64,000 nt of DNA from Wolfiporia cocos. Its lineage: Eukaryota > Basidiomycota > Agaricomycetes > Polyporales > Phaeolaceae. The notes beneath the pieces are model-generated. The model searched no databases and had not been told where the DNA came from. It worked only from the letters and a program-made list of their open reading frames with translations. Shown piece after piece: positions 1 to 64,000 of this stretch. Made by a program: the position numbers and the translations under genes. The first letter of the stretch is position 1. The number at the start of each line of letters is the position of its first letter. The stretch lies in NCBI GenBank assembly GCA_029448655.1, contig JACCLO010000006.1, positions 2,294,001 through 2,358,000 on the forward strand, given 5' to 3'.

Positions 1-3000
1 GTGCGCGTGATGGCTTTGTTTGCCAAATGCCGCATAGTGGTAGCCCTTCACCGTGTCTTTGGTGAGGCAAGGGTTCGTTGTCGGTGTCCAGAAGGGGTGA
101 TTTTTCGTTTGGTTTGACCCGAAATAATCGATTTCCCCCCCCTAGATTCAAGCTGTCCTCGGCTTGTGGTTTCCCTTTACTTTTACTCCTTTTCCTTTAC
201 TTTCCTTCCCTTCGTGCTTGGTCTGAGGGCGCTTCAGCGGCCTTGGTTCCCGAGGTCATGGTACTGAGAGTCGTTCGTGACTCGTGTTTCCAAATGTTAC
301 GGTACTGAAGGGTGGCGTGGCGTGGACGCGAGCTCGTTGAGGTCGGGTTTCTAGGTACTTGGACCCTTCCATTGTTCGTTCAAGGTGCGTATATTTCCCC
401 GCATCCTTGGTAGTTTGTTATTCTATTTTATAAATATAAACGAGTGATTAGCGATTTAAGGGGCGCTATCCCCTTGTGAGCTTGTCCGTGCTCGGGTATG
501 GTTTTATTCGTATCTCTAGTGGGGTTTCCCCGACGCTTCTAGAGATGGAGTCGTTGCAGCGGGCCCGTAGGTTCCCGTGCCTGATCGTATACTTCCGAGG
601 AATGCCTCGTCTCGGTTGTATTGGTTCGTTATGTTATTATGGGCTATTCTATCGCCCCTATGTTCGGTGTATAGGGATTATCTTATGTTCGTAGTAATCC
701 AGGGCGTAACACGCTCGCCTGGGTTTCTACGAGCGTAAGAGTATATATTTTTGTTATTAGAGCATTAGGATCTCGCTCGTGTTTTTACTGTATAAGAGGT
801 GGCGTGTTTCGCCGTGTTCCCTCTTAGGGTATATTTTCCCTTTTCGAGTTCCTCATAGTGCTTTTGGAGGAAAGTACTTAGCTGTGCCCGGTCTGGTTTA
901 CCGGGAGGTCACGGCGTTGGTTCTTTTCTAGCCGTCTGAGTCTACTGGGGGTTGGTACATGGGCTGTCCAGCTGCCCGATCCGTTTTATGGCCGGAATCG
1001 CCGAATGAGTGTGTGGGGCACTAATGGCCCAAAGCGTTGAAAGGGGCACTGTTTGGCCCGCGTACGAGGTCGATTCGGGTTGAGGGATGATGGTGCATTC
1101 CCGTGGTCGCATAACCGGACATGAGAGGCGGTCCCTGTTCCCACTGCCGTATTCTGGCTTAGGTACTGGGGAGTGGCGTCATGCCGGGATTGGTCGGCTT
1201 CCATGGTCTTTACTGGCGGCGGCTACATGTCCAGCCGCTGGCCCAGGTTGGTGAGACTTGATCTCCTGCTCGGTTCGTTTCTTCCTATGTACGTTAGTGA
1301 ATAATAATTAAAGTGCGCGATCTAGCGCGTGTGGGTATAGTGGCTGGGCGTCTGGTTCGCGTGCGGCCCATAATCCCGGGTTAGGGTCCGACACGTGACG
1401 CTCTGCCTGCCTTGTTCCTGTCGAAGGCGGGGTATAGGTGTATGTTGTTACAGCCGTCTGCTGGGGTGGTGTGTCGGCAGCGGCGACTTGCTTAACTTGA
1501 CGATTCTAGTCGGTGTAGGTGTTTCGAGATCGAGCGGAGGGGGTTGCTTCCTCGGCTGGTAGTTCCGGTTTCTCAGCGCTCCTGGTGGGGTAGCGCGAGG
1601 ACTAGGGAACTCCTGCTTTGGTTGCGGTTCCCTCAGGCTTGATCGGTTACGACGGAAGTGCGCGTCGTATTGGGTTACCAGGACCCCCTCTTCAGGGTGG
1701 GTCCTTCTACTTTTCCTGTTCCTGTTTTCTCTAGAATGTAAGCAAGTATAATATATTTACAACCCCGCGATCTACTTGGTTTGAATCGGGGGTGGGGTTG
1801 GTTCGTTGACCGGAATGGTGCATCGGTCGTATATTCGTTATCCGCGGTATTTCTCGTCGCGGTGGTGGACTGCCGGTGGTTCTCGTAGGCTGTCCCGGAA
1901 TGGGGTCGTCATGGATGTAGTGACGATCGAATTGGTCCGTCTTGCGCTGAGCTGGTGAAGTGCGCCAGGGCTCTTGCATTAGCGGGGATCGGTACTGCGT
2001 GGCGAGCCAAGTCGTCGGGCTTCGGAGTACTAATCAAGTTCCTATTTCTGAACTAGGGCTTACGACTCCCTGTATGGGGTAGTTGCCTATCAGACGGGAT
2101 TTCCTCTACCGAGGTGGCTCAGCCGGGGTCGTAACCGGTGCCGTTTTCCTCTCGGAGTACTTTCCATAAGTTCTCAAAATGTTCCTCTTACTCTGGCCGT
2201 TCGAGCTGTGACTGGTCGTATTATTGCTGTACGATCCGGTCCGCGAGTCGGTTCAATTATCCATGGGGTGTCGCTTCGGTTCTCCTAAATGATCTATTCC
2301 GTTTCGAATCATTTAGTACGACTTTTAGGGTCTGGACAGCGCGGAATGTTCCGTCGCACTGTCCCTTCACGTCCTCGCCGGTTAAGGCCATTCTGGACGT
2401 GGCGGGTTAATTATTCCCGTGGGTAGTACATGTGCTACTACCAGGGTACAATGTCCCTAGGGCCCGAAGGCGTAGAGTGACCTCCCCGCGGGGTAGGTCG
2501 GCATGCCCTAGCTTACGCCGTGTTGCAGTGGTGCAGTTTGTAGCGTAGGGGGTGTCATAAAAAATTCCACGTGCTCCCTTCCCGTTCCTGGGTTGGGGCA
2601 CGCTTCATTGTAAATGTACGCCCTTTGTCTGGGTCGTACTGGATAGATTCCACGCGCCCGTGGTCTGGGTTCGCGCTTCATGTGTTATGGGTTATGAGTC
2701 TGGGCGAGGCTGCCATTTCCCCTCGCCCAGACCCGTGGTACGTGACATGATGTTATCCCTTACTATTGAGGGTTGCATCGATTTTCTTTTTTAAAGTATT
2801 AAGTGGGCGCGTATTACGCGGTTCCCCAGGGTATATATTTTATTTCGTAACGGAGTCAAAGGGTGGAGTGCTCGTGGGCCATTCCTCCAGATAGAAAAGT
2901 TCGTAGCGGGATGGTTTACCGCTATGGTTCGTGACAGAGCGGAATGATTCATCGCTCGGGGTCGTGGTTTGCCCCATGGCAGAGTATAGTCCATGAATTA

Positions 3001-5027
3001 AAATTAAGGGGCATACCTGGTTCGTGGTGAGTCCGATACTCGCTTCCTAGGCTTTATTCCGTGAGCCGGTTCCTATTTGGACGAAGTGCGTCCAGGCCCC
3101 GAGTTCCTCTCCGGAATACTTGCTGTCGGTTACGTCGGTCTCGTGACAGACTGCCGGTCCAGTCGGTGTAGATACCGGTTGTGGCGGATGGATGTCGTGG
3201 TGTGACGGAACAGGTACTGATTCGGCGTCCGCGTGCTTGGTGTATCCAGAGAGCTGGGTAGCTCGATCCTTCGTCCTCGCGTAGCGTAGCTTACTGCTTC
3301 CTCTCGCTCCGTCGGTCTCCTTCCTTTGTTGTCCAGTTTCTTCGTATACGTCTTTTTTTTCCCTTTGTCCAGTTTATACATGTCCATCCCTACTCTTATT
3401 CGGGTTATGTTCCCCCTAGTAGGTACGCGGTTTCACAGCGTTGCTAGTCCTTGGCATACCGAGTGCTCAAGGGAGGCGCGGCCCCCAAGATGTTCACGGC
3501 AGCCTTGGATTTCGCGGTGCCGTCGGAGTGACCGGTGTGTACTTCCTACTTTTGGTCTTTTCGGGGTTACCGATATAGAGTATATTGTCTGGGATATTTT
3601 ACAGTCCGTAGTATACATGGGCTAGTAACTACGTATAGTCGTTCGGCGTGCTCGGGAGTTTGTACCTCCTTTTCCCAAGCGCGGTGTAGTGCGTGGCGGC
3701 GTTGGCTGCGTAAAGTGCTGGTGAGGCTTTTCTACTTTACGAGCCGGTGTCGGATTCCGCTACGATGCAGGCCTTCTGTATGAAGCAGGGAGTTGGGTAC
3801 CCTTGCTGCCTAATTGACTATTTTTTGTGGACTGTGGATATGTCGGACTAGACGTTACGTCGGATGGGTTTCATCGAGAAGGAATGTATTGTCCATTCTA
3901 AACGAGAGTGTATGTATCTCCTATAGCGGCCCCTGGCCTGCGGGGTACTCGGGGTCCAGTGGTGTTTCATCTTCAGGGTGACCGCTTTCAATCTGCGGCA
4001 CGGTTTGTCCCCCTAGGACTTTGGGTGCCACTGAGCCCTTCGCGCGACCAGTCATGGTAGGGCGGCATGGAGACTTATTCGTTCTAGCCACGGCGTTCTT
4101 CGCGGCAATGTCCAAAAGAGAAATGTCCTATGCCGGGGGCGACCAAGCCCAGTCTCCGGCGGTGTACGTAACGAGTGTGTATGTACTGAATTCCTACAGT
4201 ACGCAAAGTGGAGTCACGATCAGATTTCCCCTGTATTCTTTCGGAGCGCCCCCCGCCCACTGTGGCATTCAGCCTATAGCTGCTATCGGGGTGGAGACTA
4301 CAAACTCCTACTTTTCGGGTACTTTCGATCTACTCTAATCTGCATCCATCACTTTTCGGTGATGCGCCAAGAAACGCCAAGGGGTTTTCTGCCCAAGGCC
4401 GGCAAGAAAATGCAGCCTCCGAATCCTCGTCCAGCCCCAGAGCTAATCCGGGATACCGGGGGACCGGGATCTATCCGCCTATGTGATGGGGCGTGTAAAA
4501 GTCTATAGTATAAGCCAAGTGGCGTAATGTACTGGCCGCTGTCTGGGCCCTTCAGCCGCTGGTTAGGCGCTGGGTTCTATGGTAATCGGGGGGACTGTAA
4601 TGTCCGTACAGTCGGGCCGACAATGGCCGTAAATAAGCAGGCGGTGCCCAGGTAGACTGCCAGCGGGCCCCTTAGCGCTTTTGATTATTATGCGCCGGGT
4701 ACGCGGTTACGCTGGTGGGGTTGTAACCCAAAGCCTTGGCGCCGCATTGCGCGACGCTGGCCCAGTAGTTCCTAGTCAACGGCGGGAGAGGTCCCCCGCA
4801 CGCCGCTCTACTGATCCCCAGATCCCTAATCCCTTAACCCTGGGATGCAACGGGTGTATGACCTTCACCCTGGTCGTCGGGTATAGCCCTTCCATGCCTG
4901 GGCGGCGGCGTAATTCCTCACGCCAGCGGGGTTACCGCATGACGGGCGAATGAGAAATGCACGTTGCCCCTCGTGCGCCGGGGTTGGGGAGTGGTGAACA
5001 CCTCCCCGGGGGTTGAGACTTGTCTTA
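1..5027 (-). mobile_element. Decayed or non-coding internal region of an LTR retrotransposon
   Basis: No reading frame longer than about 105 codons exists and none shows a recognisable gag or pol motif on either strand. The right edge abuts an LTR (5028-6082) in reverse orientation, so this block should be the internal part of an element whose other LTR lies left of the window. It shares degenerate motifs with that LTR, for example a recurring 'GGTTCCC..GGTACTGAG' unit near 240-310 and 5560-5630. It could be a LARD-type non-coding element or a very old pol. I see no other gene in this 5 kb. Confidence 0.5.
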
Positions 5028-6082
5028 TGACACAAGCAACAAACTAGCACTCAGCGGGGGAAGGGGGCTCGCTCAAAGGCGCCTTCCTGGTCCCGCGAAC
5101 ACTAGCCGTCAAAGGCCAAGACAAGTCTGAGGTTTACGCTCAGACTGTCCGGCATATATACTCCTAATCTATTTGTACATGTTTGTACGGTGGCTCAGAG
5201 GCCTCTACGTACTGGTATCTAACTGGCTATGAGCTATGTGCCGGTAATGGCATCGGAGCGCTGGGGTACGCGAGGATGTCCATGGTAACGTAGCGTATAA
5301 GGGGCGGATCAATGGAGTAGCCAGTCTATCGGGTTCGATCAGTGGTTCTCGTCGATCGTGGGTGCGCCGGTAATGGCGGGGTTCTAAGTCCGTGATCGGG
5401 CGTGATCTGCCACGATCGGGTATGCGACCGGTGTTCCTCGTTGGTCGGGTTCATGCCAGTAATGGCGGGACGACCGTTGGTTCATCGGTCAGGGTTCTGC
5501 CGTCCCACGGGCAGGGATCTATACAGGGTGTGGTCAGAGGACGCGTCAGGGGCCTCTGTTCCCGAAGTTACGGTACTGAGGGTCGATCGTTCACGGCCCG
5601 GGTTCCCAGAGGTCGTGGTACTGGAGGGAAGCCGTAGCGTGGACTCGTAGACTAGGTCTATTGCCTGTAATGGGGAGTGTCCGTGCGGTGGGGACGCGAG
5701 GCGTTAGGTTTAGTGTACTGGGTCACGTGCGAGTGTAGACCGTGCCCCTAGTCGGCGTATAGCGTAGTGTGCGATGGTTTAGCCTGATCTGTACAAGGCG
5801 TGCCGTCGTGCTATAGTAGCCTGTTGGGCTCTAGGGGTCGGCTCGTGACTCCGGGGTTTAGGGACTAGGCAGCGTATGTCTTGCTGCCGGGACTTGGACT
5901 GGTTTAAGGGTTAGACTGCTGGTGGCCTGCTAGTGCCTGTAGTGTCCTGTATAGCGGAGGGCTTCTACTAGCGTTGCCGTAGGATTCCAGCTGGGCTCGG
6001 ATAGAGTGCTGTGGCGTGCTTATGGCGTGAATGGGGTGTCAACCTAGGGTGGTCTACTAGGCTTTGAAATTGGCTTGTGACA
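5028..6082 (-). mobile_element. LTR, TGTCAC family (about 1055 bp)
   Basis: In reverse complement it starts TGTCACAAGCCAATTTCAAA and ends ...TTGTGTCA. It aligns along its length with the solo LTR split between 36016-36360 and 44820-45528 (1054 bp) and its first bases match the LTR starting at 63721. No matching target duplication is seen, as expected if it is one LTR of an element running off the left edge. Confidence 0.75.
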
Positions 6083-6527
6083 GTACGGGGTATAGTATAA
6101 TGTCTATGCCGGTAATGGCGAGTGTCCGTGCTGTAGGGACGTGAGGTGTTAGGTTTAGTGTTTTGGGTCACGTGCGAATGTAGACCGTGCCCCTAGTCGG
6201 TGTATAGCGTAGTGTGCGATGGGTAGCCTTTGGTTGTACAAGGCGTACCATCGTGCTATCGTAGCCTGTTGGGCTCTAGGGGTCGGCTCGTGACTCCGGG
6301 GTTTAGGGACTAGGCAGCGTATGCCTTGCTGCCGGGACTTGGACTGGTTTAAGGGTTAGACTGCTGGTGGCCTGCTAGTGCCCGTGGTGTCCTGTATGGC
6401 GGAGGGCTTCTACTAGCGTTGCCGTAGGATTCCAGCTGGGCTGGGATAGAGTGCTATAGCGTGCGTATGGCGTGAATGGGGTGTCAACCTAGGATGTTCT
6501 ACTAGGCTTTGAAATTGGCTTGTGACA
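6083..6527 (-). repeat. Tandem duplication of the first 445 bp of the LTR
   Basis: The block repeats the adjacent LTR sequence with an offset of exactly 445 bp: GAGTGTCCGTG at 5675 recurs at 6120 and TTGGCTTGTGACA ending at 6082 recurs ending at 6527. The copies differ by scattered substitutions, so the duplication is not recent. Removing it leaves a full-length LTR. Confidence 0.85.
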
Positions 6528-6597
6528 GGAAGACTGTCTTTCAACCAGTGGACACCCACGGCTCGCCACAACTACTCCCCGAGTACGCACTCCCTCC

Positions 6598-7557
6598 TAG
6601 TGTTGCCGAAGTTCAGTCCAGAACCAAGGTTCAGAACCTGAACCGCCTGAACCGAACCTAGGTTCATGTTCAGTCCAGGTCCGGTTCAGGGTAGGACATC
6701 AAGGTTCGGTTCTTGGTTCAGGGGGAACATGGGTACCCTTGAACCAGGTTCGAACCGGACTGAACCTTGAACCACATAGCATTAACATATTCTGTGTATC
6801 CACGGTGGATAAGCATCAATTACAATTATGTTCTTGCCATCTTTGCTATAGTGTTGTTGCAGTAAGTTATGGATAGCTGGCTTCACCATAGCAAGCACCA
6901 GCACTCATATACTCTAGTCTCCCAATATGGCAAGGGCTCAACCCCATGCTGGGATCACCATGCTTTCTGTGGCACTGGGCTGCATTTGTTGCTGTCAGAT
7001 GAAGTAAGAAATGTAGAAGATTATGTTCCACTTCATATCCATGATCCTAGGTTATATACAGTGTTGTCTAAGAATGGTTTGTTATTGAGGTTTGCCTCAG
7101 GCTAATTCACAATCATAAACTCTGATTACTGAACTGCTCAAAATGGCTGCCTTGAGTGATTATTGTGCATCTAAAATTTATGTTTACCACTCTAATCAAG
7201 ATTAAGAGCCACTTTGGAATTCAGCCCAATAGACACCAAATGGAGGCACTGCAGAACTTGAAGTGTGATTACTTTAGTGGGTTCAATAGTGCCGGGAATG
7301 ACGTAGGCAATAGAGAGCAATTGGTATACATAGAAAGGTGCATGAAGTTGGTGTCTAAATTATTATTTTTACACTCTATAGAAGCAAGTAACTTAGCGGT
7401 TCGAAGCTAGTTCGAACCATGAACCGAACCTGATGAACCAGTTCACCAGGTTCAGTCCAGGTTCAGGTTCAGGTTCAGGCTCCCTGCAGTCGGTTCGGTT
7501 CTGGGTTCAGCCCTAGACCCCCCTGAACCTGAACCGAACTGAACTTCGGCAACACTA
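6598..7557 (+). mobile_element. Non-autonomous hAT element with GGTTCAG subterminal repeats
   Basis: Termini are TAGTGTTGCCGAAGTTCAG and its near-perfect inverse, fitting the hAT terminal pattern YARNG. It is flanked by a perfect 8-bp duplication CTCCCTCC (6590-6597 and 7558-7565), the hAT target size. About 180 bp at each end is packed with GGTTCAG/CTGAACC words, typical of transposase-binding subterminal repeats. The interior has no transposase; a 78-codon frame at 6869-7105 has no recognised homology. It sits in a BTB gene exon. Confidence 0.85.
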
Positions 7558-7988
7558 CTCCCTCCCGTCGAATATGGACTCATTGCAGATGCTGCCGTGT
7601 ACTTCGACAAGATGCAGACTCCACCTGTAAGCACTCCTGGTCTGATATGACACCACGTCTACTGATGCATTCCAATCATGGCATGTGCGTGTAATATGGT
7701 GGTTCACAACCTGGTTATCCGGGGACATTTCATCTTTACTATCTTGACAACATTTCTCACTTTCATGTCTCCAGTCCTCGGATAGTCCCCATGCCGGAGG
7801 TGCTTCTGATGCCGACGGAACCGTTTCTGTCTCGACGACATTCTTCTCTGATGCGGCTCTATACTCGCAACTACCAGATCTGGAGGGACTTCAGTCACTG
7901 AGATTAGTTTAGCAACTGTGCTTCGTTAGCACTGCACAGTTCCCATGTGCCTATCAATCTGTAGATTAATCTACCAAATTGATAAAAT

Positions 7989-8078
7989 GAACCGCACTAA
8001 GAGGGATTGAACTCTCAACCTCTGAACAGCAGGGCCAGCATACAAGATGTCCATGAGCTTGCCGCTATACCAAGGAGT
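7989..8078 (-). ncRNA. tRNA-like Pol III unit, left end of copy C
   Basis: On the minus strand: A-box-like TGGTATAGCGGCAAG near 8057-8071, B-box-like AGAGTTCAATCCC near 8003-8015, then TTTT just downstream toward the left end. Strong acceptor pairing is lacking, so I treat it as tRNA-derived, not as a host tRNA gene. Confidence 0.55.
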
Positions 8079-8238
8079 GACACAGCAAGTGGGCTTCTTC
8101 ATATGCTATATACCCAATAATGAAAAATTCGGTCATTCAAAAATTTATGTCAAGTAATTCATTGGTCTTAAGAAATTGGTCAGTTGAAGCACTAGCTACA
8201 GTAAAAGTATACTATAGTCATAATTCTACACCCAACAT

Positions 8239-8401
8239 TGACAAGACCACCCTGGGCCCTCAGAGCTAACTGGGGTGAGGCGGGCGGAAGAACGCCAAGT
8301 TCAGAATGAAGTCTGAACATAGTGCTCTACCCCCTATATATTAGCGTAGCGTTTATACATATATATCCTAGCCGCCGGTAATGGCAATTTTGCCCGTGAC
8401 A
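8239..8401 (-). repeat. 3' LTR of the LARD-like element
   Basis: 163-bp direct repeat of 10675-10828; it differs mainly by a short indel around GAATGAAGTCTG (8307) and several substitutions. It contains a TATA-rich stretch (CTATATATTAG). Confidence 0.85.
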
Positions 8402-8402
8402 T

Positions 8403-8417
8403 CACCCCCATCTCTAG
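8403..8417 (-). promoter_or_regulatory. Polypurine tract
   Basis: In reverse complement CTAGAGATGGGGGTG lies directly before the 3' LTR start TGTCAC. The same 15 nt recur at 9363-9377 inside the element. Confidence 0.65.
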
Positions 8418-9362
8418 TGTGTCGTCTTGACACCAAATTCTTATCCTATATTTCTTGTGTTTTTGTATGTGTGTAGGTGGGGCTGTACTCCTGGCGGAAG
8501 CGTGATCTGTAAAAACCTGTAAAAGAAATGTTGTAAGACGGGGGGACTACCGCCAGCCTGTAGAAGAGTCGTTGCGGCGGGAAACTACTGCCGCAAGAGG
8601 CTGTAAGGCGGGGGGAGTTGCTGTCGTTGTAGGGTTGTAGTGGGAATCTACCACCTTGGGCCCCTCGTAGGGTTGGGTGCATTAGTGACCGATGAGGTCC
8701 CTGTGAGAGTTGGTGTTGTGTCGCGACTTCTGTGTTCACCGCTGTAGGTTGTAAGGGTTTTCTTTGCTGCCTGTAGATTTGTCACAAACTTTCCATAATG
8801 TCTTGTAACAACCCTCGCTATAGGACGCGCGCGCGGCGCTAGGCGTACGCCGCGCCTCTGCGCTGTAGCCACCTCCGGCGTCTCCCAGTTATTGCAGGTC
8901 ACCTGGTCGTTAGGTTAGCGCTGTAGGGTAGCGCGCGCCTCCGGTACTCACATTATGGTCACACTCGTTACATGCTCGTTACCTAGCACATGACTCAGTA
9001 GCTACATGGTGCACAGACCATTAGTTTAGGGCGGTCTCGGTAGTAGATACTAGCGTGTATAAGTACGACGGAATGAGGTCTTACAACCTCATTCCTAAGA
9101 TTCTCGACAACTGGGCATAGCCCCTTTCTACTCTCGTTCTGTGTGCGACTCTGGCCGGGGGCCCATCTCGTCTTACTTGACTGTGCGCTGCCTCAACACG
9201 TCGACTCTAGGAGTCCCTTCTTAGGGTACAGCCGACAAGTTCACCGCTATTGCGGTCGCGCACCGCCCTGTACTGCGTTATAGGATTCCCCTGTCGTACA
9301 GGGTCCCACAGACAGGTTAGTCTGTGTCAAGATTACCTGTAATATATGATTTTTGTATTATG

Positions 9363-9377
9363 CACCCCCATCTCTAG
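9363..9377 (-). promoter_or_regulatory. Second, internal polypurine-tract copy
   Basis: An exact 15-nt duplicate of the 3' polypurine tract, 960 nt upstream in element orientation. This resembles the central polypurine tract of Ty1 or lentiviruses; it may instead be a remnant of an internal rearrangement. Confidence 0.45.
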
Positions 9378-10674
9378 CAACGCGTCTGCACGGTGAGAGG
9401 TGAGTCGATGAGGGCAGTAGGGTGGGAAAAAAGTCGTCATCATCAGCCCTCCTCGTCGGCGAGTCTACGCATGAGCTCCTCGCTCGGTACGCGTCATTGT
9501 TCATCCTCGGTCTGACCTCCTCAGTCGGTCCCCTTCCTCGTCATTGTACCTCGGGCTTCCCTCCTCGGGCTTCCCTCGGTTGTTGTCGCGCTATGCCCTT
9601 GTCTCTCGGGCTTTGCTCGTCTTGGGCCGTCAGTTCCTTCCTCCAACCCTACCCCCGGCCCGTTACGTTGTCCTCGACGGACCAGGACACTCCTGGGAAG
9701 GTGTTTTGACTGGGGTGGTGGGTGGGTTTCAATTTTCTGTGTTTTTTGTGTAGGTTATGTCCCCCGCCGAGGTGGTGAACTGTTGGTGTGGATGTACCCC
9801 CGTCCAGCGTGTGTCCGGCGGTGGTAGATACCCCCATCCAGTGTCGTCTTTGCCGTCACTGCGTTGTTGTAATGGGCCGTGCTTGTCGCGTTGTAAGTGG
9901 CCTTGTATGCGGCCAGCGTGGTGCTCGTGAGACGGTTCGTGGGTGCGCGTAAATGTATGGCCCAAGGCCTCTTGTGTAGGTGCAGTGGGGGCACCACCCC
10001 GTCTCGTGTGTATGCCTTTCGGTGTCATGAGTCCGCGCGTAGCGGGGTCAGCATTCCGCGCTGGTGGCGGTGTAGCGTTCCGCGCTGGTGGCGGCGTAGT
10101 GTTCTGTGCTGGTGGCGGTGTGTTGTCTTGCTTATGTTGTAGCGAGACGCGCACTGTCGATGCTTTGCAGCAAAGGTGGGTGGTGTGTGGGTGTGCCCGG
10201 GGCCTGTGAGGGCGGGTCGCGTTGGTGCGCTCCCTTTGCTGACTAAGCAGGGAGCGGGGCGCCGGTGTATTGATGCGCGGTGAGGTGACGTCGGCGTAGT
10301 GTGTGTTGGTCGCGGCGCGGCCGGCATGTTGTGATGCCGATCGCATCTGACCGGTGCATCTGTGGTGTATAGTGGGTTTTTATCAGTGTTATTCTGTTTT
10401 ATGTAAGTGGGTACTGCCCGGGGTTGTGCGTTGGGTGCACTGTTGTGTTTCTGTAAGTGGGAGTCTTCTGCTGTTGCTCGTCTAACGAGCCGCCTTGTGT
10501 GTCAAGGGAAATGCTGTTGTGTTGTAGGCGGGAGTCTACCGCCGTAGGTCGTAGCGACGAGGGTGCCGTGTCGGCGTCGTATCCCTGTCGTGCAAGAAGG
10601 TAACACGGGAGCTTATCTCCGCAGTAGCCTCAGGTTTAGACCAGCAGTCCAGATGGTAGTGGATTCTGAACTTA

Positions 10675-10828
10675 TGACAAGACCACCCTGGGCCCTCAGA
10701 GCTAACTGGGGTGAGGCGGGCAGAAGAATGCCAAATTCTGAAAACATAGCGCTCTACCCCCTATATATTAGCATGGCGTTTATACATATATATCCTAGCC
10801 ACCGGTAATGGCAATTTTGCCCGTGACA
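10675..10828 (-). repeat. 5' LTR of the LARD-like element
   Basis: 154-bp partner of 8239-8401, followed by the AACAT target duplication. The sequence just inside it (in reverse, TAAGTTCAGAATCC...) is the candidate primer-binding region, but I could not match it to a tRNA end. Confidence 0.85.
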
Positions 10829-10941
10829 AACATAGAGCTATCAAGGCTAGGAGCTTAAAATTTGATGAAAAAGTTTTGTTAGGCTGGAGTTTGGGGGAGC
10901 AAAAAACTCTTGGTATAATTAATACAATTGTAATCTAGCAA

Positions 10942-11018
10942 ATCCTTTTAGTGTAATGATATAATTCATGTATGCTCATTGCGTTGCTATGGCTTGCAGT
11001 TCGATTCCGTCTTGCGTA
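10942..11018 (+). ncRNA. tRNA-like Pol III unit, right end of copy C
   Basis: A-box-like TTAGTGTAATGATA near 10948, B-box-like CAGTTCGATTCCG near 10997-11009, then TTTTT at about 11020. It is directed toward the right end of the host element, the mirror of the left unit but derived from a different tRNA-like sequence. Confidence 0.55.
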
Positions 11019-11353
11019 ATTTTTAGAAATTAAGTCAGATTAATCTGCTCAACACAGATTAATCTTATTTCTCTGGCACTAGCTGAGCACTTCTGCGCAG
11101 CGCTAACGAAGCGCAGTTGCTAAATTAATCTCGGTGACTGAAACTCTACAGATCTGATTCTGCTTTTATGTGATTGTGTCTTCTTCTATGTACAAACCCA
11201 TCGGATTCTCAGCATGTCCAACAACGGATTCAGCAGGTTCCTTCCAGTCAAGAACAGGAACTCCACGTTCACACTGGACACTACAACATGTGGCCAAATC
11301 CCTATCATCTCGCTTCCCGAGCCTGCAACTGTTCCATCAGCAAAATGTGAGAT

Positions 11354-11390
11354 AGTAGATAAGCGTAGATAAAGTAATGTCAGACTGGTA
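11354..11390 (+). repeat. Left terminal inverted repeat of the giant element
   Basis: AGTAGATAAGCG pairs with the inverse at 35210-35221; beyond that GATAA and CAGACTGGTAT match GATAAG and CAGAGTGGCAT on the other end imperfectly. Confidence 0.6.
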
Positions 11391-11496
11391 TACGTTATCA
11401 GACCGATTTAGGCCGATAAAATATGTTTTGTATTTTGACCTCTGGGAAAATATCGAGGCATCCAGTAAATTGCTGCAAAGTCACGGGTGGCATCTG
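11391..11496. other. Left subterminal region of the giant element
   Basis: AT-rich sequence between the left terminal repeat and the first solo LTR, with CAGACC-type subterminal words near 11400; no gene seen. Confidence 0.4.
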
Positions 11497-12205
11497 TGTT
11501 ACGGGTCGAATACCCGTTCGTATATTCGAGTCGCAAATATAGATCGTTCTTCTGCATGTAGGCACATTGCCGTGTGCAAGGCAAATACTCGTTAGATGCC
11601 TTCGGGTCCTAAGTGAATGTTCTTAGGAGATCGGTTAATATCCAATACGCGTTAGAGGATATAATCTGTTCAAGTGCGAGTCTGATAGAATATAAGACTC
11701 GCCTAAGTCCGAGAAGTCAGTGTGCACTTCGAGGACTTAGTCGTTCGGTTGCTTGAGTGAGAAATACTGAGCGTAGTTTCCTACGTTTGAGAACGAGTAT
11801 AAGACTTCTTGTTTGTACAACAAGGTCGAGCTGAAGAGCCTCGACAGTAAATACATGAGTTTATATACTTCGTTAGGTTTTAGGGGTCAAGCCTGTCCCA
11901 GATGTCACCGATACTATCTACGCTATAGTGTCAAATGTTTGATAGGTATGTAGTGATATATCCGAGACGATGGATAGGAATGATGGCGGTTGAACACCAT
12001 CTATCAGCTAATAAACGATGAACATGAAACGACAGCAGAGTTGGATCTGCCAAAGATGAAACAAGCCTTTTAGACTAGTACAACTGGGGGTGCGCCCAGT
12101 AGAATCACGAGTAGCCAGGGGGGTTGGTTGCGCAACAAGTCCCTGTATCGTATTCGCCCTATGGTGAGTTCTGTCGATATTCAAAAAATCAAAATAACCG
12201 TAACA
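11497..12205 (-). mobile_element. Solo gypsy LTR (709 bp)
   Basis: It starts TGTTACGGGTCGAATACCCG, ends ATAACCGTAACA and is flanked by the perfect duplication ATCTG (11492-11496 and 12206-12210). It is clearly diverged from the LTRs of the two full gypsy copies, so it is an older insertion. Confidence 0.9.
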
Positions 12206-12767
12206 ATCTGGTGAACACTGGGAAACTCATAAAGGCATCTGGTGGATTGTTTCACAGTTGTAGAGGCATCTGGTGGATTGTTGCACAGTTGTAGAGGCAT
12301 CTGGTGATTTGTTGCAAACTTACAAGGGCCCCCAATGAATGGTTTCAAGTCGGCCACCAGATGCCAGGCCTCATGGGCCAGAATGTATTGACTCAGACAT
12401 TATATTGTGACCAATCGCCCAGACTGATGATTAATCTGAGGCACTCGAAGTACGTCCAGGGCAAATTACAATTCGCGCGCGGTTACAATACAGTGGTCAA
12501 TACTACTAATGGCATACTACATTGAATGAATCTACTGGGCAGTCAGGAATTGCAGAAATCGTGGTGCAGAGTAGGTATTACAGCATCGTGAGGGAGGGAG
12601 ATTGGAATATTTGAGTGTGCGAGAGCAACGATCAATAAAAGCAGCAAAGACAGCGACAATTGTAGGGAGCGGGTCAGACACAGAGCAATAAATTGATACG
12701 AGCAAGGAGCACTAGCAAGCAGCGAGAGCATAGAGTCACAGAGCAGAGATGAGGCATCAGAAGAGCT
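12206..12767. other. Gene-free stretch with a 31-bp tandem repeat
   Basis: AGGCATCTGGTGGATTGTTG-type units of 31 bp start at 12233, 12264 and 12295 (about 2.7 copies). The rest is unremarkable and may include the 3' flank of the DUF6698-like gene. Confidence 0.6.
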
Positions 12768-14858
12768 CTAGGAAGGCGAGGATGAGGGGTCCGCCAAGGA
12801 TGAGGGGTCCACCAAGGACGAGAGCTCAGCCGAGGACGAGAGCTCTGCCGAGGACGAGGGCTCCACCGAGGACGAGTGGTTTGGCGAGGACGGGGAGCTC
12901 GGCGAAGATGACATATCGGCGGAAGCAAGGGTGCCTTGCTCTAAGTTAGCGCTCCCAGCGACTCTGCCCGCCGCTTCGTCAGCGGCAAAGCCAGCAAAGA
13001 TGAGATCCAACGCGGATGGCCCCTCGAGTCTTCGAATCCTCTTCCTGTTGGGCGCAACAACCTTGACTTGTCTCCCCCAGATTTCCCTAGGCTTGTTGTG
13101 AGACAAGTATCCTAAGGATCCGGTCCACTTACTTGTTCCACCAAGCAATCGTCTTTTCCCCCCACTTCTTGTTGGTGAACAACTTGATGATGTTTTCGTA
13201 AAATTCTTGAATGACGAAGTTGTCTTCGGCTTCACTCCACAATTCCTGTGCACTATATGCAAAGCGTGCCTAAAAAAATTATTAGCGTTGCATGAGAATC
13301 GAGATCGGAACGTACAAGGCAGGCAGTATATGCGATTGTTTCCTTCGTCACCTCCTTCATCTTGTAATACTTGGATATTGAAGGGCGCCCAGGCCTGGCG
13401 CCAGGTGTATACTCGCCGAAACCAGCCTTTGGTCCTCTGAATAAGCAGCGGTAATTCTACTGAAGATGTCAGCAGAGTATCTCTGAGAAACCATGCACGT
13501 ACCGCAGCCAAAATAGGCGACAGGAGTAGATTGATGTCGGGACGGTCCCTTACAAATTCATTCTTGGGATAGCAGAGCGAGGGGAAGTGGTCCGCAGTAA
13601 TCTCGACCTCGCCTTCGAGTGCTGCTCGACAAAATCTGTGCAATACCATTAGAACGTAAATCAAGTAACAAGCGTGACTTACTTGGCAGGGTCTTCGTCA
13701 AAGTCATCTCGCCACTTGCGTGGCACAAGGAGCTGACCTGTGGCAGGGTGATGGAATCCGTGTTTTTTCTTGTCAACGTTATGGTCAATTTTGGGGATGT
13801 CGGGGCGGTCGAGGTCAGGAAGATACGAGAGAGCTAGTCGTTTGAGCTTTGCAACATCGTCGTTGCATGCGTTGTGTGCCTTTGATGCGAGCTAACCAAA
13901 ACATACAGTCAGAAGATGAGATCTCAAATATATGTACACACGAATTTCGCCAGCTGTAGGGTGGCATCGGGATACATCTCAAAGTAAGCGATTTGCGCAC
14001 ACAGGCAAGGACAAGCTCGGATGAGCTTGTGATAGCCGTCAAGTTGGCGTTGGATCTCATCATTAGAGCTGTGCGCTATCAAACAGCGAAAAAATGCGCG
14101 ATACCTGCATATATGCGCACTATATGGGTGCATATATGCAGGTATCTCGGAGCGTAAATCAAGAAAAACACACAGATGCTTGAACTCAGACGTGCACCAT
14201 TCGGCTTCCAGGACTCCATCGAGCATCATCCCAATCTCCAGGGAAAGCTTGACATCCATGAAGGTATTAATGGCGCGCATGACCCATCGGCCTGCCTCCG
14301 CATATGATACGAGACGCCGGCTGGCGATGCGGTATCAGAAAGGCGCATATATGCTGCAAAACTGGCGACTTACCTATTTGCAGGGATGACAGACTTCGCA
14401 TCCTTGTGCTGCATGCAGTTGATCAGGTCTTTGAATTCCTTCTTAGTTCCCGGCAGCTTGAGTACCGGGTCTTCATCTTCTTCGTCCTCGTCCACTTCTC
14501 TCTCCCCTGGATTTTCTTGATTTTCTTGATTTTCTTGATCTTCATTTTCTTGATTGCTTGCCTCATCCTCTTCTTCATCCGAAGATTCGTCTCGTGTGTG
14601 TCTCGCATTGGAGGCTCTGCCTGCTGTTGCTGCTCCAGCAGTGACTTCCTCGCCAGAGGAGCGGCGATGGTGAGAAGCACCGGCCGAGTCCACGCAAGCG
14701 CGCTTCGCTGCCGGCTGATCATCCTCCTCACGCGTTGTTTGCACACCTTTATAGGCTGGCCGTGGGCCTGGACGGGAAGCTGGCATAGACTGGGAATGTT
14801 GCGCACGAGCGGTGGCTCCCTTGGCACAAGAAGCTAACGATCCAGATACGCGAGCCAT
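12768..14858 (-). CDS. DUF6698-like protein, eight exons, apparently intact
   Basis: Function unknown. Exons by splice motifs: 14374-14858, 14174-14320, 13942-14068, 13683-13891, 13503-13635, 13316-13456, 13133-13269, 12768-13086. Together they give 1698 nt, an uninterrupted 565-residue protein. The N-terminus is low complexity with an acidic DEEEDE and NQEN run; the centre is helical with the block GFHHPATGQLL, then ITADHFPSLCYP, YYKMKEVT, ARFAYSAQELW and a closing AWWNKEIWG. These blocks are what I recall for the Agaricomycete family DUF6698. The C-terminal tail is a Ser/Pro/acidic repeat. The gene lies inside the giant TIR element, in the opposite direction to the transposase, and unlike the transposase shows no stop or frameshift. 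Last-exon acceptor choice (CCTAG) is the least certain point. Confidence 0.7.
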
Positions 14859-15045
14859 ATTTGATATAGTCGAGGCTCGCCTATCAGTGAAGAAGACTAT
14901 GGAGATGAAGGAACGAGATTTAGTTGCAGAAGCCGACGTGCGCTCCGTTTTAAGCGCGTCACGCGCTCACGTGCTCTCTCCACGCTTCAGCATAAATCAA
15001 GCTCTACTTTTTTTTGTGAACGTAATAACGGCATAGAGTCTGCTG

Positions 15046-15285
15046 AACTGTAGAAGGCGCGAGCAGTTGAGGAAGTGGCCCTGCGCCGGCCCTGATCTTG
15101 TGCTTCCTGCAGAGCGAGAATAAATTAACTCTGAGCTTGAGCAATTGAGTCTCGTCCATTTCTCCAGTACGGTATGAGTTACATGATCGCTTTGATAATA
15201 ATTCGCGCTATCTATGAATGCGCAAGAAGTTGAGGAAGTGGCCCTGCGCCGGCCCTGATCTTGTGCCTCCTTCAGAGCGAGGCAC
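15046..15285. repeat. 163-bp tandem repeat, first cluster
   Basis: About 1.5 units containing GAAGTGGCCCTGCGCCGGC and GAGCTTGAGCAATTGAGTC. The same unit recurs at 16262-16760. Confidence 0.8.
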
Positions 15286-16261
15286 GAATCTGAAAACGTG
15301 ACCAGGTGACGTCACATCTGTGACGCGATGCATCCTGACGCGCCTGACGCGTCGGTGGCTGGTTCCTCCTATGGCGCCTCCGACCTCCCACTTGATTCTG
15401 AGCTTAGTCCTTAGCATTTGATGACTCTAAATTGCTAGAGCTCTTGAGCAAGTTACTATTGAAGCAATACAAAGTCTCTCCTTGAAGTTGAAGTCTGTGA
15501 GTGTTCCACATGGCAGCTAAATATCATAGACATGCTACTGTCAATCAATTAGATGAGATATGTGGTCAAGATAATGTTTATAATGTATACATATGAGTAG
15601 AGAAACATAGTTCTGAGAATATGAATGCGTAACATAGCGTATTTACCACTATAAATACTGTGCACTATGATGTCACAGTGTCTCCAAGGTTGCAAAGTGG
15701 TAGAGAGTCCAATTCGTATTATCTGTACCTTTTGCCATTGCACAATATACTATATCATATAAGCTATATACCAGAATATTCTCATGATTTAAGGATTGAC
15801 TGAGTGAGTGGTGGGGCGTTCCATCGGGTGGTGTCTAAAACACATACCAATCTTTGAATAGGCATATTATATTAACAAGCATGATCGGGCGGGCGCTATG
15901 GTATTATGATCTTCTTCATTGTATAAAGATAGTATGTGTATATTTATACACCATGTAGCCGTACAGATCTCACGTAGCACATGTTCTACGACCGCATGTC
16001 TGTTTCGGCCCTGACTTTCTCGATATTTTCCTACACCACTCACCAAAGAGCAACGATAGAATCATGATCACAGCGCTTAAGTATACAGTGGATCCTACAC
16101 TATATGTGACTAGAGCTTCAGAATTTCTGACAATGTGTTGCCGTAGCTGTGGACTGCACAAGTCGAATGATGTCGAAATCTGCTTCAGCCACTTCAGCCA
16201 CCCAGACGAAGGTTTGGGGTTTATCTGAGTTTCAATAGTAGGTAGGGTTACACATTTGGTC
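15286..16261. other. Gene-free spacer between the two tandem-repeat clusters
   Basis: Mostly AT-rich. No ORF with recognisable content and no terminal repeats found. It contains GACGCG/CCTGACGCG runs near 15320-15350. Confidence 0.5.
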
Positions 16262-16910
16262 AATGCGCGCTCACGCTTGAGCAATTGAGTCTCGTCCATT
16301 TCTCAGATACGGTCTCAACTGCATGATCGCTTTGATAATAATTCGCGCTGTCTAGGAAGGCACGAGAAGTTGAGGGAGTGGCCCTGCGACGGCCCTGATC
16401 TTGTACTTCCTGCAGAGCGGAAATAAATAAATTATGAGCTTGAGCAATTGAGTCTTGTCCATTTCTCCAGTACGGTATGAGTTACATGATCGCTTTGATA
16501 ATAATTCGCGCTGTCTATGGAGGCGTGAGAAGTTGAGGAAGTGGCCCTGCGCTGGCCCTGATCTTGTGCTTCCTGCAGAGCAAGAATAAATAAATTCTGA
16601 GCTTGAGCAATTGAGTCTCGTCCATTTCTCAATTACGATGTTGACAAAATGATTACAATGTGGGAGATCAAATGATCACTTTGAATACAATGTAGGCCGT
16701 CCAACTAGTGGGGAACATAACACCATCACGCTGATATACTCCTGAGCTTGAGTAATTGAGTCTCGTCCATTTCTCACAGTGCGTCTTTATATTGCCATCG
16801 ATTTGATTGAGTATGCGCACTGTCCATTGATCTGTGGATGTCCTACTTTGTTAGCTCACCCTTAGAGTTTTACAATTGAGCCTAGCTCATTTCCCACATA
16901 CGATCCCGAA
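16262..16910. repeat. 163-bp tandem repeat, second cluster
   Basis: GCTTGAGCAATTGAGTC starts at 16275, 16438 and 16601 (exact 163-bp spacing), with decayed units at 16745 and about 16866. Each unit also holds CGCTTTGATAATAATTCGCG and a GGCCCTGCG..GGCCCTGATC segment. Confidence 0.85.
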
Positions 16911-17183
16911 CGAATTAGCAATCACAATATTATGCACGCTAAACAACAATATAGAAACATACACGATTCCTGAATGATATTATGCATAAACAAATATAGT
17001 AGAAATTTCAATATATTACTAGAAGATTGTATCAATTATTCGAAGTTGAAACTATCCATATCCATCAAGATCTGAGTCCAGAATCAAGTTTGAGGTTGTA
17101 AGCGCCTTACGGTCGATCGGCCACTGACACGTCAAGACGCGTCGTGATAAACACGTGACTAACACGTGACCGCGTCCAATCAT

Positions 17184-17518
17184 TCCACTTTCGTGTTCGG
17201 ACCTCTACACTTCGAGACATTGCGAGTGACAGCGATTCTGAATAAACTACTGATAGCGTACAGAGAATAAGTATGTAACGAGCGAGATATCAGAAGAATT
17301 TTATTCCATATTTGGAGCGTTTGTGATGTATACATCCATCACACATAACGTTTGTGATGTATACATCCATCATACATCACAAACGTTCCAGATATGGAAT
17401 AAAATTCTTCTGATATCTCGCTCGTTACATACTTATTCTCTGTACGCTATTAGTAGTTTATTCAGAATCGCTGTCGCTCGCAATGTCTCGAAGTGTAGAG
17501 GTCCGAACATGAAAGTGG
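17184..17518. repeat. Near-perfect inverted repeat (foldback), arms about 165 bp
   Basis: The left arm (CCACTTTCGTGTTCGGACC...) is mirrored almost base for base by the right arm (...GGTCCGAACATGAAAGTGG). The centre holds two direct copies of CGTTTGTGATGTATACATCC. No target duplication is evident. Transcribed RNA would form a long hairpin. Confidence 0.85.
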
Positions 17519-18093
17519 CTGAGGTCGATTAACAAGATTCGAACTCCGCAATCTAATCAAGATTACATAATGCTTGCCAATCTTAGCAGAAGAAACAGCA
17601 TTGAGCGCGTACAATGCATTTGATCCGTTCGGAGTGCTCACGGACAAGGCTCAACGCCCGGACATAATGGAATTGAAATGATAATATTATTGACTTTGTT
17701 GCATTCTGTGCGCTCTTGAACACGGAATCAAAGTATGACACAAAGACAAGTCTATTGATGTGATGGTGCACGTGAGTGACGCCGCCCTACGCGTTTTTCT
17801 TTTTTGCTTTTTCTCTATTGAACGCCACGACTACAAGCTATATATTTATTACTATCTGCAACAGTACAAGAGGGACGTGAAAAACGAATCTCAATTTAAT
17901 GAGGGGAGGCGGAATTTCTATCGTACAACAACGGACTTTACACTCTGCATAGCAAGACATACGTTGAGAGACGATAGCAGCGACAGGAGCAAACACTAAC
18001 AACGGTAGCACACAATAATACTGAACAAAAGCGACGATAGCAACAGCAGGCCGTACTTGCAAAAATAAGAAGCGATGCAATTAATGTGATGAA
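17519..18093. other. Gene-free stretch
   Basis: No convincing gene. A B-box-like GGAGTTCGAATC occurs on the minus strand near 17541, without a clear A box or acceptor stem. Confidence 0.4.
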
Positions 18094-19054
18094 TCAGACG
18101 TTGCGGCAGACACGTTTAGTATCGGCGCGAGCGCTGTCCCCGTTGTCTGTGATATTTCTCTTGCGTTTGCTAAACATTTGATGTCCTCCAGAGGCATCCT
18201 CTATGAGAGTAGTGTCTTCATCCGGAGCAGACTGGCTAGAGATGGCGACGTTGTTGGGAGGCGGAACGGGAGGTCGCTGAAAATCAACAATGAGATTGAG
18301 AAAACACCCCCTAACAGGTGTATCACATACCCGAGTGATTTTTTTGTTGGGGAATGCGGTTGGTATTTTCTTTGGGTCAGGGAGAAGGTCACTATATGCA
18401 CATATATTCAGCTAAAAATGGGCCGAGCTGGGCACTATGCGTTAAGACTCACTGTATGCAGAAGCCCTGCGAAATCATTATCTCGTCCTCCATCCTTCCT
18501 TGGCCACACTTGTCCAGGCCGAATCTTACATTTCCTAACACTTGGAAGAGGACTGCAGTAGTAGTGCGGGCGGCCTCCCACGAGCTATGCCGCTCGTGCG
18601 GGTATTTGACATCGGCATTATGAAAGTCGCCTAGTAATACTGAAGAGAGCCAAGTTGCCCTATGAGCAATTGAAAGAGAATCTACAAGCATTTCATAGGC
18701 AACGGGGCGATAAAAAGAAATAGTCGCGCCCAAGGCACGCGAGTCAGCAGGGGGGGTGTAGCGCTGCAACTCTTTTATGAGATTGGTAGTGTGCGTGGAA
18801 ATTATGTCGAGAGCAAAGATAATGTTGCTGGAGTGGACAGTCTCTGAGGATAGTCCGAAGTCACTGCGAGACGCGTCCAAGGACATTGCAAAGTGGGTGG
18901 AAAGATAAGGGAAAAAAACGTTGAAGTGGGCGAGTGTACCTATAAGTGCCATATTACTTATTATGGAGTTGACGCCACCGTGATAAGGTTCTGGACTTCC
19001 ATAAATGGTCATCGACCTCGGCCACTTTGACTTCTGACTTTCATACCTCCCCAC
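18094..19054 (-). CDS. Unknown protein, three 3' exons
   Basis: Exons 18453-19054, 18331-18391 and 18094-18276 join through GTGAGT...TATAG and GTATGT...TTCAG introns with matching phases, giving 281 codons and a clean stop. The protein has a helical middle (STHFAMSLDASRSDFGLSS; IIFALDIISTHTTNLIKEL) and a basic C-terminus with KRKRN and TKRVCRNV, suggesting a nuclear location. I do not recognise the family. The N-terminus is uncertain: upstream exons may lie toward 19.1-20.7 kb, where exon-like repeats occur. It lies within the giant TIR element on the same strand as the DUF6698-like gene. Confidence 0.5.
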
Positions 19055-19194
19055 ATTGCAATACAGTGCATGTCATCTGCTTTGCTATATAGAATAGCTA
19101 GGCAATGAGCAAGAAATATGTAATTTATTAATCCAGGTTTGTGGTGTATTATAAGCTAAGTCCTTACTCATGCACTTAGGAATGCGCATAGTAA

Positions 19195-20745
19195 TGCTTA
19201 CCTACCACACTAGAAGCGTGTACAGTATATGACCGAGACAGAAGGAGGGCTCGATGACATTAACTGTTATGGGTCGAATACCCGTTCGTATATTCGAGTC
19301 GCAAATATAGAGATTGTTCTTCTGCACGTAGGCGCGTAGCCGTATGCAAGGCAAATGCTCGTTAGATGCCTTCAAGTCCTAGGTGAAGTTCCTAGGAGAT
19401 CGTGTAATATCCAATACACGTTAGAGGATATAATCTGTTCAGGTGCGAGTCTAATAGAATATAAGACTCGCCTAAGTCCGAGAAGTCAATGTGCACTTCG
19501 AGGACTTAGTCGTTCGATTGCTCGAGTGAGAAATACTGAGCGTAGTTTCCTACGTTTGAGAACGAGTATAAGACTTCTTGTTTGTACAACAAGGTCGAGC
19601 TGAAGAGCCTCGACAGTAAGTACATGAGTTTATATACTTCGTTAGGTTTCAGGGGTCAAGTCTGTCCCAGATGCCACCGATACTATTTACGCTATAGTAC
19701 CAAACGTTTGATAAGTATGTAGTGATATATCCGAGACGATAGATAGGAATGATGGCGGTTGAACGCCATCTGTCAGTAAGTGAACGATGAACATGAAACG
19801 GTGGCAGAGTTGGATCTGCCAAAGATGAAACGCGCCCTATAGACTAGTACAACTGGGGATGCGCCCAGTAGAGTCACGAGTAGCCAGGGGAGTTGGTTGT
19901 GCAGCAAGTCCCTGTACCGTATTCGCCCAATGGTGAGTTCTGTCGATATTCGAAAAATCAAAATAACCATAACATTAAGCTAAGTACTCACTTCCTCATA
20001 TTCGATTAGAAGAGTAGAGATGCACACAGTATCACTTATCTACTGCACCAGAAGCGTGTACAGTATACAACCGAGACCGAAGGAAGGCTCGATGACGTCG
20101 AGTTAAGCACTCACCTTCCTCATATTCGATTAGAAGAGTAGAGATGCGTGGTAAGAACCTACTCACATATTATGTTAGAAGCGTGTACAATATACGACCG
20201 AGACGAAGGAAGGCTCGATGATGTTGGGTGATGTACTCACCTTTTGCAAAAAGAGATAGAGCCGCGCGAGTAAGTAGCCTAGTTGAGTGTTCTTGGTGAG
20301 GAACATGTAGATGTGCGCGAGGAAGTGGCCTAGCATGACGAGGAACATGTAGATGTGTGTGAGGAATTAATCTGGCTCGACGGTCCGGGTAAGGCACAGA
20401 TAGGTGCGCAAGATCTGCAATTGCAAATTCTTGTGTTCGCGTCTTCGTTTATTGGGCGTTCCGTTGGTCTTCGCGTCTTCTTCCGCTTGGCGCCCTGCTG
20501 GGTGTTCCGAGAGATGATCGACCTATTGCAAGCACAGTGTGTGGGTGTACAGATGAGATGACTCGTGGGTCATTGTCACCATTGCTACAAAGTCCAAATT
20601 GGCCGTCAATGCATCAAGGATAGTATATGACCGAGACCGAAGGAAGGCTCAATGACATCGGAATAAGAACTCACCATTCATGTCTACACTTAGAAAGGTA
20701 GAAGTGCTCATGGAAATACTCACCTAATGCATCAGGAGCATGTAC
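19195..20745 (-). repeat. Array of about 120-bp exon/intron-like units
   Basis: Units share GTGTACAGTATA..ACCGAGACCGAAGG and a CTCACCTTCCTC..ATTCGATTAGAAG segment. On the minus strand each unit reads like a mini-exon (ISTLLIEYEE-type) followed by a GTGAGT donor and an intron-like spacer. Copies near 19206, 20047, 20166 and 20616, and one right of the gypsy at 29199-29290. A solo LTR and a full gypsy copy landed in the array. The 20226-20345 part also repeats an AHIYMFL-like coding motif twice. Confidence 0.55.
19265..19974 (-). mobile_element. Solo gypsy LTR (710 bp)
   Basis: It starts TGTTATGGGTCGAATACCCG and ends ATAACCATAACA; flanks TTAAC and TTAAG agree at 4 of 5 bases. It is moderately diverged from the LTRs of the full copies. 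Confidence 0.85.
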
Positions 20746-21455
20746 TGTTACGGGTCGAATACCCGTTCGTATATTCGAGTCGCGAATATAGATCGTTCTT
20801 CTGCACGTGGGCGTATAGCCGTATGCAAGGCAAATGCTCGTTAGATGCCTTCAAGTCCTAGGTGAAGTTCCTAGGAGATCGTATAATATCCAATACGTGT
20901 TAGAGGATATAATCTGTTCAGGTGCGAGTCTTAATAGAATATAAGACTCGCCTAAGTCCGAGAAGTCAGCGTGCACTTCGAGGACTTAGTCGTTCGGTTG
21001 CTCGAGCGAGAAATACTGAGCGTAGTTTCCTACGTTTGAGAACGAGTATAAGACTTCTTGTTTGTACAACAAGGTCGAGCTGAAGAGCCTCGACAGTAAG
21101 TACATGAGTTTATATACTACGTTAGGTTTCAGGGGTCAAGTCTGTCCCAGATGTCACCGATACTATCTACGCTATAGTCCCAAACGTCTGATAAGTATGG
21201 AGTGATATATCTGAGACGATAGATAGGAATGATGGCGGTTGAACGCCATCTGTCAGCTAATAAACGATGCACATGAAACGGTGGCAGGGTTGGATCTGCC
21301 AAAGATGAAACGAGCCCTATTGACTAGTACAACTGGGGATGCGCCCAGTAGAGTCACGAGTAGCCAGGGCAGTTGGTTGTGCAACAAGTCCCTGTATCGT
21401 ATTCACCCAGTGGTGAGTTATGCCAGCGTTCAAAAAATTCAAAATAACCGTAACA
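20746..21455 (-). repeat. 3' LTR, gypsy minus copy
   Basis: TGTTAC...GTAACA ends; carries the two substitutions that separate it from the 5' LTR. Confidence 0.95.
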
Positions 21456-21509
21456 TCAGCTCCTCCCTAAGCATTCGTCGGCCTCGACGAATTTTCCAAG
21501 TTCCCCTCT

Positions 21510-22739
21510 TCAGAGTGCCTCGGCGTCCTGTTCGTTGTAGATATCGCCGTTCCCGCTGAGGGACGGGGTCGTAGGAGTTCGCCATACGAAGTGTTGGCGG
21601 CATTCATTCTGTCGATGACCTGGTTGATTGAGCCCACAAGTTCTGCAAATATAATCGGGGCAGTCGAGGATCCAGTGGTTAGCGGAACCACATTGTCGAC
21701 ACGGCTGCTCAGGTGAGGGCCTCGCTGGTACCCGTAGGGAAGGGATATCGCGGAGGTATTCGTTATGTTGGTACCTCCAGTGGTGTGCGGCTCGGTGGAG
21801 GTTTCGTGCGGCCCACGTTGGTAGGGAGGCGGTGTCTCGTTCGTGCTCCCTCGCACCTCGCTCAAACTCCTCGCGGGTAATACTCTGCACTGAAGGAGAT
21901 CGTCGAATAGGTGGCGTGCTATTCACTCTTCGCTGTCGCGCTGGGGTAGCCCTAGGGCTCGTCGGGCGTGCAGGTGGTTCACGTCTCCCGTTGCCTCCCA
22001 TACCAGGAATACGTGGCGTCGGGTCTCTAACTCCTGTTTGGCGGGCCCTCTGAGTCTCGGTATGCAACGGAAATAATACTCTATCGCCCTCCATAAAATC
22101 AAACGGCCTTGCAACTCGGCGTCGTTCGTCGGGGGTGAAAAAGCAGGCGGGTCGTGGTGTGTATTCGGGTCGATTGGGAGCAACGTGCTCGCGATCCTCG
22201 AAGTCGTTGAGCGCGTGTCGTAGTCGGGCCGTCATAGTGGCGGCCAATCGGTCGATAAGTCTGTCGGTGAGTAGCTCGAGTCCCTCTCTCTGCGCTCTGA
22301 TCTGCCCCTCCATTTGGACGAGGTCCTCGGTGATGTTCTGGTACGAGCTGTAGACGTGGGTGAGGTCCTGCGCGATGTCGAAGAGGGCCGACCAGCCATC
22401 GGCTCGGCCAGCAAAAGGTCCCTTGGCCCTGTACCAGAGGAGGGCGTGTCTAATCTGCAGGTGCTGAGGGGAGTGCCTTCTTGGTGGCGTACCTCGCGGT
22501 CTGCCTTCTCGACGATCCGCATCACCAGGGGTTGTGGTACGGCGGGGGAGCTGGTGGCGAGTCGTCGACATACTATCACAGTCCTGTTTTCGAGTGTTGG
22601 GGTTGTCCTGACTCTCGTCCTGTGGTAGTCTTTTATCAGCTCCTTGGAATGCTCCAAGTTCGCCTCGTCTTCCCATGAGTTGTCGGCCGTGGCATAGCCT
22701 TTCCACTTGACGAAGTATTGATGTTTCTTTCTTTGCCAT
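21510..22739 (-). CDS. Third ORF of gypsy minus copy (zinc-knuckle protein)
   Basis: Same as the ORF at 42821-44050 in the other copy. The likely start is the internal ATG at 22571, because the upstream part is antiphase to the conserved chromodomain of pol. It ends with two Cys/His clusters (CRQCGSANHWILDC and CRTCGLNQPGHRQNEC). Function unknown; nucleic-acid binding is inferred from the knuckles. Confidence 0.6.
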   Translation of the reverse strand: MAKKETSILRQVERLCHGRQLMGRRGELGAFQGADKRLPQDESQDNPNTRKQDCDSMSTTRHQLPRRTTTPGDADRREGRPRGTPPRRHSPQHLQIRHALLWYRAKGPFAGRADGWSALFDIAQDLTHVYSSYQNITEDLVQMEGQIRAQREGLELLTDRLIDRLAATMTARLRHALNDFEDREHVAPNRPEYTPRPACFFTPDERRRVARPFDFMEGDRVLFPLHTETQRARQTGVRDPTPRIPGMGGNGRREPPARPTSPRATPARQRRVNSTPPIRRSPSVQSITREEFERGAREHERDTASLPTWAARNLHRAAHHWRYQHNEYLRDIPSLRVPARPSPEQPCRQCGSANHWILDCPDYICRTCGLNQPGHRQNECRQHFVWRTPTTPSLSGNGDIYNEQDAEAL

Positions 22740-25700
22740 CTGTCAGCCAAGATGGCTTCAACTTCGTATTCTTCTTGTCCCTTGATGACATCATCAGGTG
22801 GCGGCCGTAAGTAATTAGGTCCGTGCACCCTTGTTTCTTTGAATGGTTTTAGTAAGGCGGCGTGGAATACCGGATGAACTTTCCAGGTCGTTGGTAACTG
22901 CAGCCGGTATGTCGTGGGTCCCATCTTTTCTGTGATAGTGAAGGGTCCTTCCCTCTTTGGTGCCAGCTTGTTAGATTCGTAGGGGATAATTAGGTTCTTT
23001 GCGTCGAGCCAGACCTTGTCCCCTTTCTCAAGCTTCGGCAGTTCCCTGAGGAACCGTCCTGCCATTCTTTTCTGGGCTAATTCATGCGCGATGAATGCCA
23101 TCTTTCGCGCCTCTTTGATCTTCTTGATCCTGTCGACAGCTGCCGGGACGTTCCCTACTCGGTCATAGTCTGGGAATCCTCTCAGGATATATCCTAGAAT
23201 TGTTTCAAGTGGCGCAGGTCGGTTTTCAGTTCGTCTGGTGTTGTGTGCAAATTCGACGTCAGGTAGTCGTTGTACCCATTGAAAAGGGTCGTTCATGCAA
23301 TAGATACGAAGGTATACTTCGATTTGTTGATTCATCCTTTCCGTTTGTCCATCTGTCTGGGGGTGGTATGCTGTACTCATCGCTGACTCTGTCCCTTGCA
23401 GTCGGCATAACTCCTTGAAGAGCTTTGATGCGAACTGTGGTCCTCTGTCTGAAATGATTTTTTGGGGGATGCCGTACTGTGAATATATCTTCCGATGGAA
23501 TATTTCTGCAGCCCCTTCGCTCGTGATTGTTTTGTCGCATGGGGTGAGAGAGATGGCCTTGGATAGGCCATGGTCGACAATCACCATCATGGAGTCATAC
23601 TTTCCGACTCTTGGCAGGTTGGTGACAAAATCAACCGAGCACTGTGAGAAGGGGAGGGCGTCTTCCCGTGTCGGTATTGGCTGCAAAGGGGGTTTTAGCG
23701 GATTCCTATCAGGTTTCATCTGTTGACAGATTGCACAGCCCCGGACGTATTCCGCTATCATTGTTCCCATGTCAGGCCACCAAAAGTGGGTTTTAACCTG
23801 TACTGTTGTACCCCAGATCCCAGGGTGTCCGGCCGGGATCGTGTCGTGGTATTTTGAGATGACGTCCCGTCGAAGGCCCTCGTCCCTTGGCACGTACATC
23901 CTGCCCCTGTAGAGCAGTATCCCATCCGTTTGTTGCCATTCATCTGCAGTGGTTCTTGCGGGGAATTCGCCTGTGCCCCCTAGAGCGCGGATCGCCTGTT
24001 CTGCAGATTCGTCTCGATCGTTGGCGTTCTTGATTCGATCAATGATCGGGATCTGGATTGCGTGGACGACGAGTTCGTCTGGAATCATGGTGATTCCCTC
24101 GTTGTCTTCGTTGCTTTCATCCAGGTGGTACAACCTGGAAAGCGTGTCGGCCATGACTAATTTCCTTCCGGGGACGTGCTGCAATTTCAGGTCGAATTGC
24201 GAAAGGAATAGATGCCATCTCGCTTGTCGCCAATTTAGGCGCTGTGCGCTTCTCCAGTACGTCAGGTTCTGATGATCGCTTCGGATCAAGATCCGATGCG
24301 GTGCTCCTTCCAACAGGTGCCGCCATTCTTCTAATGCTCGGACTATTCCGAGTAGTTTGCGATCGTAGATTTCGTAGTTCCGTTCAGTTGATGTCAGGGA
24401 TTGTGAGAGATATCCCACCGGTCGTTCGCGCCCTGTTTCATCTATCTGTTTCAGTACTGCTCCTGTGGCGAACTGAGATGCGTCTGTTTCGAGGATGAAC
24501 GGTTTCTCCTTGTCTGGTGTTCCCAGTGCGGGCGCCGTCGTGAATGCTTTCTTCATGAATTCGAATACTTTCTGTTCTTTCTCCGTCCATTGGAACCCTG
24601 TCCCTGTGACCATTTTTGTGAGGTCTACCAAGGGTCGGGCGTGCGTAGAGTAGTGATCGATAAATTTCCGATAGAAGTTCGCAAATCCTAGGAAGGATCT
24701 GACTTCTTTGAGATTTCGGGGAGTTGGCCATTCTTTAATCCCATTGAGTTTCGCTGGGTCCATCTGGATATTTCCTGGGGTGATGACTAGTCCCAGAAAT
24801 TCGACTCTGTCGACACCGAAAGCGCATTTCTCGGGTTTCACGAAGAGGTGGTTATCCACCAATCTCTGAAGGATCCGCCGTTCCCGTTCCTTGTGTACTT
24901 TCTCGTCTTCTGAGAAAATGAGGATGTCGTCCATATAAACAAGCACCCATCCTTCGAGGATTTCTTCTTTCAGGATTTCGTTCATCATTGCCTGAAAGGT
25001 CCCGGGTGCATTGCACAATCCGAAAAACATAACCGTGGGCTCGTACAACCCTCGGTTTGTTTTGAAAGCCGCTTTCCATTCGTCTCCCTTTTTGATTCGC
25101 ACGTTGTTGTATCCCGCTCGGAGGTCCATTTTTGTGAAGATCTTTGCTCCTTTTAGCTTTTCCAGGAGCTCTGAGATCAGTGGCAAGGGATAGACGTTCT
25201 TTATCGTTCCTTCGTTCAGATATCGATAATCTTGACAGGGTCGTAGGCCGCTGTCTTTCTTTGGGACGAAAAAGAATGGTGACGCCATCGGGGATTTTGA
25301 AGGGACTATGAATCCCTTGGCCAAGTTTTCTTTTAGGAATTCGTCCAACGCCTGTTGCTCTTTAGGCGAGAGTGCATAGACTTTGCAGTCTTTCGGCACG
25401 AAATCGGGTTTTAACTCGATTGCGTGGTCCCATGGTCTCGACGGGGGGAACGCTGCTGCGGACTCCTTACTGAACACCTTGGCGAAGTCCAGTAGGTGTT
25501 TCGGGACCATCTCCTCAATCGTTCGTTCTGGTTCGGGGGTTTTTTGTGCGAATTCCTGGGATTTTGTCAGCGCTTTCCTGACAGCGTTGATGATTTGTAT
25601 CTTTGTTCGGAACTTCCTTCGCGTCTCCCCTTTCTTTCCTATGATCCTAGGGTTATCTTTTGCGAAGCGTCGGATCGCTTCGTATTCTTCGGGAGTATAG

Positions 25701-26520
25701 AGCCGCTGCGCTATTTCTTCTGGCTGATCCGTGGATCCGAACCCTTTCTCCCCTTGTTCTGTTTCCTCTAGGTCTTCGACCTCTAAGATGTCGGGGGTGA
25801 GGTGTTGTTCGAAAATTATCTGGGCTATTCGCATGCCCGGGATAATTCTATGCGCTTTGTCTGAGTAGTTGAAGACGATGGCTCCAACATCTCCTCGGTA
25901 GTCCGAATCTATGATTCCGGCTTGTACTACCAATCCGTGTCTGAGGGTGTTGCCTGATCGTCCGGCCAGCCTTCCATACGATCCCTTCGGGATCTTCATT
26001 TTTACTCCTGTGGAGACGAGTTTCCATCCTCCGGCGGGAATCTCGGTTTCTTCTGCGGCGTAAAGGTCATACCCCACAGCTTCTTGGGTTCCCTTGTTGG
26101 AATTTTTCCTTCTGGGGCAACTACCATCTCCACCGTATCCATTCGGATTGTGGCTTCCTGTTTCTTTTCTTCTGCCCCTAGTATTGATCGTACATCGACT
26201 GTTTGGTCCTTCCAGTCGATTGTGGGGTTTTCGTCTTTCAGCCATCCATACCCTAGAATCATATTTTCTGTTCCGATTGATCCTACGAGGAATCGGACTT
26301 TTCGCGTTTTCTGGGTCTTCGGATATCGTAGTAGTATGGTAGCTTCTCGGTCTATTCGCCCATCTTTGTTTTCTGTTCCGTCAACATTTTTGACGATGAT
26401 CGGGTTCTTCAAGGGTTGCGTGGGCACCTTGTATTTTTCTACCACTCTGCTGTGAATCAGGTTCGACATTGCTCCTGAGTCGATTAGTGCATTGCACTTC
26501 ACGGGTTTTGCCAGCGTCAT
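22232..26520 (-). pseudogene. pol: gypsy pol, minus copy, 1-bp deletion between protease and dUTPase
   Basis: The protease part begins at the ATG at 26520. A GGG run at 26091-26093, against GGGG in the other copy, shifts the frame after codon 142, so protease runs into a short out-of-frame tail ending at 26002. Downstream, dUTPase, RT (YMDD), RNase H, integrase and chromodomain remain open to 22232. Unless ribosomes slip back, no complete pol is made from this copy. Confidence 0.85.
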
Positions 26521-26609
26521 GATTACCGGGATGAAGAGGGATCGATTCTTCTCGAACGAGGTAATTAAATGCGCTGCTTTTTCGGAGGGTAAGACCGTGG
26601 GCTTCCCTC

Positions 26610-28442
26610 CTAGGCAAAATCCTGTTCTTCTACGAGCTGTGCTAGGAGCTCGGGGTTCTTGGCTTTCAGGGCCCTAATTGCTGTGACCGCTCTGTTAGCG
26701 GTGATATATTCAGTCTCTTCCTCAGAGACTTCTTCAATGCGAGCTTCTTGCTCGGCTTCTTCTTCTTCGGTCTTTCGAGTAGTCCGCCTAGGGCGGGCTG
26801 GCTTCCTCGGCCTCTTCGGGCAGTCTCGCGACATATGCCCTGGCTGATGACAGGTGAAACATTTTCCCTTCTTGATGTGATCGTCCCTTTCCTGGGTGGT
26901 CATTCGATCTACATCCATCGCATTCGGATCTTTCGGTGCGGTTGTCTGTGGGGCACTAGTGCGTCCGTTATTCTGGTTTGAGGCTTGCCAAGCCTTTTTC
27001 TTGACAAACGGTTTGTCCCGTTTCAAGAATATCTTGTATGTATTTTCATAATATGAGGCAGCGGACTGCCATTCATCGATGGTCGCTGGTAGTGGCCGAA
27101 CGCCGATGATGTATCGGGTCGTATGTTCAGGTAACCCTTTCTCGAAGAGGGTTATGAGCAACGCGTTTCCGTCCGCGCTGTATCGATCGTACTGGGCCTT
27201 TCCGGCCAAGTTGTTGAACTCGGTGATATAATCATCGATGTCCTTCTTGTCCTGGGTTACGTCCAGGATTTTCTTCCACGCCTTCTGTACCTCTTCGATG
27301 GCTCCGAAGGCTTTCTGGAAGTCTGCATCAAACTGTGCAAGACTGGGCGGGAAGAATCGTTTCGTCTGGGGGTTCGTATAAACCCGGTGATAATTCTGTT
27401 TCCATTGGCCCGTTTTCCCCTTGTTCGAAATATAAGAGAGGATAAAGATCACTCTCTGAACGTCGTTCTGGAATGACGTTTCGTACATCGTAAACCAGGA
27501 ATTGCACTGGTTTATGAAGTTCTGCATGTCGGATCGTTCCCCGTCAAATACGTCTGGGGGATTGATTTTTATCATTGGGGGTCGATAGTACGGGTTCGGC
27601 GCCGGAGGTTGAGGCTGCGGCGCATTCGGTGGTGGAGGCCCTCCTGGGGGTCCTCCTCCTCCCGGGTTTCCTCCACCCGGGTTTCCTCCGGGGTTCCCTG
27701 GGTTCCCTCCAGGGTTTCCTCCTCCGGGGTTCGCGGGGATTCCTCCTCCGAGTCCTCCAGGAGGAGGGGCATTCCCTCCTCCGAGTCCGAAGTTTCCTCC
27801 CAGTCCTCCTCCACTTGTACCTGCAGCGGTTCGTCCAAATAGGCCTGAAGGCCATGTTCCTGGGTTTGTTGTTCCCATTCCTCCGCTTGGGCTAGTCCAA
27901 GACGGATTTCCTCCGCTACCCATTCCGGGTGCGTTCTGTGGGGGGCTTCCAAAGAGATTTGCTCCTCCAGCCATAGACCCAATCCCACTCTGCGCAAAAG
28001 CAGATATAAATCCTGGAGGGTCCTGTCCTCTGGTCTGGCTGTTATCTGTTCCTGTAAAGTTTCCAGGATTTCTCCCATCATCTCCGATGCGCTCAACTCC
28101 TGCCATTCCTGTGGCGCCCGAAGGCTGATTCGTATTTCCATCGGCATCGAAGGTTCTGTTGATGGTTTCGGTTTCGGTCAACGTCGCGGTTGACATCGGA
28201 GGGATTTCTCCGAATCGTTCGAACGCTTCACGCGTTATTTCCCAAGCGGTCGTTCCTGCGGAGGGGTATACTTGTACCCACTTCGATGCCCTATCTTCTC
28301 TTGGAATGACAACAATTCCTCCGTTGTTACGGAAGGCTCCAATGGTGTCAGTCCACTCGTATCGGTTGAGTCTGAAGACTCCCTGAATGTCCTCGGGCAA
28401 GAGTTCAATCAGTCGTGCTGGGAATTCTGGTCCAAATATCAT
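26610..28442 (-). CDS. gag: gypsy gag, minus copy (610 aa)
   Basis: Intact and, as read, identical to the plus-copy protein: Gly/Pro/Asn-rich centre, a capsid-like Ty3-type domain (PPDVFDGERSDMQNFINQC...) and one CCHC knuckle CFTCHQPGHMSRDC near residue 528. Forms the virus-like particle core in this family. Confidence 0.9.
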   Translation of the reverse strand: MIFGPEFPARLIELLPEDIQGVFRLNRYEWTDTIGAFRNNGGIVVIPREDRASKWVQVYPSAGTTAWEITREAFERFGEIPPMSTATLTETETINRTFDADGNTNQPSGATGMAGVERIGDDGRNPGNFTGTDNSQTRGQDPPGFISAFAQSGIGSMAGGANLFGSPPQNAPGMGSGGNPSWTSPSGGMGTTNPGTWPSGLFGRTAAGTSGGGLGGNFGLGGGNAPPPGGLGGGIPANPGGGNPGGNPGNPGGNPGGGNPGGGGPPGGPPPPNAPQPQPPAPNPYYRPPMIKINPPDVFDGERSDMQNFINQCNSWFTMYETSFQNDVQRVIFILSYISNKGKTGQWKQNYHRVYTNPQTKRFFPPSLAQFDADFQKAFGAIEEVQKAWKKILDVTQDKKDIDDYITEFNNLAGKAQYDRYSADGNALLITLFEKGLPEHTTRYIIGVRPLPATIDEWQSAASYYENTYKIFLKRDKPFVKKKAWQASNQNNGRTSAPQTTAPKDPNAMDVDRMTTQERDDHIKKGKCFTCHQPGHMSRDCPKRPRKPARPRRTTRKTEEEEAEQEARIEEVSEEETEYITANRAVTAIRALKAKNPELLAQLVEEQDFA

Positions 28443-28476
28443 GTGCCCTTACACCGGGGTAGGTGAGGGTGTGATA

Positions 28477-28487
28477 AGCTCGACCTT
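28477..28487 (-). promoter_or_regulatory. Primer-binding site (self-priming type), minus copy
   Basis: One base inside the 5' LTR. In element orientation AAGGTCGAGCT, the exact complement of AGCTCGACCTT at the predicted transcript start. No TGG-starting tRNA site is present. Confidence 0.65.
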
Positions 28488-28488
28488 C

Positions 28489-29198
28489 TGTTACGGGTCG
28501 AATACCCGTTCGTATATTCGAGTCGCAAATATAGATCGTTCTTCTGCACGTGGGCGTATAGCCGTATGCAAGGCAAATGCTCGTTAGATGCCTTCAAGTC
28601 CTAGGTGAAGTTCCTAGGAGATCGTATAATATCCAATACGCGTTAGAGGATATAATCTGTTCAGGTGCGAGTCTTAATAGAATATAAGACTCGCCTAAGT
28701 CCGAGAAGTCAGCGTGCACTTCGAGGACTTAGTCGTTCGGTTGCTCGAGCGAGAAATACTGAGCGTAGTTTCCTACGTTTGAGAACGAGTATAAGACTTC
28801 TTGTTTGTACAACAAGGTCGAGCTGAAGAGCCTCGACAGTAAGTACATGAGTTTATATACTACGTTAGGTTTCAGGGGTCAAGTCTGTCCCAGATGTCAC
28901 CGATACTATCTACGCTATAGTCCCAAACGTCTGATAAGTATGGAGTGATATATCTGAGACGATAGATAGGAATGATGGCGGTTGAACGCCATCTGTCAGC
29001 TAATAAACGATGCACATGAAACGGTGGCAGGGTTGGATCTGCCAAAGATGAAACGAGCCCTATTGACTAGTACAACTGGGGATGCGCCCAGTAGAGTCAC
29101 GAGTAGCCAGGGCAGTTGGTTGTGCAACAAGTCCCTGTATCGTATTCACCCAGTGGTGAGTTATGCCAGCGTTCAAAAAATTCAAAATAACCGTAACA
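28489..29198 (-). repeat. 5' LTR, gypsy minus copy
   Basis: 710 bp; appears identical to both LTRs of the plus copy. Confidence 0.95.
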
Positions 29199-29504
29199 TG
29201 TACAGGATACAACCGAGACCGAAGGAAGGCTCGATGATGTTAAGCTAAGCACTCACCTTTCTCATATGCGCTTAGATATGTGCAAGACAGTAGTCTAGCC
29301 AAGGCATCTAAACGAGGAACATGTAGATGCGCGCGAGGAAGCATTGATACTAGCTTCTTCCGTTGGGTGTTCCGGTCAGTAGAGTTTCAGTCAATTATCT
29401 TAATCTGCCAACTGCCCTTCGCTTAAGAAATTGCAGTTGCGAGCTAGGTTTGCATGCAGATTAATCTGCTAACTGCGGCAGATTAATCTACTGCGACAAT
29501 AAAA

Positions 29505-29591
29505 TGGCACATCCCGGACTCGAACCAAGGACCTTAACGCAGATGAGAATAACAGCATCGCAGCATAATTAGCCAACTGAGCTACGGTGCA
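29505..29591 (-). ncRNA. tRNA-like unit, left end of copy A
   Basis: Minus strand: A box TAGCTCAGTTGGC (29572-29584), B box GGTTCGAGTCC (29516-29526, canonical), then TTTT at the 3' side. The anticodon region is long, as if an intron or filler is present; acceptor pairing is poor. Confidence 0.65.
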
Positions 29592-29880
29592 ACTGGTGGT
29601 GCCCCCATTTTAAGCAATATATAGAGTATTTTGTAAACTTCATTTTCGCAGTTTAACATCTTCCATAACACAAATACAAATGAATCTGCCTCTAAAGACC
29701 TGTGATTCCAGTGTATTCAGCTTTCCCATGGTGAGTTGCTCCAGGTCAAGCATGGTGAATCAAGCTACCACTATCATTGATTTCTGTATGCTTGTTGTAG
29801 CAGTTAGTTGCCTTGATGATTTGCGAAAATTGTGTGTAAAATTTGTGTTATATATATTTTAATTGGTCAATGGTACCTGT

Positions 29881-29968
29881 TGCCACAATGGCTCAGTCGG
29901 CTAATTATGCTGCGATGCTGTTATTCTCAGTTGCGCTAAGGTCTTTGGTTCGAGTCCGGGATGTGCCA
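29881..29968 (+). ncRNA. tRNA-like unit, right end of copy A
   Basis: Plus strand: A box TGGCTCAGTCGGC near 29889, B box GGTTCGAGTCC at 29948-29958, then TTTT at 29969. Nearly identical to the left unit in inverted orientation. Confidence 0.65.
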
Positions 29969-30103
29969 TTTTATTGTCGCAGTAGATTAATCTGCCGCAG
30001 TTAGCAGATTAATCTGCGTGCAAACCTAGCTCGCAACTGCGATTTCTTAAGCAAAGGGCAGTTGGCAGATTAAGATAATTGACTGAAGTCCCTCCCGGTC
30101 AGT

Positions 30104-30374
30104 TAGCATTCCGTTGGGCATTCCGAGATGTGGTCAGGTGCTATCTCCTATAGTCAGATACTCTCAGCGACAAGTTAAGGTTGGAACGCGGAAAAAGCAA
30201 CCGGATATGAGAGGGAGTTGTTAGGGAGTTGTGAAGCCGTCGTACATGTGCGCGAGAAAGTGGCTAACTCAAGAAGAAACACGTGCTTGATGCGTCTGTG
30301 GCATCCGGCGCTTGCAGTTATCCATGACCCTTTACTCGATTATGCACCTTGTTTTCTGGACTATCTTTCCATAC
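30104..30374. other. Gene-free stretch before the transposase
   Basis: No feature beyond a possible promoter region for the Plavaka gene. Confidence 0.3.
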
Positions 30375-33300
30375 ATGGCTCTACGTTGCATTGACTGTGG
30401 CAGAGAAGACTTCTACAACAAGCATGGTCTTGAGAGACACCAAGGCAAGTGCCCGAAAAGTGGTAGAGTCCTCAAGGATGCCATCAAAAAGCGGAAAATG
30501 CGACAAAAAGATGTTACTCAAAGAAAATTGCTGAGAACCGAGGACAGTGGAGGTGTACTAGCACTGCGCGAAGAGCTAAGGTTTGAGGAGGAGATATCTG
30601 AGGTTCGTTGACCAATTAATTACACACGCAACTAACTCTCGCACAGATGCCAGAAGCATCTTCGTCTACCGCAAATGATACCTTCGTATACTCTATAAGT
30701 AGGACAGGGCGAAAACGTCGAAGACCCACATATCTAGTCGACTGCGTGCCCACAACCGAGGAGGGCGTAGCTCTGCAGGTGCCTGGAGCGGTTACTCGAC
30801 TAGACATTTCCCCGCCCACATCCCCTGCTCACGCAAATGTCCCGGATTCTACTTCAACAACTCCCGAAAATAGCACCGTAGATTCGTCAAGTACATCCTC
30901 ATGCTATGATACAAAACCTGACAGGTTTGGTATCTTCCAACGATATTCCGCGACCCCAAAGCATATTCCCCCAGATGCGTCGTCACTAAGCGACTTGTGC
31001 GACTCTCCTGTACTTCAGAATCCAAACCACGGTGCTGCATTATCTGTGTGACGTGTGGGTCCCCCAAATGCGCGCGATGCGCACAATCCATTTCATCCAT
31101 TCTCGAACTCCTCTGTGTATAGGTTCATGAAGTGGGATCTCGATTCATCTGGTGCCATGTCAAGGAGCAAGTCACAGAGCCTTCTAGACAACGTCCTGTT
31201 TGCTCCTGATTTTGAGCTGTCTGACTTGAGAGGGCTGAATGTTGGACGAGAATGGGAATGGGTTGAATCCTCAGAAACCAGCGACCCAGAATCTTCCGCT
31301 GCAGATGGATAGAATAAAAACTCTGTCATGGTCAGACTGCCAAAAGAGAAGGAAAAATGGGCCGACGAGAGCGAAGCGCCGCAACTGGAGGTTCCGGATG
31401 TATACCATCGTAGCCTTCTGGATATTATTAAGACAGTCTGCCGAGATCCTGAGGCAAGCTCCTACCAGTGGATCCCTTACAAGCAGTTCTGGAGACGACC
31501 GAAGAATTCTTCCGACGGGACGGTTGATGAGGAGTCGGCAGAAGTGGACGACATCCGTGTTTACTCAGAACTGTTCAACTCTGATGCTATGCTCCTGGAG
31601 TACGAGAAAATACACTCCCAACCTCCTGACCCAAATGATCCTGCGGATACCGAAGTTGCAATTGTGCCGATCATGCTATGGTCAGATTCTACTCACCTCA
31701 ACAGCTTTGGTTCCGCTTCTCTGTGGCCCATCTACGCATTTTTCGGTTTTATTACATACGCAACAAGCCCACTTCCTTTTGCGCACATCACCTCGCCTAT
31801 GTGCTATCTGTAAGTATTCGCTTTTTCTGTCTATCGTGTATTTTATTAATGTGGTCATATCTCAGCTTCCTGACTTCATCCAAGATAGATATCAATCACT
31901 TTACAACACAGCTGCAACCGTCGACGTACTACGATTTTGCAAACGTGAGCTCATGAATGCCATATGGCTGCTCATCCTCAATCCAGAGTTCATGAAGGCA
32001 TATGAACATGGCATTTTAGAAAAATGTGGTGATGGTATATTACGCTGCCTATTCCCTCGATTTTTCACATATTCAGCTGATTATCCTGAGAAGTAAGGAC
32101 TGAAGTTTACAATTGATCGTGTCTCGTATACTAATATGAATTGATTACAGGATATTACTTGCGTGCATTCGCTACCTGGCTCAATGCCCTTGCCCGCGCT
32201 GCCTGATACAAAAGGCAGATATTTCTGAGATGGGCACGCCTGCAGACATGGAGTGTCGAAATATACTTCGCGTCGACACTACTTCTATTCAGAATTTGAT
32301 CAATGGCGCGAGGAGGCCAGTATTCAGGAAAGGGTTTGCGCTTAATAGCAAGAAAATTACCAAGATTCTCGACCCAAAATCACTGGTGACGACTAGGGTG
32401 AGCGATGCGATGACCATAAAAAATTACATGCTCATGGGTGTCTAGAGTGCATTTTCTCAACGACTTTCAAAGTTTGGCTTCAACTTCTACTCAATGTTTG
32501 TGCCTGACCTTCTGCATGAATTTGAGCTTGGTGTGTGGAAGGCTGTATTCACACATCTACTGCGTATTTTGTATGCAGAAGGCAAAGACAGAATCCAAAT
32601 TTTGAACAAAAGGTACGGAATTTATGGTCGTTGTATGAATATGCTCAAGTATACAACCTAGGTTCCGCCTTGTACCCACATTCGGCCGCGACACAATTCG
32701 TCGTTTCACGAACAATGTGTCTGCAATGAAGCAGCTGGCTGCAAGGGACTTTGAAGATATTTTACAGGTGTGTTACAAAATATGTTATTTGTATTTCCTC
32801 GCTCACCCCCGCTCTAGTGCATCATTCCCGTCCTCGATATGTTATTGCCACCAGAACATAACAAAGTGGTCCTCACGTCGCTGTTCGAGCTGGCTACATG
32901 GCACGCCCTTGCGAAACTATGCTTACACACGGAGGATACCCTCATGGTCTTTACTCGCGCGACCGAGTCTCTCGGGGAATCACTCCGTGCATTCGTCAAT
33001 ACTACTTGCAAAGCCTATGATACACAGGAGTTGCCTAAAGAGCATGCTGCTTGCGGCAGGCGTACTGCAGCAATGCGCGAGCAAGGTTCCGTTGTCAGCA
33101 ATAGAAAAAAATCAAGGCGAGGTAAAGGGAAGGGGAAAGCGACAGACACGAACGCCAGTGGTGGAATGGTGAACGAGTTATCGAATGGGCCGAAGATTAA
33201 GAAACTAAATCTGTCAACTTACAGGCTCCATGCGCTCACCGATTATCCGCAGGCCATCCGACAGTTTGGCACGACGGATAATTATAGCACTCAAGTCGTA

Positions 33301-34854
33301 AGTCATTAGTATGTTTTATATTGAGCCGGTCTCATTGTGCTACAGGGTGAACTTGAACATCGCCGTGGCAAGCGATGGTACGCGCACACGAACAAGAACA
33401 AGCACGTCGGTCAGATTGCAAAGCACGAGCGTCGTGCACGGCTGCTTCACCGCATCTCCCAAGACGAGCAGAGACAGGCACATGAGGAGGTGCTGCACGA
33501 GTCCGCGGCGATTGCTGGCAATGCGACATCATCGATTTCCAGGGTGGGTGGTTGCAGCCATTTACGCAGTGGGGTTGCGGCCGTCAAGATGACGACAAAT
33601 ATTCCATTGCCGGAATATTCCTCCCCTTTTGATCACTATCATATGTCTGACTACACCCCAGTTTGGGAGAATATCCCGCGCTGGCTCAAGGCCAACAAAG
33701 ATGACCGCGCCTTTGAGGTGAGCGATTTTGTTTTGAAAATCACAGAATTAACATTTTTGATCATTAGAATTTTATACCTCTCCTAAAAAACCATCTCCTG
33801 TCGCGCTTGATGGGGCGTGAGTTTGACGGTGACGAGAACGAATTCACACCCGAGGAGCACGCAACACTCAAGATTCTCGAGAACAAAATATACTTCCACA
33901 AGGTCGTGCGCGTAAACTACACTACGTACGACATGAGGCGCGACCAGGACATGATCAATCCGAGGACCCACCCGGATGTGATGGTGCTCGCTCATGAGGA
34001 TGATCAGGACCACAATGCGAACACTCACCCATATTGGTACGCACGCGTAATTGGAATATTTCACGTCATGGTGGAGCATACCGGTATATATTCAACATCT
34101 AAAAGACCGCGCCGCATGGATTTTCTCTGGGTGCGCTGGTTTGGATGAGATCTATCAGCTCTAGGGGGGTTTCAGACACGCAGACTCCACCGCATCGGTT
34201 TTGTGCCTGATGACGATAGGAATGCTTTCGGCTTCTTAGACCCTGACAATGTTCTTCGCGCAGCTCATCTCATTCCGGCCTTCGCAGATGGACGTACAGA
34301 TCGCCTTCTCAGTTCATCCGGCGCCCGCCAAATTCATGGTGAAGATGACATGGACTACGAAAATTATTATGTGAACATGTAAGTTGTTTGATATCTCAGT
34401 CTGACATTGGTTAATTGTTCCAAGGCATGTTGACAGGGATATGTTCATGAGATACTTAGGTGGAGGTGTTGGAAACAAGGGGAGCATGTCACAAATTATT
34501 ACCCTACCCCCTGCAAGTCATCCCACCGAGCGTGCACATCCCCCAATTAGTGAGAAGAGAGCCGCTCAACAAAATCTGGAACTCACTTACGAGGCTGAGG
34601 CAAATAACACAGAGGGTGAGGAAGAGGACGACGGCGGTGGGCAGGAGGAGCATGTGGCAGATATGAGGCTCATCGAGGAGGAGCTGGACTATGGGTATCA
34701 AGTCGCCGAGGACGAAGTGGATGAGCAGTGCGAAGACGAAGAGGGAAATGGGGGGGGAAATTACAAAGACGAGGATGGGGATTTGGGTCCTGAGGAGGGC
34801 GGAGTCGACGATCTGGATGACCTGCTCGGCGAGAACAGCTTTGCGCCACTTTGA
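30375..34854 (+). pseudogene. Plavaka-type transposase, multi-exon, decayed
   Basis: Exon 1 (30375-30602) encodes a C2H2 finger (CIDCGREDFYNKHGLERH); exon 2 starts at 30647. About ten further exons follow with GT-AG introns near 31812-31870, 32095-32149, 32399-32444, 32612-32662, 32769-32820, 33297-33345, 33718-33769 and 34381-34425. Diagnostic blocks: IMLWSDSTHLNSFGSASLWP, FTYSADYPEKILLACIRYLA, CPCPRCL, FYSMFVPDLLHEFELGVWK, FGTTDNYSTQ, RVNYTTYDMRRDQD, MDFLWVRWFG and an acidic tail. Lesions: in-frame TGA at 31049, TAG at 31310, TGA at 34146 and a frameshift near 31745. Plavaka transposases cut and paste DNA elements common in mushrooms. It sits close to the right end of the giant TIR element, its likely carrier. 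Confidence 0.85.
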
Positions 34855-35184
34855 GCAATGTAAACGGTTCCTCAGATGTGCTCAGATTTCTGTAGTTTGA
34901 ACGTTCTTAACATTATGTATACCATGAATTTTACACATCATAATTTTACATGATGGTTCCGAGGCCTCTAGGTGCATGCCACATTGTGTGGCATATGCCA
35001 CAGGTTACAGTATATCTACATAGGTAAGCTGCGACTGCTCCTTGCAATTCATATGCCAGCCTGACTACCAAATGACAATTCTATACCAGTCTGATGATTA
35101 GTTTACCAGTCTGGTGATTAATTTCCCAGTCACACATTGAGTTTGTCTGACGCTGATAAGATACCTTCAGAGTGGTGATTGAAT
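34855..35184. repeat. Right subterminal region of the giant element
   Basis: Contains four CCAGTCTG-type words between about 35055 and 35130, plus a GTCTGACGC near 35145 and a hairpin AGAGTGG..CCACTCT near 35170. The same words in inverse lie near 11380-11410. Confidence 0.6.
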
Positions 35185-35221
35185 GCCACTCTGCTGTCGA
35201 TCTTATCAGCGCTTATCTACA
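35185..35221 (-). repeat. Right terminal inverted repeat of the giant element
   Basis: Ends CGCTTATCTACA; the flank GAGAT follows at 35222-35226. Confidence 0.6.
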
Positions 35222-35318
35222 GAGATCAGATCCTTCCCCGATTGGCAAGTACCTCCAGCACAGTTAAATTACCTCCAACACTGGTAAGTCGTCTCGCATT
35301 TTGCTGATGTCTGAACAT

Positions 35319-35935
35319 AGTGCTGCACGCAGTCTACGACATATCATTCGCCTGCTATCAGCCAACCCTCGACGTGCTCCTCACTGCTGTCAATGCACTC
35401 GATTGCTATGGCATGTCCGTCAAACAGCACTGTGCAGAGGGCTCGCTACTGTTCATGCTCCTCCTCATGCAGGCCCCCATCGCGCCGATCGAGGTATATG
35501 CACTCGCGGCGCACCACGATCTCCAGGAGCTCGCTGTGCGCACCTCTGTGCACTCCCTTGGCTACCGCTTTTGACCCTGTCCGACGCACACGTGTGCAAG
35601 ATGGGGGCAGTATACCTCAAGCAGCTGTTCTTCCTGCACATCGGACGCGTCGACGCGCTGCGCCGCATGATACTCGTGCCGCCGTACCCACACCCGCCCA
35701 CGCCACAGTGCGATTTTTCGGCGCAGAAGAAGCTCACATGCGCGTGGGGGCTTGCGAGCGCGTACATCGCGTGGGATGCAAGGCCTGGCAAGTGTGGACT
35801 GCGCGTTATCAGAAATAATGCTGATGTCTGCATATAGACGTTGCAGTCAGCAAGATAGAAAGCGCGCTGCGCTCGCTAGCTGAGAGCCGTGACCTCGTTA
35901 TTGGGCAGGGCAGGACTTTGCACATCAGTTAAGAT
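35319..35935 (+). pseudogene. BTB-type protein gene, 3' half
   Basis: Begins after an acceptor (GAACATAG) in the phase needed by the donor at 11347. It encodes LLHAVYDISFACYQPTLDVL and, after a 1-nt frameshift near 35575, MGAVYLKQLFFLHIGRVDAL, PPYPHPPTPQCDFSAQKKLT and SAYIAWDARPG, blocks I recall as the C-terminal part of basidiomycete BTB-type proteins. A GC-AG intron (GCAAGT...TATAG, 35788-35837) leads to IESALRSLAESRDL, after which the reading frame decays toward the LTR at 36016. Confidence 0.7.
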
Positions 35936-36360
35936 TCTTGCTGTTTTCAATGACAGAGCCGTATTTGTCATTGGTCTCATACAGCTTCTTCGTATGACTT
36001 TGGCGATTGATGTAATGTCACACGCCAATTTCAAGCTTCTAGGCACAGTACCTTTTCCGATCATCAAGAGCACCCCCGAGGCTGGAAACCCGACGCCTCA
36101 GCTAGAACCAAGCCCTACGGACGTACCACTATGGGCCCTAGCTAAACGGCATCACCAGCCATGCCTAAGAACCCTAGTCCCAGACCACACATCCAGTCCG
36201 ACATAGAGCCACTAGTAGTCACGTGACCACAACCAACTACGATGAGCCCAGTAGCACCTAACCAGACCAACCCCTTGCTACCTGGACCACACCTCATCAG
36301 GCCACAAACATCCAGACTCACGGCTAGGACCCTGTCCACCCAACCAACCGAACCCTACGC

Positions 36361-37070
36361 TGTTACGGTTATTTTGAATTTTTTGAACGCTGGCATAACT
36401 CACCACTGGGTGAATACGATACAGGGACTTGTTGCACAACCAACTGCCCTGGCTACTCGTGACTCTACTGGGCGCATCCCCAGTTGTACTAGTCAATAGG
36501 GCTCGTTTCATCTTTGGCAGATCCAACCCTGCCACCGTTTCATGTGCATCGTTTATTAGCTGACAGATGGCGTTCAACCGCCATCATTCCTATCTATCGT
36601 CTCAGATATATCACTCCATACTTATCAGACGTTTGGGACTATAGCGTAGATAGTATCGGTGACATCTGGGACAGACTTGACCCCTGAAACCTAACGTAGT
36701 ATATAAACTCATGTACTTACTGTCGAGGCTCTTCAGCTCGACCTTGTTGTACAAACAAGAAGTCTTATACTCGTTCTCAAACGTAGGAAACTACGCTCAG
36801 TATTTCTCGCTCGAGCAACCGAACGACTAAGTCCTCGAAGTGCACGCTGACTTCTCGGACTTAGGCGAGTCTTATATTCTATTAAGACTCGCACCTGAAC
36901 AGATTATATCCTCTAACGCGTATTGGATATTATACGATCTCCTAGGAACTTCACCTAGGACTTGAAGGCATCTAACGAGCATTTGCCTTGCATACGGCTA
37001 TACGCCCACGTGCAGAAGAACGATCTATATTTGCGACTCGAATATACGAACGGGTATTCGACCCGTAACA
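36361..37070 (+). repeat. 5' LTR, gypsy plus copy
   Basis: TGTTAC...GTAACA. Predicted U3 36361-36734, R beginning at 36735. Confidence 0.95.
36700..36707 (+). promoter_or_regulatory. TATA box of the gypsy LTR
   Basis: TATATAAA, about 28-35 bp upstream of AGCTCGACCTT (36735-36745), the segment that would be the 5' end of the transcript if the element self-primes. Confidence 0.55.
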
Positions 37071-37071
37071 G

Positions 37072-37082
37072 AAGGTCGAGCT
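37072..37082 (+). promoter_or_regulatory. Primer-binding site complementary to the transcript 5' end
   Basis: AAGGTCGAGCT starts one base after the 5' LTR and is the exact reverse complement of 36735-36745. Self-priming with an 11-nt transcript end is established for Tf1 and the Tf1/sushi group; the position relative to the TATA box fits. Confidence 0.65.
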
Positions 37083-37116
37083 TATCACACCCTCACCTAC
37101 CCCGGTGTAAGGGCAC

Positions 37117-38949
37117 ATGATATTTGGACCAGAATTCCCAGCACGACTGATTGAACTCTTGCCCGAGGACATTCAGGGAGTCTTCAGACTCAACCGATAC
37201 GAGTGGACTGACACCATTGGAGCCTTCCGTAACAACGGAGGAATTGTTGTCATTCCAAGAGAAGATAGGGCATCGAAGTGGGTACAAGTATACCCCTCCG
37301 CAGGAACGACCGCTTGGGAAATAACGCGTGAAGCGTTCGAACGATTCGGAGAAATCCCTCCGATGTCAACCGCGACGTTGACCGAAACCGAAACCATCAA
37401 CAGAACCTTCGATGCCGATGGAAATACGAATCAGCCTTCGGGCGCCACAGGAATGGCAGGAGTTGAGCGCATCGGAGATGATGGGAGAAATCCTGGAAAC
37501 TTTACAGGAACAGATAACAGCCAGACCAGAGGACAGGACCCTCCAGGATTTATATCTGCTTTTGCGCAGAGTGGGATTGGGTCTATGGCTGGAGGAGCAA
37601 ATCTCTTTGGAAGCCCCCCACAGAACGCACCCGGAATGGGTAGCGGAGGAAATCCGTCTTGGACTAGCCCAAGCGGAGGAATGGGAACAACAAACCCAGG
37701 AACATGGCCTTCAGGCCTATTTGGACGAACCGCTGCAGGTACAAGTGGAGGAGGACTGGGAGGAAACTTCGGACTCGGAGGAGGGAATGCCCCTCCTCCT
37801 GGAGGACTCGGAGGAGGAATCCCCGCGAACCCCGGAGGAGGAAACCCTGGAGGGAACCCAGGGAACCCCGGAGGAAACCCGGGTGGAGGAAACCCGGGAG
37901 GAGGAGGACCCCCAGGAGGGCCTCCACCACCGAATGCGCCGCAGCCTCAACCTCCGGCGCCGAACCCGTACTATCGACCCCCAATGATAAAAATCAATCC
38001 CCCAGACGTATTTGACGGGGAACGATCCGACATGCAGAACTTCATAAACCAGTGCAATTCCTGGTTTACGATGTACGAAACGTCATTCCAGAACGACGTT
38101 CAGAGAGTGATCTTTATCCTCTCTTATATTTCGAACAAGGGGAAAACGGGCCAATGGAAACAGAATTATCACCGGGTTTATACGAACCCCCAGACGAAAC
38201 GATTCTTCCCGCCCAGTCTTGCACAGTTTGATGCAGACTTCCAGAAAGCCTTCGGAGCCATCGAAGAGGTACAGAAGGCGTGGAAGAAAATCCTGGACGT
38301 AACCCAGGACAAGAAGGACATCGATGATTATATCACCGAGTTCAACAACTTGGCCGGAAAGGCCCAGTACGATCGATACAGCGCGGACGGAAACGCGTTG
38401 CTCATAACCCTCTTCGAGAAAGGGTTACCTGAACATACGACCCGATACATCATCGGCGTTCGGCCACTACCAGCGACCATCGATGAATGGCAGTCCGCTG
38501 CCTCATATTATGAAAATACATACAAGATATTCTTGAAACGGGACAAACCGTTTGTCAAGAAAAAGGCTTGGCAAGCCTCAAACCAGAATAACGGACGCAC
38601 TAGTGCCCCACAGACAACCGCACCGAAAGATCCGAATGCGATGGATGTAGATCGAATGACCACCCAGGAAAGGGACGATCACATCAAGAAGGGAAAATGT
38701 TTCACCTGTCATCAGCCAGGGCATATGTCGCGAGACTGCCCGAAGAGGCCGAGGAAGCCAGCCCGCCCTAGGCGGACTACTCGAAAGACCGAAGAAGAAG
38801 AAGCCGAGCAAGAAGCTCGCATTGAAGAAGTCTCTGAGGAAGAGACTGAATATATCACCGCTAACAGAGCGGTCACAGCAATTAGGGCCCTGAAAGCCAA
38901 GAACCCCGAGCTCCTAGCACAGCTCGTAGAAGAACAGGATTTTGCCTAG
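37117..38949 (+). CDS. gag: gypsy gag, plus copy (610 aa)
   Basis: Capsid and nucleocapsid precursor. After an N-terminal domain (FRLNRYEWTDTIGAFRNNGG) comes a long Gly/Pro/Asn-rich linker (about residues 150-285), a Ty3-type capsid domain from PPDVFDGERSDMQNF to about residue 470, and one CCHC knuckle CFTCHQPGHMSRDC at about 528-541, then a Lys/Arg- and Glu-rich tail. The start ATG at 37117 lies 47 nt after the 5' LTR. The stop lies 63 nt into an overlap with the pol frame, which opens at 38886 in the -1 frame. Confidence 0.9.
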   Translation: MIFGPEFPARLIELLPEDIQGVFRLNRYEWTDTIGAFRNNGGIVVIPREDRASKWVQVYPSAGTTAWEITREAFERFGEIPPMSTATLTETETINRTFDADGNTNQPSGATGMAGVERIGDDGRNPGNFTGTDNSQTRGQDPPGFISAFAQSGIGSMAGGANLFGSPPQNAPGMGSGGNPSWTSPSGGMGTTNPGTWPSGLFGRTAAGTSGGGLGGNFGLGGGNAPPPGGLGGGIPANPGGGNPGGNPGNPGGNPGGGNPGGGGPPGGPPPPNAPQPQPPAPNPYYRPPMIKINPPDVFDGERSDMQNFINQCNSWFTMYETSFQNDVQRVIFILSYISNKGKTGQWKQNYHRVYTNPQTKRFFPPSLAQFDADFQKAFGAIEEVQKAWKKILDVTQDKKDIDDYITEFNNLAGKAQYDRYSADGNALLITLFEKGLPEHTTRYIIGVRPLPATIDEWQSAASYYENTYKIFLKRDKPFVKKKAWQASNQNNGRTSAPQTTAPKDPNAMDVDRMTTQERDDHIKKGKCFTCHQPGHMSRDCPKRPRKPARPRRTTRKTEEEEAEQEARIEEVSEEETEYITANRAVTAIRALKAKNPELLAQLVEEQDFA

Positions 38950-39038
38950 GAGGGAAGCCCACGGTCTTACCCTCCGAAAAAGCAGCGCATTTAATTACCT
39001 CGTTCGAGAAGAATCGATCCCTCTTCATCCCGGTAATC

Positions 39039-42000
39039 ATGACGCTGGCAAAACCCGTGAAGTGCAATGCACTAATCGACTCAGGAGCAATGTCGAACCT
39101 GATTCACAGCAGAGTGGTAGAAAAATACAAGGTGCCCACGCAACCCTTGAAGAACCCGATCATCGTCAAAAATGTTGACGGAACAGAAAACAAAGATGGG
39201 CGAATAGACCGAGAAGCTACCATACTACTACGATATCCGAAGACCCAGAAAACGCGAAAAGTCCGATTCCTCGTAGGATCAATCGGAACAGAAAATATGA
39301 TTCTAGGGTATGGATGGCTGAAAGACGAAAACCCCACAATCGACTGGAAGGACCAAACAGTCGATGTACGATCAATACTAGGGGCAGAAGAAAAGAAACA
39401 GGAAGCCACAATCCGAATGGATACGGTGGAGATGGTAGTTGCCCCAGAAGGAAAAATTCCAACAAGGGGAACCCAAGAAGCTGTGGGGTATGACCTTTAC
39501 GCCGCAGAAGAAACCGAGATTCCCGCCGGAGGATGGAAACTCGTCTCCACAGGAGTAAAAATGAAGATCCCGAAGGGATCGTATGGAAGGCTGGCCGGAC
39601 GATCAGGCAACACCCTCAGACACGGATTGGTAGTACAAGCCGGAATCATAGATTCGGACTACCGAGGAGATGTTGGAGCCATCGTCTTCAACTACTCAGA
39701 CAAAGCGCATAGAATTATCCCGGGCATGCGAATAGCCCAGATAATTTTCGAACAACACCTCACCCCCGACATCTTAGAGGTCGAAGACCTAGAGGAAACA
39801 GAACAAGGGGAGAAAGGGTTCGGATCCACGGATCAGCCAGAAGAAATAGCGCAGCGGCTCTATACTCCCGAAGAATACGAAGCGATCCGACGCTTCGCAA
39901 AAGATAACCCTAGGATCATAGGAAAGAAAGGGGAGACGCGAAGGAAGTTCCGAACAAAGATACAAATCATCAACGCTGTCAGGAAAGCGCTGACAAAATC
40001 CCAGGAATTCGCACAAAAAACCCCCGAACCAGAACGAACGATTGAGGAGATGGTCCCGAAACACCTACTGGACTTCGCCAAGGTGTTCAGTAAGGAGTCC
40101 GCAGCAGCGTTCCCCCCGTCGAGACCATGGGACCACGCAATCGAGTTAAAACCCGATTTCGTGCCGAAAGACTGCAAAGTCTATGCACTCTCGCCTAAAG
40201 AGCAACAGGCGTTGGACGAATTCCTAAAAGAAAACTTGGCCAAGGGATTCATAGTCCCTTCAAAATCCCCGATGGCGTCACCATTCTTTTTCGTCCCAAA
40301 GAAAGACAGCGGCCTACGACCCTGTCAAGATTATCGATATCTGAACGAAGGAACGATAAAGAACGTCTATCCCTTGCCACTGATCTCAGAGCTCCTGGAA
40401 AAGCTAAAAGGAGCAAAGATCTTCACAAAAATGGACCTCCGAGCGGGATACAACAACGTGCGAATCAAAAAGGGAGACGAATGGAAAGCGGCTTTCAAAA
40501 CAAACCGAGGGTTGTACGAGCCCACGGTTATGTTTTTCGGATTGTGCAATGCACCCGGGACCTTTCAGGCAATGATGAACGAAATCCTGAAAGAAGAAAT
40601 CCTCGAAGGATGGGTGCTTGTTTATATGGACGACATCCTCATTTTCTCAGAAGACGAGAAAGTACACAAGGAACGGGAACGGCGGATCCTTCAGAGATTG
40701 GTGGATAACCACCTCTTCGTGAAACCCGAGAAATGCGCTTTCGGTGTCGACAGAGTCGAATTTCTGGGACTAGTCATCACCCCAGGAAATATCCAGATGG
40801 ACCCAGCGAAACTCAATGGGATTAAAGAATGGCCAACTCCCCGAAATCTCAAAGAAGTCAGATCCTTCCTAGGATTTGCGAACTTCTATCGGAAATTTAT
40901 CGATCACTACTCTACGCACGCCCGACCCTTGGTAGACCTCACAAAAATGGTCACAGGGACAGGGTTCCAATGGACGGAGAAAGAACAGAAAGTATTCGAA
41001 TTCATGAAGAAAGCATTCACGACGGCGCCCGCACTGGGAACACCAGACAAGGAGAAACCGTTCATCCTCGAAACAGACGCATCTCAGTTCGCCACAGGAG
41101 CAGTACTGAAACAGATAGATGAAACAGGGCGCGAACGACCGGTGGGATATCTCTCACAATCCCTGACATCAACTGAACGGAACTACGAAATCTACGATCG
41201 CAAACTACTCGGAATAGTCCGAGCATTAGAAGAATGGCGGCACCTGTTGGAAGGAGCACCGCATCGGATCTTGATCCGAAGCGATCATCAGAACCTGACG
41301 TACTGGAGAAGCGCACAGCGCCTAAATTGGCGACAAGCGAGATGGCATCTATTCCTTTCGCAATTCGACCTGAAATTGCAGCACGTCCCCGGAAGGAAAT
41401 TAGTCATGGCCGACACGCTTTCCAGGTTGTACCACCTGGATGAAAGCAACGAAGACAACGAGGGAATCACCATGATTCCAGACGAACTCGTCGTCCACGC
41501 AATCCAGATCCCGATCATTGATCGAATCAAGAACGCCAACGATCGAGACGAATCTGCAGAACAGGCGATCCGCGCTCTAGGGGGCACAGGCGAATTCCCC
41601 GCAAGAACCACTGCAGATGAATGGCAACAAACGGATGGGATACTGCTCTACAGGGGCAGGATGTACGTGCCAAGGGACGAGGGCCTTCGACGGGACGTCA
41701 TCTCAAAATACCACGACACGATCCCGGCCGGACACCCTGGGATCTGGGGTACAACAGTACAGGTTAAAACCCACTTTTGGTGGCCTGACATGGGAACAAT
41801 GATAGCGGAATACGTCCGGGGCTGTGCAATCTGTCAACAGATGAAACCTGATAGGAATCCGCTAAAACCCCCTTTGCAGCCAATACCGACACGGGAAGAC
41901 GCCCTCCCCTTCTCACAGTGCTCGGTTGATTTTGTCACCAACCTGCCAAGAGTCGGAAAGTATGACTCCATGATGGTGATTGTCGACCATGGCCTATCCA

Positions 42001-43328
42001 AGGCCATCTCTCTCACCCCATGCGACAAAACAATCACGAGCGAAGGGGCTGCAGAAATATTCCATCGGAAGATATATTCACAGTACGGCATCCCCCAAAA
42101 AATCATTTCAGACAGAGGACCACAGTTCGCATCAAAGCTCTTCAAGGAGTTATGCCGACTGCAAGGGACAGAGTCAGCGATGAGTACAGCATACCACCCC
42201 CAGACAGATGGACAAACGGAAAGGATGAATCAACAAATCGAAGTATACCTTCGTATCTATTGCATGAACGACCCTTTTCAATGGGTACAACGACTACCTG
42301 ACGTCGAATTTGCACACAACACCAGACGAACTGAAAACCGACCTGCGCCACTTGAAACAATTCTAGGATATATCCTGAGAGGATTCCCAGACTATGACCG
42401 AGTAGGGAACGTCCCGGCAGCTGTCGACAGGATCAAGAAGATCAAAGAGGCGCGAAAGATGGCATTCATCGCGCATGAATTAGCCCAGAAAAGAATGGCA
42501 GGACGGTTCCTCAGGGAACTGCCGAAGCTTGAGAAAGGGGACAAGGTCTGGCTCGACGCAAAGAACCTAATTATCCCCTACGAATCTAACAAGCTGGCAC
42601 CAAAGAGGGAAGGACCCTTCACTATCACAGAAAAGATGGGACCCACGACATACCGGCTGCAGTTACCAACGACCTGGAAAGTTCATCCGGTATTCCACGC
42701 CGCCTTACTAAAACCATTCAAAGAAACAAGGGTGCACGGACCTAATTACTTACGGCCGCCACCTGATGATGTCATCAAGGGACAAGAAGAATACGAAGTT
42801 GAAGCCATCTTGGCTGACAGATGGCAAAGAAAGAAACATCAATACTTCGTCAAGTGGAAAGGCTATGCCACGGCCGACAACTCATGGGAAGACGAGGCGA
42901 ACTTGGAGCATTCCAAGGAGCTGATAAAAGACTACCACAGGACGAGAGTCAGGACAACCCCAACACTCGAAAACAGGACTGTGATAGTATGTCGACGACT
43001 CGCCACCAGCTCCCCCGCCGTACCACAACCCCTGGTGATGCGGATCGTCGAGAAGGCAGACCGCGAGGTACGCCACCAAGAAGGCACTCCCCTCAGCACC
43101 TGCAGATTAGACACGCCCTCCTCTGGTACAGGGCCAAGGGACCTTTTGCTGGCCGAGCCGATGGCTGGTCGGCCCTCTTCGACATCGCGCAGGACCTCAC
43201 CCACGTCTACAGCTCGTACCAGAACATCACCGAGGACCTCGTCCAAATGGAGGGGCAGATCAGAGCGCAGAGAGAGGGACTCGAGCTACTCACCGACAGA
43301 CTTATCGACCGATTGGCCGCCACTATGA
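39039..43328 (+). CDS. pol: gypsy pol: protease-dUTPase-RT-RNase H-integrase-chromodomain (1429 aa)
   Basis: First ATG 39039; the frame is open from 38886, so fusion to gag by a -1 shift is possible. Protease LIDSGA (residues 12-17). dUTPase about 145-265 with all five motifs: AVGYDLYA, GRLAGRSG, GIIDSDYRGDVG, RIAQIIFEQ, GFGSTD. RT about 380-560 with VYMDDIL near 528. RNase H with ETDASQF near 680. Integrase with HPG..C-X2-C (CAICQQMK), the triad Asp in VDFVTNLP, Asp in SDRGPQF and Glu in QTERMNQQ, and a GPF module. Chromodomain EEYEVEAILADRW...YFVKWKGY...NSWEDEANL near 1247-1300, which in chromoviruses targets integration to marked chromatin. The last 110 residues (Ser/Thr/Arg-rich) overlap ORF3 and look like the weaker of the two frames. 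Confidence 0.93.
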   Translation: MTLAKPVKCNALIDSGAMSNLIHSRVVEKYKVPTQPLKNPIIVKNVDGTENKDGRIDREATILLRYPKTQKTRKVRFLVGSIGTENMILGYGWLKDENPTIDWKDQTVDVRSILGAEEKKQEATIRMDTVEMVVAPEGKIPTRGTQEAVGYDLYAAEETEIPAGGWKLVSTGVKMKIPKGSYGRLAGRSGNTLRHGLVVQAGIIDSDYRGDVGAIVFNYSDKAHRIIPGMRIAQIIFEQHLTPDILEVEDLEETEQGEKGFGSTDQPEEIAQRLYTPEEYEAIRRFAKDNPRIIGKKGETRRKFRTKIQIINAVRKALTKSQEFAQKTPEPERTIEEMVPKHLLDFAKVFSKESAAAFPPSRPWDHAIELKPDFVPKDCKVYALSPKEQQALDEFLKENLAKGFIVPSKSPMASPFFFVPKKDSGLRPCQDYRYLNEGTIKNVYPLPLISELLEKLKGAKIFTKMDLRAGYNNVRIKKGDEWKAAFKTNRGLYEPTVMFFGLCNAPGTFQAMMNEILKEEILEGWVLVYMDDILIFSEDEKVHKERERRILQRLVDNHLFVKPEKCAFGVDRVEFLGLVITPGNIQMDPAKLNGIKEWPTPRNLKEVRSFLGFANFYRKFIDHYSTHARPLVDLTKMVTGTGFQWTEKEQKVFEFMKKAFTTAPALGTPDKEKPFILETDASQFATGAVLKQIDETGRERPVGYLSQSLTSTERNYEIYDRKLLGIVRALEEWRHLLEGAPHRILIRSDHQNLTYWRSAQRLNWRQARWHLFLSQFDLKLQHVPGRKLVMADTLSRLYHLDESNEDNEGITMIPDELVVHAIQIPIIDRIKNANDRDESAEQAIRALGGTGEFPARTTADEWQQTDGILLYRGRMYVPRDEGLRRDVISKYHDTIPAGHPGIWGTTVQVKTHFWWPDMGTMIAEYVRGCAICQQMKPDRNPLKPPLQPIPTREDALPFSQCSVDFVTNLPRVGKYDSMMVIVDHGLSKAISLTPCDKTITSEGAAEIFHRKIYSQYGIPQKIISDRGPQFASKLFKELCRLQGTESAMSTAYHPQTDGQTERMNQQIEVYLRIYCMNDPFQWVQRLPDVEFAHNTRRTENRPAPLETILGYILRGFPDYDRVGNVPAAVDRIKKIKEARKMAFIAHELAQKRMAGRFLRELPKLEKGDKVWLDAKNLIIPYESNKLAPKREGPFTITEKMGPTTYRLQLPTTWKVHPVFHAALLKPFKETRVHGPNYLRPPPDDVIKGQEEYEVEAILADRWQRKKHQYFVKWKGYATADNSWEDEANLEHSKELIKDYHRTRVRTTPTLENRTVIVCRRLATSSPAVPQPLVMRIVEKADREVRHQEGTPLSTCRLDTPSSGTGPRDLLLAEPMAGRPSSTSRRTSPTSTARTRTSPRTSSKWRGRSERRERDSSYSPTDLSTDWPPL

Positions 43329-44050
43329 CGGCCCGACTACGACACGCGCTCAACGACTTCGAGGATCGCGAGCACGTTGCTCCCAATCGACCCGAATACA
43401 CACCACGACCCGCCTGCTTTTTCACCCCCGACGAACGACGCCGAGTTGCAAGGCCGTTTGATTTTATGGAGGGCGATAGAGTATTATTTCCGTTGCATAC
43501 CGAGACTCAGAGGGCCCGCCAAACAGGAGTTAGAGACCCGACGCCACGTATTCCTGGTATGGGAGGCAACGGGAGACGTGAACCACCTGCACGCCCGACG
43601 AGCCCTAGGGCTACCCCAGCGCGACAGCGAAGAGTGAATAGCACGCCACCTATTCGACGATCTCCTTCAGTGCAGAGTATTACCCGCGAGGAGTTTGAGC
43701 GAGGTGCGAGGGAGCACGAACGAGACACCGCCTCCCTACCAACGTGGGCCGCACGAAACCTCCACCGAGCCGCACACCACTGGAGGTACCAACATAACGA
43801 ATACCTCCGCGATATCCCTTCCCTACGGGTACCAGCGAGGCCCTCACCTGAGCAGCCGTGTCGACAATGTGGTTCCGCTAACCACTGGATCCTCGACTGC
43901 CCCGATTATATTTGCAGAACTTGTGGGCTCAATCAACCAGGTCATCGACAGAATGAATGCCGCCAACACTTCGTATGGCGAACTCCTACGACCCCGTCCC
44001 TCAGCGGGAACGGCGATATCTACAACGAACAGGACGCCGAGGCACTCTGA
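42821..44050 (+). CDS. Third ORF of the gypsy element, zinc-knuckle protein
   Basis: Overlaps the end of pol by about 500 nt in the -1 frame; the likely start is ATG 42989, giving about 353 aa. A helical region (LTHVYSSYQNITEDL..QMEGQIRAQREGLELLTDRL) suggests a coiled coil; the C-terminus has C-X2-C-X4-H-X4-C (CRQCGSANHWILDC) and C-X2-C-X6-H-X4-C (CRTCGLNQPGHRQNEC). It has no signal peptide or membrane segment, so it is not env-like. I recall similar ORFs after pol in other mushroom gypsy elements but no assigned function. Confidence 0.65.
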   Translation: MAKKETSILRQVERLCHGRQLMGRRGELGAFQGADKRLPQDESQDNPNTRKQDCDSMSTTRHQLPRRTTTPGDADRREGRPRGTPPRRHSPQHLQIRHALLWYRAKGPFAGRADGWSALFDIAQDLTHVYSSYQNITEDLVQMEGQIRAQREGLELLTDRLIDRLAATMTARLRHALNDFEDREHVAPNRPEYTPRPACFFTPDERRRVARPFDFMEGDRVLFPLHTETQRARQTGVRDPTPRIPGMGGNGRREPPARPTSPRATPARQRRVNSTPPIRRSPSVQSITREEFERGAREHERDTASLPTWAARNLHRAAHHWRYQHNEYLRDIPSLRVPARPSPEQPCRQCGSANHWILDCPDYICRTCGLNQPGHRQNECRQHFVWRTPTTPSLSGNGDIYNEQDAEAL

Positions 44051-44091
44051 AGAGGGGAACTTGGAAAATTCGTCGAGGCCGACGAATGCTT

Positions 44092-44104
44092 AGGGAGGAG
44101 CTGA
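44092..44104 (+). promoter_or_regulatory. Polypurine tract, gypsy plus copy
   Basis: AGGGAGGAGCTGA directly before the 3' LTR. Confidence 0.6.
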
Positions 44105-44814
44105 TGTTACGGTTATTTTGAATTTTTTGAACGCTGGCATAACTCACCACTGGGTGAATACGATACAGGGACTTGTTGCACAACCAACTGCCCTGGCTAC
44201 TCGTGACTCTACTGGGCGCATCCCCAGTTGTACTAGTCAATAGGGCTCGTTTCATCTTTGGCAGATCCAACCCTGCCACCGTTTCATGTGCATCGTTTAT
44301 TAGCTGACAGATGGCGTTCAACCGCCATCATTCCTATCTATCGTCTCAGATATATCACTCCATACTTATCAGACGTTTGGGACTATAGCGTAGATAGTAT
44401 CGGTGACATCTGGGACAGACTTGACCCCTGAAACCTAACGTAGTATATAAACTCATGTACTTACTGTCGAGGCTCTTCAGCTCGACCTTGTTGTACAAAC
44501 AAGAAGTCTTATACTCGTTCTCAAACGTAGGAAACTACGCTCAGTATTTCTCGCTCGAGCAACCGAACGACTAAGTCCTCGAAGTGCACGCTGACTTCTC
44601 GGACTTAGGCGAGTCTTATATTCTATTAAGACTCGCACCTGAACAGATTATATCCTCTAACGCGTATTGGATATTATACGATCTCCTAGGAACTTCACCT
44701 AGGACTTGAAGGCATCTAACGAGCATTTGCCTTGCATACGGCTATACGCCCACGTGCAGAAGAACGATCTATATTTGCGACTCGAATATACGAACGGGTA
44801 TTCGACCCGTAACA
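44105..44814 (+). repeat. 3' LTR, gypsy plus copy
   Basis: 710 bp, no difference from the 5' LTR noticed; followed by the TACGC duplication. Confidence 0.95.
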
Positions 44815-45637
44815 TACGCCTCCCGTCTCCACGAACCACTGCCATTACTGGCTAACCCAGTCATTACCGACCAAGGACTCACGCCATTACTGGCACAGAC
44901 TATGTACTATACGGACCAAGGCCCATGGGAGGCCTTAAACCCCAGCTACCCTAGTCTACGAGGAACACCGACCTCAGGGCAGCACCTGTACGACTGAGAA
45001 CCCTAGCAGTCACAGGACTCTACGTACCGATCGCAGCCGATCACGCTCGATCACCCTACGTCACGCACGGCCCGTACCGGCCAGTCCACAGTCCCGGCAG
45101 ACGTCATCCTTCAGTACCAGCACGTGGGAACCTGGGCCGCCACGTGCCTTCCCCTCAGTACCAGTCCTTGGGAACCTGGACATCAGACGCCCCGATCACA
45201 GACATAGAACCCCGCCATTACCGGCGAACCCCCGATCAACGAGAACCACCAATTGGGCCTGATCCGCTACGTTGCCATAGACATCCCGCGCCTCCCTAGC
45301 TATACCAGACGCTCGCGCTCCGATGCCCCTACTGGCCACCACGTAGCACATATATTACCTAAGCCTCATAACATGTACAAACACTGTAAGAACATATAAA
45401 CACCAGACAGTCTTGAGCGAACCTCAGACTTGTCTTGGCCTTTGCTGCCTTGAGATGCCCGGACCAGGAAGGCGCTTTCACACGACCCCCCTTCCCCTGG
45501 TGTGTGTCTTGAGATGGTGCTTGTGTCATGTAACCACTGATATCGGTATGTACAGGTTTGTAGTTTCCTGGATGGTCCCGTCTTGTGCTGTAAATGCTAC
45601 CATTGATAGCGCGCCTCAATATTTCTACGTATACGAC

Positions 45638-46365
45638 TAGTGATGTGCCAGGCCAGGCCCGGCTCAAAAGCCCCGGCTTTGGCCCGGCTTTGGACGGCCT
45701 TGGCTTTTCAAAACCTCAGGCCGGGCCCCCATTGACGGCCCAGGGCTTGGCCCGGCCCGGCCTGGGGCTTGCCCGGGGCCTGGCACTGTGAGGATGATCA
45801 TCACTGTAGCCACACAAACTCATAACGTACCTTCTCCAACTATCTTCTGACAAAGCCAAGCTCCAGTATCTTCAATAATTAGTGAATTATAGTGTGAAAT
45901 CATCATTTCACCGGCACGGTGCTCTGTGGCGCGCCTTCCAAATGGGGCATCGTATAGGCACCCAAAAGTGAGCGACAGGCTTCAGCACCAAATATTCGAT
46001 CCATGGGACTATCCTCTTGCTTGAATTTAATAATATAGACATACTTCATTGGAATATGGCATACTGCTACTATATATATCCTTATGTCATAGTTACTAGA
46101 CATTTTATCCGTTAGAGCTTTCAGGCCGGGGCTCACGGCTTGGCCCGGCCCGGCTTGAGACACAAGCCGGGCCCTGGGCCGTCTCAAGCCGTGGTGTAGG
46201 GCCCGGCCTGGCCCGGCCCAAGTAGGGCTTGGCCCGGCCCGGCTTGAGACACAAGCCGGGCCCTGGGCCGTCTCAAGCCGTGGTGTAGGGCCCGGCCTGG
46301 CCCGGCCCAAGTAGGGCTTGGCCCGGCCCGGCCTATGGCCCAAAGCCGGGCCTGGCACATCACTA
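45638..46365 (+). mobile_element. hAT MITE, TAGTGATGTGCCAGGC family, copy 1
   Basis: Perfect ends TAGTGATGTGCCAGGC and GCCTGGCACATCACTA; 8-bp duplication TATACGAC (45630-45637 and 46366-46373). Subterminal regions are dense in GGCCCGGC. An 89-bp segment is duplicated in tandem at about 46138-46315. The right flank lies 3 bp from the stop codon of the SDR gene. Confidence 0.93.
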
Positions 46366-46375
46366 TATACGACTA

Positions 46376-47744
46376 TCATAGAAGGGTAGGATCGAACTTC
46401 AATCCCTTACTCTTCCAGTCATTCTCCCAGGCGACGAGTGCGTCCACCGTATCCAGGACGGTAGCCTGCCACGGTCTGAACTCCACCTTCAGAACTTCCT
46501 TGGCCCGTGACGGATCAAAGGGCGTGAACTCGACAGGCTCTGCATCTCGCGCAGCGACAGACAGGCGATCCTTCAGCGCGGGTCTCTCCGCAGCGATGTA
46601 CTCAACAGCATCCTTCCAGCTGAACCACTCTGCCGTCAAGATCATGCGCTTCCTGCCGACGTTGGAGGGTGCGGAGAGCGCGTTGATCATGGCTTGCGCG
46701 ACATCGCGGACATCGACACCCAAGGAGCACCATTGAAAGGGCTTCGCGCTCGAGATGAGGAGGAGATACATGAATGCGTTGGATCCCAGCGCACCCAGCT
46801 TCGGCTCTGGAATGCGATGGCCTGGGGCAAACGGTCCGAACAGGAACGGCGGATTGACTGTTATGGCATACGTTCGTTATCGGTGGCTCTCACAGCGGCT
46901 ATGCTGAACATACCGGTTGTGGCATCGATATACGGGTGCTGATCGACATAATCCCAAACGGCGCGCTCGGACAGTAGCTTCTCAGCTTGGTATGTCAGCC
47001 AAGGATTCCCGGCTGCAATAGCCTCTTCTCTCGTTATTGTGCCCCAATCTGTCATTCGCCATCAGTCGTGATCGATCTAAGTTGGTCTTCTTACATGCCT
47101 TGGTCCGTCAAGACACGGGTCGGCCGGATTCCCCTATCGGCAGCGAGGGTGTTCCAACTGCTTGCGAATACAAACTTGGTAATCCCCGCCTTGTCTCCCT
47201 GCCGCAGGATGTTGAGGTTTCCTTCAACCGATACCTGAGTAAACAGACCACGTCAGTCAATCATCTATGCTTCGCGCTCGCTAGTACGTGCATTCAAGGC
47301 ATCCTCAGTGCTAGCTTCTCTGCCCGGAAGCGGAGCAGCCTGGTGAATGATTGCTCCAACCCCTACGGAGTCAAGGACTCGGTCAACGTATCCTAGATAG
47401 TTGACTCGATCATACCCTGCAGAGCTGCGGTATAGTCCCCGTCCGCCAGGTCGTCAACTGGAACGACCTCATAGCTCTCCTTGTATTGTGCGTAAGCTTC
47501 GCGTGCTGACGAGACTTTGCCGGAGCGAGCAGTGCTGATCGAAGATTCAGCCTGCGAATAGGGATTGGCGTCCGGGCACTCACCCTCGTACGCGAAATCC
47601 CTGTTCTAAGAGTAATTTGACGATATGGGAGCCCAGGAATCCTGTCACCCCTGTCACCTGCGTTTTCAATTTGTCTATATAAGCCGATCACTGCGGGCAC
47701 TATCATAGATCGCGCACCAGAACTAAAGGCTTAGAGTTAGACAT
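46376..47744 (-). CDS. NAD(P)-dependent epimerase/dehydratase (extended SDR, DFR-like), intact
   Basis: A likely cytosolic oxidoreductase acting on carbonyl substrates. Seven exons: 47718-47744, 47584-47657, 47416-47534, 47292-47362, 47099-47234, 46914-47048, 46376-46857; total 1044 nt, 347 aa. Rossmann nucleotide-binding motif TGVTGFLGSHI near residue 11 is restored only by splicing exons 1 and 2. Catalytic YxxxK is YQAEK; NPPFLFGPFAPGH is the usual DFR-family block. Two introns read as GC-AG (GCACGT and GCATGT donors). The substrate cannot be told from sequence; Gre2-type methylglyoxal or dihydroflavonol reductases are relatives. A MITE lies just past the stop. Confidence 0.85.
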
Positions 47745-49012
47745 GAGCGGCTTGCAAGATACGGTTCGAAGCTAGCTGAGGTCAACAGTGCTGGACGTTA
47801 TCCTTGGGAATGGATAGAGGTGGTTCGTAGTGTGTCTTATATATTCGCTGCATGTTACAAATGCCCGAGGGCTGCGAGATATATTACGCGGTCAATTTGT
47901 CATTGCTATAGGTTAATCTCCGAACTAGTGTTGTTGTTCGGCTAAGTCGTTCCCACATTACCTGACTTAGCCCACAACAGGAACGTGGAACATATGGCTG
48001 GTCCTGGAACTGGACAGGCATTACAATAACTTTTAGATCATCGGAAATCTGTGCGTGCAGACGCATGGGTGCAGACGCACGGGTGCAGTGGGCCGACCGT
48101 TTGACAGCTGTTCAAACGTTCATCCTGAAGCTTGATTTTGATGAGAATCGCGATTCGCCTCGTTGACGCCCCTGGGTGTCACATGTCATGACATGTCATC
48201 CCGCTGTTCAATCCGCATCAATTGCTGCAGGATTCTACAGCTTGAAGCCCGCAGTTGGCCTTTCTTGTCTCGGAGTCAGTCTCTCTGGATTCTGGAACTG
48301 GGGAGGGGCGAGCTCGGTTCAAAAAGTGTCCCACAGAATGATTGAGTTCAAACCCCGCACCTACCAAATTCAGTGACCGTAAATTAGATTGGCTCCTAGT
48401 GGCCTTGACATGCCGCTGATGGCTTTGACGTGCCGCTGATGGCCTTGACCACTGTCAAAGGGCCCGCAAGAAAGTGGTATAGCACCATTGTCAGGCATAG
48501 TATGGAACTTATTAGATGCATTAGAAAGGCTACAAACTATATGGCCAGCTGCACCTGGAAATGCGGATACCACAGGTGTGCAATTGGTGCGCACGTTAAG
48601 TGCAACGCGCCACATCACATGACGCACGTGTATGCCCTTGAAACCACTGCCTCGCTATATAATGGAAATGGCGCGATTTGAAGAAACTCCATCCTGGAGG
48701 ATCGATGTATATATATTCAATACACATTTAGTCTCACTACACCAAGGTGTGAAAAGCACTCCTTGATTATCTGTAGAAAAATACCATGGTCCAGCAAGCG
48801 CTACAGGTCAGGGACGCCATGCACTGACACCATCAATCAAATCAGCTAACATTAGACGCTGTCGAGATAAAGGGTACAAGCGCGCAAGTAGCACATGCTA
48901 ACTCGCTCAGACAGAGGACATCCGGGAGATGCCGTTGGCACAGGATTGCCCCTCCCCACTGGAACGATTGTTCGTAGCATGCTCTGCGCACCCGAACGTC
49001 TGGAGGCTTCGC
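47745..49012. other. Intergenic region, no gene recognised
   Basis: Contains short direct repeats (TGGCCTTGACATGCCGCTGA type near 48400-48450) and the perfect 16-bp palindrome ACATGTCATGACATGT near 48181. No ORF with convincing content. Confidence 0.45.
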
Positions 49013-49330
49013 TCCCGTGACCCCTGAGAGAGAGAGAGACAACCATTTATACCCCGCAGTCAGTATCCTAAGTACATGTGTGGCAGCTAACAAGAGCCCA
49101 AGGTCGAAGGTGATAGTTCACGATAGTTAAAAGTAGGGTGTTGTGAGGGGTTGTACTTCGGTTAGGTACCGTGGGAGAAGTCGAGCAGATGGTAGAAGCC
49201 CCGAGTTTAGGCGACTCTAGTGATACGTATATAGAACAGAAACAAAAGGGGTAAAAAGGGTAAAAAGATAAGGAATAGTTACGTAGCAAAAGAACCCGGA
49301 CTTCTTGCGAGGTGATGTGTAGGTAGGTGG

Positions 49331-51375
49331 TTAGGTACGAGAATGGATAGTCATGGATACACGGCCGTGGAAGTGTGATGAGATGGCGGTGTAGTTGAAT
49401 TCATGGATGGCGTGTTCCAGTGCTTTGAGGATATGGCCGTCTTCCGAGTCGTCGTCGGTGAAAGAGAGGAGAACTGAGGAGTGGGTTTTGTGGTCAGGGA
49501 TGTTGGGGTTCATCCAACGTATGAAGTGAGGTTCAAAGGGGAATGGGCATGGAGCGATGGTGTAGAAGGAAGTGGTAGTGAGTGCGTAGAAGAATTCATT
49601 GGCGAGGTCTTGATTGGTGACGCTACTGCTGTCATCATAGCGGCAAGCAATGCCGTTGATTTGGACGGTGTAAGTGTTAGGGATTGGGGTGGGAGGTTTG
49701 GCATTGCGAATCATGTCGAGGGAAGGTGTAGGTTCTATGGGGTGGTCGTACATGGGAGGTTCTTGGAGGAGTTGTAGGTGTTGGTCAACCCAAAGCAGTT
49801 GACACGATTGGAGAGGAGAGTCATCGGTGGTGTCGGCCTGGTGTAGTGGTGGAAAGAGGAGTTGTGATGGGTAGTGATGTGCCAGGCCCGGCTTTGGGCC
49901 GTGAGCCGAGCCGGGCCAAGTCGGGCTTTATACAACGACTTGAGACGGCCCAGGGCCCGGCTTGTGTCTCAGGCCGAGCCGGGCCGAGCCGTTGAGCCCC
50001 GGCCTGGTGGCTCTAATGGATACAATGTCCAGCAGTTACAATATAAGATTGTACATGATAGCAATATGCTCAACTCCAATGTAGTGCCTCTGTATTGTTT
50101 ATTTCAAACCAAAGAAAAGGCCCATAAGTCAAATCCTTAACGTTGAAGCCTCCCGCGCACCGTTGGGCGCCTATACGATACCCCATATGGCAGGTGCGCT
50201 ACTGAACGCTGTGCCAGTGGAAGGTTATTTTGACACTCAATCCTACTATAAATTGTAGGCCTCAATGTTCCTTTTCATCAAGGAACAGCTGAAAATGATG
50301 TACTTCAAACTTTTGAAGTTATAGTGATGACTATCCTAGCAGTGGTAGGCCCCAGCTCGGCCCCAGCCTAGGCCGGGCCAAGCCGTGAGCCGTCAGTGAG
50401 GGCCCGGCCTGAGGCTTTGGAAAGCCGTGGGCTGTCCAAAGCCAGGCCAAAGCCGGGGCTTTTGGGCCGGGCCGGGCCCTGCACATCACTAGTGATGGGT
50501 GATGGGAGTGGGGGTGCAGATGGGGTGGGCGACTGAGAAATGGGTGAGAGAGTTGGTGGAGTGATACGTTGGCCATCGGGGCCGAAGTATTGGGGAAACA
50601 TGGCACGTTCAGCTGGGGTGCCATAATTGATGGAGTAGTCTTCGGCTGACAGTTCCGAAGGAGTGGGCATGGGCGAGTTGTGGATAAGTTGAGGGTGAGC
50701 AGTGTTGTCTGAATCCGCTGTACGAGTGGACGGTGTGGGGGAGTGGTTGTGTGTGGGAGGAGGAGGAGGGGTAGTGGACTGAGTGGGTGATTCTATGGTG
50801 ACATTCGGGGGTGGGGTAGTGATTGGTGGAGACGGAGGAGGGGTAGGGGTAGGAGTAGGTGGCTTGTTGAGTACCCAATGGAGTTTGGGCAAAGGCGCTT
50901 TGCAGCGTGGAATGCGGGATGTGGTGACTAAAGGTTTGATGTAAGGCACTTGATGGGTCTGAATAGTGGTGTGTGCGGCAGGTGGTGAGGGTGGAGGTGT
51001 GGGCATAGGGTAGAGCATAGGGTAGGGCAAAGTAGGCACCAGAATGGTGTCTAAGTGTTTGGCTAGTTGGCGAACATTGTCTCACACTGTGAGTAAGGTA
51101 AGGGCTTCAGTGTGAGCGATTTCATCAGCTCCATGTTGGATGGTGGTAAAGAGGTATGATACGTGAGTCTTCCAAAGTGGAAGAGTGTAGTTGGAGGAGT
51201 TGGTTTTGTGTGCCTGGTGGATACTCTGGGCAGCATTGAAAAGTAGATCAAATGTGAAGGTGGCTGGTGTGGTGACGGTAGGGGCCCTCTGGATGGTGGG
51301 GACGGTGCGTTGGGTGTTCATGGTAGGAGAGACGGTGTGTGGGGGTCGGTGTATGTGTGGACAGTACATGAGCAC
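49331..51375 (-). pseudogene. Unknown Pro/Thr-rich protein, broken by a MITE, stop and frameshift
   Basis: 5' part at 50500-51375: FTFDLLFNAAQSIHQAHKTN, an in-frame TGA at 51082-51084, then a Pro/Thr-rich linker and SAEDYSINYGTPAERAMFPQ. 3' part at 49331-49871: WVDQHLQLLQEPPMYDHP then a globular end with QDLANEFFYALTTTSFYT and PHFIRWMNPNIPDHKT. The MITE at 49872-50491 lies between, and the frames on its two sides differ by one base. It looks like a retroelement gag/ORF1-type or host protein of unknown function; I do not recognise the family. Confidence 0.55.
49872..50491 (+). mobile_element. hAT MITE, TAGTGATGTGCCAGGC family, copy 2
   Basis: 620 bp; ends TAGTGATGTGCCAGGCCCGG and ..GCACATCACTA; perfect 8-bp duplication GTGATGGG (49864-49871 and 50492-50499). 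Its interior is nearly the same as copy 3 at 62926 and unlike copy 1. Confidence 0.93.
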
Positions 51376-51429
51376 CTAAGGCGATGGTGGTGGTAAGAGA
51401 GAAAGGAGGGTCTTCCCGTGACCCCTGAG

Positions 51430-51918
51430 CTAGGACTATTAATAGGCACCACGATTACTAACGCATTTTATATCTGGTAGCAAATGTTCAACGACTTCTG
51501 GCAGCAGTACAAATGCCCGAATGTGCACAAGGTGGCTAGCTCTGGCATGACATATGGCAGTGCACACTCAGAAGGCAATCTCAATAGCATAAATTGCAAA
51601 CCCTAATCAACTGAGACTTGAGAAATGCCTCATGCGGCATACTATCGTTGGCCCAATAATGCAACTTTTCTGCTGTCCCACCAAGTTTTGCCTCTATCTC
51701 GATGAGTCCAGTATCAAATCTCTTTTTAGATGATAGCCATACATCTCTAGTTTAAATGCAATTTTTACAGGCATCTGAAAGTACAGTAGGCATGTTACTG
51801 AGGTCCATGAAGTATCGCAACAGCAATGCAACTTTTGTCCGAGCATCAGTCACCCATCAGTCACACTCGCCGGACTGCCGAACGCATGGCATTAGATGGC
51901 ATTACACTACTATGGCTG
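51430..51918. other. Gene-free stretch
   Basis: No ORF, repeat or terminal structure recognised. Confidence 0.4.
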
Positions 51919-52047
51919 TAGAGTTTCAGTCACCGAGATTAATTTAGCAACTGCGCTTCGTTAGTGCTGTGCAGTTGCCCAAGTGCTCAGCTAGCGCCGG
52001 AGAAATAAGATTAATCTGTGTTGAGCAGATTAATCTGACTTAATTTT

Positions 52048-52128
52048 TAAAAATTACGCAAGACGGAATCTAACTGCAAGCCGTAGCAATGCAATGAGCA
52101 TACATGAATTATACCATTACACTGAAAG
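52048..52128 (-). ncRNA. tRNA-like unit, left end of copy B
   Basis: Minus strand A box CAGTGTAATGGTATAA; the B box reads AGTTAGATTCC, one base off the consensus seen in copy C. Confidence 0.5.
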
Positions 52129-52389
52129 GATTTGCTAGATTACAATTGTATTAATTATACCAAGAGTTTTTTGCTCCCCCAAACTCCGGCCTAACAAAAC
52201 TTTTTCATCAAATTTTAAGCTCCTAGCCTTGATAGCTCTATGTTGGGTGTAGAATTATGACTATAGTATACTTTTACTGTAGCTAGTGCTTCAACTGACC
52301 AATTTCTTAAGACCAATGAGTAACTTGACATAAATTTTTGAATGACCGAATTTTTCATTATTGGGTATATAGCATATGAAGAAGCCCAC

Positions 52390-52900
52390 TTGCTGTGTCA
52401 CTCCTTGGTATAGCAGCAAGCTCATGAACATCTTGTATGCTGGCCCTGCTGTTCGGAGGTTGAGAGTTCAATCTGACACAAACTTCACATTGTGTCACCC
52501 CCCTACGCCCAAGCCTAAGGCTACGCCTCTAAGTCACATCATTGAGGACCGGACCAACGGTCGAGGTAAGCTGACGTCCCAGACTAGCACGCAGAGAGGT
52601 AGTCAAGTAAGAGGGGAGCAAGCCCCTAAATCGACAATATTCAGCATGAGGTTGGTAGACCTCATACGCTGGCTTATATACATGCGGACCTCCTACTACT
52701 GTAGTTAAAACCTGCCCTAACTACAGGGTCCGTGCACACCTGGCATGTGCCGTATTACATAAGCCTACGTGTGACCATTTAACTAACAGGTATCGAAATA
52801 TGTATTATAACTATGTAACCACTATGTCGCAAGTCATGTGCCTGGCGGCATGCCCTATGTCGCAGAGAATCTGTGACACAATCCCTCTCAGTGTGGTTCA
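52390..52900 (+). ncRNA. tRNA-like unit, right end of copy B, split by an LTR
   Basis: A box TTGGTATAGCAGCAAG near 52408; the B box AGAGTTCAATC|CC is cut by the LTR at 52474-52878; the TTTT terminator follows near 52903. Confidence 0.5.
52474..52878 (-). mobile_element. Solo LTR (405 bp), distinct TGTCAC-type family
   Basis: In reverse starts TGTCACAGATTCTCTGCGAC and ends TTTGTGTCA; perfect duplication CAATC (52469-52473 and 52879-52883). Contains CATGTATATAAG as TATA region. The uninterrupted site is visible in copy C near 8006. Confidence 0.85.
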
Positions 52901-52945
52901 TTTTATCAATTTGGTAGATTAATCTACAGATTGATATGCACATGG

Positions 52946-53189
52946 CTCTCTGTGTACAGGACGGTGACCCAGATTGTACGAGCCATTTTCCCAAAAAGTC
53001 AATTTTAATATTTGAGAGGTCGAAAATTGGCGGGCACTTACATAGATTCATGAAAATCACAACAAATATACGAATCGGCAGCTCTCATCTACACGAGTCT
53101 GAATATACAATTAGATCATGGCAGTGATGCATCTCTAATGCTGTAAAATTTTCTCGTAGCCAGGCGCCTTTGACTGCCATCGCTCAACC
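52946..53189. other. 5' flank of the DDE transposase gene
   Basis: Probable left part of the DDE transposon. ATTTTCCCAAAAAGTC near 52984 faintly resembles the inverse of TTTTTGAAACC..CATGGGAAAA near 56570, possible eroded terminal repeats. Confidence 0.3.
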
Positions 53190-56100
53190 ATGGGTCGTGG
53201 TTGCCCCCGAAAAAAGTCAAGGAACACATCTGGTCTATGCAATCAGACATGTAGACCCTCAGAAGCCATGAGCGCACCATTCCCTGACACTTGAGGTTAA
53301 TTACCCAGTGGGTTTGTGTAGCACCAAGCGCCGAAGATCACATGTGTTTCCCAGTGGTGGGTGCTCTGGCGCTGCTGCATATGAACGTTGAAGACCTCAA
53401 AGCTGTGGTAGCTTATGAAGAATCTATGCATTCTGTCATTGAACTCCTTGTCTTGAGACCAGAATGAGGACGATGCTTCAGAGCTCAGATTGTGAAGAAT
53501 ACATTTGGTCGCCACCCATGTGTACATGAACGCTGGATGCTTAGGATCAAAACGAAGGAAGCTCACGGTGTGATTATTTACTATAGTACTTGTAATAGAA
53601 GACATTAGTTATAGACAATGTACGACTCTATTCATGACTTTGTCAGTGAATGAGTGGATTCGTTTATACGTGCTGCACTCTCGAGCCAGTGTGACTCCAC
53701 GCAGTCTTCTTGGTCTTCAAGGATATGCAATGATTGTCATAGCACTGTGTCCAAGTCATCGACACGTCGAATTCATCTTCATTGTCAAGCTGTAGATCGA
53801 GCATGGACTTAGTGTAATAGTGTTTAGTACTTAGGCATTGGTGTTGTATGCGCCAGCACCCTCCTACATACATACAATGATCTAAGTAGTTGTTTTGTTG
53901 TAATCCTATAATGTGTATATCATCAGTTCAGTCGATGGGGTTGGCCAAAACATTCAATGTCTGTCAAAAATTGCGCAGAGATGCCCACTGTGGCCCAATG
54001 TGGAAGTATGCATGTGATCATCAGCGCTTGGTGCTATGTAAACCCGCTGGGTAATTAACCTCAAGTTTCCCTGACACCCTCGCTCATTCACATCGATCTC
54101 GGTCTCCCAGTCGTGCAGATGACAAGTTGGATTCTCATCTCAGTGTCTCCAAGGAACAGACTGGCCTCAAATTAGATATGGCTCTAGATCATGATTGTGG
54201 CTCTGATTGTGGCTCTGATTGTGGCTCTGATTCTGGAGGGGAAGATAACTGGGGTGAATTGGATGATGATGACTTTGGGACTCAGCTGGAACAGCTCCTC
54301 ATGAAGTCAGAAGGGGAAGATCCTGACTGGATCCCTCCAAATCTCAGAGCAAAAGTTGTTGAAAGTCAGACTATGCAGAAAGGTGAGACTTCACTCCCGG
54401 CAGAGACACAAGCAACAATGGATTGGCCAGACGAACCTTGATTGCTATGGCTTTCAGGGGCTTGCAGGTGCCTCTATTCAGAGGGTGTCTGAGCTAGACT
54501 CTCGTTCCGGTCTGCCCATGCGATTGATGGTCGGTCCGGACGTTTTGGGGCCCGTGGGAAGCAATGAATGTGGGCGTACCAGTGCAGGCTCGAGTTTGGA
54601 ATGTGAACGACAGAATGGAGAAAGTGAAAGTGACGAGGGTGACGATGATAACAATGCTGTTGAGAACCACAGGGATGGGGCGGTTGGTAGCGAGGATGCG
54701 GATTGGGAAGATGAACTCATCGACAAATCACGCGGGCATGATGAGGTGGGAGATTGGTCACTGCTGCGAGTGCAGATCAAGGAGGACCTGAAACACAAGA
54801 GCAAGACATTACCACTTATCCGAGTAAATCAGCTCTTGATTCTCTCGAATTTTGCAACACTGTGGCTCAAGGGATTCTCTATAATTGATGCAAGCATGCA
54901 GATTGCTCATCAGTGGCATGAGGGGAACAGAAACCGGTTTGCCCACCGTGTCCGTGCACTAGCTCGCCACTACCAGGTCTTTGAACAGCTTCCAGTTGAA
55001 AAGTGTGGCAGCTCATCAAACAATCTGTTCCTGGCTGCACAACAAAAGTGTCCAAAACTGTATGAGGGAGTGGCTCACCACTCAATCCATTGGAAAGGTC
55101 ACGCCTCGCAATCTCCAGTGATTGCTGAACTCAATCATTCTTCCTGACCTCGGTATAATCCTGGCAAAGCCACTCAGCATACACATAGCATGGAGATGGC
55201 TGATCAAACTGGGATGGAGGCGGACAGTGGTGCAGAAAGGGATCTACATGGATGGGCATGAACGCAGCGATGTTGTCAAGTATCGGAATGACATTTTCTT
55301 ACCTGCGATGGAGCACTTCAAAAAGTGCATGACGAAGTATGAGGGTCCAGAGCCCAAGTGTGTTAAGCCACCCCTGAGTGCTGGAGAGAAAGAGATTGTT
55401 GCATACTTTCATGATGAGTCAAGCTTTCATGCTAATGAGGAGACTCACAGCCTATGGTAAGCCCAGCAGTGTGAAGCAAGTGCAATTACTGATATGAGGA
55501 CACTTCTCAGGCTTCGGGATGGCGAGCAGCCACTGAGAAAGAAAGGGCGAGGGCGCCTGATTCACGTATCAGATTTCATCTGTGAGGCAACTGGGAGACT
55601 TGTTGTCCATGACAGCAGTGGAGAGATCATGAAGGACACACGGCAGGTGATTTATCCCGGTACCAATGGCGATGCATGGTGGGATAGTGCCCAACTACTG
55701 GCACAAGTCAAAGCAGCAATTGCAATACACAATGAGCTTCATCCAGACAAGCAGGCAGTTTGGATCTTCGATCAGTCATCCAACCATGCTGCACTGCCAC
55801 CAGATGCACTCCGTGCATTTGACATGAACAAATCTGATGGGGGCAAGCAGCACAAACAACGTGATATGGTCATTCTGGTGATAAATCCCATTGCTGAACT
55901 CCGTGGCCAACCTCAGAAAATGACAACCTTCACTGGTGAGCCAAAAGGCTTGAAGACTGTGCTCGAGGAGCGTGGTTTTGATGTGCAGAACGTATGTGCA
56001 AAGTGCTCACCTGTCTGTCCTTTCGAGAACAATGGATGCTGTATGGCATGGCTGCTTAGTCAACAGGATGACTTTGCTAATCAGCAGTCGATGCTTGAGC

Positions 56101-56483
56101 AAATTATCAAGGATGCTGGACATGAATGTATCTTCCTTCCGAAATTTCACTGCAAGCTCAATCCCATTGATATGGTATGTTTATGACCTCTCTTGTCAAT
56201 TTATACTCACATCAGATACCCTTAGTACTGGGGTCGGTGCAAGCACCACTATCATGAAATTTCAAAACCTAGTTTTTCAGCCGCAAAATGTGTCGCATTG
56301 GAGGTGCTCAATTCTTGTCCTATTGAAGTCATTCGCTGGTTCATTAATTGTTCATGGTGCTTCATGAGTGCTTATTGCCTTGGACTCACAGGGAAGGCAG
56401 CCGCATGGGCAGTCCGAAAGCAGAAACAACACCGATCCGTCTCACAGCGGGCAATGCTTGAGATAGAATCTGTACTCAACTGA
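53190..56483 (+). pseudogene. IS630/Tc1-like DDE transposase, multi-exon, broken
   Basis: Begins MGRGCPRKKSRNTSG at 53190; the exon is cut by a MITE (53289-54066) and resumes in frame at 54076. Introns about 54383-54467, 55457-55510 and 56177-56226. Acidic DCGS repeats, a helical DNA-binding middle (AHQWHEGNRNRFAHRVRALARHYQ; RRWLIKLGW-like), then the nuclease: first Asp in AYFHDESSFHAN, second in WIFDQSSNHAALPPDALRAF, third acidic residue in FLPKFHCKLNPID, an Asp where I recall Glu. Ends with LTGKAAAWAVRKQKQHRSVS. Lesions: a frameshift near 55000-55060 and an in-frame TGA at 55119. Blocks match a DDE endonuclease family abundant in mushrooms. Confidence 0.8.
53289..54066 (+). mobile_element. 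MULE-like MITE in exon 1 of the DDE transposase
   Basis: Ends ACTTGAGGTTAATTACCCAG and its inverse, similarity extending about 60 bp; perfect 9-bp duplication TTCCCTGAC (53280-53288 and 54067-54075), the Mutator target size. Interior 650 bp without transposase. Confidence 0.88.
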
Positions 56484-56636
56484 TACTTCAATGTATTTCC
56501 TGCCGTATTTCTGCTAAACCCACGGGCACCTAGCTAATTATTCGGTCAGAAAAATTGGCGGTTTCAAAAAGGCATGGGAAAACTCCGACTTAACTAGTTT
56601 TGGATGTGTTGAAGCCGTCTGAGTTCAGATTCGTGC

Positions 56637-56939
56637 TGTCACAAGAAACGCTGACATATCCCACCCCTGGATATACACTATGGGGGCACTTTCACTATGG
56701 ACATGCACGTGTGTAGGTAGATAAGTACTTCGCTATCTTATCTCAACAGGTCATGTGTCGTCACCACTAGTTACACAGTGACCGCTACGTTACATGGTTA
56801 CAGGGGCTGCGCACAGACCTGGCCTTTAGGGCTGGGTTGTTAGGGTCTCATATCATGTATATATACTAGCTAGTTGTTGTTCTGGCTTCCCCAGAACTAG
56901 TATCCTCAGCCTAGGGGACGTTCCCCTGGTGTTACGGGT
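56637..56939 (+). mobile_element. Probable partial LTR, TGTCACAAGAAA type
   Basis: Starts TGTCACAAGAAACGC and contains GCGCACAGACCTGGCC..AGGGC and CATGTATATATAC in the order also found from 59967 and in reverse in 52474-52878. The right end is not defined because a gypsy LTR is inserted at 56940. Confidence 0.45.
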
Positions 56940-58278
56940 CGAATACCTGTTCGTATATTCGAGTCGCGAATATATATATCGTTCTTCTGCACGGAGACAC
57001 GTCGCCGTATGCAAGGCAAATACTCGTTAGATGCCTTTAAGTCCTAGGTAGAGTTCCTAAGTCCGAGAAGTCAATGTGCACTTCGAGGACTTAGTCGTTC
57101 GATGGCTCGAGCGAGGAATACTTGAGCGTAGTTTCCTACATTTGAGAACAAGTATAAGACTTCTTGTTTGTACAACAAGGTCGAGCTGAAGAGCTTCGAC
57201 AGTAGGTACATGAGTTTATATACTACGCTAGGTTTTAGGGGTCGGGTCCATCCCAGATGTCACTGTTACTATCTACGCTATAGTACCAAATGTTTGATAA
57301 GTATGTAGTGATATATCTGAAATGATAGATAGGAATGATGATGGCAGTTGAACACCATCTGTCAGCTACTAGATGTTTAAAGATGAAACAGGGGACAGAG
57401 TTGAATCTGTCAGAGATGAAACGCGCCCTATGTTACGGTTATTTCGAATTTTTCGAATGCTGGCAGAACTCACCACTGGGTGAATACGATACAGGGACTT
57501 GTTGAGCAACCAACCCCCTGGCTACTCGTGACTCTACTGGGCGCATCCCCAGTTGTACTAGCATGTAGGGCGCATTTCATCTTTGGCAGACCCAACTCTG
57601 CCACCGTTTCATGTTTATCATTTATTAGCTGATAGATGGCGTTCAACCGCCATCATTCCTGTCTATCGTCTCGGAGATATCACTACATACTTATCAAACG
57701 TTTGGTACTATAGCGTAGATAGTATCGGTGACATCTGGGACAGACTTGACCCCTAAAACCTAACGTAGTATATAAACTCGTGTATTTACTGTCGAGGCTC
57801 TTCAGCTCGACCTTGTTGTACAAACAAGAAGTCTTATACTCGTTCTCAAACATAGGAAACTACGCTCAGTATTTCTCACTCGAGCAACCAAACGACTAAG
57901 TCCTCGAAGTGCACGCTGACTTCTCGGACTTAGGCGAGTCTTATATATCTATCAGACTCGCACTTGAACAGATTATATCCTCTAACGTGTATTGGATATT
58001 AACCGATCCCCTAAGGACTTCACTTAGGACCTGAAGGCATCTAACGAGTATTTGCCTTGCATACGGCGACGTGCCTACGTGCAGAAGAACGATCTATATT
58101 CGCGATTCGGATATACGAACGGGTATTCGACCCGTAACACCCTATGCGCCAGTACAACTGGGGATACACCCAGTAGAGTCACAAGTAGCCAGGGGGTTGA
58201 TTGTGCAACAAGTCCCTGTATCGTATTCGCCCAATGGCCAGTTCTGTCAGCATTCAAAATTTCAGAATCACTGTAACA
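56940..58278 (-). mobile_element. Outer solo gypsy LTR, interrupted by a second LTR
   Basis: Runs TGTTACGGGTCGAATACCTG (56940) to 57430, then 58145 to ACTGTAACA (58278). Duplication CCTGG at 56935-56939 and 58279-58283. It has internal deletions around 57050 and is the more diverged of the pair. Confidence 0.88.
57431..58139 (+). mobile_element. Inner solo gypsy LTR (709 bp)
   Basis: TGTTACGGTTATTTCGAA to GACCCGTAACA, inserted into the outer LTR with duplication CCCTA (57426-57430 and 58140-58144), in the opposite orientation. Confidence 0.9.
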
Positions 58279-58283
58279 CCTGG

Positions 58284-59966
58284 GGTATTTCTCAACTGCT
58301 TGCTGCGTGCGCATGTGGCTCTGCCTTGCTGTCTTACAGGTGCTGGCTCACTTGTTGCCAGTTCATCAATATATGAGGGGTTATCCCCGCTGCGTGGTAT
58401 GCACAATATCTTGTGTCACGTGCTCAGAATTCCTCTGGAAATCCTCGTTAGCGCTCCACCAATTTGGTGGGGTTAGATTGTCCGCAACTGTACCTTCAAC
58501 AGAAGCTGGCCATGCCGTGATGCCAGCACACCCAGCATCTTGTGACCAATTGTGCATTAGGGGTCTCTTTTGCACCCTCTGACTGGTAGCCCTCGGTTTC
58601 AACAGTGCTCACTCCATCTGTGCTGTCAATTTTTAATACTATAGATTGGATCATAGACTACATAACTGAAGCTGTACGGAGACAAACAGGTGTTGCAATT
58701 TTCTCCTATTCACATGCCATCAAAATTGTGCAGAAGGGGTCCAGCCATAGTAGTCACAGTTTCTCTGGAACTTGTCACAAGCATGTTGTGACCATGTGCT
58801 GTAATAGCTTAAGTACTGAGACCTGCAAATGCCAACAGAGTTGGCATTTTGCCCTTTTGGTGCAATTGTTATTGCATTACGGCTGAACATTGTTACTGGG
58901 TCTCACAACAGCACATGATAGAACTACACTATTCTGCATTATAGTAACTAGAAGTGTGCACTGTACCACCATCAGACCCAGTGAAAGTACCACATATCCT
59001 TAGTATACCTGTAAATACCAAAGATATAAAAATATACCATTGAGATACCAGCTTTCACCCCAATGATATCAAAAGCTAAATGCCAAGAGTATGGATGGTC
59101 TGATGACTGATTTGTCATACCCATCCATACTAATTCATATCTTCAACATATCTTCATCAAGACATTGAACTTGTTTTGGGCACCTGTGAAGTCAAAGAGC
59201 TGTGTTTCAATTTTTTGGTTGAACATATAGTGTTACAGATCAAATATCTGTTCAGCTGAAATAACTAAGTCAAGGTACTCAGCATATCAAGTAGTGCACT
59301 ACTCTGTCACAATCCTGTGATGACCTATCTGCAGGGTTCAAGCTTGTCACATAAGACTTTGAGGCAGCTCAGCAAGGAGATGAAGCAGTCTAGCAAGCAG
59401 GTTTCAAGCAGGTAAGGAGGTAGGAAGGAGTAGGAAAATGCCCCAGAGTCACATAGTAGCAACTTCACATTGTTGAGTCTAAGGAAATAAATCCCTAGAT
59501 GCCTGGTATTTATATACATGTTAAGACCTTGTACTACTAGTAGAAATGTCTACCCTAAATGTAGATGGTCTGTGTGCATAGTATGGTGTCATAATTGCCT
59601 GTAATGGTGACATAATGGTGTGCTATCGCTAAGTATAGCTATGTGTCATAGGGGATGACTTGGCTTAGTAAAATGGGCCTTGTAGTCATAAATGTACAGT
59701 AAGTGGACCGCATTGTCATACCTGTATGGCAAGTGGGCTGTGCTGACTATAGGCCTAAATTAATAGGTATGAGGTCATAGACTGGGCCAGTATGGGCCCT
59801 GATGTCATAGTGAATGAGTCTGATAGGCTAACAATAGCCCTTACATCATAGATAAGACTGAGGGTCACCTGACATGGTTTCTGTGATGGTACCTGGTGCT
59901 GCTATCTAATCTGAGAGTTTAGTAAGTCATGTGACCTACTGAATTGAGATCACGTGATGCAATGAC
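58284..59966. other. Gene-free stretch with diverged repeats
   Basis: No coding gene recognised. Around 59450-59650 the order ACTTCACATTG, TTATATACATG, CTACTAG..CCTA, TGTGTGCATAG recalls the LTR at 52474-52878, so an eroded relative may lie here. Confidence 0.35.
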
Positions 59967-60351
59967 TGTCACAAGAAAGTACTTTCCTCCTTGTTTCCAA
60001 TACTATATGGTGTTTCCTCTAGAATATGGGCTATTCAGGTGCCCCCTTAAAGCCTTTAAGGCTGGTAGCCACCCTCGCACCCATTACTGGACGCATAGGG
60101 CCTTAGGTACACGGTCAATAGGTAGACACGTGACCGGGACACGTAGGCAGGTGACCACGTAGGCGGCGCCTGCTTATACCATATACCCTGCTAAGCCCTT
60201 ATGGCTTAGCAGCTTTGGTTACTAGGGCATGGACCAGCCCCTCAGGCTGTGCACAGACCCTCTCTTCAGGGTAGGTCTCGTCTCAGGTAGATAGAGAGCC
60301 TCTCATGTATATATACCTTAGCCTGAGGTCACTAGGACCCCAGAACTAAGG
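59967..60351 (+). mobile_element. Probable partial LTR, TGTCACAAGAAA type
   Basis: Starts TGTCACAAGAAAGTAC; contains GTGCACAGACCCTCT..AGGGTAGG and CATGTATATATAC as in 56637-56939. A tRNA-bearing element is inserted at its right side. Confidence 0.4.
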
Positions 60352-60450
60352 TAGAGTTTCAGTGCCACAGATGCATCTTTAGAGACACTGCAGATGCATC
60401 TGGGGCACTATAAGTCATCAAAATCAGGCACCCGTTAGTACCAAAATAAA

Positions 60451-60533
60451 GCATTGCAAGCTGGGAATCGAACCAGGAACCATGAGACCTCAGTGAAACA
60501 GCAACTGAAACCACTCAGCTAAAGTGGTTAGTG
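60451..60533 (-). ncRNA. tRNA-like unit, left end of copy D
   Basis: Minus strand: A box TTAGCTGAGTGGTTT near 60512-60526, canonical B box GGTTCGATTCC near 60464-60474, then TTTATTTT. The extra arm region would suit a Ser/Leu-type tRNA ancestor. Confidence 0.6.
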
Positions 60534-60826
60534 AAAGGAAGATCTTGTGCAAATATATATTCAGTAGTTGATATAATAACGGTTGTAAAAAAATTAACAT
60601 TCTGCTCATATGTCAGTAAGCTCAGGTGTTCCTTGAACTCAGAATGCATCTCTTTATTAATGTATCCCACAATCCATATGTATCTGCAATGAGGTAAGGA
60701 CGCTGTCATAAATTACCTACAGGGCAATATGGGAACATTGCACTAAGGTGTGACTTGAAAATTAACAGCTACAGCGATGAAAGGACATTAAATGGATCAT
60801 ATTGACAAGTATGTGACTGGATATGA

Positions 60827-60899
60827 AGACCATTTGGTGAAGTGGTACAGGTTGCAACTTTGCTAATCCCAGGTCAAGTGTTCAAACCCTGCACAGGTA
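60827..60899 (+). ncRNA. tRNA-like unit, right end of copy D
   Basis: A box TTGGTGAAGTGGTACAGG near 60834, B box GTGTTCAAACCCTG near 60879, then TTTTTTT near 60922 outside it. Confidence 0.55.
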
Positions 60900-61030
60900 T
60901 TTCTTGTGCAGATGCATCTTATTTTTTTCAGATGCATCTATGCAGCACGCTTGGGTGTTAAGATTGCTTAGAGTGCCCCAGATGCATCTGCGGTGTCTCT
61001 AAAGATGCATCTCCGGCACTGAAGTCCCTC

Positions 61031-61405
61031 GACTAAGATTGTCATTTGGGCACCTAGCCCCTTGACATCCCTGCTGCCTGACACCCACTCTGCTTCCTGG
61101 CTCAGTATTTAGAAGGCGACCTCTGCCATAATAACATGGCATATCCTTGCAGCTCTATGCCTATGTGACTAGCTAGGCATACATTTAGGGTCCCTCACCC
61201 ACAGGCAAGTCTTGTGATAGGGACATGGTAGCACCCTTAGCTGCATGCAATATGCACGAATATGGAGGTCTAAAGGGATAAAACAGGATGTGCACAAATT
61301 TAATTGTGACATACTTGTTGGACTCCACAGAGTCAGAGCATCAATATACAAGCTGCAGGCTTAATTGCTCAAGCCTTTGAGAATGAGTATAAGATCCTTG
61401 TTTAG
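61031..61405. other. Gene-free stretch with an LTR fragment
   Basis: Mostly unremarkable. TTTGAGAATGAGTATAAGATCC near 61376 resembles the middle of the gypsy LTR (TTTGAGAACGAGTATAAGAC), so a short LTR scrap abuts the MDM31 fragment. Confidence 0.4.
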
Positions 61406-61592
61406 CATGTCGCCAGTGCAATCAGCAACTACCTCACCACAGAGACGGGCATTATGATAATTTTTGAGTCTGCCATCGTACCCAAATGGAAGGATTCCCA
61501 CATATCATTCAAGAACGTATATATCATTCACGGACCACACGGTGCTGACATCGCCCGTCGACGCAAGCATGCGATGGTGAATGCAGGGCATA

Positions 61593-62294
61593 TGTTACAG
61601 TTATTTCGATTTTTCGGATGCTGGCAGAACTCACCACTAGGTGAATACGATACAGGGACTTGTTGTGAAACCAACCTCCTCATGACTGTACTGGGCGCAT
61701 CCCCAGTTGTACTAGTGTATAGGGCACGTTTCACCTTTGGCAGATCCAACTCTGCCTCATTTCATATTTATCATTTGTTAGCTGATAGACGGTGTTCAAC
61801 CGCCATCATCATTCCAATCTATTGTTTCAGATGTATCACTACATACCTATCAAATGTTTGGTACTATAGTGTAGATAGTATCGGTGGCATCTGGGATGGA
61901 CTTGACCCCCGAAACCCAACATAGTATATAAACTCATGTACTTACTGTCAAGGCTCTTCAGCTCGACCTTGTTGTACAAACAAGAAGTCTTATACTTGTT
62001 CTCAAACGTAGGAAACTACGCTCAGGATTTCTCTCGAGCAACCCGAACAACTAAGTCCTCAAAGTGCACACTGACTTCTCGGACTTAGGCAAGTCTTATG
62101 ATCTATTAGACTTGCAACCCAAACAGATTATATCCTCTAACACGTATTGGATATCAAACGATCTCCCAGCAACTTTACCTAGGACTTGAAGGCATCTAAC
62201 GAGTACTTGCCTTGCATACATCCGTTGGACTACGTGCAGAAGAATGATCTATATTTGCGACTCGAATATACGAACGGGTATTTGACCCATAACA
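61593..62294 (+). mobile_element. Solo gypsy LTR (702 bp) in the MDM31 fragment
   Basis: TGTTACAGTTATTTCGATTT to GACCCATAACA; flanks GCATA and TCATA agree at 4 of 5. It is among the more diverged copies. Confidence 0.85.
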
Positions 62295-62925
62295 TCATAA
62301 GGCCACGGCAGACTATGATGTGAGCAACCACCCCTTGTACCATGGTACGGGTGAGGAAGATGACCATATGCCGGATGCACACAACTACTCAGCCGAGGAC
62401 CTAAACTATTCGATGTTCGATCTAACTGTGGATTCAATTGATGTTACACTGTCTCTCATGTGATGGTTCGATGGGCACGGACTCATCATTGATGCTGTCA
62501 TCAAGGGCGTACGGGAAGTTCTAGGTACATATGCTATCCCCTTGGCCCTGCTATAACTGCTCAATCATATATTCTATCAGATCACCGCAACATGACCTGG
62601 GACCCAGACAACCCGCTTGACCCCACATCCTTCCGGCACCCCTCACAGCTGGGTGACTTCAAGCTTGAGTCGCTCCAGCTCGAGGATGTGCTAGTCACTG
62701 TGTACCAGCCGGGTGGCTTTCGTCTGTACACCACGTCCATCTTCTGCACGGATATCCACACGTTTCACAAGCAGTGGCTCTTCTATGACTTCCTCTGCAC
62801 TGAGAATGTTGTCGGGCAGTACAACAACTGTCTCTTTAGCCTCCATCATCTCCAGAGCATCGGGCAGATGGCCAACCAGGACCTGAAGGATGGCCAGTGG
62901 GCGCGGATGGTGAGAAACAAACCAC

Positions 62926-63550
62926 TAGTGATGTGCCAGGCCTGACTTTGGCCCGTGAGCTGAGCCAGGCCAGGCCAAGCCAGGCTTTATACAACGGCTT
63001 GAGATGTCCCAGGGCCCGGCTTGTGTCTCAGGCTGAGCCAGGCCGAGCCGTTGAGCCTCGGCCTGGTGGCTCTAATGGATACAATGTCCAGCAGTTACAA
63101 TATAAGATTGTACATGATAGCAATATGCTCAACTCCAATGTAGTGCCTCTGTATTGTTTATTTCAAACCAAAGAAAAGGCCCATAAGTCAAATCCTTAAC
63201 GTTGAAGCCTCCCACGCACCATTGGGCACCTATATGATACCCCATATGGCAGGTGCGCTACTGGATGCTGTGCCAGTGGAAGGTTGTTTTGACACTCAAT
63301 CCTACTATAAATTGTAGGCCTCAATGTTCCTTTTCATCAAGGAACAGCTGAAAATGATGTACTTCAAACTTTTGAAGTTATAGTGATGACTATCCTAGCA
63401 GTGGTAGGCCCCAGCTCGGCCCCAGCCTAGGCCGGGCCAAGCCGTGAGCCGTCAGTGAGGGCCCGGCCTGAGGCTTTGGAAAGCCATGGGCCGTCCAAAG
63501 CCAGGCCAAAGCCGGGGCTTTTGGGCTGGGCCGGGCCCTGCACATCACTG
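62926..63550 (+). mobile_element. hAT MITE, TAGTGATGTGCCAGGC family, copy 3
   Basis: 625 bp; 8-bp duplication CAAACCAC (62918-62925 and 63551-63558); the last base of the right end is G instead of A. Nearly identical inside to copy 2 (49872). It lies in an intron of the MDM31 fragment. Confidence 0.92.
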
Positions 63551-63720
63551 CAAACCACAATATCGACTGCATCAGTTGCTCACAAATTGACGATAACGTA
63601 GTTGCGCTTTCACATGGATGGCCTCAACATAGACTACATGCAAAGCATGATGTCGCAAGATGGTCCTTCAGTTGGATTACCTCAGGGAAAGTTGACACCA
63701 TGCTCGACATCAAGTTCCCG

Positions 63721-64000
63721 TGTCACACACCAATTTCAAGCATCTAGGCGCAGTACCTTTTCCGATCATTGAGAGCACCCCTGAGGCTGGAAACTGCCTT
63801 AGCTAGATCCAAGCCCTATAAACGAACCATCATGGGCACTAGCTAACAGCATCACCAGCCACACCCAAGAACCCTAGTCCCAGACCACACATCCAGTCCA
63901 ATACAAAGCCAATAACAGTCACGTGACCCCAACCAACCATGATGAGCCCAGTAGCACATAACCAGACCAAGACCCTGCTACCTGGACCACACCTCATCAG
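63721..64000 (+). mobile_element. LTR, TGTCAC family, cut by the window end
   Basis: Starts TGTCACACACCAATTTCAAG and tracks 36016-36295 with scattered substitutions to the end of the window. It begins directly after MDM31 coding sequence. Confidence 0.85.

Follow-up and report, generated by a model that had tools for sequence, protein, structure and literature searches.

A family of small DNA transposons in the genome of Wolfiporia cocos carries, near most of its ends, an outward-facing RNA polymerase III (Pol III) promoter, whose position and direction are kept from one subfamily to the next while its sequence changes. The family was analyzed starting from a 64,000-nucleotide stretch of contig JACCLO010000006.1 (hereafter the window) and followed through the whole assembly. 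A typical arm contains all the parts of a type-2 Pol III promoter directed outward, and from sequence we infer Pol III factor binding, boundary function and mobilization by a KDZ transposase. Our leading interpretation, to which we give slightly less than an even chance, is that these are mostly non-autonomous, KDZ-mobilized DNA transposons in which the cassettes recruit TFIIIC, TFIIIB and Pol III and act as portable boundaries.

The genome searched for end sequences comprises 64,431,438 bases in 76 contigs (64.4 Mb). The left end, TAGAGTTTCAGT, gave 604 matches (305 and 299 by strand) against 16 (6 and 10) for its reversed control, and the right end, GAGGGACTTCAGT when read inward, gave 555 (267 and 288) against 2 (1 and 1). 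The total is several hundred small copies and fragments in this fungal genome. The termini, GTAGAGTTTCAGT...ACTGAAGTCCCTC, form an imperfect 13-bp inverted repeat. Pairing of ends in the fetched loci and in the window yielded 52 pairings, 48 of which span 586 to 721 bp, the short subfamilies being mostly about 640 to 720 bp long. Such elements have the features of MITEs: they are short, non-coding (coding potential being judged by length alone), bounded by inverted repeats, flanked by a target duplication and present in many copies.

The length of the target duplication was determined on 50 of the 52 pairings, two overlapping pairings at locus L020 being left out. The 7 bases ahead of a G and the 7 bases after CCCTC matched at all seven positions in 36 of the 50 and at six of seven in 8. 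Since this G precedes TAGAG in 48 of 50 pairings, and a putative eighth duplicated base agrees in only 8 of the 36 fully matched pairings, which is the chance level, the element begins GTAGAG and its target duplication is 7 bp; L093 is a single element with an 8-bp duplication. The preliminary description of this DNA had proposed 8-bp duplications, perfect in two elements, and both of these cases are a 7-bp duplication plus the fixed G.

One element in the window belongs to subfamily F1, and its start, previously placed at 29381, is corrected to 29379/29380. It is flanked by two copies of CCGGTCA (7 bp; 29372–29378 and 30095–30101). Its left terminus GTAGAGTTTCAGT (29379–29391, plus strand) is followed by a subterminal arm of palindromic AGATTAATCT repeats (29392–29500) that extends to the T-run of the left Pol III unit. 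This unit reads on the minus strand and consists of the T-run TTTT (29501–29504), a B box GGTTCGAGTCC (29516–29526, 16.5 bits), an A box TAGCTCAGTTG (29574–29584, 15.3 bits) and an upstream TATA-like motif (29617–29623). The right unit reads on the plus strand, with a TATA-like motif upstream (29850–29857), an A box TGGCTCAGTCG (29889–29899, 13.8 bits), the same B box GGTTCGAGTCC (29947–29957, 16.5 bits) and a T-run (29969–29972), and the right terminus ACTGAAGTCCCTC lies at 30082–30094 (plus strand).

Three further elements of the family were found in the window. An F2 element (60351–61030, plus orientation) has the subterminal repeat AGATGCATCT and a duplication matching at six of seven positions; its left unit lies on the minus strand (A box 60511–60521, B box 60464–60474, T-run 60443–60446) and its right unit on the plus strand (A box 60835–60845, B box 60879–60889, T-run 60922–60928). 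An F3 element in minus orientation (7883–11149), flanked by the 7-bp duplication AGATCTG (7876–7882 and 11150–11156), has its first unit on the minus strand (A box 8062–8072, B box 8003–8013, T-run 7984–7987) and its second on the plus strand (A box 10949–10959, B box 10998–11008, T-run 11020–11024). It is interrupted by a nested LTR-type element (8239–10828) with repeats of about 154 to 163 bp and a 5-bp duplication, AACAT, within which no ORF of at least 230 amino acids is listed. The fourth is a decayed F3 copy (51918–52945, plus orientation) with a left end only. Its left unit is weak (13.7 bits). A solo-LTR-like insertion of about 405 bp (52474–52878), which has a 5-bp duplication, CAATC, interrupts its right unit, and that unit scores 4.3. 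The arms of the elements at 7883–11148, 29380–30094 and 60352–61030 score 21.3 to 31.8 bits, both arms facing outward. Thus, the earlier view that four elements share both ends, and that each has two outward units made of an A box, a B box and a T-run, holds for three of them and fails for the copy at 51919–52945. The palindromic subterminal repeats are subfamily-specific (AGATTAATCT in F1 and F5, AGATGCATCT in F2; window 29392–29500 and 60365–60440) and vary as if transposase-binding motifs had changed along with the units.

Promoter units were scored with A-box and B-box matrices built from 24 distinct tRNA genes of the same genome, among 30 fetched; these came from at least 49 Rfam tRNA matches, 63 of 2530 candidates having been scored. 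When a T-run is required, scores of the 24 real tRNA genes range from 23.8 to 34.3 bits. We applied the matrices to 48 short elements (38 F1, 6 F2, 3 F3 and the F1-like element L093), leaving out the four of the 52 pairings that exceed 760 bp (L024, the two overlapping L020 pairings and the 3266-bp element of the window). An outward promoter of at least 20 bits was found in 45 of the 48 left arms and 43 of the 48 right arms, and an inward one in none of either. By subfamily, left and right arms reached this score in 37 and 36 of 38 F1 elements, 5 and 3 of 6 F2 elements, whose right units are weak, 3 and 3 of 3 F3 elements, and 0 and 1 of 1 for L093. The maximum over 162 tiles of 350 bp taken from the rest of the window was 8.4 bits when both strands were scored (324 scores). 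Moreover, none of 300 shuffles reached the observed score for any arm with a scoreable unit: both arms of the window F1 element, the window F2 element and the F3 copy L103, the right arm of L093 and, in the F2 copy L018, the left arm. In both L018 and L093 the opposite arm has no scoreable unit. When all fetched sequence was scanned at 19 bits or more, 84 variants of the F1-motif unit were removed by motif and tRNA-gene matches by position before inspection, and the remainder consisted of units of other subfamilies, one tRNA gene met again and one match without a T-run.

A sample picked regardless of units gave a similar picture. Taking exact matches in genome order, we examined the first 30 left ends and the first 30 right ends, of which 22 and 25, respectively, show an outward unit of at least 15 bits; combined, 47 of 60 ends have an outward unit and none an inward one, the 60 ends not being 60 independent elements because both ends of some elements are included. 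The other 13 ends have no unit at 15 bits. Five of these (L015, L021, L041, L044 and L047) have units under the threshold or without a T-run, three (L006, L024 and L050) appear deleted or interrupted, and two (L017 and L026) are apparent chance matches to the end sequence. The last three, L011, L014 and L043 (each at position 1501, reading inward), are family ends with F3-like next bases and no unit within 300 bp, and may be either longer relatives that lack units or, like L115, fragments of an end that adjoin other sequence. The general picture given in the preliminary description, of a transposon family with outward Pol III-type units whose layout is kept while their sequences change, therefore withstands the shuffles and the orientation counts, with the reservation that copies lacking units do exist, in part as decayed or interrupted units and as two chance ends.

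These units had also been called tRNA-like, a term that suits their promoter boxes and not their identity. ARAGORN found no tRNA. Rfam gave no match at the gathering cut-off in the window, and even at E values up to 5 it reported no tRNA, either there or in 20 loci. When searched alone against the Rfam tRNA model, the F1 left unit reached 12.9 bits (cut-off 29) and the F2 left unit gave no tRNA match. The lowest-energy folds of eight example units are not cloverleaf-like, whereas that of a real tRNA folded alongside is. True tRNA genes are thus rejected by ARAGORN, by the Rfam covariance model and by the folds. The units have the A box, the B box at tRNA-like spacing and the T-run of type-2 Pol III promoters, and by sequence they look like cassettes of that type. 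A high-scoring tRNA at C1:2265560 (L017/L078) appears to be an ordinary tRNA gene that adjoins a chance match to the end sequence.

We distinguished five subfamilies, with units of at least four unlike kinds placed at comparable distances from the end. F1 is marked by long inverted arms with AGATTAATCT repeats. The repeats of F2 are AGATGCATCT, and its two units are unlike each other; F3 adds another unlike pair; F4 (L012, L028 and L111–L114) combines an F1-like end with a different unit; and in F5 (L007 and L039) such an end is joined to an F1-type unit that has diverged, L007 having a left-type end on both sides. Unit similarity reaches a z-score of 13 or more only within F1/F5 and elsewhere is at most 5.6, partly owed to the common boxes. 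Hence the claim that units differ between elements under a constant layout was borne out, all of these unlike units facing outward. The tRNA genes of the host closest to the units are L083 (F1, F5 and F2-left), L088 (F2-right), L082 (F3-left), L076 (F3-right) and L087 (F4), from which we claim no firm tRNA origin because the scores are modest and only 24 distinct tRNAs were compared. The interior of F1 occurs in both orientations relative to its two unlike termini (23 versus 12 of 38 elements, 3 being unclear; for example, L095, L104 and L105 versus L002, L005 and L029), which suggests inversion between the long arms.

The geometry of the arms was measured on 100 arms with a unit of at least 17 bits, a T-run not being required: left and right arms, respectively, of F1 (37 and 37 of 38), L093 (0 and 1 of 1), F2 (6 and 4 of 6), F3 (3 and 3 of 3) and F5 (1 of 1 and 2 of 2), and 6 of 6 left arms of F4. 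From the end inward, the order is the 13-bp terminus, subterminal repeats, the T-run at about 80 to 135 bp, the B box, the A box and a TATA-like motif. The B box most often lies 122 to 157 bp from the terminus (about 120 to 160 bp), and the spacing of the A and B boxes is most often 44 to 64 bp. The T-run is usually TTTT and lies mostly 95 to 135 bp from the end; it comes as close as 79 bp in an F2 right arm and is missing from one F2 left arm. A first T-run of four T is also found in 9 of the 24 real tRNA genes. TATA or ATAT occurs in the expected upstream stretch of 97 of the 100 units, compared to 18.8% of random 34-base windows, 74 of the 100 units being F1; a TATA-like motif is present in 17 of the 24 real tRNA genes over a slightly narrower stretch.

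Which transposase moves the family is suggested by F4. The F4 arm motif has 15 matches in the genome, 13 of which are F4 left ends. Downstream of four of these 13 (C7:764793, C7:664399, C12:3908408 and C23:4462814), in the same orientation, lies a CxC2 domain at a distance of 9.9 to 16.6 kb (9.9 to 10.9 kb in three of the four), with a KDZ domain just beyond; the other nine have no CxC2–KDZ link. The number of links expected within 20 kb is 0.1 if matches are uniform (P of at least four = 4e-6) and 1.0 if they are clustered tenfold (P = 0.02). An outward unit is present in all six F4 left ends read and scores 17.1 to 27.0 bits in the four KDZ-linked ones. With the F4 unit and arm motif as queries, no right arm of a KDZ-linked F4 element was recognized, and, among the ends listed, none of the six CxC2 matches on C1–C3 has a facing end within 20 kb. 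The genome contains 129 matches to the KDZ domain and 48 to the hAT dimerization domain (PF05699). On this sequence evidence the family is probably mobilized by a KDZ-type transposase, which is a likelier partner than a hAT transposase. Eight near-equal KDZ matches (251.5 to 254.3 bits, for example C1:4630026 and C2:2133193) suggest a recently active KDZ family; among the ends listed, no end of the transposon family adjoins the near-equal copies on C1 and C2.

The family had initially been described as hAT-like, an assignment that our results do not support. Of the ten hAT matches on C1–C3, three have a facing end no more than 1.4 kb away, among the first 100 places listed for each end, and the association does not hold at the two ends read: L115 is an end fragment of about 19 bases beside another repeat, and L116 is an ordinary F1 arm whose element of about 715 bp would end before the hAT match. 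The third such match is at C2:3012684. The 7-bp duplication also speaks against membership. The terminus TAGAG would fit the hAT terminal rule, and the other end, GAGGG, would not. hAT transposons and their MITEs resemble the family in having subterminal repeats and differ in that the duplication here is 7 bp, not 8, and that no hAT-coding element with these ends was recognized at the ends read. Duplications of 7 bp are reported for hAT7 of rusts (PMC12730594). The repeat beside the L115 fragment (L115:18–136) has 39 matches in the genome, nearly all of which lack the end bases and start at base 16 to 29; it abuts a fragment of the family's right end on C2, and one copy of it lies in the window (58636–58752, minus strand).

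How could such cassettes serve a transposon? By recruiting TFIIIC, TFIIIB and Pol III, they would act as portable boundaries that keep the terminal 100 bp or so, the stretch where transposase binding is expected, clear of nucleosomes, heterochromatin and DNA methylation, and that stop Pol II read-through, which would yield hairpin RNA from the inverted arms. Selection would retain factor binding rather than an RNA product, because subfamilies carry unlike units in similar geometry. We favor the boundary reading because promoter and position are kept and the RNA sequence is not. In fission yeast, TFIIIC sites and a Pol III-dependent barrier are described as holding back heterochromatin (PMC4502379, PMC2040200). 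It is also conceivable, and we would rate it as falling somewhat short of an even chance, that this lineage has made host Pol III and TFIIIC a working part of its ends, its paired outward tRNA-type promoters being repeatedly replaced by unrelated ones with position and direction kept, so that insulated or paired ends could escape silencing and be excised.

A first alternative, which we consider unlikely while taking it seriously, is that the units are neutral passengers, that is, tRNA-like sequences that a few ancestral copies happened to capture and that were carried along, the double layout resulting from homogenization of the inverted arms. The two F1 units are indeed near-identical and lie inside a long inverted repeat, so one capture would suffice there, and F1 copies are much alike, which leaves the promoters little time to decay. 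Among six F4 copies, moreover, there is no box-specific conservation, variation being seen at 5 of 22 columns in the boxes and at 29 of 131 elsewhere in the unit (p = 0.64); as F4 copies drift, any constraint would act on the lineages that spread. Unlike units in F1/F5, in both arms of F2, in both arms of F3 and in F4, all outward and at comparable distances, are not what this alternative predicts. Arm homogenization offers no explanation for F2 and F3, where left and right units differ (z of 3.9 and 3.0). The TATA-like motif and T-run are usually retained, and comparison between subfamilies picks out the A box and the T-run. In seven units of F1, L093 and F5 (seven sequences, two of which are consensus arms), pairwise identity averages 0.91 for the A box, 0.77 for the B box and 1.00 for CATTTTATT, compared to 0.65 between the boxes and 0.47 upstream. 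Boxes differ from the between-box and upstream columns with p = 1.8e-6, a value that takes no account of relatedness and treats shared gaps as identical positions, and the outer arm, at 0.79, is conserved as well as the B box. This between-subfamily comparison supports constraint on the A box and T-run at the sequence level.

The boundary reading must also be weighed against the rather improbable alternative that Pol III RNAs of about 100 nt are themselves the product and act in trans as a guide, a decoy, a transposase cofactor or a source of small RNAs. Promoters together with T-runs about 80 to 135 bp inside the end would delimit short RNAs, and both F1 arms would yield nearly identical RNA. 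Such an RNA sequence would nonetheless not be common to the subfamilies, the folds of the eight examples are unlike, and no Rfam family exceeds its cut-off in the window. Lower again in our estimate, and improbable, is a role in end pairing, in which TFIIIC/condensin-type clustering of the two B-box sites would aid synapsis of the transposon ends. Clustering of tRNA genes by TFIIIC and condensin is established in yeasts, and each element offers two sites at comparable distances from its ends. Against this role stand the ends without a unit and the KDZ-linked F4 element, on which a single unit was seen, its other end not having been located. Chance boxes within AT-rich repeats, for which nothing beyond the general looseness of box motifs could be argued, are refuted by the background tiles (0 of 324), the shuffles (0 of 300 per scoreable arm) and the inward scores (0 of 48 on each side), and we give this alternative virtually no credence.

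The family can be compared with several known systems. Internal A and B boxes are the Pol III promoter of tRNA-derived SINEs, which the units resemble in this respect; the present elements differ from SINEs in having no 3′ tail or retro-type ends, a fixed 7-bp duplication, and two outward units between DNA-transposon termini. Cassandra TRIM retrotransposons are mobile elements with built-in 5S-type Pol III promoters; there, a 5S-derived promoter resides in an LTR retrotransposon, whereas here paired outward type-2 promoters reside in a DNA transposon. The Kyakuja KDZ elements of Agaricomycetes share with the family a reported 7-bp target duplication (PMC12730594), and CxC2 and KDZ domains follow 4 of 13 F4 left ends here. 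We describe the family as probably KDZ-mobilized without filing it as Kyakuja, because Kyakuja termini are reported as CA..TG without inverted repeats (PMC12730594), in contrast with the GTAGAG..CCCTC termini here, which form an imperfect 13-bp inverted repeat and are accompanied by Pol III units; the word tRNA is absent from the main text of that report. The TFIIIC/Pol III barriers of fission yeast, as presented in PMC4502379 and PMC2040200, would rest on the same principle, B-box/TFIIIC sites edging a silenced region; those are host loci, whereas the sites described here are mobile, lie near both transposon ends and have a putative role. At the level of titles and listings in the open-licence literature, we found no description of a DNA transposon whose ends carry paired Pol III promoters.

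Should the cassettes function as proposed, a cut-and-paste element could bring its own chromatin boundary, and hundreds of candidate TFIIIC sites would have been spread across a fungal genome. The family would then provide a simple mini-element system for asking how transposon ends stay unsilenced.

The window contains other mobile elements. Two Ty3/gypsy-type retrotransposons lie in opposite orientation (21510–28442, minus strand; 37117–44050, plus strand), and two of their three ORFs agree in size. In the minus-strand copy, the pol ORF encodes a dUTPase domain ahead of the reverse transcriptase, as well as a chromodomain close to the end of the ORF. An ORF at 31239–32096 (plus strand) has a weak match to a Plavaka transposase, under the curated cut-off.
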